A DNA stretch of 64,000 nucleotides from Bolinopsis microptera (taxonomy: Eukaryota; Ctenophora; Tentaculata; Lobata; Bolinopsidae), in contig NC_087079.1 in the NCBI RefSeq assembly GCF_026151205.1, positions 8,672,635-8,736,634 of the forward strand, given 5' to 3'. Of the stretch, positions 1 through 64,000 are shown one piece after another (position 1 is the first letter of the stretch; each line of letters starts with the position of its first letter). A program made the translations under genes and the position numbers. A model generated the notes under the pieces. That model made no database searches. It saw nothing but the letters and a program-made list of their open reading frames with translations, and was not told where the DNA came from.

Positions 1-255
1 GGCTGAGAAATTTTGTATATTTTATTGTATGAAAATGAAACTTCATAGTTTTGTCACTATTATTCTGAATCCTATTTGACAACGCCTTAAGGATGAGAAC
101 GGCCACTGCGATTAATTTATTTAAAATCTTACTTGCACCATCCAAAAAGATAGTTAGGGATCGTTCACATATTGGATTATAAATTTATACTATCAGCTAT
201 CGGGCTATCCCTTTAGGTTAAGAATGGAGCAAGACGCAAGTTGGAAGTAAAAGAA

Positions 256-360
256 GTGTACAGTGTACAGTGTACAGTGTACAGTGTACAGTGTACAGTG
301 TACAGTGTACAGTGTACAGTGTACAGTGTACAGTGTACAGTGTACAGTGTACAGTGTACA
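256..360. repeat. Perfect heptamer microsatellite (GTGTACA)x15 beside a splice donor
   Basis: Fifteen perfect tandem copies of a 7-bp unit. On the minus strand the array begins ten bases after the exon 2 donor of the proximal CCP/SRCR gene, so it lies inside intron 2. The plus-strand frame reading through it only repeats VYSVQCT and is not a gene. The corresponding intron of the distal copy lacks the array. Confidence 0.97.
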
Positions 361-370
361 CGTTACCTAC

Positions 371-3300
371 CTCATCATGAGTGTGTCGTCGTGGTAGCAG
401 AAAACGTTGGTCATTCCAAACGGAATATCTTCAATTGGTTTCATTTTCTTGTCAGCTTTGATCTGCTTGCCGTGTCTGAATCCCATAGATCTACACATTG
501 CTCCGGCGGCTGCACCGTTAAAGTGGTCGTCACATGCTGCATACCAATCCCCAGAAGATCCATCAGCGTAATTATGTCTGGCCTTGGCCCGACCAGCGTT
601 CTCCATCTTGCTTGTTCCGGGAACCAGCTCAAATTCTATTGTGTACCAATCTTTTGGATCCACACAGTAAGGAAGTTCAAAGGTTCGGTCGCTTCTACAC
701 CAGCCTATGTCACCTTTCCAGGTTTCACTCATCATGTACCCACTGTTACACCTGTATCTTGCTTGGTCGACAATATCGTACATTTCGTTCTTTATTTCTT
801 CCACTCGATATCCATTATAGATCTCTTGAGGCATGTTGCAGGGCTCAGGGCTGCCAGGTTCCACGCAACGAGGCAGATTCTCAGGATCAACGTTTTCATT
901 ACGAGATCTTCCACACGCTCCCCAGCCATATTTGTCCTCGTAATCTTGTTCGCTGGAGCTAAATATTTGTGGATTCCTCAGCTCGAAGCCAGGATGGCAT
1001 CTGTATTCTCCGATGTAAGTCTCATACTCATCCCATTCCCATTCCCTCATCAAGTATCCGTTTTCGATCATGGCAGGGCAATAGTTGCGTTTTTCACAGC
1101 CTGTTGAGGAATCACCACATTGTATACGGTCGTAAACGTCACCGTAATACCGAGTTCCGTCCAGGCATTGATACAAACCTGCACGATTTCCGTCATATTC
1201 GGCATATTCTACTATAAATCTTGCATTTTCCAGCTCCTCAGGAAATTCGCACTCTGCTTTGACACATTGAGGCATATCAGATTTACCGCCCTCAACAGAG
1301 CAATACACTTCTGCTTCTCCTTCCATTTCATATCCAGGGTCACATTTGTATTCAACGGACCTACATGGTCTATCCAGATCAGCATGTTTTCTTGCGATGT
1401 ATCCATTTCCTAATTCCCTGAATACACAGGTGTCCCTCACACAGTTTGGTTGTCTGTTGATTGTATTGTCTGTTGTTTTGCAGTAAAACGATACAACTTC
1501 ACAGTCTTCATTCGATTCCAAGTTGTCTAACCTGTATCCCTCTTCACAACTATATCGATATGTTGTCACAGGATTTTCACAGCCTTCACATAGTTGATCA
1601 CTGCTAACGTAGTCTCTGTTATATATACCGGATAATTTCCCGTTATTGATGTCATTTGGAAAGTCACAATCCGCCTCCGGTTCAGCTTCGCACTCACATG
1701 CAGAACCACTATATAAACAACTTAATTTCACTTGTCCATTATCGCAGTAAATATCATCATCTTTCGTTGTATATTCAAATGTACCTTCCGCCATTCTCAG
1801 TCCTCGAGGAATTGTTAGGATCATATCTCTCACATGATCCATCATTTGTAGACCTGTAAGCTTGGTCATCTCATACATTCCAAATTTCCGGAATGCACCC
1901 TCCACAGTCTTACTGACTGCATCCATTTGAAATCTTTCCATTTTCCCGACGTGGGAGAAAAGTGGCAGATAAAAGCCACTAGCCCATGCAATGTCGTGAC
2001 CACTAAAGTATTCAGTAAAATCAAAGGCCATTGTAAGATGATTGTCGTTGTCTGACAAATTTTCACAACTTTGACTTCTTTCGTCAATTTTGTGAATTTT
2101 CTTTGCGACAAAGCAAGCAACATCTTCCCAATAGAAATTATCCATGATATCTGACCATGAACGGGTAAAGTCCTTGCAACTGTGTTCATAGATCTCTGAA
2201 AACTCTTCCATGACCAAGCACCCTAGCATTTCTACATTGTAATCTGTAAAATCATCAAGGGACATTCTTTCAATAGAAAACCTGTCCGAGCAGAAGTCCT
2301 GAAATCCCTGTTTAACTTCCATGACTTCGCAGAGGTACATTTCTACGTTTGCATTTACTTCAAACTCTAAATCTGCATCTACGTACGCCCCATAGCCTCC
2401 CCACACGCCATCAGAGTTTTTTTCCCTGGTATACCCGCCATTTAAACAACCTTCGGCGCTTTTTGGGACATTATCGAAAACTGTCACACTCTGATAAAAG
2501 CTACATGAGTGGCATCTTGGGAAATTGCTTTCAGAATTTCTATCGAACCAAGTACTGTAAGGGCACTTCTGACAGTTGCCGGATTTGGTTAGTCGATAAC
2601 CACCCTCGGAATCGCAGCTCTCTGAACATTTAAATGATCCATCTGAGTCTATCTTTGGATCCGCTCCACATTCAGAACTGTCTCTGAATTTGTACGAATT
2701 TTCTTCCGAGTATTCAAATGATTCTCCGTCGTAGTATTCCACATCATTTGCTTTATCAAGGTTTGATTCCACAGTTCCTTGCCCGGCATCATCGTCATAG
2801 AAAATCAAATGTATCATTATGGCACATTCTCCAGAAATAAGCGTGTTGCAGGTTGTGAAATGTGCCTCACATTCATCACTTTCAAGGCAAGGGAAGGGCC
2901 AGTTGTATTGTACAAAATCTCTAAGTCTTGCCTCACCACCAAGACTCATACAGTCTTGAGATTTTCCTACGTATTGGATAAACACACTTTTTTTCAAAGA
3001 TGGGGCATTCGTGTTATCTTTTACGCATTTGGTTCCCACTCCTTCCCATTCTGCAGAGCGATAACCATCCTCGCAATGTTGGTTTAGGTGAACGTCAACA
3101 CTCAAGATCTCCTCGTCTTTGACCCTGAGTTGATCGTGATTCATCTTCCACCCAAACTCTTTGAATGTCTCCGCATTATTAAGCATGTCGAAGATGATTC
3201 TTGTGTAATGGTCAGCAAGAGAAGCATAGTCATTGATCGAGTCTTTGTAAGCTTTGAATTTCAATAAAAAGCCGTGAGCATGCACTGCAACGTTGTTTGG

Positions 3301-5692
3301 TAGCATAGCCCGAACTTGAAGTTTGCTAAAGTGGTCTTTTTCGTCGTACTCAACAAATGCTTTTGCTTCGTAAAAGCCGATGGCAGATGCCTCCTTGAGA
3401 ATATCATTCAAGAAAGACCAGTCACCAGTCATGTCAACTTCCACGGAAACCTCACTTTGAAAAGATCCTTCTCCAAACATTTCATCAGGATCAACGCAAT
3501 CGCTTTCTTGTGTAGACCCAACCTGAAAAGTTGTTCCAACGTTGCAATATCCATTACAATATCCCTGCTCCTGGCCGTCTTCAAATTCGTCTGATGGACA
3601 TGGAATGCATCTTGACTTCAAACCAAAATCATAACCGTCTGCGAAATGACCTGCCGAACATGGTTTACATTGACCGTTTGTGAAATCCCCTTCCCAGCCA
3701 AAGCCATCGGGACACGTCATAACGTGCTGGGATGGTTCCATCCAGTAATCTCCGTCCCAGAAAAATTCATCTCTATCTGTGTCCAAACCTGAAACGATAC
3801 GGTGTTAAATTTTTATTATTGCAGGTACTGATCTAGAAAAATTGTAAATTATTCGGTGGCCATGATTCTTATGATCGTAATTGTCAATTGATGTAACAAT
3901 TCCCAATGAAGTTTAAATCTAAAGTTCCATTAAATGGATTGTCAGATTTACGTTAAAATTTCAAATCCAGGTAAAATTTTGAAAAATGTCATGTGAAAAG
4001 ATTAACCTGAAGGGAATTTGGCTTGGTAGAGGTTAGTTTAACCTGTTTGGAAGTCCCAGAGAGCAATAAAATTGATAATTTTGCTCCAAATGTGTGGCCT
4101 GCGGCGAGCATTCCTTCCAGTGATCGTCCCCAGAGCCTGCTCTCCCATTTATTTATTTTCAAAGCGTTTCTAAACTGCATAAAATTTGCAGTGACCCTGA
4201 TCATCTTGTCACAGCAAGCACATGGAGAAACCCCCAGAATATTAATAATAACTTAAACTGATGTTGCAAAAACACTTTTGCAAAACATTCAGCGATAGCT
4301 CTAGAAAAAAATCTTTCGCAAAAAAAAGCCAGGTTTAAAAAATTCCAGCTTACGTTAAGGTGCCAATTTTTTAACTTATTTTCAGCTACGACTATACATT
4401 ATTTTATATGCCTCCCGTTTTTCCCATAAAAGGTCCTAAATATAACGGGACAAAATGTGTAATTAATCAGATTAACGCAATTGAACAACTACAAAATGAT
4501 TTAAATCATTACTTTCACTTAACAGGAACAATCAAGTTGCTTAAACTTTTAGATCCGCAAAAATTGAGTGAGAAGGTGTGCGTGATCTGAGTACGAGTTG
4601 GCAGGCGAACACTCGCGGGGCAGAAATCAGCAGTTATTTCCAATCCACAAAGCAAGCAAAAGTAACTGAGTCAGCTCCTAAATTTCGCTAATAATTCGAC
4701 AAACTTACCCCATACCCTCTCGACTCTTCATCAGTTTAGTGAAGAAGAAAAATAACCATTTTCCTGAGCAGGGACGTAGCCAGGATTTTTCTTTGGGGGG
4801 GGGGCTTCGGCGTGCGAAGCGAGCAAGCTGTGGCAGGGGTCTGGGGGCGCAGACCCCAGCGGGGTCCAGGGGCGAAGCCCCTTGGCTGGGGCTAGGGGGC
4901 GCAGCCCCCCGGATTTTTTTTGCGAAATAGAGTGTTTTGGACGACATTTGGCATTAAAGAAATTTGTAGGACAGCAATAAACTGGGATCGAAAAGAATCA
5001 AGTACTCACGTAAATTTGGTAACTTCACAACAGCAATCTGCATTCTCCAATCAGAATTTACGACTTACATAGGCCTCATCGTCTTAAGATTTTGACATTT
5101 CCTACTACGGTCTAGGGGACACTATTGACTATTTATAGAAGTCTTCTAGAATGTTTGCTAGGATGTTATGACAGATATTTACTAATCCACAGTTCAAATC
5201 TTTGACTGACTGCAGTCATAAACACAGCCCAGTTACCAGGCGACCATGGGGACTAGGGGGCTTATCTTTTTTCTAGGGGGGCTGCCGCCCCCCTAGCCCC
5301 CCCTCCCCCCTGTCTACGTGCCTGGTCCTGAGCATGTGTTCTGTAGTAAACTCGCAAATAAACCGATGTAAACAAGGGCTATTATAATCATAGGTATAAT
5401 TAGGGTCTAGGGAGTCAACTGCTGTGTGACCCCCCGTTTAGAAATTGTGGTATCCGTCATACACTTAGTGTAATATTCACTGCCACAGAAACTTCGGTCT
5501 ATCCGAATTCTTTTCTAGCCTGATCGTCGGGGACAGCTTTGTGTATTGGTTACAATAAAGAAAAACTAAGAATATGATCCTACCTAGAGTTTCAGCGTAG
5601 TCTCCGATTCTGTCGATGATACTCTCCACAGAGTTGTGATGTTCTGTCAGAGAGCACTGCAATAACAGTGCTATCCACAGTACTCCAAGCAT
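371..5692 (-). CDS. Secreted GCC2-like/CCP(sushi)/SRCR protein, proximal tandem copy (3' exons outside window)
   Basis: Two exons, minus strand: exon 1 5584-5692 and exon 2 371-3788, joined G|GT at a phase-1 junction (tttcag acceptor). The start is placed at MLGVL by homology with the second copy, although an in-frame Met lies nine codons upstream. It opens with a signal peptide (MLGVLWIALLLQC), then an acidic stretch. Exon 2 encodes ~1138 codons: a Cys-rich GCC2/ephrin-receptor-like module (CKPCSAGHFAD, CIPCPSDEFEDG), a long middle region with a second such module, about five CCP/sushi-type repeats (for example YKCDPGYEMEG and CNSGYMM), and the beginning of an SRCR domain (CDDHFNGAAAGAMCRSMGF). 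The exon ends AG|GTAGGT in phase 2, so the rest of SRCR and the last exons lie left of position 1. Role is inferred from the families: extracellular recognition or adhesion. No transmembrane helix is seen in this part. The sister gene is at 8623-18201. Confidence 0.9.
3789..5583 (-). other. Intron 1 of the proximal CCP/SRCR gene
   Basis: Donor ctag|gtagga at 5583 and acceptor tttcag at 3789-3794, both on the minus strand. It contains a hAT-type element (4769-5324) and otherwise AT-rich sequence without a supported exon. Confidence 0.85.
4769..5324. mobile_element. Non-autonomous hAT-type element, copy 1
   Basis: A 556-bp element beginning CAGGGACGTAGCCAGG and ending in the near-inverse CTACGTGCCTG. 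It is flanked by 8-bp near-identical duplications (ttcctgag / gtcctgag, 7 of 8). Short imperfect terminal inverted repeats plus 8-bp target duplications are the hAT hallmark. The interior carries G-rich and C-rich runs (around 4795-4910 and 5270-5312) that could pair, and no transposase. A close relative lies at 28140-28717. It sits in intron 1 of the proximal CCP/SRCR gene. Confidence 0.85.
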
Positions 5693-8453
5693 AGATTTGT
5701 GTTTCGAGAAGTTTCTCACTTTCTTGCTAAGAATACACGAACTTGTCAGGTTTGAAAATGTTTTGTTTTGTTATTTCTTTAACATCTTCTAATATCATAC
5801 GGGGTAGTTCACATATTATGTAATCCAATAAGAAGGTATTCAGTATGTTTCCTATTAGATCTGGAGAGGGAAGACTATATTGGATCAAAAAGTGGTTCAG
5901 ATTGTATGCCACTTTTCGTTTGTTTTGAAAACGAAAAAACCCTCATCTTCTGCAGACACAAGATCAAGCAAAAGTCTAGAATGCCAAAATAGCCAGAATC
6001 TGGCTTATATAATATGTAAATTATTCCTGACTGAACGGTACATCCAAAGTATGTACAGCAGTACTGCAGTACATACTTCCTACATACTCGTAAACTTGAT
6101 GTGAACCGAATACTATACGAGACAATAACAATTTTCAACACAAAATAAAAAACATCAACCCTGATCCCTGTCATGAACAATTTAATCATGTTGTCAGTGG
6201 CAAGGCAGGATTAAATAATTTGGGATCTTGTAATTTAAGTTTACACAATAACCCACAAGCAGATTTTACGATAGGTCTACCGGAGTATGTAAAATGGTAC
6301 GTACTCAAATACGTAGTACGAACTCGAGTCACGTCAGTAAGGATTGGTTAGAGTCTAATCAGAGAAGCTAGGTCTAAGGTCCGTGATTATGAGGAATTAC
6401 AAAGTTTATATCCGACATTTTAAATAAGGATTATCCACGACTTCTGAATCCAAAAATCCATCAAGATGATATCAATACTGACTTTTGCGAACTGCGAAGA
6501 GTATTTGGTCATGATGCACTAGTGTCAGAAAGTCAGGAAGTCACACACATAACAAATCGAGAAAGCTAAAATGGATCTATGATCAAGCAAGTTCATGAGT
6601 AAATAGACCATTGTGGAGAGCGGCTTAGCTTGTGTTTTAAAGTGTGCATGACATTATTCAGCTGAAGGACTCCATACACATACGATATAAATTATGTTTG
6701 AAATCGGTGCTTACTAAGATTTCAATAGTTTCCAATGTGAGTTGAGGGATGACCAGTTGTATAACTGGTAAAAAGTATGAGCAATTTCTTTTCAGCTCAA
6801 AATTTATCAAGAGGGCATCAATACTGACTTTTGTGAAGAAAAATCAGTCAGGATGGACAAGGAGCTCTGAAAGTCAGAAAGTCACGCACGCAAATAAAAG
6901 AGAGCTAGAACGAACATGTTAAGCAAGAAGCAGGTTCAGCCATTGGACCACTGTACGTGGAGAGTGGAGAGTGGCATAGCTTGTTTTTAAAGTATGCTTG
7001 GGATTATGCATCAAAAGGAAGTTCGTAAGACAATGCTTACTAAGATTTAGTTATTTTCTAGTGCAATTTATAAATAATCTTTTTATTTACATGCAGTTCT
7101 AGTTGCATGAACATTGGACGTATATATAATAAGCATTCAGTTTAAAAAACATGAATTTAAATCCGAATCTTCTTGTATATACAATTTCTGAAGGGCTTGC
7201 AACTGGACAGTAGCTTGTCGCAGACAACCATCAGACGACCAATCCCCATTTATTATGTTTAACTGACATCGCGGTTTCGTGTATAAACAATTTTTCAGAG
7301 AAATCTCAACTATTCTGAGAATCTGTGATAAAAAGTAGGAAAATTGTTAATTCAAAATAACATTGATATTTACTCACTTGAGTCAGTCACCAGGCAACGT
7401 TTGGAAAATTGACTACAGCTCACTTCAAAGTGGCTGTTTGATGTTACTGGGCGGCGCTCAGCCTGTCATTCCGCCGAATCTCTATGTTTATGAACATAAT
7501 TTTTTAGTCGAAATCTTTTAAATCATTCAATTACATACAAATTACACAATGGAATAAACTACAAAAGTTTAATAGCCTGGGGTCCCCAGGTAAGTTTAAT
7601 GAAGCCTTTCAAGAGATGGCCCTGAGACCTTGTAGACAGCAAGCACCCGTTTTGAAATGTCAGTTATTTTATGTTGCGGACAGAGGCCACCTATGATAGA
7701 CATTTCTCCAGATACAACTACATGTCACGCCCAAATGTCACGTACGAAAGTCACGTACGAAAGTGGATTGTGGGTACCAAATATTACATATTCAAAGTGT
7801 GCACCATCGAAAAAAAATAAGAATAAAGTATCAGCATCTCAGCTAATATATAAGAAATAAGAATGATATTTCTAAGGTATAGATATAAATTTTACCACAA
7901 GTTCAAAGTCAGTGTTCCATTGTTCCAGTGGTTTTTTTTTTTTTTTTTTCTGATTTTGTGACATTTTCATATCAGTGTGAGCCCTCTATCTGATTATTCC
8001 TCAAAATAGTATTGTACATCTCTAAACAAGTGCTTTTTACTCAAAGTAAAATATACATACATCAATTTATTGTATTCAACGAGATATTTGAACATCTATG
8101 TAAGTTCTAATTAACTTTAAAATAATCTTGAACAAACTGTCCGTCCACGCTTATAATAACACTGATGTTAAACATGCTTTTTTTTTATCAAACTCATTTA
8201 GAAATAAAAGGGAACTATCTATAACTATCAATAATTTGAATATGAAATGAAATGAACCTCATGTCGTATATCATGCAATATCAGTGTTTAAACTGAATTT
8301 CTTATCTTTCAGATCAGTCGTTATTTTAAATAAAAATCATCGAAAAAATAATCGGAATTTAAAACTGAATAAGAATCTTTATATATCACAGAAAAAAAAG
8401 CTACTATACTAAACTTAAATCTGTAAAATGTTCTTTAAACTTAAGTAGTTCGA
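5693..8453. other. Intergenic region between the tandem CCP/SRCR genes
   Basis: AT-rich and without a supported gene. It holds a short hairpin near 6048-6078, in which AAGTATGTAC is answered by its inverse GTACATACTT. It also holds a diverged ~310-bp tandem duplication (about 6430-6720 and 6775-7060) and a poly-T run near 7932. The promoter of the proximal gene should lie just above 5692, but I see no clear TATA element. Confidence 0.6.
6430..7060. repeat. Diverged ~310-bp tandem duplication, two units
   Basis: Shared blocks in the same order, such as tcaatactgacttttg near 6473 and 6811, gaaagtcag followed by aagtcac near 6528 and 6872, and gtggagag followed by gcatagc/gcttagc near 6613 and 6966. 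No coding potential is seen. Confidence 0.6.
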
Positions 8454-8459
8454 TTTATT
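8454..8459 (-). promoter_or_regulatory. Probable polyadenylation signal AATAAA of the distal CCP/SRCR gene
   Basis: AATAAA on the minus strand about 165 bases downstream of the TAA at 8623-8625. Position and sequence fit, but transcript data are lacking. Confidence 0.5.
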
Positions 8460-8622
8460 TCATGACGTTCGCAAAAGTTATGTCGGGCTGACTTGTTTAG
8501 TCCATGCTTGATTGATGATGTCAACCCTTCAACCCATCCAGATCGTTGCTCTGCAACCATCTCGATGCGAAGCAAGAATACTAGTTGTATGTGAGATGTG
8601 GTCTTCCCCTTCGACGATGTCC

Positions 8623-11600
8623 TTAAAGGGGTTCCCAGAAGAGAAGTTGATGACTGCCATTGTAGTCCTCCTTCATATCGTCATCTTCAGAATACTCGGT
8701 TGGACAGTTGTGGTTTTTGTCTGGCCAGGGGTTCATGATTTGATCATTCATGTAGATATCACAGAAGAAGCAGTCGTACTCCTTTTTGTCCCCGGTAAAA
8801 CGAGCTTTGAACCCCTTCTTTAGACTGAATTTTCCTGAAATATAAAAAAAATCTATGTATTTGTTTTTGTATATGGGCACTTTCAAAAACATCTGTCACG
8901 GAAAAAATGTTAAAATTTGCCAAAAATCAGTTTTTGTGGCATAATTTGGTGGATAATTTTTGGAACGGGATGAAACTCCAGGATATGGTGTGCTATTCCC
9001 TAACCTTTACTATCTGCCACTTTTTGTTTCGATTTAGGGCTAAATCTGGTGGATAAAAGTGAAACAGACCAATCCACTTCAGGTGGCCTTTAAAAATATT
9101 TAATTCCATCTAAACTCCTAAAATATGATTGAGACTTAACAATAATCGTTATAACTTCATAATTTCATAAGTAGGGCCGGGATTTTTCTTAAGGGCCAAA
9201 TTTGGTGGATATATTTTTTTACCTCTTTTTTAAGACTGTTATTTGTTAGCTAACATCAATTTACTGGTCTTAAAATAATGCAAAGGCAATGTTAAATCTA
9301 TGGCATAAACTATGAAGTACAAGATTCAAGTTAAAAGGCTATTTTTGGTGGATATAAGTCAATATTAATTAGTTAAACACGTAAATGTTACCAAAATATA
9401 AATAAATAAGACATCATCATGATTAGAAACAGTTGAAAAAGATGAAATATAAGATGTTGAACATTTATGCATAAGGTACTATGGCATTTTAAACATTCAG
9501 GGCCAATTTGGTGGATAATTAACTCAAAAATACTTAAAATATCGACCTGGATATTTTGATATCCATCAATTTTGGCCTTAAAAGTCGGCTTGAGCTTATC
9601 ACATTTTGTGCTGAACAAGAAAAAGGTATAAACAAACCAATATCAGTGTATGATTTCATAATCGAGCAAATCTAAGGCCAGAAATAGTGGATAAAAAAGC
9701 AAATTTAACCGTTTTTAAGCTAATTTCTTAGGCATTTATCCACCAAAAACGGCCCTAAATGGAGAATGTTTGGAACGTTTACTTGAAACTATAGCCCTTC
9801 TTTTCGACCTCAGAGCAATGATTTTCAGCTCTTTCGACCTTAAGATATAATTATTGGGCGTTGAAAGTGGATCACATACGTTATCAGTCAAGAAATCGTT
9901 ATTTCAATCACTGAGGTAGGTTATTCACATTTAATATCCACCAATTTTAACCTTAAAAGTCGTCTTGGACTGAAAATTCTTTTGAACTGACTCAGCAAAG
10001 GGGATTTTCTATCTATAAACAGTTGTAGTTTCATGATAGAACACATCTAGGGCCAAAAATAGTGGATACAAAGCAAATTTTCCCGTTTTAGTACTTTTAT
10101 CCACCAAAAACAGCTCTAAAGGCTGAAAGGAAACAGTTTGTTAAGTTCGTATGAAACTATATCCATTCATTATGGCCCTAGAGCAATAATTGTATACATT
10201 TTCAGCTTCTAGACGAGATAATTGGGGTCTAACAATGGATAACCTGCATTATTGACTCAGCAATTGACTTAAAATTAAATCAATCTTGAAGCTCCAATAT
10301 ATCCACCAAAAATGGCCTAAAAATTAAATCTTCTATGCTATCATAAACTTGAAACGATTTCCAACCTGATCCGTTCACTGAGTAAAGCTGGTGAACTTGT
10401 TGACCAATATAATTTTTTCAGTTGAAAATTTTCGGTATTGAATTTTATTTCATCGTTTTATTATCCACCATATCTAGCCTTAAAATTGAAATCTTTCTTT
10501 ATTTTCGCCTTTTATCATAGAGGCATATCGATTTGCTACAATTCTATCTTTAAATAATCACCATAAATTAACCACACGTAAAGTTACAGGCCAACAAATG
10601 ATATATCCACCAAACCCCTCTGAAAAGTATATCCACCATTATTAGCCCTGATTTAAATGCGTGTATCTCTGCTCATAGACATAGTAGACATTTTATTCTT
10701 TTTGTAAAAGTTGAACTATCGCAAATCCTATGCTGAAAAAAAGTTTAATCAAAATATTGAGTTTATCCACCAAATGAGAGCTTCTAGAAGTTGAAATTTT
10801 TCCCGTGACAGATTCGTTAACATAGTTTTTGAAAGTGCCCATATGTCATACAATATTCTGTATTAAACTATTGATATCATTCTTTCTGGTAAATTATTAT
10901 AGTTTACTCGATAAATAAATTTACCAATATGCTACCAATATAGCGTTATTAATTCATTTGAAATGAAATGGAATGAGGTATTTATATCCCGCTCATATGA
11001 TTAACCAACAACACAAGGAAGGTGGTTGACCATGTCAGAGCGGCTGACTGTGAGTGAATGTGTAAAAGTGAACAAAAGTGTAACTCATCATAAGGCAAAG
11101 ACAAAATTAAAACATCTTTTATTGTAAACCACACAAAACTAGTATAATATATATTGATCCCAGCCTTATCGCTTAAAAACGTATTCTAATAGAGAATAGC
11201 CGCGGTAAATCGTGGTTTTACTGCAAAGCAACTATAGTTAGATTTGTTTTAATCACCAGTAACTTACCATTTGTGGTGTAATGGACTCCTTCCTTAAAAT
11301 ATTCTGTTTTGTAGTCATCTCCACTTTCTAGGTGTACCCCTCCCCACTCCACACGTACGTCCATGTTCTTTAGCTTCATCTCTTTTCCTTCTTTCAAAAC
11401 CTGAAAATCAAAAACTAGATCGAAATTTTGCTTACAAACAAGCTGGCGATATATAAGGCCTTTAAAGAAAAGAGTCCTACTGTAAAATTTCAAGAAAAAG
11501 ATAATCAAGTTGAATACTATTTAAAAACACTTACAAGACCTGTCTCTTATGAATTCGATCATTGTTAAATATTAACGAAATATTTATCTGAACATACTTT

Positions 11601-14600
11601 CACCGGACAGAACATTTTTCCACTTCGCTCAACCATGCTAAAGCCAACGTCAACTTTCCACATTTCGTTGAAACAGTGAACAGCGATTTGTTCCTCTGGT
11701 GTGCAAATAGGCCAACCCAATTGTCCATATTTATCCGCATTACAACTTGGACTGAAAAATAATGGTTAGTCCTAAAACCACATTTAAAACGAATAACATC
11801 TAAGTCATGTTCATAAAAAGTTAGACAAATTTGGTATTCAGCATAGTAGTTCGGCAAAATTTTGTAAAAATTTCGTTGAATTTGGCACATTTTTTTCAGC
11901 TCCTGCTGATTTAATCTTTTCGTATCATTTATATGTTTTAGATAATCCCCTCCACATTTTTTCAGTTCAAAAAATTGAGCATCTAAATTTTTCTAATTCA
12001 CTAAATATAGAGTAGTCGAATACAGTTTGAGACAAATAGTACAAAACATTAACATTAACATGTGACCAAATTGTTGATAATGGCTACCGTAGAATGGGGG
12101 AACTTCGCCATGTTTTACAGCTATTTCATGTTATTTAGGAAATACGACACGTGTACTTGAAAAAGTTTATAGCTATATAACTTATGAACAGGATTGGTAC
12201 ATCAAATGTTTTTGTATGAACCACATCAGCCAGGCATAAATAGTCAGCTAGATTGGTGCCACTGAAATCAGGGCGAAGTTACCCTGCAATATGGGGTAAC
12301 TTCGCCATTCTGAAACTATACCATATTCGGTGCTAAGCACCATACCACTCGAAACTCAATTATATTTCCTTGATATACCTGCCAATTTTACTTATCTAGC
12401 CCTAACCTGCGTGTTACAATGGGAAATTTGGTCGCGGGGGTAACATCGCCATGCTGCGGGTAACATCGCCTGGATGAAGTATAAATGTCGCCGAACAGAT
12501 GGGATCAGAAGAGGGTAACTTCGCCACACACAAAATTGAAAACTTTATAATATCAGTTGTGTGCATCATGGCTAACCAAATTCGCCCTTAAATGAACAGG
12601 ACATATTATGCTAATGATGTCACACAGAATTTATTAAGGATATAATTGTAAAATATGGGAAATATGCAATCGGGAAGTTTTAGCCACTTTATTGCATTAT
12701 TTCATGTTGCCTGAGGTAAATTAACATAGTAAACGTTTATTTTTGAATAGGAATACCTTTATAACCATTTGTTCAACACAATACTATAGAAAAACTCGAT
12801 CATCTAACAATTCAAAACAGTAAAATGATTATTTGAAAAATAGTGGCGAAGTTCCCCGACACGCCGATTTTACCCCAATCTACGGTATTTAAATAATTTA
12901 TCATTATGAACATTAGATGAGCTCGGTAAACGTACGTTAATTGCATTTAAAAGTTCGTTGAGTGCGTTTTCCCCAACTTTGGGTATTCATGACTACTACC
13001 TTTTGCTTAGCAATTGCTAGTTTGTCGCCAATTTTGATATATCTCCAACTGTAAAGGTGTCAGACTGCAAAGGTCACAGAAGGTTCCGGTTTCAATTCGG
13101 ATGTTTATCTTTCAATGAGGAACAAATTCTTCTCCAACAAATTTTGTGTAGAATTCATTATTTGATAAATTAATTAGCTAATTAGTGGCTAAAAAATCGG
13201 GGTTAAATTTGTTGCTGAAAATGATCGATTCGGTGACAGTTTTTTCCTTAGCCAGTTCTCAATACCAACATTCGTAGTGATTTTGATTTATTAATAATTA
13301 TTGATTAAGTTGAAATGATTAATTTTAAGGTAAGTTGCCATTGTTAACGCCGACGGTACTGGTACATCTAATAGCGATCGGGGAAAATTGATCAAAATTC
13401 ATGTTGTCTTAATAAAATATGTTTATAATTAGTTACAATGTTATTGCTAATTATAATTGTACTCGTTACCTCATTATGAGCGTATCGTCGTGGTAGCAGA
13501 AGATGTTGGTTATTCCAAACGGAAGATCAGAAATTGGTTTCATTTTCTTGTCAGCTTTGATCTGCTTGCCGTGTCTGAATCCCATAGATCTACAAATCGC
13601 TCCGGCGGCTGGACCGTTAAAGTGGTCGTCACATCCTGCATACCAATCTCCAGAGGATCCATCAGCGTAATTGTGTCTGCCCCTGACCCGACCAGCGTTC
13701 TCCATCTTGCTAAATCCGGAAACCAGCTCAAATTCTATTGTGTACCAATCTTTTGGATCCACACAGTAAGGAAGTTCAAAAGTTCGGTCGCTTCTACACC
13801 AGCCTATGTCACCTTTCCAGGTTTCACTCATCATGTACCCACTGTTACACCTGTATCTTGCTTGGTCGACAATATCGTAAATTTCGTTCTTTATTTCTTC
13901 CACTCGATATCCGTTTAAAATTTTCTCTGGCATGTTGCAGGGCTCAGGGCTGTCAGGTCGCACACAACGAGGCAGATTCTCAGGATCTGGGGTATTATTT
14001 TCTCCATCTATACACTTTCCCCAGCCATATTTTTCCTTGTAATCTTCTTCACTCGCGCTGAATATTTTAGCATTCCTCAGCTCGAATCCAGGATTGCATC
14101 TGTATTCTCCGATGTAAGTATATTCTTGTTCATATTCTGAATTCCATTCCCATTCCCTCATCAAGTATCCGTTTTCGATTACGGAAGGGCAATCGTACAT
14201 CTTTTCACAGCCTGTTGATTGAGATTCACTACGACATTCTAATCTAACGTAAATGTCATCGTAATCCCGAGTTCCGTCCAAGCATTGATACCAACCTCTA
14301 CGACTTCCCTCCCAATTGACATACTCTCCTACAAGTCTTGCATTTTCCAGCTCCTCGGGAAATTGGCACTCTGCCTTGACACATCTAGGCATATCAGATT
14401 GATCGTCCTCAAGAGAACAGGACACCATTCTTTCCCCTTCCATTTCATATCCAGGGTCACATTCGTATTCAGCATACCGACATGGGCTATCCAGATCAGC
14501 ATGTTTTTTTGCGATGTATCCATTTTCTAATTCCCTGAATACACAGGTGTCCCTCACACAGTTTGGTTGTCTGTTGATTGTATTGTCTGTTGTCTTGCAG

Positions 14601-17600
14601 TAAACTTTTGCTATATTACACACATCATCACCACCACCCAAGTTGTCTAACCTGTATCCTTCTTCACAACTATATCGATATGTTGTCGCAATATTGTTAC
14701 AGCCCTCACATAGTTGATTTTCAACCCAATCATTATCACTTATTTTGATTAATCTCCCGTTATCAATATCATGTTGAACCTCACATTCTGGTTCGCACTC
14801 TACACTAGATGGCCATACTGCTTGGCAATTGTTGCATCCATCTTCATAACAGCCTGAGCCATCATCAGCAGCAGCATCATCTGCTGCAGCATCATCTGCT
14901 GATTCACCACCATCAGCATTATTTTTGCAACTTCGACATGAGTCATCACTGCAATGGAGTTTCACATTTCCGTTTTCGCATAAAATATCGGAGATATCAA
15001 GTGTTGTTAATGCTCCGTTTGTAATCCTCAGTCCTCGAGGGATTGATAAGATCATATCTCTCATATGATCCATCATTTCTAGACCTGTTAGCTTGGTCAT
15101 CTCATACATTCCAAATTTACGGAATGCACCCTCAACTGTCTTACTGACTGTATCCATTTGAAATCTTTCCATTTTCCCGACCTGGGAGAAAAGTGGCAGA
15201 TAAAAGCCATTAGCCCATACAGTGTCACTTAAGTATTCAGAAAAATCAAAAGACATAGTGAGACGCTTTTCATCATCAGATAAGTTTTCACAGTTTTGAC
15301 CTTTTTCATCAATCTTATAAATGCCTTCTGTGACAAAACAGGCAACATCTTCCCATTCGAAATCATTCATGATGTCTGACCATGAACGGTCAAAGTCCTT
15401 GCAACTGTGTTCATGGATCTCTGAAAATTCTTCCATGACCAGGCACCCTAGCATTTCCAGGTTATAATCTGTAAAATCATCAAGGGACATATCCTCCAAG
15501 GAAAACTTGTCAGAACAGAAATTTTCAAATCTCTGTTTAACTTCCATAAATTCACAGAGGTACATTTCTATGTTTGCATTTACTTCATACTCTATATCTG
15601 CATCTATGGACGCCCCATAGCCTCCCCACACGCCATCAGAGTTTTTTTCCCTGGTATACCCGCCATTTAAACAACCTTCGGCGCTCTTTGGGACATTATC
15701 GAAAACTGTCACACTCTGATAAAAGCCACATGAGTGGCATCTTGGGAAATTGCTTTCAGAATTTATATCGAACCAAGTGCTGTAAGGGCACTTTTGACAG
15801 TTGCCGGATTTGGTTAGTCGATAACCACTCTCGGAATCGCAGCTCTCTGAACATTTAAATGATCCATCTGAGTCTATTTTTGGATCCGCTCCACATTCAG
15901 AACTGTCTCTGAATTTGTACGAATTTTCTTCCGAGTATTCAAATGATTCTCCGTCGTAGTATTCCACATCCTTTGCTTTATCAAGGTTTGATTCCACAGT
16001 TCCTTGCCCGGCATCATCGTCATAGAAAATCAAATGTATCATTATGGCACATTCTCCAGAAATAAGCGTGTTGCAGGTTGTGAAATGTGCCTCACATTCA
16101 TCACTTTCAAGGCAAGGGAAGGGCCAGTTGTATTGTACAAAATCTCTAAGTCTTGCCTCACCACCAAGACTCATACAGTCTTGAGATTTTCCTACGTATT
16201 GGATAAACACACTTTTTTTCAAAGATGGGGCATTCGTGTTATCTTTTACGCATTTGGTTCCCACTCCTTCCCATTCTGCAGAGCGATAACCATCCTCGCA
16301 ATGTTGGTTTAGGTGAACGTCAACACTCAAGATCTCCTCGTCTTTGACCCTGAGTTGATCGTGATTCATCTTCCACCCAAACTCTTTGAATGTCTCCGCA
16401 TTATTAAGCATGTCGAAGACGATTCTTGTGTAATGGTCAGCAAGAGAAGCATAGTCATTGATCGAGTCTTTGTAAGCTTTGAATTTCAATAAAAAGCCGT
16501 GAGCATGCACTGCAACGTTATTTGGTAGCATAGCCCGAACCTGAAGTTTGCTAAAGTGGTCTTTTTCGTCGTACTCAACAAATGCTTTTGCTTCGTAAAA
16601 GCTGATGCCAGATGCCTCCTTGAGAATATCATTCAAGAAAGACCAGTCACCAGTCATGTCAACTTCTACGGAAACCTCACTTTGAAAAGATCCTTCTCCA
16701 AACATTTCATCAGGATCAACGCAATCGCTTTCTTGTGTAGACCCAACCTGAAAAGTTGTTCCAACGTTGCAATATCCATAACAATATCCCTGCTCCTGGC
16801 CGTCTTCAAATTCGTCTGATGGACATGGAATGCATCTTGACTTTAAACCAAAATCGTCATCGTCTGCGAAATGACCTGCCGAACATGGTTTACAGTGACC
16901 GTTTGTGAAATCCCCTTCCCAGCCATGGCCATCTGGACACTTCATAACATGCTGGAATGGTAGCATCCAGTATTCTTCATCCCAGAAAAATTCGTCTTTA
17001 TCTGTGTCTAAATCTGAAACGTAACTATTTTAAATCCACTCTTTCGTGATTCATTTTGAGCGTTTTGATCATAAAGATTCGAGACTCGAAGTTTTTACCG
17101 AGATCGGCTTCATGGAATTCATTTTCGGTAGTTACACAAGCTTGAACTTAAAGCCGACTTAAGTTACATTTGAACCAATTTTTAAAACTTTAAAGATCCA
17201 TCCAGGTTGGTGAGTGAAAACGTCCGGATTGGTGAGTGAGAATGTCCGGGTTGGTGAGTGAGAATGTCCGGGTTGGTGAGTGAGAATGTCCGGGTTGGTG
17301 AGTGAGAATGTCCGGGTTGGTGAGTGAGAATGTCTGACGTCCCATTATTAGAACCAGGAAAATACATTGGTATCCTGGCCGGGAAATAAAATATTTGACA
17401 CGTGACGACTGACGGCGATTCTGAGAATTGATTGATCAATGTTGGAAGCTGATTGGTTAATGGCTGTCAATTTTCTTTAACATCTACTTTTTCCATAACG
17501 GCTTTTGGGCTACAGCAGTTGTACCTTACTATAACGCGCATCAAGGGGAGAAAGAATTTAGATACAAATTCTGTGTCATAGCGAGGTTCGCGTAATGTGT

Positions 17601-18201
17601 TATATAAGCAAGGTTTGATCTTGGAGGTGCATTATCACATATTATATCGCTTGTAAAACAAGCAGTTCTGAGGAGTTACATGCATACAGGTGCAATGTTT
17701 GGTGCACATATTGCATTCACTTGATGTTCTTATATATTGGAAGATCTCCGTTCGTATTTGTATGATAGGCAGGTTGAGCCAGTGCTATCCTGTTGTGTAT
17801 GTTTGCGTGGGCTACGTGGAACTGAAATGCACGGTTGGGGCCCAGCCGCCCAGTGTCTACTCATAATCCTGAATCCTTATCATTTAATTACCGAATCACA
17901 AATAACACCTCTAAAAATTGTATGCCGTGAAACAATACTGTTATATTATGGCAATATACTATTTGTCTTCCAACGTTGTGAGTTTGGTCTCAATTTGGGC
18001 ACTAGTAGTAGTGGGCTTCTAACGTGGAGATATACAATGTAATGCGCACCAGACAAGAATTTTATTCTTACCTAAGGTGTCTGCGTAGTCTTCAATCCTT
18101 TCAAATATCGCATTCACAGAGTTTTGATCCTCTGCCATATCCTCAGCCTCTTGAGCCATAGTGCACTGTAATAACAGTGCTAAACACAGTGCTCCAAGCA
18201 T
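8623..18201 (-). CDS. Secreted GCC2-like/CCP(sushi)/SRCR protein, distal tandem copy, complete
   Basis: Five minus-strand exons with matching phases: 18072-18201, 13470-17013, 11598-11751, 11268-11400, 8623-8834. Together they give about 1390 aa. Order: signal peptide (MLGALCLALLLQC), acidic linker, Cys-rich GCC2/ephrin-receptor-like module (~70-115), a long unassigned middle with a second Cys-rich module, and a copy-specific Asp/Ala-rich insert (~735-780). Then come five CCP-type repeats (~784-863, 864-924, 925-982, 983-1065, 1066-1133), then an SRCR domain (~1134-1276; CDDHFNGPAAGAICRSMGF, closed by exon 3). A C-terminal region of about 114 aa of unknown fold ends FWEPL. No transmembrane segment is seen, so I infer secretion. 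SRCR and CCP are protein- or ligand-binding modules; the specific partner is unknown. Introns 2 and 4 carry large transposons, yet every exon keeps clean splice sites and an open frame. Confidence 0.92.
8874..10841. mobile_element. Foldback-type DNA element with inverted arrays of GGTGGATA
   Basis: A 1968-bp unit flanked by TA on both sides. Its ends are inverted repeats beginning TGGGCACTTTCAAAAAC, followed in both arms by a CTGTCACGG block. The interior holds repeated TTTGGTGGATA motifs, mostly forward in the left part (near 8947, 9047, 9203, 9346, 9508). They are inverted as TATCCACCA in the right part (near 9736, 9942, 10098, 10309, 10461, 10603, 10631, 10765). No transposase ORF. It lies in intron 4 of the distal CCP/SRCR gene, its end only ~38 bases from the exon 5 acceptor. 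Confidence 0.85.
12087..12885. mobile_element. Foldback/MITE-like element with repeated ACTTCGCC motif
   Basis: A 799-bp unit flanked by TA, with terminal inverted repeats CCGTAGA(A/T)TGGGG. The motif GGGTAACTTCGCCA recurs near 12098, 12292, 12437, 12458 and 12515. It is inverted near 12272 and 12844. No ORF. It lies in intron 2 of the distal CCP/SRCR gene and has the same plan as the elements at 8874 and 19907 but an unrelated motif. Confidence 0.8.
17014..18071 (-). other. Intron 1 of the distal CCP/SRCR gene
   Basis: Donor TTAG|GTAAGA at 18071 and acceptor tttcag at 17014-17019 on the minus strand. It contains the 22-bp minisatellite (17205-17336) and no other recognisable feature. The plus-strand frame at 17737-18042 has no support. 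Confidence 0.85.
17205..17336. repeat. 22-bp minisatellite, six copies
   Basis: Unit GGTTGGTGAGTGAGAATGTC plus CG, repeated six times with few changes in the first and last units. It lies in intron 1 of the distal CCP/SRCR gene. Confidence 0.95.
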
Positions 18202-19906
18202 GCCAGCAAAATTTGTGTGTCCAGAATATCTCTCCGAACTTTCTTGCTAGGAATATTTGAAACTTTCAGGCTTGTATCACTATTTGTAAGCATCATAACT
18301 ACCGACGCTTTACTAATAGTATGAACAACTGTTGGTCCACTAAATAGGAATAATAAGCACAATGAAAACAAGGTGAAAAGTTCGAGGGTTTAGAAATTTT
18401 AAAATAAACTTAAAAGCGTTAAGAGAAATACGCCTGTCTGACCGAATTTTAAAAATGTCTGATACCAATGACCACACGATAAGATGATACCGGGTTCGCC
18501 ACGTCATCTATCAGGAACAAACTAAACTCTCGCAAAAACTCTTCGTTTTGTCTTGATCCACGTTCCTACATATATATATATTATAAGATCCGAGAATTTA
18601 TTACGACTGCCTTAATAACCCAACCGTTGAATGGAATTTTTATTTCGTTCATTTGTCACAACTCAAGACATTCCTTGACATACGTTGCATGCCACTTTTC
18701 GCGCGCAAAACATGTATCAAGACATTCCAATGATAACTGATAAAATTTAGAAATATGACACAAAACTGAAGTATAACACGCAAATTCCTCCGTATTTAGT
18801 GTAAAAGATATAAACAATGTGAATCAGAGGTAAAACGGAACTAGGCTACCATAACCAGTACCAATTCCGATAATCGTAACCGATAATTATCTCCGATAAT
18901 TCGTTTAAAGAAGTTATCTGTTTATCTAGATAAAATATATTTTTATCGGTATAAAAATTCAATAGAAATTATCAAAAAATACTGCCACAATACAGTGAAA
19001 TTTGAAGGAATTTTTAGTGGTTTTGCCTCTCTCTGTTGCCAAGTAATCCAAGAAACAGTCCCAAACGTCTTCTACTATTCTAGTATGATAAAAAAGGGGT
19101 AGTTTAGTTTAGTTTTTCATCATCATCATACATATGGAGTATTGATGAACTGTAGAAATCCAGAGAAGGTTATTGACATTGTTCTCTTGAGGATGGTGCT
19201 GGTATTTTACCTTATAATCATTCTATTTGGAGACAGGCAAGAGAATGTTACTGTTAACAGGAATCAGGAATACCGGCGCGGCATGGCACTCAATTGAATT
19301 CCGGAAGAGTTCAGGGTGATAAATTGTTTTCAGGGGAAGGATCTGTTGCTCCAAATTATCAACAGCTGAGACTGGAGAAGGAATTACAGTTTGCTGATGC
19401 TCTACTGTTCATGTTATCAGGAGAAAGAAAATATTTCGAGAAGAATGTACTGTTTTGAAGAGAATTGGTGCGCTACTGTTCTCGGGATAAGGAAACAAGC
19501 ACTCTACTGTTTTGAAGAGAACTGGTGCTCTACTGTTCTCAGGAGAAGGAACCCGGTGGTCTACTGTTGTGAAGAGAACTGGTGCTCTACTGTTTTCTGA
19601 AGAATGTGCACCCCTGTTCTCAGAATAAGAAAGCGTTAACTGCTGCACTAGTATTTGAAGAGAATTGGTGCACTACTGATTCCCGGAGAAGAAAACTGAT
19701 GAGCTTTAATATCTTCAGAAAAAAGGAAGTGGTGCTGTACAAAATTTACCAGTAAACAGTGATAAAAGTGAACAATTACTTTGATTGAAATTTAGAAAAC
19801 ATTTTGGCTTTTGCCTTCAGCAGAAAATTATCGCTTTTGTCTAGATAAAACCTATATCGTTATTTATGTATCTAGATAAAAAATTGCATACCGATAATGG
19901 ATATAT
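18202..19906. other. Gene-free stretch with diverged inverted GATAA-rich blocks
   Basis: No supported exon. GATAA-rich segments near 18870-18960 (containing tttatctagataaaa) are answered in inverted orientation near 19840-19900 (ttttatctagatac on the opposite strand). This suggests the arms of another decayed foldback element. A 57-bp tandem repeat lies between them. Confidence 0.5.
19385..19735. repeat. Diverged ~57-bp tandem repeat
   Basis: Repeated blocks of the type CTACTGTTTTGAAGAGAA, GGTGCTCTACTGTTCTCAGG, at least four degenerate units. Short frames on both strands follow the repeat period and are not taken as genes. Confidence 0.7.
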
Positions 19907-22756
19907 GGACACGTTCATTGAAGTTTGAGGATATTGGTAAATATTAGTGACCCTACTGAATGGCACGATGATGTAAAATGTGTCACACTATGAAACTATA
20001 TAAACCCTCTAACCCTAAGATAATCGTTTCATCCTCTAGATAAACTTTGTTGCATAACGATATCTTTATCAGACGATAAGATATCGCTTAAATGCGGCCG
20101 GCAGTGGGTTGTAAACTTTGTCACACTATAAAAACGTGACGGAGTTTATATGGACCCCTTGTTACCGTGTTTGACCAAATTTTCGAATTTCCAATTCATA
20201 GAATAGCTGTATATGACTATTATCTACATATTTAGCGACTTTTTGCCTTAAATGGTAGCACCATGTAAACTCCGTCACACATTTAAGAAATTTATATGAG
20301 GGATGTTTATGACATCCTGACAAGAAATGCCGAATAGTCTAGCATTATTTTGTGAGCTGAATGTGTTTGGAATTGTTCACATATTTCATTGTTATAGGCA
20401 AATACAAATACAGAAGGCAGAAATAGGTAAATTTAGTCACATAAATTTGTATGATATCTCAACATGTGTGAAATTGAGTAAATATTAGTATACCAACTTA
20501 AACACCCTATATTACGTACTATGGATCAATTAACTATATTTCAACCATACGCCGGTCATATAAATTATTATATGGCAGTGATATGTTAACATTGGATAAA
20601 TTTCAACACCTGAACAGGGTAAAAATTTGTAAATTTCGTCACAAAAAAAATATTATAACTTTATTTGCTCCGTGTTGGCAAAATAACTAATTTATCGACA
20701 TAGTGAATAGTGATGGTGATAAAGTAACATTATATACTAATTGAGGTATGATTCTTCAAAAAAGGGGCAAGAAATGTAAATTTCGTCACATCAGCCATTG
20801 CATTAGTTAGATAGATTTTCTTTCATATCAACTGCCCTTATTATAGTTGGAATGGATTTATACAGGAAATATAGAAACCCATGCCCATTTTTCATCACAT
20901 TGAAATTATACTGTTGGGGCAGGAAAAGTAAATTTCGTCACATTTCGGTAAATTAGTGATATCAAACTCAACATTGTTAAACTTGAGTTCTGATTTGCTG
21001 AAAAATAACCTACCAATAATTCCTGGAAGAATATTGAATTCTAATCGGGGTATGGTTCTTCAAAATAGGGTCAAGAAATGTAAATTTCGTCACATACGTC
21101 ATTGTAAAATTTAGATACATTTTCTTTCACATCAACAGTCCTAATTACAGTTTGAAATGATTAATTCAGAGATTAAGGAAATATAGAAACCCATGCCCAT
21201 TTTTCATTACATTGAAATTATACTTTTGGGGCAGGAAAAGTGAATTTCGTCACATTTCGGTAACTTAGTATAATTAAACTCAGAATTGTCAAACTTGAGT
21301 TCTGATGATCTGCTGAATAATAACCTACTAATAATTCCTGGAAGAATATTGAATTCTAATCGAGGCATGTTTCTTCAAAATAGGGTCAAGAAATGTAAAT
21401 TTCGCCACATCAGCCATTGCATTAGTTAGATAGATTTTCTTTCATATCAACTGCCCTTATTATTATTGTGACAATTTTTACATCAACTGCCCTTAACTTG
21501 AATCAGCTCTATCCGTGCATCGTCCTTATATACAGTTTTCCCGCCTTCCAAACCAAAATCAGATATAAATGATTTCGGCAATTCACCCAAAATTTTAAAT
21601 TCCATATAATGTGACAGAATTTACATCATTTCCCAATAAGTGCATGTATTTGCTAACTTTTCAAAACAACATATTTTAGGGCTATGATTGGTAGAAGAAC
21701 CATCGAATTATGAGTTGAAAGGGTTTTTAGGACACCTCACAGTAGAAAAGAGGTATCGTATTCTGAGTGTGACAAAGTTTACGAAATATTGCCTTAAAAC
21801 CGTTCGATCCCTGCCCTTTAGCCAAATGTTGTATCATAATTGTTAGAATGACCTAATCTACTATATTTTAAACCAAAAAATGCTAATTGGGCAGCTATGG
21901 TTAACACAGTCACAAAAATGTGACATTTTTTACATTACAGTGCCTAAAAACAATAAATTGTATTTCTGAGCCGTGTATATGGAGGTATGGGTCACGTGGC
22001 TAATGTCCAGAACTTCTGAACACGCTATTTTTTTTGGTTTACCAATATCCTTAAACTTCAACATGAACGTGTCCATTTACGATTTCGTATAATTTTGTGA
22101 CGATGTTTAGTGTTTACATCAACTGCCCTATACTTCAATCAACTGTATCCGTGTATCGTCCTCATATAGAGTTTTCCCGCCTTCCAACCCAAAATCAGAT
22201 ATAAATGATTTCGGAAATTCACCCAGAATTTCAAATTCCATATGATGTGACAGAATTTACATCATTTCCCAATAGCTAAGTGCATGTATTTGTTAACTTT
22301 TCAAAACAACATATTTTAGGGCTATGATTGGCAGAAGAACTATCAAATAATGAGTTAAAAGGGTTTTGAGGACACCTCACAGTACAAAAGAGGTCTCGTA
22401 TTCTGAGTGTGACAAAGTTTACGAAATGTTGCCTTAAAGCCGTTCGATCACTGCCCTTTAGGCCTACATTGTATCATAATTGTTAGATTGACCTAATCTA
22501 CTATCTTTTAGACCAAAAAATGCTAATTGGGCAGCTATGGTAAACAATGTCACAAAAATGTGACATTTTTTACATAATAGTGCCTGAAAGCAATACATTT
22601 TATTTTTGAGCAGTGCATATGGGAGTATGGGTCACGTGGCTAATGTTCAGAACTTATGAACACGCTAGATTAATATATGTTAAAATCAAACCACTATCGT
22701 CAAAAACGCTGTTTTAGAAATTTACCAATTTCCTCAAACTTCAATGAACGTGTCCA
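19907..22756. mobile_element. Large foldback-type DNA element with inverted arrays of TTCGTCACA
   Basis: A 2850-bp unit flanked by TA. Its terminal inverted repeats of about 37 bp begin TGGACACGTTCATTGAAG. The left half repeats TGTAAATTTCGTCACA (near 20111, 20263, 20427, 20635, 20779, 20931, 21084, 21243, 21395). The right half carries the same motif inverted, TGTGACA..TTTACA (near 21609, 21769, 21918, 22245, 22408, 22559). The left half holds ~305-bp tandem units. The right half is itself duplicated (about 21480-22072 and 22110-22756). No transposase. Terminal bases TGG(G/A)CAC(T/G)TTC match the element at 8874, so the two probably belong to one family group. Confidence 0.85.
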
Positions 22757-23997
22757 TATAGTCTAAACGGAACAGAGAAATAATCAATACGTTGCGAAAT
22801 TCGCTATGTTACACGTTCTTTGAAATCGAAACGTCGAATTAAGATCACGTACGGCGTGTGCACTCCTCGTTATTCGTTTGTGCTAATTCGATTCGAGAAA
22901 CTAAAAACAGGGTAACTGTGTAAGCAAACGGCTACTCTGGGTTCATGAAATAGTGCTAAGTATTATTTTCAAAACTATTTTCAAGGAGCGAATAAACGCC
23001 TAATGAAGAACTAATAGAGTGGCATGAAAATATGATTACGCTCTACGCTGCTCATTTCTTTGAGAGGTTAACCCATCTCTTCTTTCATCCAACATCGCTC
23101 AAAACGGCCAATGAGTATAGGAAACGAATTAAATCTTGATAAACAGTTGTTAATCACCATGGTGATTCAAATAATAAAAGATAGCTGTAAAACTCAAATT
23201 AGAAAATGTATCGTGGGGCCAGATTCTAGGGCTAAGGTCGAGAGACTCTAGGGCGGATCCTTCAAAAATAGGACTCCAAGTCTAAGGGCGGGGCGTGGAG
23301 ACATGAAAAATAGGACTCTCTAGAATGGCAACAAAAATTATCATATTTTCGATTGATTTAATTGTTTTTAGTTCACTTAGGTTATCTGTAGCTGTAGAGT
23401 GTAGAAGTTGGAGAATGTGGAGGAGTCAGAAATCAGAATCGAATAATTTTATGCTAAAGCTGTGTGTCCACTTATATTTAAATGCCGCTTGATCAGATCG
23501 TAATATAAAGCTGCAATTTCGGCTGAGCAGATCGTCATAACGACCCTGTCGGATAAGACATTGTCATTGCAACGGCAAGAATAAACCGATTACTATTAGG
23601 CATTGGAAGTCATAATTAGCCTAGCTAGTAAGAACTAATATGGCATTGGAAAAAATACATGGAGCCTGCGAGCCTTGCAAGCAGGGACATTCAAAATGTG
23701 ACGAATCTGGATGGCGTCCATAGTAACATAGATGTGTTGAACTGACTGGCCTATCATGCAAGTCACGCTTATAATTGCATTAACGTGACTGAAGTTATTT
23801 TAAAGAATTTATTAGTCCAGTCCTATATACTAAGCTAGGAAGTTATTGTGTATGTGAATGTAAGGGGACCATTGGGAAGCCTGAAAATCAATATGTCCAA
23901 ATACTCGTTTTTATAATTTATTATGACACATTAACGTCACTTTAGTTATTATTTCGGAATGAAATGTGTTGGTTTTGGGTAGGAAGTAGGTAATTGT
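22757..23997. other. Gene-free stretch upstream of the minisatellite
   Basis: No exon of the cyclase or any other recognisable gene found. A 27-codon frame at 23640-23723 with a C-x2-C-x6-C pattern is mentioned among the findings only. Confidence 0.5.
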
Positions 23998-25060
23998 AGG
24001 TGGTGTGGTAGTCAGTGTTCAGGTGGTGTGGTAGTCAGTGTTCAGGTGGTGTGGTAGTCAGTGTTCAGGTGGTGTGGTAGTCAGTGTTCAGGTGGTGTGG
24101 TAGACAGTGTTCAGGTTGTGTGGTAGACAGTGTTCAGGTTGTGTGGTAGTCAGTGTTCAGGTGGTGTGGTAGTCAGTGTTCAGGTGGTGTGGTAGTCAGT
24201 GTTCAGGTGGTGTGGTAGTCAGTGTTCAGGTGGTGTGGTAGTCAGTGTTCAGGTGGTGTGGTAGTCAGTGTTCAGGTGGTGTGGTAGTCAGTGTTCAGGT
24301 GGTGTGGTAGTCAGTGTTCAGGTGGTGTGGTAGACAGTGTTCAGGTGGTGTGGTAGTCAGTGTTCAGGTGGTGTGGTAGACAGTGTTCAGGTGGTGTGGT
24401 AGACAGTGTTCAGGTGGTGTGGTAGTCAGTGTTCAGGTGGTGTGGTAGACAGTGTTCAGGTGGTGTGGTAGTCAGTGTTCAGGTGGTGTGGTAGACAGTG
24501 TTCAGGTGGTGTGGTAGACAGTGTTCAGGTGGTGTGGTAGTCAGTGTTCAGGTGGTGTGGTAGTCAGTGTTCAGGTGGTGTGGTAGACAGTGTTCAGGTG
24601 GTTTGGTAGTCAGTGTTTCAGGTGGTGTGGTAGTCAGTGTTCAGGTGGTGTGGTAGACAGTGTTCAGGTGGTGTGTAGTCAGTGTTCAGGGTGGTGTGGT
24701 AGTCAGTGTTCAGGTGGTGTGGTAGTCAGTGTCAGGTGTGTGGTAGGCAGTGTTCAGGTTGTGTGGTAGTCAGTGTACAGGTGTGGTAGTCAGTGTTCAG
24801 GTGGTGTGGTAGTCAGTGTTATGGGTAGGAAGTCATTGTTCAGGTGGTGTGGTAGTCAGTGTTCAGGTGGTGTGGTAGTCAGTGTTCAGGTGGTGTGGTA
24901 GTCAGTGTTCAGGTGGTGTGGTAGTCAGTGTTCAGGTGGTGTGGTAGTCAGTGTTCAGGTGGTGTGGTAGACAGTGTTCAGGTGGTGTGGTAGTCAGTGT
25001 TCAGGTGGTGTGGTAGACAGTGTTCAGGTGGTGTGGTAGTCAGTGTTCAGGTGGTGTTTT
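23998..25060. repeat. 23-bp minisatellite, roughly 45 copies
   Basis: Unit GTTCAGGTGGTGTGGTAGTCAGT with a common t/a variant at one position (agtcagt / agacagt). There are scattered slippage errors between about 24600 and 24840. It ends about 60 bases before the first recognisable cyclase exon. The repeat units abut each other with no spacers. Confidence 0.97.
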
Positions 25061-25121
25061 GGTTATTTCAGAAAATATTTTAACGGACTGATAATGAACT
25101 TTCTTACAAGTACTATTTCAG

Positions 25122-28100
25122 TTTTGTATGCTGACATCGTTAATTTCACCCTGATATCTTCATATCACTCTGCTACTGAAGTTGTCAACCTGCTCAATTA
25201 CCTGTTTTGTCTCATTGACAAACTCACAGATAAATATGAAGCTTTCAAGGTTCGTTCGATGTAATTAATTTGCATATTTTCTGCATATTTCAATTTACTT
25301 TAAATTATTTAGTATTCGGTATTTAGTCCTAACAAAAACATATATTAACTCCGATAAAGCTGGGTTAAACAGATTTGTAATCTAATAAACATATTTCAAC
25401 TCCTAGGCCGACACTGTAGGTGATGCCTACGTAGCGGTGACTGGCTTGCCAACATGTGGAAGCAAAGCGACAAGCGAGAGTGTGACTAACATTGCCCACT
25501 TGGCTCTAGAAATGTTGGGACAGCTAAATAATCTGGACCACGAGAATGAATCCATGTGCGAGGTGGGTTTACAGTTTGGATCAATGGCGTAACTAAGGAC
25601 CCCCCAGACCCCGCTACGCGGGAGGTGGTCCGCTATCAAGGGGGGGGGGGTCACTTTTTCCCCGAATTGTAAGTCTTTTTTACGAAAAATCGTCTGGTTT
25701 GGTAGCAAAATGTACCATATTCCGGCCAACTTAACGTTAAATCCGACGCAAAAAAACAATAAGGTTGATATTGAATAGATTAATGTTCAATATTCATGTA
25801 CAAGAGCCTTATGGCCTGCAATAAGCTTTAAAGTTGAAACGCGATCACAATTTTCGTATGTGCAAATTCTAAAAACAACGTTGATATTGATTATATACCT
25901 TATTGGACATTATTTGACCGGACATTGCCTGAACGGGCATTATTTTGAAAGAACATTAAAATCAACGCTTGAAAGCATTCATTTAATGTATTTAATTTAA
26001 ATACCTCGTCGAACTTTATTTGAACGGACATTGAAATGAACGCTAGGGCCTCCAGCGTCCGATTAACGTCCGTTAAAATAAAGTCCGATAAGGTATATTT
26101 ATTATGTATAATATAGAGCCCGTGGTCACAGGGATGATTTAAATTATACCCAAACGGCCTAGTTCAGGTTAATAAACTTTTTCTTTGCTACATATGGATG
26201 AAACCACAGATAATCATTATGTTTACTTTTATTCTCCAAACAGTTATCTCCTTCAATTCTACTTATCACCTCATCAGACACTTTCCAATGATGATGGTCA
26301 CAATAAATTCCTTTTTAATACAGTCCTTTTTAAAATATTCTAGATTTATCTTAAAATTATTTACACTATAAGAATTCTTAACATCCACTGGTAGTATAGG
26401 GCATCCACTGGTAGTATAGGGCATTCCAATAAGGTATAACTTTCTCAGATAGAAAAGCTTTACGAAGATTTCTTAATTTAGAGCTTTTGATATTGCACTA
26501 TACCTTTGAAACAATATTCATACCCGATCTACTAATATTGAAAATATCCGAACCATATTCTACTAAACCACTGACTATTTTAAAGGTTTCTATAAGATCC
26601 CCACGGATTCTTCTAAGCTAATATTAATATAGGATTCTTTTTTGAAAGTTCGGTCACAGGCCTGTTTTGGTCACGTGACAGCAGACAAGCTTGTAAACCA
26701 AAAATTCGACTGTGTAGAGTTGGGGTCGTTTTTAAGGTTTTGGTTAGCTTCGGGGTTAGGGTTAGGGTTATAATTATGTAAAACTGTTTTGTTCGGCTGC
26801 AAAACCGTAAAAACACATCACGTGATAATTTTTGGGCGAGCGAAATAATAAGAGCTAAACCTCAAAGCAAGCCAAATCCTGATTATCTACTGCTTATTTG
26901 TGACACATTTTACATCAATGTATTTATTGTATTACAATTGCATGTATACGAAAGCAAAATATCTACAATGAGGCAACAACATGATTTATAAAGGTTAGGA
27001 AAATATTAATAAAACTCAACACTACCAGACTGCAGCTGGAGTAAGAAAAATGTATGTAAAACATTAGTAAAATTTATTTCGGCTTAACCAAAACACTGCA
27101 GTCAAACCATAATGACATTCATGCCGATTCAAGATAATGAATATAACGATTTCGTGCCAGGTGAAACTCCGGATAGGCCTTGCAACTGGACCAGTCTCTG
27201 TGGGAATGATCGGAATGAAGATTCCTAAATATTGTGTTTTCGGTGAGACGGTTAACTTGGCCACTGCGATGGAAGAGCGCAGTCAAGGTAACAAACGTCG
27301 TTAATTTGTATACAGAATATATTGAAATACTACCTCACTCTATTTTCGATCGCTCTAATTTGTTTATGATCATATTGTTTGTCCCGTTCATAACTATTGG
27401 CCTTTATCTTCGTGGACCCAAAATTCTTGCACGAACCGCATGTCATACTCATATTCCTAACGTAAGTTGGTAATTCGTATTTTATCCATTCTTGCATCAC
27501 GTTTTTCAGCTATGAGGATCCTGATTACTAAGTATACTCGAAATTTCCTGGCGGACACGGGAATATTTGAGACGCTCTTCCGCGGACAGTTCAAAATCGT
27601 AAGTTAATTCCATTGTATAGAAATGTATGCCATTTTATGCCATTTTGGAGTTTAAAATAAAAAAAACCAATCTTGTCATAGTTTGAGCCTTAGAGAACGA
27701 TATAAATTGAATTTAATATTCATCTAGAATCTAATTATATCATCTTAAACGCCAAAATGTAATTTTTTGCCATTTTTATCGTATTTTCGACTTTTAAAAT
27801 TTTTCATAAATTCGGTACTAAACGCGAGTTTTTTAATTAAGCACGTTATATTTTAACCACACAAATTTACAGAATTAAAACAGGTCACTCCGCTTGAATG
27901 AATACGTATTCTAATTCTATGTTGTAATACGTGTTAATAAAAATTCGAATTTAGTTGAAGCGATTCTTGTACAAAATATTTTGAAATAACGTATAGTTAT
28001 GAAGTCCACGCAGAACAATACTGCCGGGCAGAAGATAGTGGTTGAAAATATATAGGCATTTAACGTTTATCTTAACCTAAACCTAATTATAAATCTCGTA

Positions 28101-31100
28101 AAGACAAGCGTGAGTTTTTAACATTGACGTGGTAGTATGCAGGGACGTAGCCAGGATTTTTCTTTGAGGGGGGCTGTCGGCGAGCGAAGCGAGCCGACGT
28201 ATCCAATCCAGCTGCGCAGCGAGTGAAGCGGGCAAGCTGTGGCAAGGGTCTGGGGGCGGAGCCCCTTGGCGGGGGCTAGGGGGGCGCAGCCCCCCGGAAA
28301 TTTTTTGCGAAACAGGGTGTTTTAGACGACATTTGGCATTAAAGAAATTTGTAGGACAGCAATAAACTGGGATTGAAAAGAATCAAGTACTCACGTAAAT
28401 TTGGTAACTTCACAACAGCAATCTGCATTCTCCAATCAGAATTTACGACTTACTCAGGCCTCATCGTCTTAAGATTTTTACATTTCCTACGGTCTAGGGG
28501 ACACTATTGACTATTTATAGAAGTCTTCTAGAATGTTTGCTTGGATGTTATGACAGATATTTACTAATCCACAGTTCAAATCTTTGACTGACTGCAGTCA
28601 TAAACACAGCCCAGTTACCAGGCGACCATGGGGACTAGGGGGCTTATCTTTTTTCTGGGGTTCGATTTTTTCCGGGGGGGGCTGCCGCCCCCCTAGCCCC
28701 CCCTGTTTACGTGCCTGGTAGTATGGAGCATCACTAAACTATTACTAAGTATGGAGCTCTCGACAGATAAAGTGAATAAAGGCAAATAACTTGCGAAAAC
28801 TAAATGAAATCTTAGTGTTACACAACAAATAAAACACGCGCAATTTAGAATTTATGTTATATATTTGCATAAAATTATTGGAATGGGAGACTGCCGTACG
28901 GGGAACCATATGATCTGTTCATGGGACCGTGAGACATCGGGTCACAAGCAGAAAATAAAAGGGAAATATTTTTCGAACTAGAGTGCGCTACCTGGACTCC
29001 AGTTTGACACGTAAGTTCGACTGGGCTGATTTCTGGCGAACTTAAGCGAGCGTGTTAAATCACTCTACAATCGATCTTCGAATTTTTTTTTTTTTTTTCG
29101 AATCATATACTTATATAACTAGTGAATTAATTGAAGCCAAGAACTGTAAGTCAGGTTCCGTGTAACGGGCAAACTTTCAGACTTTGTAACCTAATTTTTG
29201 GTGATAAGCCGGAAGCCTGCTTATTGCTGTTTAATATTTGGTATATTATTGGTATATATTTATTATTTGCAGGCTCTATTACTATTTCAATTTGCAATAG
29301 AGCCTTCCGTATACGCGAAACTCATTGAATCGCACGACCGAAGATTACCCTCCCGATGATCATGAACTACAACTTAATCTATATTTTTGCAATATACTCA
29401 TATACGAGAAAGCGAATAGATCAACGGTAAAGAAGTCATCCCTCGCCTAGAGTCATCAATCTCATCATTGCCGTGGGCATTAAAATTGGCCCCTGCTACC
29501 TCCACACTGACAACACACATCCGGCGGCCTCAGAGCTAATAATACGGGCACGTTTAATAGTATTAAAATTTCGGAAAATGTTCGGTATTCGGTGATCCGA
29601 CGAGCGTGCTAAATCACTCTACAGTCGATCTTCGAGATTGTTCTAAAAGGGCCCCGACAGTTGAAACTAACTTTAAAATGCTCCCCTGACATGATATTGG
29701 CGAAAAACTGTCTCGATCACGTGATATGACCGTATTAAGAAGTTAGTCTAATTTCTCGTTAGGGTTAGGGTTTCAGCATATGATTTTGTTTAGGATTGGG
29801 TTAGGGTTAGGGTTGGGATCAGATTAAAGGGTTAGGGTTTCGAATAGTCGTTCAGGACCAGCTAGAGAACGGGTTGAAAAAGTCACGTGACAGTCGAGTG
29901 TAGAGTGATTAATTATCATCCGTGATCCGAACATATTCGGTCAAGCGAATATTAAAATACTCGGCCGACCGAATATATTCGATAGCGAATACCGAATACT
30001 ACCGAATACCGAATATTTGAAGATATGGTAACCCTAGTCGGGACATAATCTCTCAGTTTCATGCATTCTTATAGTACGGCACCAGTCAGTCGGGCACGTG
30101 GTCACCGAGTGACGCAGTCACGAGGTACAGTCAGCTGATAAATAACGTGACCAATATTAGCCAGCGAGAAGGGCTGGATTACATGCTTAAGCAAAATTAG
30201 ATTCACAGCTCACAATTCACATCCCTATGGTACGGCACCAGTAAGTCAGGCACGTGGTCACCGAGTGACGCAGTCACGAGGTACAGTCTAACAGTCAGCT
30301 GATAGATAACGTGACCAATATTAGCCAGCGAGAAGGGCTGGATTACATGCTTAAGCAAAATTAGATTCACAATTCACATCCTTATAGTTTGAGTAAACAT
30401 GAAGAGTTGGCCAAGCTTAAAATATGAAATATTAAGCGTCTTCTTTGATATCGATACTTACCACTTACATTTATTCCGTACTGTACTCAATAAATGTAAC
30501 TCACGTGACAAAAGTGCGCTGTCCAATAGCAGTTAGTTAAGCTGTCATGTGACAACCACGAGAGTAACACGATGGTAGCAGCATGGTAGGATGCTCATTG
30601 GACAATGAACACTTTAATTGTGTCCGAAGTAGATACAGTTTTTTGCCAATTTGACACGGTTAGACTGCACCAAATTTCAAAATTTTGGTCGAAAAATGTT
30701 CCCAAGACAACTCTTGTCTTGACTCTTGTGCCGTACCATAAGCAATTTATAAAACTTACCTTATTACCCTAGCTTCTGCAGGTCTATTTTACCCATATAT
30801 ACAGACTTTTGGCCCACCCTGTATAATATATATATTGCAAATGATATGGCAAAGTGTTGTTGCGGTAATAGCGCAGTTCTGCAGCCGACATAAACAAGTG
30901 TAACCGTTAATTTTGTCACAAGAAAACTTAAGCTTAGTAAGGAAATAAAATAAAAAATCGTAGTTTCCCGCTCAGAACCTGAACAGTGTTACAATCAGGA
31001 CGATACAATAGTAGACACGTATTGGCTGGTGGGGAGCTCCTGCATCGACAAGGGTCTCGACATATTCAACAGCAACCAGAACAAGAAGGGGGGAGGAGTC

Positions 31101-31283
31101 CTGAACAAGCGTATAAAACAGAAACAGATGGACCAAGTGCCGCCTCCCTACGAAGACGCAACCCCGATGGTTCCTGTAGTGAGTGGGGTAGAAACACAGC
31201 CTCAAGGTAAAGATCGGCTGACGACAGTTCTCGGATCTGCTGTGATTGGTGGGGAAAAGGAAATCCCTGTTTCTGAAACATAA
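25122..31283 (+). CDS. Receptor-type guanylyl cyclase catalytic domain (N-terminal part not found), probably inactive alone
   Basis: Five exons joined in frame: 25122-25249, 25407-25562, 27161-27287, 27510-27598, 30999-31283, about 260 codons to a TAA. They spell a class III cyclase domain: LYADIVNFT (metal aspartate), KADTVGDAYVAVTGLP (second metal aspartate), VKLRIGLATGPVSVG, KYCVFGETVNLATAME, and DTYWLVG at the end. The Cys of KYC is the guanine-recognition residue of guanylyl cyclases; the paired Glu (usual KVETIGD) is Asp here. Family members have N-x3-R for the ribose contact and transition-state Arg; here it is N-L-A-T-A, so the Arg is Ala. A ~75-aa tail contains VPPPYED (PPxY) and ends PVSET. 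Kinase-homology and receptor parts are not visible upstream, where a minisatellite and transposons lie. A frame also stays open upstream to about 25060, so the first exon boundary is uncertain. Either an incomplete or pseudoenzyme gene, or earlier exons lie far upstream. Confidence 0.88.
25583..25680. mobile_element. Fragment of a hAT-like MITE
   Basis: Starts CAATGGCGTAACTAAGG and has G/C-rich arms (ccccccagaccccgc and a G run near 25640), resembling hAT-type ends. It lies in the intron after the second cyclase exon. The right end was not found. Confidence 0.4.
25898..26093. mobile_element. Pogo-type MITE (short derivative of the element at 43246-44135)
   Basis: A 196-bp unit with TA on both sides. 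Ends CCTTATTGGAC and GTCCGATAAGG are inverted repeats, and the interior shares GAACGGACATT and GAACGCTAGGGCCTCCAGCG with the larger element. Located in the intron between the second and third cyclase exons. Confidence 0.85.
26690..26790. repeat. Partial TTAGGG-bearing MITE fragment
   Basis: Contains gtgtagagt and gggttagggttagggtta, as in the elements at 29610-29912 and 37359-37721, but lacks clear ends. Inside a cyclase intron. Confidence 0.5.
28140..28717. mobile_element. Non-autonomous hAT-type element, copy 2
   Basis: A 578-bp relative of 4769-5324, same orientation, with ends CAGGGACGTAGCCAGG and TACGTGCCTG and a perfect 8-bp target-site duplication GTAGTATG (28132-28139 and 28718-28725). 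No ORF of its own. It lies in the last cyclase intron. Confidence 0.93.
29041..29088. repeat. Terminal fragment of the TAATCACTCTAC MITE
   Basis: Contains GAGCGTGTTAAATCACTCTAC and gatcttcga, matching the left end of the copy at 29610-29912. No second end was found. Confidence 0.6.
29610..29912. mobile_element. MITE with TAATCACTCTACA ends and internal TTAGGG repeats, copy 1
   Basis: A 303-bp unit. Inverted ends TAAATCACTCTACAGTCGA and TCGAGTGTAGAGTGATTAA, with an AGTCACGTGACAG block near the right end and gttagggttaggg tracts inside. A second copy in opposite orientation is at 37359-37721. It lies in the last cyclase intron. Confidence 0.75.
30068..30742. mobile_element. Element with TATRGTACGGCAC inverted ends and an internal duplication
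   Basis: The left end CTTATAGTACGGCAC is the near-inverse of GTGCCGTACCATAAG at the right end. The left side holds two ~140-157-bp direct copies (30070-30207 and 30225-30382). Sequence matching the right end recurs inverted near 42770-42830. It ends about 250 bases before the final cyclase exon. Confidence 0.6.
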
Positions 31284-31782
31284 GGAAACTGTTTTACCAG
31301 TGTATTGTTGCGATATTACTGATCACAAGAATGATTTAATAGACCTCCTTCGAGAGCTTACTAAAACTCCATGAAATGTGCCGGCTTGTAAATTGTTTCA
31401 ACTTTGAAGACCAAAACTTGGTTATGAGAAATTTACCTTTAAAACTTTGATTTGAATTACGTTTTGCGCAGTGTGCTGGTTTTAAGTAACAATTGATAAT
31501 CGTCGCTTGCTGAACGCATACATGTGTCATTATTTACAAATAATACAGTATAAAATTCAGAATATACAATTTACTAAAAACTCAGCTACAAGGCTAGCAG
31601 CACAGTTATTTGCTCTCCGACAATGTCTTATCTTACAAAATATGGGAGTAACATATATAATTGCGGAACTAAGAAACGATTTGCAAAACTGGTGACGAAT
31701 CCACAGTAAGGTTACTTTTCGGAGATGATAGCAAAAGAATGTCCATATAGTGGAGTACCTCCTGTACTAATGTATCTAGTGT

Positions 31783-31875
31783 TCAGAGGACGTTACATTT
31801 GGCACAGCAGCCTTCATCTTGCTCTGGTGGTGGAGGGGGTGGTGGTGGTGGTGGTCCACCGTCTGGGGGTTTCAT
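31783..31875 (-). CDS. Small proline-rich CaaX protein 1 (30 aa)
   Basis: A single minus-strand frame of 30 codons plus TGA: MKPPDGG, ten consecutive prolines, then EQDEGCCAKCNVL. The last four residues CNVL form a CaaX box, and a leucine at the end predicts geranylgeranylation. The extra cysteines just before are possible palmitoylation sites. It is too short to be convincing alone. Its support is position and likeness to four neighbours on the same strand with the same layout (low-complexity body, acidic or Gly spacer, GCC, aliphatic tail). No intron was needed. Function unknown: a lipid-anchored peptide at the inner membrane face is inferred. Confidence 0.65.
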   Translation of the reverse strand: MKPPDGGPPPPPPPPPPEQDEGCCAKCNVL

Positions 31876-32520
31876 TTTGAATTAGTTTATAAATCTATAA
31901 ATCATTTGACTAGTGAAATTCCAGTCACGTTTGGTTGATACGAAACTGTTTTCATTTCATATTTTGTGGTATAAATGAAGAAAGAACTTTCAAACATCTT
32001 CTATCGTTCTATAAAAATAATTAAGGCAAGTTTTAAAATATGAACCGAGACAAGTTTCTGAACCAAATTAAAGAAAAAATATAATTCCAAACAATCTACA
32101 GCCACTAAAAGTGCGAAAATAAAAAGGCTGAAGTATTTGCAATAAGTTTTAGAGTCCTTGATCAGTCGCTCACACACACACGCCATATGATGATTACGCT
32201 TAAAGTTAAAACGCATCAGAGCCAATAAAAAATCGGCCGACGATCACTGCTTAGCAATTTAAACTCAGTCCGCTCCCTTCTTGGGTGTTAATGTGTTCAC
32301 TTTGCTAAGTCGGTCATTGCACCTAGTTCTAATTCAATAAGTCCGGCCAAACCCCATAACCAGGAGTTCAGGACAAGTTCTGAAAGTATCGGGTGATGGT
32401 TGTGATGTTGGGTTGCTCCGCAAAGGAACCGTACAACACTCTAAAGTTAAACTTGCTCTGCATTTGATTAGAGTTTCTGCCCCGGAGTTTGGATCGTCGT
32501 AGGACGTGTGTGTAAAACCT

Positions 32521-32865
32521 TCACAACAGAATACAGCACCCCTGTTCACTAGGGGGCTCTGCTTCGGGTCCCCCATTATTTCCCACCGGTGCTGCCTCTC
32601 CCTCTGCCCCTGCGAATATGTGAGCTTTAGAAGGTGCTTTGTGAGTTTGAAAGTTGCTTGTGAGATTGTGGTGAAATCTCTTTGTCAGAAAGGCGTTATA
32701 TTTATAGCTAGCTTATCAGTTATAATTGTGTAATAACCGATATTTTAACTTCTCACCTCCTTCTTGGGGCTTTGGTTCGTCTTTTTTCTCAGCTGCAGGT
32801 TTAGGTTCAGGTTCTTTAGAGCCTCCTGGGGCTGGGGTGCCCCCTGGTTTTCCTCCTTCTGGCAT
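32521..32865 (-). CDS. Small Gly/Pro/Glu/Lys-rich CaaX protein 2 (65 aa)
   Basis: Two minus-strand exons, 32757-32865 and 32521-32609, joined G|GG (donor GGAG|GTGAGA, acceptor attcgcag). The N-terminal exon starts MPEGGKPGGTPAPGG and is rich in Lys, Pro and Glu. The second exon runs through GNNGGPEAEPPSEQG to CCILL and a TGA. C-terminal CILL is a CaaX box expected to be geranylgeranylated, with an adjacent Cys for possible palmitoylation. The body is predicted disordered. The phase-1 intron before the lipidation exon is shared with proteins 3 and 4. No known family recognised. Confidence 0.85.
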
Positions 32866-33185
32866 TCTATACAAAGATATAAAGTTTGGTTCGTGCTAAA
32901 CAATAGATAGCTGACAAGATTTTATATTGAAAATGCAAATCGTTTTATTTCACCTTATCTTATATGTTTTAGGTGAATCATTAACGAGTCAGTAATGAAT
33001 AACATTGTCAAATTTTAATCGAGCAAACATTCTTTACGCTTCTTTCAGCAGGGATTTAAGTTACACATTAAATTTTCAATGAGCAGTAAATAATGTTATC
33101 TTGAAGCGAATCTGGATTTTGGTCCATATAAAACACAGCCATTTAACTCCATAGAATTCTTCTCCACAGCCGGGCTGCCGGGCTA

Positions 33186-33649
33186 TCAGAGGATGATGCA
33201 GCAGCCTTTGTCCTCTTGTTCCCCCTCGTGATGTCCACCTTCTCCGCCGCCTCCATGACCTGCGATTCATTGGTAGTTGCACGCTTTATACTGTGAGAAT
33301 GTGTTTTATGCTGAGACTAAAATTAAATTATTTCTCGTATGAGATCGAAAATTCAATCTCCGACTGTACTGGGAAAATTCAAAGTTAGCGGTTGATAATA
33401 CCGAATAAGAGGACTAAAAGCACATTTGAATTCCAGAATAACAAAAAAAGTGATTCCAGCCGCCAACTTAAAACCTTCTTGCCTTAAAGATATGGGAAAG
33501 ATATGAACAAAAATTGGAATGGGTTAAGCCGAAGCGTGAGGATTTCACCCTGATCAATTCATGAAAAAGGTTCATAACTCACCGCCACCACCACCACCAC
33601 CACCGCCTCCATGACCTTGTTCACCACCACTTCGTCCACCACCTGGCAT
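33186..33649 (-). CDS. Small Gly/His-rich CaaX protein 3 (46 aa)
   Basis: Two minus-strand exons, 33583-33649 and 33186-33259, joined G|GT (donor GGCG|GTGAGT, acceptor aatcgcag). It begins MPGGGRSGGEQGHGG, continues as a glycine run, then a Gly/His/Glu segment, and ends DKGCCIIL followed by TGA. CIIL is a CaaX box preceded by a second cysteine. His and Glu could bind metal, but that is speculation. Same start (MPxGG), intron phase and tail as neighbours 2 and 4, so these are paralogues. Confidence 0.85.
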
Positions 33650-34059
33650 TTTGTACGCTTGCTAGAGAAAAGATACTTTTCAGTAATAAATAATTAAATT
33701 ATGGCTGCTTTGATGATTTAATCATGATTCATGACAAAAGGTACGGGAAAAAATAAATAAATGATATAATAAAAAATAAATAAATAATATACCTTAAGAA
33801 TAAAATGGTGTGATGAATGCATATATGTATGTAATTTCATAAATCTTCATTTCAAATATTATCAATAAAATTAAAACTGAAGTCTCAAGAATTAACTAAT
33901 ATTTTTAAATTTATTCGCTCTGACACATGAATAGATACTTATTACAAAATAGCACTCATATGCAAACTTTCCAATGTCCATCTGACGTATTTCAAATTAG
34001 AAAAATGTCATTATGTCCGGTTTATCAGCTTTGGCGGAAATCTTCTCACCGACTGTTGG

Positions 34060-34681
34060 CTACAAAATAACACAGCAACAACCTGATTGAAATGGTAAGT
34101 TTGTAACATTTATCAGATAATGGTAACCACTGGCTGTGATGCTTTTGAATAAAACTCAAGCGTATAAACATGTGCTCAATTAGTGCTGTCAACTTACAGA
34201 GCAGACACGGACATGACTCCAGTGAGCACGACTTGGATCCTGGTAGCCCTTTTCAAAAATGAGCTGATACGACGGAGACCGAATACAAAAAGGTGGAAGT
34301 AAAAAGACGTTTTTCTGTCTTTTTTAGTTTAGGTGCTCAGCAAACACGCCCAATGTAAATTGGAAAATAATAACTTAATAAGTTAATAACTAATTACAGT
34401 GGCTTAGTGGCTATTTCATATGTTTTGAATGAGCAAAATATGATAGACTGCCCCTTTTAGTTTCATCAGAAGTTTGAATATTTCCTTTTTGCTCATATCA
34501 CCTATTGAAATTTGAAAACAATATTAGATTCAGCGTCCGGGTTCCCCGATTCTACTGAATACAGAACAAATGTGCTGTAGAGTTTAGACGGACAACTTTC
34601 TAACCCACCTCGTCTTTCTTCGTGATGTCCACTGTGACCGTGTCCACCACCGTGACCGCCGCTGTGTCCACCGGGAGGCAT
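34060..34681 (-). CDS. Small Gly/His-rich CaaX protein 4 (31 aa)
   Basis: Two minus-strand exons, 34609-34681 and 34060-34082, joined G|GT (donor CGAG|GTGGGT, acceptor tcaatcag). The first exon encodes MPPGGHSGG and a Gly/His repeat ending HHEERR; the 23-nt second exon adds only GCCCVIL and a TAG. CVIL is a CaaX box with two more cysteines before it. The last exon carries nothing except the lipidation signal, which shows that the exon boundary separates body and anchor. Confidence 0.8.
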
Positions 34682-35099
34682 TTTTTCGGTTACTTATCTT
34701 GCTAACAAAAATAGAGTTAGTTGACTACATAATATAATTTGGTTTTAAAAAGCTTCAAAAGTGAGCTAAACTGTTCAATTGTCGTGAATTTTCCCTTTAT
34801 AAATGACGAAAATATCATTTCCAATCGTAAAATCGTAAAAGTATCTTACATAACAAGATAGAATAATAACTTACTACAATTAGTTCTGAATAACTCTCGT
34901 TTATTTCAAATAAATCTTATCTATCGAAGAATATATTTCTTGTAAAATCAAAAATGTTTATGTAAAATGTAAATATAAGCCAAAGCGACGATGATAGTAA
35001 AATATTGTCAACTGGAAGTTTAAATTAACGATAGCAAAAAGCAAAACCACTATAAATTCGAGATTTAAAATATTGATGCGACAAGTCCTGCTTGAGTTA

Positions 35100-35537
35100 T
35101 CAAATAATAACACAGCAAAGTGGTTCCCTCCTGCGTGGGGGAGGTGGTGGGTGAGGAGGGTGACCTGGAGGTGGTGGGTGAGGAGGGTGACCCGGAGGAG
35201 GTGGGCGAGGTCCCGCACGCGCAGGGTGGTATCTTGAGTGTCCTGGTGGTGGCACTCCTGCTCGCTGTCTAGGATAACTTCCAGAATATCCTGACAAGTA
35301 AGGGTCTTGTGGAGTGTTGTGAAGGTTGTTAGGTGACATCTGATAAGTTGGTGTAGCATATGCACTTGCAGCAGGGCTCTGTGATGGAGTTCTTGTGGCT
35401 GGTCTCGGACTTTGAAATTGATATCGTTGATGAACTTGAGGCACCGTTGTGGATTGTTCAGGGGCTGGAGCTTGCCCATTGAACTCTGTATAGGGAGGTG
35501 GTGGGTCGTCAGGATCTTGGTCAAGGTTCCTCGACAT
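35100..35537 (-). CDS. Proline-rich PPPY/CaaX protein 5 (145 aa)
   Basis: A single-exon minus-strand frame, ATG at 35535-35537, stop at 35100. It begins MSRNLDQDPDDPPPPYTEF, with a PPPY motif (the WW-domain ligand PPxY). It continues with a Gln/Ser/Pro/Thr-rich segment and Tyr-containing repeats, and finishes in a Pro/His-rich block with GHPPHPPPP repeated twice. The tail is EPLCCVII: CVII is a CaaX box with an adjacent Cys. By analogy with known CaaX proteins it should be prenylated and membrane-attached. The largest member of the cluster; the others lack PPPY. An overlapping 188-codon frame in another register is treated as a shadow. Confidence 0.87.
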   Translation of the reverse strand: MSRNLDQDPDDPPPPYTEFNGQAPAPEQSTTVPQVHQRYQFQSPRPATRTPSQSPAASAYATPTYQMSPNNLHNTPQDPYLSGYSGSYPRQRAGVPPPGHSRYHPARAGPRPPPPGHPPHPPPPGHPPHPPPPPRRREPLCCVII

Positions 35538-36774
35538 GATCGAACTTGATAGTGAAATCTGTCTCCGTTAGCTCTACCACAGACCAGTGCTATAAAGGAA
35601 ACACAAATTGCTGTATCTGCGATGAACAGCTGAAGAACATGACTGTGTTTACGGCATTGTGTTTACTTCGATCACAACACATCATGCCCACGCAGGATGT
35701 GTGATCAAATCATGACATTGGTAGAATTGTAACCAAACTTATTTTAAACAAGAGTCAGCCTACAAATATGTTTGTACTTTTAATGTGACTGTGTTCAACT
35801 GTCTTGCTGAAAATGTCTTTGGTCAAAGACTTAAAAAAGTTTCCAGATGGATGAGCAAGCGTATTCAAGTGCAACACGATCTCTTTGTTAATACTTAAAC
35901 CTTCAGGAAAGTATTTCAACACTTTGTAAGCATCAAAACATAAATATTTTATTTATAATGCGGTTGATGTTACGACAGAATGAAGACCAGATCAATGAGA
36001 TAGTGAAATATTTGCGCACCATTGTGGAATTTCAACCGTTTCAAATAATTGAAAGGATACGAGTATGTGGTTGTAGTTGTACGTATGTGGTTGTCTTGCT
36101 GGTGCGATTATTAATTATTATTCAATAGGATATTATATTCTCCGATGTCTAAATACAGGGTGTACCGCATAAAGTGTGACTTTTATTCTACTTTAATAGT
36201 TTTTGACAAAATTAAACTTCACGTTATTTTTAACTAAATTTTAACTAAACTAATAAAAACGTTTTAAAGACCTTCCTCAAAATTCTGCCCGGACAATCTC
36301 TTTTAAATGATCCCTAAATATATTTTGAAAGTTTCAGGGTGATAGATCAAAAACAATTGGAGAAAAAAGATTTTTAGACTCGATTTTCACTACGCGAGAT
36401 AAACTCGATTTTCACTACGCGCGATAGAGAGTTACTCTTTTCTATCAAAAACAACTAAAATGTCGATTTCGAAAATTTTTTGTTGAGACCCCTTAATTAC
36501 AGCAAGCTTAAGTTCCTGAGAGTGAGGTAGCACCATAATATTATTTAAGATGCGTACCAATGCATTGTGATTGAAACTTAGTATATCTATATGAAGTGAT
36601 TTATCAGTAATGAGATTATTATTGGAAGTATAGATAAAATACACAGGTTCGTACGCTAAACAATTATATACCTTTTTCTGATTGGTTAACGTTTAAAGCG
36701 AACAATCTTAATTATATAAACAGCCTATCTGTGGCAAGTTCAAAATCAATGTTATTATGTTAATATCCTATAAT
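35538..36774. other. Gene-free stretch upstream of CaaX protein 5
   Basis: Probably includes the promoter of CaaX protein 5. Otherwise AT-rich; a doubled ctcgattttcactacgcg segment sits near 36379-36421. No exon supported. Confidence 0.5.
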
Positions 36775-36904
36775 TAGGACTACGTACTCAGTACTGGCAC
36801 TGCCTAAAACAGATAACCGAATCATTTCCTACTTATGTTGATGAGTTTTGCGCTCAACGTTTGAGTCCCAGAATACAGTGTAGTTTTTAAGAAGTTTCGC
36901 GGTG

Positions 36905-37162
36905 ATGAATTTTAGAGGAGCTCCATTAAAAGGGTGGCCGAATATGAGGCCGACAAAGCTTAATAAAGAAACTGATATGACGCATGAATACGGGAGAAGA
37001 AGATCCAGCTGCCTTGCCTGTGTTGAAAAGGCCCGGAGTGATAGAGCCCGGAGATCGAGTCGAGCATCTAAAGCAGCATCAAGACAAAGTTCCCAGCAGT
37101 CGGACACTCTCTCTGCTTCGTTTGGTTTGTCACATTTCATGTATTTTTATCTTTCAAATTAA
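36905..37162 (+). CDS. Small Ser/Arg-rich protein, copy A (85 aa)
   Basis: The frame begins MNFRGAPLKGWPNM and ends GLSHFMYFYLSN followed by TAA. It is basic and serine-rich, with RRRSS and RARRSS (PKA-like sites). The paralogue at 38410-38691 keeps the same frame despite in-frame length differences. The last ~30 codons are almost identical (RQSSQQSDTLSASFGL) while the middle differs. The frame may be a terminal exon rather than a complete gene. No known domain recognised. Conservation of frame in a duplication is the main support. Confidence 0.45.
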   Translation: MNFRGAPLKGWPNMRPTKLNKETDMTHEYGRRRSSCLACVEKARSDRARRSSRASKAASRQSSQQSDTLSASFGLSHFMYFYLSN

Positions 37163-37358
37163 ATTATCTGCCCTACTCCTGAGAGTGAGTAAACAAAAAA
37201 ACTGGCCTAGCTCTGTCACTTTTTTGCAGAAGGCCAGCAGTCGCCACTTATCGAGGTGACAGCCAGTCCCCTTAGCGACAGCCATGAAGTGGCAGCATTT
37301 AGCCATCTTTCACGTAGACGACACTGCTTTTAGCATGAGCTGACACGAAGGAAGATGA

Positions 37359-37721
37359 TTAATCACTCTACACTCAACTGTCACGTGACTTTTTTAACCC
37401 GTTCTCTAGGTGGCCCTGAATGGCTATTCGAAACCTTTACCCTCTAACCTGATCCCAACCCTAACCCTAACCAAGTCTCTATCAAAAGCATATGCTGAAA
37501 CCTTAACCCTAACGAGAAATGAGACCAACTTCCTAATATGGTCATGTCACGTGATCGAGACAGTTTTTCGCCAATATCTCGTCAGGGCCCAGGGAAGCAT
37601 TTTAACCTTATGTCATGGCGGTGATTCGGATTCAGCATCCGAAAATATATCGATTCGTGGAGGTTTCGACTGTCGGGGGCTCTTTCAGAAAAATCTCGAA
37701 GATCGAGTGTAAAGTGATTTA
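37359..37721. mobile_element. MITE with TAATCACTCTACA ends and internal CCCTAA repeats, copy 2
   Basis: A 363-bp unit, opposite in orientation to 29610-29912. It begins TTAATCACTCTACACTCAAC, holds ccctaaccctaacc near 37466, and ends GATCGAGTGTAAAGTGATTTA. Confidence 0.75.
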
Positions 37722-37792
37722 GCACGCTCGGGTGAATAATAACGGATGGTCTTACCAATTTAGCTAATATAATTCCTTTGTGGTGATTGGAT

Positions 37793-37900
37793 ATCGATTA
37801 ATGATATCTATATTAATGTAATAATATTAATATAATAATATTATTATATTAATATTATTATATTAATATTATTACATTAATATAAATATCATTAATCGAT
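37793..37900. repeat. Near-perfect AT-rich hairpin
   Basis: About 108 bp that fold back on themselves: ATCGATTAATGATAT at the left is answered by ATATCATTAATCGAT at the right. The arms between are built of AATATTAAT-type repeats. A shorter relative is near 40224-40275 in the second duplication unit. Confidence 0.85.
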
Positions 37901-38409
37901 AATGTTAATTAATAATATTAATAATATTAATTAATATTAATATTAATATAATTCATTAGTAATATATTTTTGGTGTTCAGTAATGTTTTAAAATGTTTAG
38001 TAAATTTTGTTTTCGTAATTATATTTATTCAGGACGTTACAGAAGGAATTAATTTGATGTAGTTTGAGGAGTCCTCACTCTCCTAATGTCCAACAATCCC
38101 AATAATTCTCTTGTTGCTAATATGCATCACATTCATACATTAGGCATTGTGAATTCATCTTTCAGTTTCATTAGTATTTGAGTAGGTACTGTTGACTAAC
38201 AATGTCATTTGCCAATCCTTCGCAAATTGCAACTGTTCTTATGCTCCCGAAAAACATGAACTCAATGTCATAAATTGGACCGCGTACTCAGTACTGCCTA
38301 GAAAATAGAACCTTATCATGTTTACTTACTTACGTACATTGATTAGTTTTGCGCTCAACGTTTGAGTCCCAGAATATAAATGCTCTTTTTAATTAGAAGT
38401 TGTGTGGTA

Positions 38410-38691
38410 ATGAACTTTAGAGGAGCTTCATGGAAAGAGTGGCAGGATATGAAGACAACGATTAGTAGAAAAACTGACATGCTGAAGTTGAATCTACCCA
38501 CCAATGAACAGGCGAGAAGACGATCCAGCTGCTGGAGTGATAAGGTCCGGAATGATAAGGCCCGGAGATCAAGTCGAGTAGGATCTTATAAACCAGCTAA
38601 ACCAGCATCAAGACAAAGTTCCCAGCAGTCGGACACTCTCTCTGCTTCGTTTGGTTTGTCACATTTCGTGTATTTTTACCTTTCAAATTAA
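38410..38691 (+). CDS. Small Ser/Arg-rich protein, copy B (93 aa)
   Basis: Paralogue of 36905-37162. The frame runs from MNFRGASWKEWQDM to GLSHFVYFYLSN and TAA, and an upstream in-frame Met at 38380 would extend it by ten residues. Relative to copy A it has an in-frame insertion (LKLNLPTN region) and another near YKPAKP. It keeps RRRSSC and KARRSSR and the terminal RQSSQQSDTLSASFGL block. Basic, probably cytosolic or nuclear. Function unknown. Confidence 0.45.
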   Translation: MNFRGASWKEWQDMKTTISRKTDMLKLNLPTNEQARRRSSCWSDKVRNDKARRSSRVGSYKPAKPASRQSSQQSDTLSASFGLSHFVYFYLSN

Positions 38692-39247
38692 ATTATCTGC
38701 CCTTCTCCTAAGTAAACAGAAAATGTTTGGCGATTTATCAATTTTATTTGCATTCTTTTTTAATCTTTTGCTCATGTGTTTAAACTGCGTTTGAAGGCCG
38801 GCTACGACTCATAGTCTTACAGGATCATTAATTCAACGACACTGGTTTGACATAAAACATTCATATTTCTTGCAGTGGCGGTCATGCCATCTACAAGATT
38901 ATGATACAGTGATACATTAGCATGAATGATAATTGATAATCTATCAGATTTCTTCAAACATTTGTATAGTAAAGACTGCTACTGTTGGTTCGTTATGCAC
39001 ACTCCAGCCTATAATGTTAGTTAAATACCATGTATGTCTTTGATCACACGCATGTTCTGATTTATTTACGTTAGCTGGTGACTCAGATAAACCATGCCTG
39101 ATTTACCGATTAATGCTGAGTTTAATAGTTTAACCAACATATCAAGCCATACAATCAAACTATTGTAGAAATAAGCCTACCCAACACTAATGAATTTGTT
39201 CTACAATTACCTGACACGGCAGTGATTCTTGCAATGCTTATAACGGA

Positions 39248-42200
39248 GTTTGGTCAGTCCGGAAGATTGCAGCCCTTTCCAGGATTTTACGACGATTAAG
39301 AAGATGTTTGGATCGGCTAGGCCGGTTCCTGCCCCAACCCGCTCCATCAGAACCATCAGTTCTGTTATCAGCTCCCTACGTATGATCATTTTTCGGTTCT
39401 TTTGCGATAGTGTAAACGCGATAAGCTATAATTTTCGCCGATAGCTAGCCGGCTAGCGCTAGATGGCGCGATCAAGCGCCATCTAGCGCCAACTATCGTC
39501 AGTTATCGCGTTTACACTATCGCAAAAGAACCCATTACATTTTTCCTAAATTTTCGGTCTTTTACTAAATATTTGTTGGAAAGATAGTATACAATTATTG
39601 TGTTGCTTTCATGCTGACCACTTTTGCTGTTCACAGTTTGTACAAGGTTTATTCAATTCACGATCAGACATGGGAAACAAAAACTCCTGATTTTTTTTCT
39701 TTTCTTTTTTCTTCTCTTTTTTAAAGATGCAACCTGGCAAAACTAATGGTGCCCTGGCCCCTGGTGTGAGACTGAGAGGAGTCCCGAATTTGCCACTGCC
39801 TATTTTGCAGAAGCCAGCAGTCTCCACTTATCGAGGTGACAGCCAGCCACCTTCGTGACATGCACGGAGATTGGTATAGCCTTCGGCCACCTCCCACGTG
39901 GACGACACAGCTTTGGGCATGCGCCGAAGCAACATAATAGATAAGATGTAGCAAATAATATGGGAGTTTTCTCTAACTCTAAGCTAATGAAAATGTTGTT
40001 TCCCTTCATTTCTGGCTCTTAAAAAGCAAACTCGCTGAAACTTCCGCTAATCACACGCTCGACAACAACCTTAATACGTTAACGTGACTTTCTGAGTTAA
40101 AATATTAGTCTCCTGGAATCAAACGTGATTTAATTTTACGATGAAATTGGACTCTTTGGTGGTAATCATTGAATAACGGATAATTTATTTTACCAATTTA
40201 GCTGATACAATTACAATTCCTTTGTGATGATTGGATATCGCGATAATGATATTAATATAATAATATTAATATGATTCATATGCATCATATTCATAAATGA
40301 GGCATTGTGAACTCATCTTTTTATTATTATTTCAATTTGAGTAGGTACTGTTGACTAACAATGTCATTTGCCAGTGCTTCGCAACTATCATCTAGTCTTA
40401 AGCTTACATTAACCATGAAGTCATGCGCCAAGCGCATTGGTAAGTGCCTAAACAGAATTGCGAAAAGAGCAATTTTTAAACATAATGCTTTTATAACACC
40501 GTGGTTATTATGAAAAGATAATAATGAAGGTATAGTGATTGTTTTATGCTTTTGAACGAACATGATTGGAAGTTGGCACTATGCCGCAAGAGTGCCGCTA
40601 TAATGCCGCGACAGTGTCACAATAGTGCCACGACAGTGCCATTAAAGTGCCACGAGAGTGCTGCGACAGTGCCTTCGCGATCCGGATGTATGACCATAAT
40701 TGGTTTGCAATTTTTTGTGCGAAATTTTCGGATTGTAAACAGATCTTTTTGTAAATATAATTTCGCCTGTCGATTGTTTCCCACCTAAAATTTATTGATA
40801 TTTGATATTTGAGCATCGCTTAGCACGTGACTTATTTTGATCATTGAATGAAATATTAAATGATTATTGTATTGAAAGTGATCGAGATGTGCCCCAGGTG
40901 TGCCCTAGGTGTGCCCCAGGTGGTTCTGCGGTCTGCCCGAGGTGCCCCAGGTGTGCCCGAGTTTGTGCCCGAGGTGTGCCTGAGGTGTGCCCCAGATGTG
41001 CATCGGGGTGTGCCCCAGATGTGCATCGGCAGATTACCGAGTTACCGAGATTTATTAGCAGAGTCTCTATCATTAACGAGCAAGTTGTGGAGAAGAATGC
41101 ATACTGACACCAAAACGCATAGCAGAGTATTTTCATATCTGAATGTGTTATTATTTAGTGGTATTGGTTGCGCGTGCGCGCACGTGCTGCGACTATAGAC
41201 TAGCTGACCCCAGATTGCAATTATCAGACGTACCTAGAGAAGTTTCAAACTGTGAACAAACCTCGATTCAGCCAAAGTTACTGTCATCAACACGTCAGAA
41301 ATAGAAAATATTGATTTTAAAAATTTGAATAGACATTATTTCAGGTGGCCTCGTATACGTAATTGAAAAATTCACGAAAAAAATTTAACACATGTGTTAA
41401 ATTTTTTTCGTTTGTATACAGAACATACTGTTTTGAAACAGAATTCCCACGTGTTTCGGGAAGCAGAGTTTCAATTCCAGGGCTGAAATTATAGTGGCAC
41501 GACAAGGTTTCGAGAACAAAACTGGTTTTTGGCAATTGTTATCCTTTTGTAGGCAAAACATATCTACTTTTTGAAAATTGCAAACGACCAATTACCGAAA
41601 CATACTTTTTGGTAATTGGTCTTTTTGAGCTCTTTGTCGAGAAATGAAACGCAGAACTTTACAATCCTGACATGATGCTTAGGTTCAGATAATATTTTAA
41701 AACTATTGATACTTGAGTATTTATATCCAAATATCACCTTCAGCGGAGGTTAAACGAATACAGAATCTCGCTGCAAAAAAGAGAAATGAAGCTGTAGAGT
41801 TGCGCGTACTAGAGTCCGGCGACGAGCTACCTTCACCCTCTCGTCACTACACTCTTGCTGAATTAGCGTAAGTTATATAAATAAATCAATTGCATTGATC
41901 GTGGTAATTTAATTTAATTATTCCTTAATTTGAGATAATTTGTCGCTTATTATTATATTTATAGTTAATTCAACTTGCGCTAATACAATCTATTCCATTT
42001 GTCGTATCAAGAACTCAAATATAAATTGTGTTCATTTTATTGTGCTGTTTCATAGGAACAGATGAAAAATAAGAGATATTTTTAAAACCGTCCAAAATAT
42101 TCATTGCACTCAGCTTCGCAGTACCAAACTGTTATGATAAAGTTTTAAAATTCATATATCAATAAGTATTCATAGTTATCTGTAACATAATTCCATTTAA

Positions 42201-45200
42201 TTCCATTTATAAATGCATTGAACTTGTGGACGAACGACAGCAACATGACATGTGACTGAGGATATTTATGTCGCCAATTGATGTTTTTTTGTTACTGCGG
42301 TCGATTGAATTTGATGAAAGATAGCTGCAATTCAAGTTAACAGAAATACTTCTCTTACGTATTAAAACGGTATAATCTTTTGATATCTTCTTCGCCTTTT
42401 TTAGGACTTCAAATAATCTCTTCTTAACTATTGCTCAGTGGTCTGAGTGCACTGTCCCAAGCAAATTTCAGATATATTTATTATTTGTTTAACCGGAAAC
42501 AAGAGCCATGAGTCATCGTGTCGGGTTAAGTTAATTACTATTGAAAACAGATTTTTCAAACTTTAAAAACTCAGATAATAGACAATATACGTCATAATCA
42601 CATTCAACGTGATAAACTTCATGGACGAACAACTTCTAAACCATATTGTTATAACCATACCCACCATTGCACCCCAAGTTAGCACATAACCATCAGAGAA
42701 ATAACAGAGAACTGGTCCAATCAGGAGGACAGCACAAAAATAAATTGTATTGCTTTATAAGGTAAGTTGAGTTCTATAAATTGCTTATGGTACGGCACAA
42801 GACAACAGTCATGGGAACATTTTCAACTCTCAAATTGTTCGATGGGAGAAGATATCTCCGTTAAGTTTAATTATTATCTGCATCCAAATCGGCTAAAGCT
42901 CGAGCGGAAAAGTACCTATAATACTGTAGAACATTAAATATGTCGTCGAGAATGAAATAGAAACATTACGGTTACCGTCAGGCTAACCAGGTGGTTTCGC
43001 CGCTGTCTTGCAAGCATTAAGCTTAACACTGCATTAACACCGCGTTAAGGTTGCGTTAGATGCAACCGGTAGCACTAACGTTCCGGGGAACTCGATAGCA
43101 CTTGTTGGTAGAGCTTCAAATAGCAATTGCTTTGTTAATGTCCACCTTTGTTGAAGAAGCTTAATCGATAGTATACAATTATTGTGTTATTTACATGCTG
43201 TCTACTTTTGCTGTTTACAATTCTTACAAGGTTCATTATGATTTACCTTATCGGACCTTATTTGGACGGACATTACATGAACGGACATAATTGTGAACGG
43301 ACATTAATATGAACGCTCGAAGGCATTCAAAACCATCAAAATCCGAATTTTTTTAAATTTTTGACGTTTTTTTAATTTCAGCAAATGATTTTTTAATCCA
43401 TTTTTTATACAGTAAGTAAGAATAGCAGTCATTAAGCAGTAAAAAATGTTAAAATATGTGTACATGATCAGTGTCTAATATCACATATCATCTTCATTAA
43501 ATAGGTTTTCGTGCATGAAATAGTCCATGCTTAAACAAGCATCAGTGATTTCTAGCTTTGTGGAAACCTTTTTTATCAAACTACCCTGGTCCTGCATTTC
43601 AGTGTTAACTTTTACAAGCCATTCGGCGCGAAGTGGTTTTATCTTAGACAGAAGAAGGTTAACCTTAACATCACGTGGAGCTTTCCTAGAACTGTTTCAT
43701 TACCTCCCCTCAGTAATATGAACTATAAAAACGTCGGACAATGTCCTTGGCAACACGATTTACCGTAATATCTAGAGGCTGGAACAAGTTTGTCATGTTG
43801 GCGGGGACTAGCTCATGAACTATGTTGTTGAGTGTCATGATTTCGTTGACTTTTTCCGCCAAGTGACCCTTGAAAACATCATATACTAGTAGAGTTTTCT
43901 GTGCCTCCGGCAGACCAAGGAGAACCTTTCCGTCGTTAACTTACGGCACAATAAAGTTCTCATAGTTGTCATATTCTGGGTAAAAAGTTCGAAATGGAAA
44001 AATTTTTGAAAAAATTTCAACGGACTTTAACTTGGACGGACATTAATTGAACGGACTTTATTTGAACGGAAATTAAGATGAACGCTAGGGCCTCCAGCGT
44101 TCAAGTAATGTCCGTCCGAATAAGGTCCGATAAGGTAATCCTCAAGTTATAGACAAGAAATGTAAAAACTTCTCAACTTCTGGCTCTTAAAATCAGACTT
44201 AATTGAAACGTCCGTCAAAAACGTGACAGCCAATTTAAAAATGAGCAAATTTCTCTCACATAAACACAAAATACTATGTTTCATTGCATTAAAATTAAAA
44301 TGATTTTACTAACACCTGGAACTGTTTAAATAATGAGATTTCAAACAGAAGGCAACAGACGATCTCCAATCGACCTACCACTATATAAAAGTGGTTATAA
44401 ATAGATAGGCTTTCACACAATATTTGGCCTGTTTTTCTTCTTTAGTCTCATCAATTATGGCACAATTCGTCATACTCATGCTGAAAATCCAAGTCTGGTC
44501 ATTTGGAAATAAAGAGTACTTTTATAGACACTGCATTTAACAATTGTCCCTTCTGGCCTATCCATCAAGGCCGTCAAAGCCTAATGAAAACAAACGATTC
44601 GCAATGTGAGGACAACGCAAATGGCTAGACGTCAATTATACCCAAGAATTGCGGGTATGATCTTAATGTTTAGAAGCAGATAATTTGGCTCTCCGATGTT
44701 CACGTATTCTTAGTTTTAATTTGCCTTTGTGAGGTCCATACCAAAATATGATTAAACAATTAAATCCGCAAGATTGCCGGGTCATAAATCAATTATACTT
44801 TCTATTCTAATTGCAGCGTGTAAATCGAAAAAACTTGTTTTTCCGTGATAATTGTTGGATAGATAATATTATAAAATTCGTACGTTTATTTCATACCCGA
44901 ACTCGATTTATTCAATGCTCTTGTAGCCAAGTTATTTTGTTTTTATTGACTGAAATGTTTGTTCGATGTTCTGTTTCCGTACGATAAATAATGATCTGCA
45001 ATAGACCACCCTCTTTAAATCAATTATTGGTCATTTAATTTCGTTCGTATGTGACAAAGTGAACTTTTTGTGCCTTTTGTGTTTTTATTTACTTATAACA
45101 ATGGGATATGTCAACAATTCATAATACATTCAGGTCATAAAATAATGCAAGACTATTCGGCATTCCTTGTCAGGGTGTGTCCTAACTATTCCTCATACAT

Positions 45201-48200
45201 TTTTTTTATTGAAAATCTTTTCAAAATAGTACATACATCAATGTAATTGCATGAAAATAACACGGTCAAAAAGTGATTTCTATGTACTATAATGACGGGA
45301 AACCAGAACGTAGTTCGTGCAAAAATTACACCTACAAAATATGGTCCCTGACAAAACATTTCATACAATCAACACATATAAATGTAAGATATATAGCAAT
45401 AGAGATGATTGTGCAATAATAAAATACAGCGTGCATAAAATATCATAATGTTAATAATTTGTTAACTTTTTAATGAAATAGATTATATCATACAATACTT
45501 TTAAAAACCCAACCCACAACCCAACCCACCCCTAACCCCTTAAATAGTTTGGATCGGTTATTTTAGATTAGAGAATTGGCATTGGGAGAAATGAGATGCA
45601 TCTAATCATTATCAGACAGGTAGAATTCAGCGTGACTATCGTTTGGATCTGTGGGTAGCATTTCCGACCATAGGTGATCCTTAAGTTTGGCCTTGAAGAT
45701 ATCAGGACAGCTATGGTCTCTTATTTCGAGAGGAAGTTTATTCCAGAGCAGATGTGTCCGATAAAAGAATGATTTCTTAAGGAGACTGCTATTACACTGT
45801 GTTTGAACAAGAGTCGTTACATAACTTAGGCTGTCATGGTGACATGATCTTAAGCGTGTGCTTCCTTTGTATAGTTGTAAGTAATTAGGAAGCTCTTGTG
45901 TGCATACACCATTGACTATTTTGTGAAACAAGGTCAGGTCATTCAATTCAAACCTCTTGCTGAGAGGAAGGATTTTCAATTGATGACATTTGTAAGTATA
46001 GTTTTCAAAGGACTGATAGCTTGTGAATTCCTCATCAAAAATCCACTTAATACACCTTTTTTGAAAATACATAACAGTAATAGTTTTATAGTTTTAGCCG
46101 TATAGTAAACAGTAGCTATCTTAAACTAATTATTTTTATAATCCAACATAATTGCCACTGCAATTCTACTGTAACGAGGTAAAGGCTACCATCATTTTCT
46201 GACCTATTCGTACCGTCAACCTTTTGAACTCGTTAGCCGTTAAAAAATCTTATATTTGAAAACTAGACGTCTGACCTCCACTTCCCTTAACACCTAGCTG
46301 AAGTATTAACTAGTTAATTGACCCTGCCTGCTTGACACCAAGTCGGCAGCGAACAGTTATCATAATAAAGTTATAACAATAAAAATACACTTCAGGAGGA
46401 TGTTTCCACACTTTTTCAGTCTCGCACATCTTGACAATTGGTGCTATTATTATCGAATATTAAACTGTAATTATAATTATGTCGCATGTAATTGCGATAC
46501 TGCTGACCAATCCTGTGGGGATATTCTTAGTTTTAGAAAAGTAATCTCGCCACGGCTTCCTCTTAATGAATTATCTGTGATTAAGTTCGAGCAATTTGTA
46601 ATGTGTGCAATCCTCCGATTCATTCTCTTGCAGCCGTAATTCTTCATATTTAAGATCACGGACTTTTGAGAGAAAGAATTCAACAAAATCCTGTTTCATT
46701 AATTCTTGTTTTTACATTAGATTCGATGATGTTTACTTTCATCTGCATGCGTACATAACTGTGTTGAATAATAATCGAGTCTTTTCGTTATTGATCGGAG
46801 TTTGAGATCATTTAGTCAACGGATATATATTCTTGAAGCACCTGGCAGTTGACAATGATGCTGTAAGATCGTTTATGATACCGGTATTAGGCACGCCCAC
46901 ACCGCGTACGTCGGTTACACATCACCTCGGTGATGCTAGAATACTCCACAGATACACAGTAATATCTACTAATACACTCACGGCAGATGTGCCTTAACAA
47001 ATGCACTTTTTTCTAAATGGGTATCACTAATAGCAACCGGTACTTAACTTTAGGATTTCTTTAGATGCCTGGCATAGTCATGATATTTTACGAAAGCTTC
47101 ATTAGCACTTAAAGTATAAAGGATACGCTCTCCAATTACGCATTTTGCTGCACAGATAATGAATCGACTCCTCGAGTTGATGGTTACTGGAATCCCATTA
47201 TCCCAGTTTAATTGGCCATGAAGGACAATGCCGCTCGCAAAGATTGATAGACGTCTGGAGCTGATTGGTGCCCACTGCTCCTGAGTCCAACATGGAAATG
47301 TAAGAGCACCACTGGTTATTTGTAACCTCTGGTTATTCGTCCTTATCACTTATGAGTTTATCTTTTTTTTTCAAGCACCATTTTTTACCGTTGGGTATAT
47401 GTCCTAGAGTACTCGTTTGCATAGATTTACTGGATTTACTGATAAATGATCCAGGAGAGCATCATACTGAATCAGGACTCAGGATAGTTTTCTTCCATTT
47501 ACCAACACGCTTTTGAATTCCTTAGGAAATATGTAGTTGCACTTGTACCTCAGTTCCCACAATATAAATATAGTCAATTCCTATTTAAGAAGAATTACCA
47601 TTGTTATTGTCTAATCGTTGAATTGTATCTACTTTAATAGTCTACAGTGCTCAACTAATCAAGTTTACCTTTAGACAACCCGCACTTCTATTCTATTATG
47701 TATTGTTCTACTATAACTACCACTATTACTACTATGTATCCTGGATGGCTGATATGTATCGAGTTTAAGGATAGCTAGTCATTTACCTTTTGTGGCGCAT
47801 GACTAGGCTTTCTTAAAGTGACTCGCTGATGACACATCAGCTGTCTTTCTCCCTTCGCTCGCTCTATTTCTCTCTCGTTCTCTGTTATGACTGCTTATCT
47901 TGGTGAAAGGTTAAGAAGCAGTGCAATTTTGAAATTTGTTGTCAGCAAGTTCTTAAGCATTTACTTGGCTAGCAGCAAAAATTACGACATCAAACGTGCT
48001 CCGCATTTCACTTTGAGATCCTGCTCTCGTATGGCTTTTCTTCACAGTACACTGTCTTCTTGTATCGTGCTATAATCGCTGTTAGTATGTTGGTAAATTT
48101 GTACTGTCTTTATCTAGGAGTTGTTACGCTAGTTGTATACTCATCAGTACACATTTTCAAATAATGAAGGTGGTAATGCCCGCCCATGGAAGTACCGCTC

Positions 48201-50202
48201 CACAGAAGGACGCCCGGCGTCTCTCCTCCCCCTCCTCCTCCATCATCTCTGCTAACCGCCCTCCCCGTCCCAAACATTGTAACGGTGGTGACCACAGGTG
48301 GCCCAAGAGGCTTCAGTTCTTGAAGTTTCCTGACCCACCTTCTGGAGGCCGTAAAAAGAACACTCTACTACAGTCGAGGTATGGTTCAAACACAAGGATT
48401 TGTTTTAACTGGGTTTGACTGGCATGTCTAGTCAAGTTCCTGAGGGTTGGAGGCTGGAGCACGTTTTAGAGCTTCTTACTTACTGTTTTACTATGAATAC
48501 TAATTTAAAATATACGTTTGGATTATACATAAATGCCTGCAGAGAACAAAGGTGAGTAGCAAATATTTTTAACACTGTTGTCACATTAACGGGATTTTCA
48601 TTTCTTTGCTTTCAATCCTTTCCTGCCTTTACTTCTTCTCAAATTTCGGTTCTTGATAGAACCACCGGATTGATCATTAGTGCAGTGTAATTAGCAAAGA
48701 TAACTTCACTAGTCACTACTCTTGGAATCGACACCTCATTAGAAAAGTGCAGTATCCTTCATGTCATTCATCATACAGCGCCTGGTACTGACATTTCCCG
48801 CCCTCAAATTTTCCGCAATTCATATCACTATCCATTGTATCTGTCTGAAATTTGATGTACTGCCTGATATCATGACACTTCCAACATTAGCTCTCACTAA
48901 ATCTACACGTGTTGTTTATAGTGTTAGACACTCACAGACGATCAAGTTCTGATGTCGTACCAGGAGCTCATACAAGACGAGTTCTTGTCCTCAACTGCTG
49001 TCAGGATTATCAGGACCTCTCACGACAATCCAGCAACGTAAGTAGTTAAAATAACGTACAATATTGAGCAAAATGTAAAATATTACATGTCCCGTAGACG
49101 GTATACTCTGGCCGTGCGACAACCACGCTGACTCTAGATTTGCAGTTATTTAGAGAAGACCACTTTTGAGCAAAAATAAAGTTACTTTTTTTGAAGTCCG
49201 TCGCCAAGATTCTCATATAAATGGACTATACCTTTATAAATTTTCTTTATTCTTTGTTTCGATTTTGTTGGCAGTTGAGTGAAAAAAAAAGTCTAAGCCC
49301 CCACTTGCTATCTTTCTTTATTATTTTTTGTTTACAATAATCTTTCTAGCTCTCGATTTTATTTATAGACTATTTGATATTATTTACTGAGCTGAGCCTG
49401 CTAAATAATGGTATGACTTGAAGTTGTATAAATAAAGCTCAAGTGATAATTTTACAGTTCGCGTCGTTTACGGTAAACATCATATTTAACATGACACGAA
49501 ATTGTTATTTCTAACTTGATTAGTATGTTCGGGAAGGAAACGCCATTGTCAATAGAAACGTTATTTCATATTCCACGAAATTTAGATGTGTGGGCATATT
49601 TTCACGGGTGCTAATGAGTAAACATTGATCCTAATTAAGTGCTGCAACAACAGATGCAAACTCAGATGTCAATAGTATCTCCGATACGTATAACGTACCA
49701 CAAATAACTTAAACAATTTGTAACAAAAATTTAGGCTGACCTGACGTCATCGGCACGTCGCGACGGTACCCAATGCCCTAAATGTAAAACTTCATCAAAA
49801 CTGCACTAATTCAAACCTGTAGTGTTTTTGTTTTTTGCCTGAACAACCCGCGTAATACACATACATTACCTCAAACACTATAATTGAACACCAATTATAG
49901 CAATAACTCCCCCGCTGTTATTATTATTTCACCATTTCTCTTCAACCTGAAGAAGGAAACTTCTAAATATACTCCCACTTTTTGTCGTTCTGTTTGTGTG
50001 CGTACTCCATGCCATGTCCACGGTGGTCTTTGCGGTTCTTAACAAGAACAGGAGCTCGACACCCCGACACCGGTCATCCCCAGTCAAGTATCTGGGCTCC
50101 TCCAGTGATAACTTGAAGTCACGGAACTCCAGTCCGGATATGAACACTGTTCAGTCGCTGAACATTCCTGCAGATCGTCCTTCTACTGTTACTTACTGGT
50201 AA
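39248..50202 (+). CDS. Unrecognised Ser/Arg-rich multi-exon protein (partial model)
   Basis: Candidate plus-strand exons whose phases fit in series: 39248-39379 (weak), 41744-41867, 48148-48378, 48938-49037, 50047-50202 (stop TAA). The second has a cttcag acceptor and GC|GTAAGT donor and reads EVKRIQNLAAKKRNEAVEL. The third includes PKRLQFLKFPDPPSGG. The fourth reads RRSSSDVVPGAHTRRVLVL. The last ends RPSTVTYW. Exons three to five are rich in RSSS/SSP sites, typical of a phosphorylated disordered tail. In the last exon the frame stays open upstream to 49952 and encodes a hydrophobic stretch, FVVLFVCVLHAM, that could be a membrane segment if a different acceptor is used. Missing exons between 41.9 and 48.1 kb are possible. 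No family recognised. The last three exons are the best supported. Confidence 0.45.
39395..39532. mobile_element. Palindromic MITE with GGTTCTTTTGCGATAG ends
   Basis: A 138-bp near-palindrome. The terminal ~30 bp (GGTTCTTTTGCGATAGTGTA then aacgcgataa) are perfectly inverted at the right end. The centre repeats TAGCGC and ATGGCGC. Target duplication not clear. Confidence 0.85.
40396..41743. other. Stretch with short tandem repeats and no supported gene
   Basis: Holds degenerate AGTGCCACGAC repeats (about 40580-40675) and GTGTGCCCCAG repeats (about 40888-41028). A small inverted repeat, aaaaaaatttaacacatgtg with its inverse, lies near 41378-41408. Frames here mirror the repeats. Confidence 0.55.
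40888..41028. repeat. Degenerate ~11-bp tandem repeat GTGTGCCCCAG
   Basis: About a dozen imperfect units. Plus-strand frames through it read CPRCAP-type repeats and are considered repeat artefacts. Confidence 0.75.
41868..43245. other. Probable intronic or intergenic stretch
   Basis: AT-rich, with no supported exon. Near 42770-42830 it carries an inverted match to the right end of the element at 30068-30742 (tgcttatggtacggcacaag). Confidence 0.45.
43246..44135. mobile_element. Pogo/Tigger-type DNA transposon, internally deleted
   Basis: An 890-bp element flanked by TA, with terminal inverted repeats beginning CCTTATCGGAC and subterminal ACGGACATT repeats. The interior encodes, on the minus strand, the decayed end of a DDE transposase (see 43500-43960). 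The MITE at 25898-26093 shares its ends. Confidence 0.9.
43500..43960 (-). pseudogene. DDE (pogo-type) transposase remnant
   Basis: The minus-strand reading gives TLLVYDVFKGHLAEKV, then VPANMTNLFQPLDITVN. These match the typical pogo-family block in which a valine-rich strand with an Asp is followed by NMTxxFQPLD. Further on, LLLSKIKPLRAEWLVK matches the common C-terminal KPLHAKWL segment. In-frame stops near 43710 and the missing N-terminal half show it is dead. Possibly mobilised in trans in the past. Confidence 0.85.
44136..45601. other. AT-rich stretch without a supported gene
   Basis: No exon or clear repeat recognised. The lower end probably includes the 3' tail of the non-LTR element that reads leftwards from 46072; a CCCAACCC-type repeat lies at 45508-45537. 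Confidence 0.4.
45602..46072 (-). pseudogene. 5'-truncated non-LTR retrotransposon, C-terminal end of reverse transcriptase ORF
   Basis: A 156-codon minus-strand frame to a stop at 45602. It contains ILPLSKRFELNDLTLFHKIV, then LPNYLQLYKGSTRLRS, then FFYRTHLLWNKLPLEIR and a FKAKLKDHLW end. This succession is characteristic of the segment following the reverse-transcriptase domain in jockey/CR1/RTE-like elements of animals. Only the last part is present, as usual for 5'-truncated insertions. No endonuclease or catalytic RT motif remains. Confidence 0.85.
46073..48147. other. Stretch without a supported gene
   Basis: Several 60-100-codon frames occur on either strand (for example 47050-47349 minus) with no recognisable motif or splice context. 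Probably intron of the 39-50 kb gene model. Confidence 0.4.
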
Positions 50203-50515
50203 TTTAATTGTCAGTGTCACGTTTTAGTCTTGTTTTATTGATGATTTATAGTCAGTGAGAATTTTTCATGTTATTATTAATTAGACATGTGATATTGTGA
50301 GTTAGTGAGTATTAATCACAAGTCTGTACTTAATAACATGGAAAATTCTCTATTAGTGTTTCTCGTTTACATGATATGTTGTAGCTAGTACAATGTTTTA
50401 TACCACTTCTGTATTGGTGAAAATACAAATTTATCGAATTCAGTGGCGGTTTCATGCTTTCTTTTATCAGAGTTATCTACTTTGATCAGAGTTATCTACT
50501 TTTATCAGGCACACC

Positions 50516-50814
50516 CAGTGGCGTAACGTTGCCTGTTGGCGCCCCCCGCCGAAAAAGCGCCCCCCTGTTGGTGCCCCCTCCCCTTTTGGTGCCCCTCTAA
50601 AATTGAACACATTAGGTGATTTTAGAGGATACGCCGGTAAAATCTCTAAAAAAGTGTGTATCTAGAGCAAAACGCGCAGTTTTGCTAGTACTTTAGTTAA
50701 GTTTTCGAAATTGTCCCACATTCAAACGACGATTTGGCGCCCCCCTAAGACGGCGCCCCCCCCCCCCCCCCCCCCCCCCGCACAGCGGGGTCAGCGGGGG
50801 CCTTCGTTATACTG
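50516..50814. mobile_element. Short hAT-type MITE with long C/G runs
   Basis: A 299-bp unit with ends CAGTGGCGTAACG and CGTTATACTG. It is flanked by near-identical 8-bp repeats, GGCACACC and GACACACC (7 of 8). It contains a C-run of over 20 bases near 50756-50779 and GGTGCCCC repeats. Confidence 0.8.
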
Positions 50815-53040
50815 GACACACCGCCTGATAAAAGTAGGTTTGAATTTTCAAATAAATGTAACTATTGACACAGTTTCAACCTATAATAAATAGGTCTCAA
50901 GATGATGGTAGTAATATAACAGGAAAACATCCAGTGATCCACGTTACATGATCTGTTTACATGTCAGCTTATGATTCTAGCCAACTAAAATGTTAATTTA
51001 AACTGAAATTATGCATTTAAGGTCCTATTTATTATAGGTTGAAACCGTGTCAATAATTAAATTTTGCGTACAGTAAATTATCGGTCACCCTAAGAATTAT
51101 TTGTACTGATTTCTCGCGTTTTTTTTACTATTGAACTATTATCACTGTCACCATTCTTGATCTTGCATAAAACCACAATATTTTTTATTTGAAAATTCAA
51201 TTAATTATTATATGAGAATCAAGCGTTACATTTTAGCCATAAAAATTACAATGAAATTGTTCTTATATAAAGCTAATGGAAAAAATGGTATCGCAATATA
51301 AGTTGCATACTGTGTGCCCGGATGACAATTATCTAAACTAGAAAAAATAAACTTGATTATATAATAATTAATTCAGCAGAACCAACACATAGCACTAGCA
51401 GAAGCCACATTAACGTTGGGGCCGTCTAAAAATAATATCTTGTATAATAATATATTATATGATAATACATGTACATGTATTATGTTATAATAAAATAATT
51501 TGTGATTTATAGGTAAATTTGGCCCAGGCCCCAGAGATGTATAAAAGAAACAATACTAATATTCAGTTAACAAACTTTTTCCTGGAAAAATTCATGAAAG
51601 ACAAAACTAATTTACCAATTATAAAAAATTACCTTGGAATGTTCAGATAATACAAAACAAATTTGCAATCAACAAACTTTTGCTTGGAAACATTTGTTAG
51701 ATAGAGATACGAAACTAATTAGCCAATGGCACACTTTTCCTACAACACATTTTTCCTACAAGTTAAAACCGCACGGTTTAAAGGCGGAACATGGGGCAAA
51801 CTTTTATGTGGTTTTCACACGTCAAAACGCCATGAAACTATCACATAAAATATGCTGCAGTAGATAAAGGAAATTACTAACTTTAATTTCGTAAAACGCT
51901 GATTTATGGCTCTCTGCACATTTCGGGCTTGATTATCTTAAGTCACCTTGTGTATGTCGTGCTTGGTAGCGACTCGGCCAGTCGCTACCATAGCTGTTGC
52001 GTCAAAGCTATAATTTCTCCCTCTAGAACTTTCTATTGAGTTTCATCTTATATTCCCAATTCAGCAATTCCAAAAGTCCATTCGTATGTCCATAACATAC
52101 TGCTTGCAGTTCATTTGCTGTACTTATTATATGAACACTTGCGTGTTGACGTTAGTAATAACTTAGGGATTACAAGATATAAAAAATATTAATAACTATT
52201 CAACTCCAACTTTAGTCGTAAATGTATTTATTTGCGTTACTTGTAAATATGTAAATAAGAAATGTGATTATATAGGATTTTGGTATTTAGTGAATGAGAA
52301 TCTTGAAGGCAGTGACATTACAGTTATGTGCCAATACCGCTGCAGTTACTCTACAGCTATAACTCAAATGTCTCGAAGTTGTTAGCGGTGCAATTTAGCG
52401 CATTTAATCATTTAGCTCTATTATCCTCATTATTTGTCTATCAACATATGGTGAGGATTCACATAGCTTGGGCATTTGCTTGTTAGTGAAATATTCTTGA
52501 AGTTCTATCATTTTTTGCTTGATATTTAACCCCAGTTTTTCTTACATTTTCCCGTTATGTCATTGCAATGTTTTGATTTGATGGCTCGTTGACCTTACTC
52601 GGGGGTAACATTTACAGAAACCGTCTCGGAAGTAGTAAATGTCGAGTTAGCTAACTGTCCGACAATTTGAAATTCCGGCCAACAACAGATATGAACGCTA
52701 TTTTTTTGAAGCACACTCCTCTGGAACGACAACCTTCAAGATCTACACTCTACATCGACAATTCTCTACACCCGACACATTTACGGTAATTTTACGGATA
52801 TTAATGGGCAAAGCCATCGTTCTGACACCGTTCACATTCTTATCTATCTGTGTATCGTAGAACAACCTTATTTATGGTCTTTGAGAGGACGATTGAAATT
52901 CCATCAAATTCCTATTGTAGTGAAATAAGGCCAAAGTTCATCACGAGTTCTTAATGTTCGAACTTCGCAACGCAGGGTCACAACGCAGTGTGATGGTTAC
53001 AAGGACCTCTGATCTGATGTCGACTGAATATATATTATAT

Positions 53041-53199
53041 AACCTAGAACCTATAACCTAGAACATAGAACATAGAACATAGAACATAGAACATAGAACA
53101 TAGCACTCAGCACATAGCACATAGCACATAGAACATAGAACATGGAACATAGAACATATAACATAGCACAAAGAACATAGAACATAGAACATAGAACAT
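53041..53199. repeat. Heptamer microsatellite (CATAGAA)n
   Basis: About 20 units with variants such as catagca and catggaa. Confidence 0.9.
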
Positions 53200-54728
53200 G
53201 GTGCTCCAATTCAATATAAAGCCATTAAATTTGCTATCGGGTTATCAGCTGTGTGGGTCTATAAAATGTTCGATCAGTTTATAGATTCGAGCTCGACGTC
53301 TGTTGGACGTTGGGAGTTGAAAGTCCTGGGGCAAACAATAATTGGTGTGCGTGGTTTTGCCTCTAAGGCATAGTGCAGTGAAAATTTGGAACACCCTGGC
53401 GAGTGGCGACAGACGCTCTATTATAGGATATGAAGCAACTGGATCTTAAATGGTGTGAGTTCTAAATCACTAATTTTCACCGTTTTTCGAGATCAATATC
53501 GATTAGTCGATTACCGGAAAAATATTGTAACTCTGAAAGTCTGAAGTTTAATTACTGTAACTGCTTTCCCACCAGATATTCCAACGTTTTCTTATGTTAA
53601 AGGCCCAAGTACGTCTGCCACTCCTTGCCTCCTAGACATATGATTACCAAACTTTGAAATCTGCATATTTTAAGTAACTTCAAAAATAACCATAATTTTA
53701 CTTTTCGAGCCGTGCTAGATTGTCGATCTCGTGCTCCCCAAACAATTCCATCGCGTTGATTTTTACCCTCTTTGTAATTATTACACACAGCTGTATCCAT
53801 GTGAGTTATTTTTATTAGACTATTACATGTGTGTGAGACTATTACATGTGTATGTATGTATCATTAAAATCAGGAACATTTCAGCGAAACATTTTCTCAA
53901 CTTAGTTCTCCAAGTCAAGATCTAACTATTTTTGTTGTCTACCAACTAAGATGTTCTTACAGAATACAGAGTGCAGTGTTAAGAACGATTTCTTTACTTA
54001 CTAGAAACCTCACATTGGTAGGTGACGGTCAACTTCTTTAAATTGAAAACTCGCATTCTTGTCATTGTGCGTCAGGACTCGGATGTGCTTTTGAATAACC
54101 TGAACTTACAAGCTTTTAACATTGTATTAACAAACACACTTATGCAGCATGAATACTTATACGAACGGACTAAGAACGGTATTGACGGTTCTTCATGAAC
54201 TTTTAACAATTAACATGTCTCATACTCAAGGACGTGCTGAGAGAGATTCTGAACTGAGGAATATAATTCATTACACTTACGTTTTGATTTATGGTCATAA
54301 AGAAACTTAACAACAAACCCTTCGATATCTGAAGGCATTCTTAAATCTTTCTCAAGTACGTGTTTCTGGGTAAAAGATGGTGCAAATAATAAATGCCAAT
54401 GAGTTGAGGAATGGAGGTGAAGAAGCCCCTGTAAAGTATAAATGAATTAGTTTGTGGACGAGGGAAATATAAATGATAAAAGCAGCCAACTTTTGACGGA
54501 TGTGAGACTCTCAGACCCACATTCCAGTTTCCACATACAAAATGAGGGGCACATTCAAACAATGAAATGTTGTAGCATGCACAGTAGTGGCTCTCGCCCT
54601 ATGAACTGCCTAATAGTAATTTGATTGAGTCCCCATTGAAATTTGTTTCTGGTAATGAGGGGTGTTGTAAAGACCAACGTGGCAATGCCTCATATTTCAT
54701 GTTCTGCCATCATTTCATGAGTTTCGGG

Positions 54729-55016
54729 CTAGTCTTGGTCTCTCCGAATAATTTGTACGTCACTTAAGACTTCAGCTGCCAACTCTTTTCCCAGTATTCT
54801 GTCCATCTTATCTCCGGATGATAATTTATGATTTAATTGGTAAATTAATGCGATCAAATGTTTCAAAGATTTGATCTCATTATCTTGAACTTGCAATCTA
54901 TTTTTATTTGACCTCCTCGTACGCCATAGGAGGATCCTCAAAAAGCGAGCGAAAAAAAGGAAAGAAATTGTCGAGGCCGACTGTCTTCCTTTCATTTTTC
55001 TCATGACGTACCACAA
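54729..55016 (-). CDS. Small basic ORF with N-terminal hydrophobic segment (95 aa)
   Basis: Minus-strand frame from ATG at 55014-55016 to a TAG at 54729. It starts MWYVMRKMKGRQSAS and continues with hydrophobic STISFLFFARFLRILLW, a basic patch, and then a Leu/Ile-rich probably helical part (LKHLIALIYQLNHKLSSG). It ends VQIIRRDQD. The layout suggests a membrane-anchored or amphipathic small protein or a last exon. No family recognised. A chance frame cannot be excluded. Confidence 0.35.
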   Translation of the reverse strand: MWYVMRKMKGRQSASTISFLFFARFLRILLWRTRRSNKNRLQVQDNEIKSLKHLIALIYQLNHKLSSGDKMDRILGKELAAEVLSDVQIIRRDQD

Positions 55017-55577
55017 AATGTGAGTTAATTGGTTTAATTAGCAAATCCTGATCTTCCATATTAAGTCAATTATATAGGATACTCAACTAAGATACTCCAC
55101 TAATCGCAATTTTCATGGTATAGACAATTACCGTTGCTGAAATTATACTGTTCGAAACATTTTTTCTTCATTGTCATGGTATTGTCACGGTCACAAGTTA
55201 TTTGCAGTATATATTCCTACGTTGACATCGTTATCCTATTAGTATTAAAAAACAAAATTTGAATTAAATTTAATTCAATTAGTGAGGTAACAATTAGATG
55301 AAGGACAGATTGGATTGGGAGCTTCGTCTACATTTCTTGGTTGGCTTCTTAATTTGTTCAGTACAAGAACAACTCATGAGTTCGTTTCACGTGTTTACCA
55401 GTTGTCCCTAGGTTGCTAATTGGTTTATGATATTCATTTTGCGTCTACAAAATATATCCTGTCTAAAAAGTTATTCCGCCTTGCACCGTCTGTCGGTTTC
55501 GTAATGTAGTTTTCTGTTCGACTTGTTTTTGTTCTTTTGTTCTGGAATAAAGTTTAAAACAGCATTGCAACATCACA

Positions 55578-56638
55578 ATGCAGTCTATCCTCAATTTCAT
55601 TTCGGCAGTGAACCACCAAAGGAACAGGACCCCAGCTCCCAGAGTTCCTGCTCCCAGAGCTAGAACCAGACGACCAACTGTTATAAAAAAGGCAGAGGGA
55701 TCTGCAAGATCCACCCCTCCCAGTCCCACACACAAACATTCTAGCTCTACTTCTAAACAACACAACACTGAGAAGCTATTACACTCTTTTGTCGATCAGG
55801 TGGAGACTGTGGATAATATTTTGCCATCAAATGAAGATAGAGAATGCATCTTAGCTAATGAATCTCTTGCTGGATGCCACCAATCTAAAAAAGGTGCTGT
55901 CAGCCTTAGGAGCTCAACCCGTAACCCTTTTATCTTCAAAAGAGATCGGAAGAAAATCTGCTCAAGCCTACTGAAGAATCTCCTAGAAGGAGGAGTTTGA
56001 AAGAACCCCAAGGTTCTCGCTGTTACCCTTCGACAAACCAATCAAACCAGGATTCTGAAGCCTGCAGACAGTTCTCTATTAACAATTCAGGTGAAAACTC
56101 TGCGAGTAGTTCTTGTCTGTCATCGAGTACCAACTTAAAACAGACTGAGTCAACAATTCTGTCTCCTTTGTGCAGTAAACCAGGCGGCAACCCTCCTTAC
56201 TCTGCAAGCAATCCTGACACCACTGTAACAGCGCTTCCGGAAAAGGGAACAACGAGGTTTAGTTTTTCTCCCGATCCGGACAATCAAATTGTTGGTGAAT
56301 CGGGAAAACTGAACGTTGTTGAGAGTGATCTAGAACTGGTTAAACATCATTGCAGCCGCGAGACTGAAACACTTTTATCGGAACTAACTGACCCTGACCA
56401 TTCAAAAAGCACTGGTGGTCAATCGGAAGATCCTCGTTATGTGAACGACACATTGATACATACCATAATTACTGACGAAGTTGTATCCGACTGTAAAGAT
56501 GAAGCAGGCTCTGGTCTAAATAGCTTTCCTTCCCACGCGCTGATCTCCACCACTCATGAACAAAAGAGGTACCTGACATCCAGCTCTCACAATTCACGTC
56601 ACGTGATCGCATCACTGTCACCTGACCTGTATTTTTAA
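55578..56638 (+). CDS. Ser/Pro/Thr-rich basic protein interrupted by one frameshift
   Basis: The first frame (55578-56000) starts MQSILNFISAVNHQRNRT and is rich in Arg, Pro and Ser (STPPSPTHKHSSS). The second, shifted by one base (open from about 55925 to 56638), reads KPTEESPRRRSLKEPQGS and continues Ser/Thr/Asn-rich to SPDLYF and TAA. The frames overlap at 55925-56000, so a single shift near the A-run at 55953-55957 would make one protein of about 350 aa. The first ATG follows a pyrimidine-rich leader. Candidates: recent pseudogene, sequence error, or real frameshift. PRRRSL and SP sites suggest a phosphorylated, probably nuclear protein. The N-terminal QSILNFI only loosely resembles a PCNA-binding motif. 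A polyadenylation-like AATAAA lies near 56668. Confidence 0.55.
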
Positions 56639-59600
56639 CGTTTCACGGTTTTCTATCAGTATTAAGTAATAAAAACTTTTAAAAATATTTCACAGCCTCC
56701 CAATACAACCTGTTCTATCAACACTTAGGGTCAAACTGTTCTACTGTCAGTCGGATGTTAGCAGCGCTGAAGTATGTTCTAACTAAACCGCTAAGCGCCT
56801 CTTAACCGACGGATTTTTCGCTTTCTACCAAAGTTTAGTCATGCCAGGCATGGATGTAGATAGCGCTGCCGTGATCTTTACCAGAGTAGAATAATAGCTG
56901 CGGTGATAGTTGCCAGTTTGCTAGCAGCAGCTTTCCTCTTGTTATAAAACATGTATCTTGTCGCTATGTGTTGACGGATAGCCCCTGTTTACTGTTATTC
57001 AACCTGGGAGGCGCGTTTCTGAACAATTTTTCGTCGATTTTCACCTGTTTCCACACATCAGGATTCGTTCTGCTGCTATCTGGATAGCTGTACCGCACAG
57101 TCAGGTTTCGGGTCTGTTCTTGGGGCTGGATATAGTAATCCTTGTGTTGAAGCCTCCATAGTGTTTACTTTTAGCAATTGCAAAACTTATCCGGATAATA
57201 CGTTCTATTTCGCGTGAACGTATATTTACATCTTCCTTTCGTTTGGTATGATAGGTATCTTGCAAATAGTGCAATGATATTTTTAGTAATTCGTTTTACT
57301 TGTTTAACTATCCGTTCGAAACTTCTCGTTCAATTAGGTGGAAATCTGACTCAAGCATAAACGCGTGACTCAACCTTCTTTAGACACACTTAGAACCTGT
57401 ATTAGACTTATTTACTGCGTATACCTCTTCCCATTTCTCAGCCACTCGACAACTAGATGTAGCAACTTTGTATACTGCGTCACAAGTACGATTGTCTAGA
57501 AGTAGAACTAGAGTCTGAAATCGTAATTCGTACACCGCTGTACAAGGCAAAGATCAGACATTCTGTGACGAAAAATGTTCTCGAACAAGTTTGCCACACT
57601 TGCTCACTTCCCACCTCCCACTCTCTCCACTTCCCACCTCCCATTCTCTCTGAAACCGTCAACATGGCCGTTCTAACCGTTTCTCGCAGACTCGCTAATA
57701 ACACGCTACCAAAACGCTGGCTCGCCCTCAGCATCTCGCAGAGCTAGTCCGTATATCTGCAATTGTTGTGCTCTGCTACAAATATATATCATCGCGCGGG
57801 ATCTGTGAAGAAACATGCCTGGTAAACGTGTGTCGGGTTTTGTGACACAACCATTGAGTAGGTCGTGCGGAGCCCGTGTGTTTTTGACCGGTTTAATCTA
57901 ATTTCAGGGCTTAATACGTTTATGTAATGTACACGAGAAATTTTCGTGAAATAAATTGTAAATATTTGCGGCGATGAGTCTAAATGTTGGTGGTAAAAAT
58001 GCGAAACTGGTAGACAAAGTCAGCATACCAGCGCGCCTGGCTGCAGTAAATCTTGAATCAGAATTAGCGGACGCTTTCCTGGAAAAAACTTGTTAAATAT
58101 TTGTCTGATCGGTTAGTAAGCCGGTTGTGTTTACATTTTCGGTTCAGTTATAACCTGTGATGTTTGGATACTCTTCCTCTTGGATCAGAAAGTACGGTAA
58201 AACCCTAGCAGCATGTTCTTTTTCTTTTTGTAACGGCGCGATGGCACACGCTATGACGATTGAGCTGTGTCATGGAAAGCTCTTAAACCGAAATCGTGCT
58301 TACTAATTTTCAAATGTGAGTCATGTGGAATCAGCTTTTTTACACAATTTTGTGGACAATTTTTAGGAATTCTCTCCTGTACTTTACGACTTTTACTTAT
58401 CAATCGTTCGGCGACTTTCAATCATGTTTGTCCGGATATCTGTCGTATATCTAACATATTTAAACTGTCCAATTATCGAATAAAATTCAGTGCCTTTGTT
58501 CTATAAAAAATTATGGGAAAAGTTCTTAATTGGTTAACACGACAATTGTGCTGTGTGGTAGTGCTTTGTATTGCAACTATAACGACGGGTCGAACTAATG
58601 TGATAAGTATATTTTTAACAGCAGGTGTTATACTCACGTGTTTAACATGACCATACACTTACAATACATTTTATACCACCCGACGGGAATTGTTGAGGAA
58701 TCTTTTTGTGAGCTAACGTGGTGCGAGTGTGGGAAACTTGTTCAAAAACCGCTTATACAATGGAGTAAATCATGGCTAAACCTCAATCAGCTTCCATCTT
58801 ATGCTTTATTTAAAAGATATATATCTTCATTCTAAAAAAATATATCTTGTGACTATCCGCAATTGTTTAGCAGACCTATCATTTTACGTTTGATATTGGA
58901 TGTACTTATCAACGCACATGCATAACGGTGCTCACTGACTTTCACGGCTGAGACTCGTGTAATTTTAACAAAAAGTCGGCTGTTATATGTGAATATTGAT
59001 TGATTACTGTAATATTCTCATTCATCGTATTGTCTTGAGTGTTTTTGAGATTGTGCTTCGCGAATTTATCCGTTTGCAATGATTGATCGTGATTAGGCAG
59101 CAGATGATTGTCGGTCTTGTAACGTGGAACTACTTGAGATATGAATGAGTGTTCTTAAAAGTGTGCCGCTGCTTCTTCGCTATGATAATTCGGCGTAACT
59201 CAGCAACGTGAGTCTCCTCGGGGATTATTCTGTGTTTTAAAGTTTAACGAATCTCTGCATGAATATTCTTATTGATTTATTATTGCTTATTATCATTGGT
59301 TATTCGGTGGAAGAAACATGCAGAGAATCGGGAATTGACCTAAATATAACAATAAGAATTGTTGGGCCTGTTAAAGTTTGTTGATAGCCTCATGATACCG
59401 AATAGTATAATAAGTATTAATTAAATACTTCTATTTTTAGCTCTATAAGTGTATTTACTATTTGTTGAGAAAACCACCTGCAGCTTTCCACCGTCTAACA
59501 CCTGTTTATGGTGTTGAAAGATATACAAACTCGTTAATAAGCATGTGAAAAAAAAACCAGTCGTATGGCGAATTTATTGAGAAATTTGAAACACCTGACT

Positions 59601-61500
59601 ATCGAATTTATTTTTAAAACAACGTTTTAAAATTTTATGCTTAGAATATTATTATGTTCATCAAAGTTGATAGATGGTAAGCTAGAAACGCTTTCATACC
59701 ATCTGTAAATCTAGCACCAGTGCCTGTCATATATGTGACCATGAAGAAGACTGCAGATACCATCTCGCATTTTCTAGGACAGTGCCTAGCTATCGCTCAG
59801 CTAAGAGAGTAAGAGGACAATATTTTCAGGATTATTACCTCTCTGTCTAAGATATCTTCGACAACCAACATATAACTACTATTGTTGGTTGTCTTTAAAT
59901 CTATTTCACTCTGTTTTTGCTCCTTTTCTATTGGTGTTAACATCTCAGCTTCCGGGCATTTTATAATTCCTCCTCATTCAACAGCTGCCACTCTACCCCT
60001 CATTTTCCCAAAGATTTTCCCGGCATCATCTCCTTGGAGGGTTGCCACACCCAGAGGTTGGCAAAACATCTTCATGCTATCCATTTGTAGGCCATCCAAG
60101 TCCTTAGTCCAGCCTCTCCAAAAAAGTCAAGTCAAACATCTGCGGCTATGGTAACATCTGAGATAACGTAAATCCGTTTTAGAATAACAACTTGTCAGCC
60201 ACTAACACTATGGGAATATTTTAAACGTTATCACATTGGTCTATTGTACCCCCCTTACAATGTTGATGTTTTTAACAACAAATTTTCACTCAAACTTTCA
60301 ACTGCCCAGTAAACTAAAAAGTTCTCGTGAGATACGTATGGAAGGTACTCGCAACTTATAGTTATTTATTATTAACTTGACTTTACAACTTACATGAGTC
60401 ATTACTCCTTCTCAGGAAAACGGTTCTCACTTTTCTTCTAACATAATAACTTTCAAAACCTTTAAAGCCTGACGGTCAAAATTAAACTGAATAAATTTTT
60501 CCAATGAAAGGTTAAAATTTGGACGTGCAATGGAGGAGTATTCCCCCGTCTGTCATCATTTAAATATTTATAGATATTACTTATCGAGAGAGGATACCGT
60601 TTAAAATATTTTCATCAGAGTTGAGAGTTTTTTGGTATTGTCCCAAGAAATGTGCGAACGATTCTTTTTCTCAGAATCACACTTGATGTCGATGGAAACT
60701 TTCTGCATGGTGTTGAGATGTTTGTTGAGAATAAAACGTCCAGTGATGAGAAGTTCCGATATTCTGTGCTTCTTTATAGTTTATTTTGGTTATTTTTTGG
60801 CCATTGATTGAAATGGAATTTTCAAGGTCGTGACTTTTTCTTTGACAATTTTATTCCTCTCAACCTCGTATCGCTAACACTCGAAATTGACTAAATTTGT
60901 CCGAAGATTTTCAGTTAGATCTACAATGAACATGATCGCCATTATTCCATCTGTCATCATTGAGAAGTGAGTTTTTAGTTAATACGATCGGGTTGCATGT
61001 TAATACCAAAAAGGAAAAAACATTTGAAAAGTAAAATATCAACATGTTACAATGACAATATGACATAGTAGGTTGACACCGTTTGACCGTATCTTCTCTG
61101 GCATGCACTGCCTAAAATATTACATCCGGTCCAACGAACATATTATATACGTAACGATCCTGAAAACCATCTAACGATTCCAACTGATTCCAACTGCAAG
61201 CAGATCATGTAAGGCTACATTTGCGGTCATGATATGCAATTGTACCTACCTTTCTACCTGTAATTTACATGTCCTGGTTGGTCGCTCTAGTTATACGCCA
61301 GTATTTGTGGTAGTGTAGCTTACTTATGTACGTTCCAATCTTCTTTCGGACTGTTTCAGATTTAACAGAGAATTCTAACTCTAAGTGAGTGAAATTATAA
61401 GGGTTAGAAAATTATCTTGGACAAAAAGTAGTCAATGGGTTTGATTTCCTTTTAGTCAGTGGCATATCTGATATCAAAAATAGACTGGCGTAGTCACAAA
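56639..61500. other. Gene-poor stretch
   Basis: No supported exon. Around 59790-60150 the minus strand has a long frame with one stop (reading KDLDGLQMDSMKMFCQPLG, then VEDILDREVI) that may be a decayed coding fragment. The remainder is AT-rich without recognised repeats. Confidence 0.4.
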
Positions 61501-63078
61501 TGATGGCTTTGGAAAGGTATGTGGCCCAACTTTAATTAATTAGTCTGATTGAGTTTTATGTTCGGAAATTTTTTTGTGTACGACGTACTGCTTATTAAAT
61601 TGTTGAAATATCCTAATTGGTTATTCCTTAAATTTATTACAAAATTAATTATAAAGGCTTAAATTGCACAGCAGTCATGATCGGAATTTAAATTTAGATA
61701 CCTCGAAATCCAATCAAGCCATTAAGTTCATAATCCAATTTCTAATCCAATTTCCACGAATTTGTATCTTCTTACATTATCCTTATCTTTATTGTTACAC
61801 TCCTATATTTTCCCTCGTTTGCCTCATCTATCTAATGAGCTTTTTGAGCTGAATAGTAGATGATATAATATGTGTGACCATGAAGCTTTATTCTATCCCT
61901 ACCACAAGCCGTTCAAGTGAGTTTCTGTTTTGATTTTTGTTTTACGGCTGAGTAATCGTGGCTCATCCGGACTCATCCTCTATTTTTATACGGCCAATCC
62001 CCGCTTTACCTCATCGATGTGGAGAAACCACAAACACGAACCCAAACCGAAAAAGTGAGTTCTCGCTTTCACTTCACTGCTTTCCTTTTATAGTTTTTTC
62101 TACATTTTAATTCTGTCAAACTCAATGCCTGGCTATTCTCATTGAGGAAGAGAATCTTGTTACCAGTCCGTGATACGAGTACTGTCTTGAGTGCTTTTCA
62201 CTCTCAGATCATCCCAAACTGCCACATATGAATTTTTTATTTGCAATAATTCAGTTAGGTTAACCTTATCTTAACTTTGTTAATCTTAAACCCTAGCTTC
62301 ATCACAGACGCTTTCAACCACATTTTTGGGAAAGTATTTTTACCAGGTGTTAAATGTAGCCAGCAGTTTTCTTAAAAACTGGCGCAATAAATTAGTCAAC
62401 AATGTATTTCCCTGTTCTGGCCGGACATAAAGCTTCACGGCCCGCCTACCATTTTACATCTTCACACATCCTCGCCGTCAACACGTATTATCTTCTGCCT
62501 TATTCACTTTTCTGGTTCGCCTCCCGACTGGCTCTCCGAGGTTCAAAATATTCTAGAAAATTGAGGACGTTCTGGTATTTTTGGGAAAGTTAGAAAATAC
62601 TTGTGACGTGTGATGACATGTTAAAAACATTGTTGAGAAAAATCCACTTTTTGTTTTACCATTCTCCATTTAAAATCTCAGCACTTTCTGTATTTCCATG
62701 AGAACTATTCTATATTTCATGGTCAAAAAATATACCTGGGAATCCCACCTATTGACCTATTTGTTTATATCCAATTCCATTGTGGCAACAGCTTGCTACC
62801 TGGACATTTTCATCTCATAAATAACCCAAATAAAAATCCTTAAATCTGATCAGCGAAGCTTTGCAAAAACAAACCACTCTCCCCTCAGCAAAGATACCCA
62901 ACAACACAACTACTTTCTTGTTTTCTAACGCATGCCTTCCCCTCAGGAATCACGTGAGTCAGACAAGTGATGACCCACAGGGAGTGAACGGTGGCAACAA
63001 GAGCAGAGAGAAGTCTCTTATCTCTCTGGCTGGCTCCGATCACAATGATCCGATTATAGTGGCTGAAGACCTCTGCAG
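61501..63078 (+). CDS. First exons of an unrecognised plus-strand gene (partial)
   Basis: A tiny first coding exon, 61501-61517 (MMALE, donor AAAG|GTATGT, phase 2), can join 62947-63078 (acceptor cccctcag, donor TGCAG|GTGAGT). The second exon reads RNHVSQTSDDPQGVN and on through REKSLISLAGSDHNDPIIV to EDLC. Both junctions are phase 2, so the exon is symmetrical. The gene would continue right of the window. The second exon is well supported by strong splice sites; the link to the first exon is a guess, and GTGAGT donors near 61908 and 62054 hint at further small exons. Product unknown. Confidence 0.4.
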
Positions 63079-63649
63079 GTGAGTTAACCATTGTTTCCGT
63101 TGAAAATTAGTACGTCACTGTTATTTGCAAGGAATAATATTTTTGTTATTCAATAGTCATAAGATCGGTCTGGTCTGGCAAAGATGTTGATGACACAGGA
63201 CATGTCGTCAATATACTCTATATAACAGGAGTATATAAAGCAGAGGCGAATCTTTCGTTTGATGACGAATTTATGGGGAAGCCTAAGCTTGATGATTGTT
63301 TATTACGAAATGGCTCGACAACCCTAAGAACGAGCATGTTCTCGGAATTTTGCTCAAGTGCCGAAGGCCGCTGTAGTGTTGTAATTTCCAATCACCAATG
63401 AGTGTCAGTTAATGTATGTATTATCACCCGATGATCTACCAACACCATAGAAAACTGCGATCTCTGATTCGCTCGATCAAAACTAATATTTTTGTAATCT
63501 TATCTCCTCTGTCACATACGCTAATTTATTGCCACCAACTTTATAGTCACAACATTTATCCAATGAAAAGTACTTCAGGTTAGGGAATGTAGAACTAAGC
63601 AGTAAGCAAGGGAGTGTGTCAAATCACGTTACATTGAAGCTTCGACATT

Positions 63650-64000
63650 TTTCTTAAAGGACCCCTAGCAGTTCAAATTAACTAGTATCGATGTATTTTT
63701 GGACGCTGATTCCGAATCACCACACGGTCCACATGACATAGGCTTAAAATGCTTCCCTGACAATTTATCGTCGAAAAACTGTTTTGATCACGGGACATGG
63801 CCATGTAGTATGCATCCTCCTAGGACTGCCCTACCCCAGAGGCAGGCAAGGCATCCACATGATATCCTCTCAGGCCCAGCCTCTCGTTAAAAGAAATGGC
63901 CATATTTTTATAAGATAGTACGTCAAATTCACTTTCTAACGGTGTTTTAAAAGATGCCTGAATTAACTTCAAGGATCGGGTTGGGGTCAGAGTAGAGGGT
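63650..64000. repeat. Diverged partial copy of the TAATCACTCTAC MITE family
   Basis: Blocks such as aaaatgcttccctgacaat, cgaaaaactgttttgatcac and gggttggggtcag resemble the interior of the elements at 29610-29912 and 37359-37721. The copy runs off the right edge. Confidence 0.5.

Follow-up and report, generated by a model that had tools for sequence, protein, structure and literature searches.

Annotation readily misses genes of only 30-65 codons, and a locus in the genome of the ctenophore Bolinopsis microptera raises the question of whether a group of such frames represents genuine genes and, if so, what their products might do. The window, i.e. the whole stretch of 64,000 nucleotides analysed here (contig NC_087079.1, positions 8,672,635 to 8,736,634), carries on its minus strand, at positions 31783-35537, five adjacent very short predicted genes, designated A-E.

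Gene models and processing signals

Reading of the frames and translations reproduced the five short consecutive minus-strand genes of the initial annotation with all their tails and end coordinates (Table 1). The products end in LCCVII (A), GCCCVIL (B), GCCIIL (C), GCCILL (D) and GCCAKCNVL (E). The claim that each combines an aliphatic CaaX box with an extra cysteine holds for A-D (CVII, CVIL, CIIL and CILL), whereas the box of E, CNVL, has Asn at the first aliphatic position and is only partly canonical. The MPxGG start attributed to three genes is found in B (MPPGG), C (MPGGG) and D (MPEGG), and the introns of these genes (526, 323 and 147 nt, respectively; all GT-AG) are in phase 1, as had been proposed. 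The anchor occupies an exon of its own in B only, and not in all three: the second exons of C and D (24 and 29 residues including the split Gly) also hold 18 and 23 residues of low-complexity body.

Table 1. Positions and structure of the five predicted genes
Feature	Positions	Strand	Protein length (aa)	C-terminal end	Structure
Gene A, whole	35537-35100	-	145	RRREPLCCVII	one exon; N-terminal DDPPPPYTEF (PPxY)
Gene B, exon 1	34681-34609	-	31 (both exons)		MPPGGHSGGHGGGHGHSGHHEERR(G); donor GAG/GTGGGT
Gene B, exon 2	34082-34060	-		RRGCCCVIL	anchor only, (G)CCCVIL stop; acceptor TTTCAATCAG
Gene C, exon 1	33649-33583	-	46 (both exons)		MPGGGRSGGEQGHGGGGGGGGG(G); donor GCG/GTGAGT
Gene C, exon 2	33259-33186	-		DKGCCIIL	(G)HGGGGEGGHHEGEQEDKGCCIIL stop
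Gene D, exon 1	32865-32757	-	65 (both exons)		MPEGGKPGGTPAPGGSKEPEPKPAAEKKDEPKPQEG(G); donor GAG/GTGAGA
Gene D, exon 2	32609-32521	-		EQGCCILL	(G)AEGEAAPVGNNGGPEAEPPSEQGCCILL stop
Gene E, whole	31875-31783	-	30	DEGCCAKCNVL	one exon; MKPPDGG-P10-EQDEGCCAKCNVL

Gene A is rich in proline (40 of 145 residues) and contains 2.6 copies of a 27-nt tandem repeat with the unit GHPPHPPPP; its open frame begins at 35567, with a stop in frame upstream of the ATG. An in-frame TAA is also located three codons 5' of the ATG of gene E, and two further AGs upstream of exon 2 of gene B preserve the frame as well. Downstream of the cluster, a guanylate cyclase gene was recognised on the opposite strand, and a scan of the window for tRNA and Rfam families gave no match at gathering score.

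Exon 1 of D has the highest codon score of all segments between 17.1 and 64 kb; the top 60 segments also include gene A, exon 1 of B, exon 2 of D and gene E, but neither exon of C. Such scores may be inflated by the G/P/E-rich composition, and the frame opposite gene A reaches 12.2 versus 9.7 for A itself. Strong acceptor-like sites precede the ATG of B (TTTTTGTTAG, 20 nt upstream; 10/12 pyrimidines) and C (TCTTTTCTCTAG, 12 nt upstream; 11/12 pyrimidines), at least 10 pyrimidines being found at 3.3% of the 2325 ATGs in the window. Weak sites precede A, D and E (8, 8 and 6 pyrimidines, respectively; at least 8 occur at 25% of window ATGs), and in D a TATAG is located 1 nt upstream of the ATG. 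Spliced-leader genes are present in the genome (253 pattern matches versus none in the control; two units were read), and the strong sites before B and C are as expected of trans-spliced mRNAs. The first AATAAA follows the stop after 194 nt in A, 144 nt in B and 236 nt in C and is distant in D (2045 nt) and E (1307 nt), the background on this strand being approximately one in 820 nt (78 in 64 kb).

Proposed role of the products

With moderate confidence, we propose that A-E are five ctenophore protein-coding genes for short, membrane-tethered docking proteins that are, by composition, probably disordered. The initial annotation had suggested that the products may be scaffolds or peptides that coat membranes. 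In CaaX proteins, prenylation is followed by removal of -aaX and methylation of the new end, and the X residue is a guide to the prenyl type (Leu points to geranylgeranylation; Ile is ambiguous). If the predicted genes are expressed, the CaaX cysteine of each product would be prenylated, probably with a geranylgeranyl group in B-E (X = Leu) and a group of ambiguous type in A (X = Ile); the -aaX would then be clipped off, the new end methylated and the neighbouring cysteine or cysteines palmitoylated, which would fix the chain to the membrane. The genome contains three loci, with six matched stretches between them, that fit the prenyltransferase beta family.

On the surface of the membrane, the protein bodies would then display ion ligands or short linear motifs. 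PPxY motifs pair with WW domains, and proline runs pair with profilin, SH3 and EVH1 partners. The PPxY of A, accompanied by a Pro-rich stretch, may dock a WW-domain/NEDD4-type ligase, the ten-proline run of E may act as a profilin/SH3/EVH1-type ligand, the His-Gly runs of B and C could bind divalent metals, and D would offer a charged Pro/Glu/Lys stretch. Gene A shares its N-terminal PPPPY, Pro-rich body and C-terminal Cys pair with lipidated or Cys-rich PPxY proteins of the RNF11 and CYSTM types but has no RING or CYSTM match in Pfam.

The initial annotation knew of no described family with this build, and none of the titles and abstract starts retrieved from open-licence literature describes one. 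A precedent is nevertheless provided by the mammalian BEX genes at Xq22: according to the part of the source available, BEX proteins are small, intrinsically disordered and encoded by tandem genes, which occur on both strands, with a single exon for the entire protein, and they end in a CaaX box of unknown role (PMC4303428). The cluster is likewise tandem, small, low-complexity and CaaX-ended, and in this respect the two appear comparable in build, not in ancestry. It differs in being confined to the minus strand, in the split genes B-D and in lacking any Pfam match to BEX at E-values up to 1; extra cysteines beside the CaaX box and Gly/Pro/His bodies are features of the cluster that the same part of the source does not mention for BEX. 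Proteins pared down to a lipid tail and a short disordered ligand would offer a natural way of testing how much sequence a membrane adaptor needs at minimum, and the locus is a possible case of new genes born in a lineage that is maybe sister to all other animals. A more specific version, in which a ctenophore-specific, spliced-leader-resolved cluster of minimal adaptors, each consisting of little more than a double-lipid tail and a single stretch for docking or ion binding, evolved side by side, is put forward as a long shot.

Plant HIPPs are isoprenylated metal-binding proteins with an HMA domain before the CaaX end. That the cluster similarly encodes membrane-bound buffers for Zn, Cu or Ni appears quite improbable: the His/Gly-rich B and C do have putative metal-binding stretches (His at 6/31 and 4/46 residues) besides the common CaaX end, but D and E contain no His, two of the five genes only would be accounted for, and no HMA domain was matched in Pfam. 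Fungal a-factor-type pheromones are prenylated, trimmed and exported peptides, the precursors of which are encoded by tiny CaaX-ended genes, possibly clustered. Very short CaaX-ended genes in a tandem set, as found here, would suit secreted lipopeptide signals of this kind, yet such a function is very improbable, given low-complexity bodies without processing sites recognisable by eye, the length of A (145 aa, with PPxY), an animal genome and the extra cysteines, two or three of which at a C-terminus point to stable membrane anchoring. If the minimal adaptors of the long-shot version were also secreted, they would be prenyl peptides resembling a-factor but made by an animal, and we know of no such case.

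Tails and clustering compared with chance

The tail pattern looks real, and its clustering goes beyond chance. Chance open frames in low-complexity DNA are a hardly credible source of the cluster, even though plain CaaX-like ends are frequent: 32 were counted in the six frames of the window, including those of A-D (4 of 32), with E outside the pattern. The window has four matches to the stricter pattern CC[ILVMF]{3}stop, which share the minus strand, lie no more than 2.6 kb apart and all belong to the cluster. In 300 simulated windows built from the window's own 4-mer statistics, the mean was 0.27 and the maximum 3 per window, with at most two matches on one strand within 3 kb, reached in 1 of 300. 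A phase-1 acceptor leading to a CC-aliphatic tail within 700 nt of the exon 1 end was found in 3/3 split genes (B, C and D); among 2342 overlapping stretches taken from the window as controls there was none, and among 6000 simulated ones there were 5. The four tails on one strand and the three spliced phase-1 tails are thus far outside simulation and control, which argues against chance frames; these tail statistics are post hoc, since the pattern was picked after the tails had been seen and does not include E, and the margin is large.

At the genome scale, the counts speak for chance. The CC-aliphatic tail TGYTGYRTHHTNHTNTRR gave 379 matches versus 382 in the reversed control, i.e. no enrichment, and on visual inspection almost every GCC-aliphatic match elsewhere resembles noise. 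The GCC form GGNTGYTGYNTNHTNHTNTRR gave 31 matches versus 16 (approximately twofold), and a narrow tail pattern, which includes C and misses D, gave 6 versus 2. With enrichment absent for the CC-aliphatic tail and only about twofold for the GCC form, the signal lies in the clustering and not in the tail.

Relatives and tail matches in the genome

When the genome was searched with the DNA of positions 31700-35700, the matches were the locus itself and, on C1, two segments of about 75 nt with 76-77% identity to the repeat part of A; a protein search with gene A returned A itself as the sole match. On this basis the locus is single-copy. Pfam searches up to an E-value of 1, the sensitivity of which is limited by short proteins and HMMER filters, found no family for A-D, one match for E (CR_prot_dom_plant, E-value 0.57, far under its cut-off) and, in all five, no GGL domain of G-protein gamma subunits. 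PDB contained no match for A (E-value up to 0.1) or D (up to 1) and only a chance match for E (E-value 5), and among 508 pattern matches to gene A in bacterial and archaeal genomes none was confirmed. Recent tandem duplication was rejected: blastn among the five gene segments detected only segment overlaps and chance matches (best 13 nt, E-value 0.12). The cores of B and C align beyond composition, with a score reached by 10 of 1000 shuffles in one of ten pairs tested; the other nine pairs, including all those with A, D or E, have no body similarity beyond composition, and therefore shared ancestry of all five is not demonstrated.

The proposed absence of a GTPase domain was borne out by hmmscan against Pfam, with no Ras match in any of the five up to an E-value of 1; what they have in common with Ras/Rho GTPase tails is the CaaX box with an adjacent cysteine. 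Two of the 31 GGNTGYTGYNTNHTNHTNTRR matches are C and D, and the other 29 were read individually. One of them, L013, the only one searched in Pfam, is a Ras-family GTPase ending in GCCVLL, which fits the dual-lipid reading of the cluster tails. Its presence, together with the CCxxC tail of E, which we take to resemble that of Rap2, would also suit the view that A-E belong to a larger gene such as a small GTPase, as tail exons or as remnants, but this is scarcely plausible for frames that each have their own ATG and no GTPase match, with in-frame upstream stops in A and E and a guanylate cyclase gene on the other strand as the recognised downstream gene.

The CCxxC pattern itself gave 206 matches in the genome versus 52 in the control; many among the matches listed come from a 48-nt tandem repeat, and no clear relative was seen by eye in the 8 of 206 that were read. 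Seven of the 29 GGNTGYTGYNTNHTNHTNTRR matches have TGG at the end, a codon that the pattern allows although it is not a stop. In the matches other than C, D and L013, the open stretch before the tail spans 6-79 codons (6-43 where a true stop ends the tail), and none resembles the bodies of the cluster by eye. In 8 of the 29 matches the preceding A completes a phase-1 AG; in two (L005 and L027) an AG stands immediately before the match. Spliced tail exons of the gene B type may therefore exist there. Mildly Gly-rich sequences are present at L029 (RPGGSWGGYGCCFFF) and L022 (GSGRGAGCCFLL, no stop).

Gene models and tails of the cluster

The initial annotation placed five small genes with Cys-rich CaaX tails on the minus strand, and a second reading of this strand at 31000-36500, with exons placed by script, recovered all five with the tails it had given. 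The phase-1 intron reported for three of them was also confirmed: in B, C and D the intron has GT-AG borders (donors GTGGGT, GTGAGT and GTGAGA, respectively) and in 3/3 cases splits a Gly codon. The anchor, i.e. the CaaX end with its extra cysteine, had been assigned an exon of its own, which holds for B, the only gene with such an exon, but not for C and D, whose second exons carry 18 and 23 more residues, respectively. Two alternative AG sites in B likewise preserve the tail frame, and the acceptor picked is the likeliest of the three in-frame candidates. As claimed, no GTPase was found: the Pfam search of all five proteins gave no match above cut-off. In PDB, A and D had no match and E only a chance match, and bacterial genomes searched with A yielded nothing.

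Cluster genes (window positions) and the spliced-leader array (host genome contig C3)
Feature	Position	Strand	Length	Tail
Gene A	35537-35100	minus	145 aa	LCCVII
Gene B	34681-34609 + 34082-34060	minus	31 aa	GCCCVIL
Gene C	33649-33583 + 33259-33186	minus	46 aa	GCCIIL
Gene D	32865-32757 + 32609-32521	minus	65 aa	GCCILL
Gene E	31875-31783	minus	30 aa	GCCAKCNVL
Spliced-leader gene tandem array (L059)	C3:13511056-13533390		unit ~591 bp	

Chance expectation and common origin

A plain CaaX-like end is nothing unusual: the window has 32 over its six reading frames. The stricter pattern CC[ILVMF]{3}stop, which was set post hoc with the tails already known and leaves out gene E, occurs four times in the window, 4/4 inside the cluster. 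In 300 simulated windows its mean was 0.27 and its maximum 3 per window, with at most two on one strand within 3 kb (reached in 1/300). A phase-1 acceptor with such a tail follows the end of exon 1 within 700 nt in 3/3 of B, C and D, versus 0/2342 overlapping control stretches and 5/6000 simulations. Codon scores, trained on two long frames (367-3804 and 13466-17029) and ranked over 17.1-64 kb, put D exon 1 at the top of all segments (16.9); D exon 2 (10.1), A (9.7), E (9.5) and B exon 1 (8.8) also rank in the top 60. Support for coding status from these scores is weak, because C is missing from the top 60 and the frame opposite A outscores A itself, at 12.2.

The cluster locus is single-copy in the host genome, and genome-wide tail patterns revealed no second cluster among the matches listed. 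Outside the cluster, 29 GCC tails were inspected, all but one by eye, and a single gene was recognised among them, a Ras-family GTPase (L013, C5:8635055; Pfam Ras E = 8.5e-16) ending SSGCCVLL, the tail type of the cluster. B and C share the stretch GGHGGG-G-HHE beyond composition (score reached by 10/1000 shuffles). Since the other 9/10 gene pairs lack such body similarity (130 to 993 of 1000 shuffles), a common origin of all five would rest on the tails, plus the MPxGG start and phase-1 introns of three.

Predicted lipidation and the BEX precedent

When X is Leu, the cysteine of a CaaX box receives a geranylgeranyl group; palmitoylation of an adjacent cysteine is possible in addition, and the chain is then bound stably to the membrane. 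Three prenyltransferase beta-type loci are present in the host genome. Lipidation of the five tails is likely by prediction: the CaaX cysteine would be prenylated and the adjoining one palmitoylated, holding the chain at the membrane. Motifs in the bodies are PPPPY in A, P10 in E, His/Gly runs in both B and C, and a charged stretch of Pro, Glu and Lys in D. The proteins are probably short disordered adaptors at the membrane, to which, at a guess from these motifs, they may recruit partners or ions.

The build was thought to match no described family, but mammalian BEX genes are a precedent: excerpts of PMC4303428 describe them as tandem, small and disordered, with CaaX ends of unknown role (see also PMC5108325). 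The cluster likewise consists of tandem small low-complexity proteins with CaaX ends, although none is a BEX member by Pfam; the double cysteine, extreme shortness and ctenophore origin set it apart. Among the papers found on ctenophore CaaX/prenyl proteins, the relevant one concerns Rho GTPases (PMC7600811).

Transcript signals and surroundings

In the ctenophore Hormiphora, a spliced leader was found on 56% of Iso-Seq reads, its end mostly conserved as AATTTGAG (PMC8527503, excerpt). In the host genome, AATTTGAGGT has 1697 matches versus 901 for the control; 2/20 sites read (L035, L041) are leader-like. The longer pattern derived from these two, ACACTACT...ACAAATAATTTGAGGT, has 253 matches versus 0 for the control, part of them in the tandem array, and the host is thus a ctenophore that uses spliced leaders. 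Two array units fit the SmY RNA model at 26 bits, below the cut-off of 39; one dispersed leader copy (L060) gave no match to it.

Strong acceptor-like sites lie 20 nt (B) and 12 nt (C) upstream of the ATG, with 10 and 11 pyrimidines/12; 10 are reached by 3.3% of window ATGs (n=2325). The site of D, 1 nt upstream, is weaker (8 pyrimidines, reached by 25%); A and E have 8 and 6. AATAAA follows the stops of A, B and C at 194, 144 and 236 nt, modest evidence for transcript ends because it occurs about once per 820 nt on this strand; none lies near the stops of D and E (first at 2045 and 1307 nt). Gaps between neighbouring genes of 320-645 nt, with about 80 nt from the AATAAA of C to the ATG of D, leave little promoter room. 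This spacing fits trans-spliced transcription, which may possibly be polycistronic.

Convergent with gene E is a guanylate cyclase gene (25407-31283, plus strand; catalytic exons 25407-25568, E = 1e-5, and 27176-27277, E = 1.1e-9). Its C-terminal end is presumably the frame 30975-31283 (plus), with VDTYWLVG and its own PPPYEDA motif; Pfam gave no match for this frame. A minisatellite occupies 23998-25057 (23-bp unit, 46 copies). A 163-codon frame (45602-46093, minus), without a Pfam match, resembles a non-LTR retrotransposon C terminus, and a 55-codon frame (18079-18243, minus) matches the transposase helix-turn-helix HTH_Tnp_ISL3 at 19.1 bits, below the cut-off of 27.4. The two codon-training frames (minus; 1145 and 1187 codons) each carry a sushi match that passes its cut-off, and the first (367-3804) has an SRCR match too, which falls short of its own; from their close similarity, they are evidently a duplicated pair.
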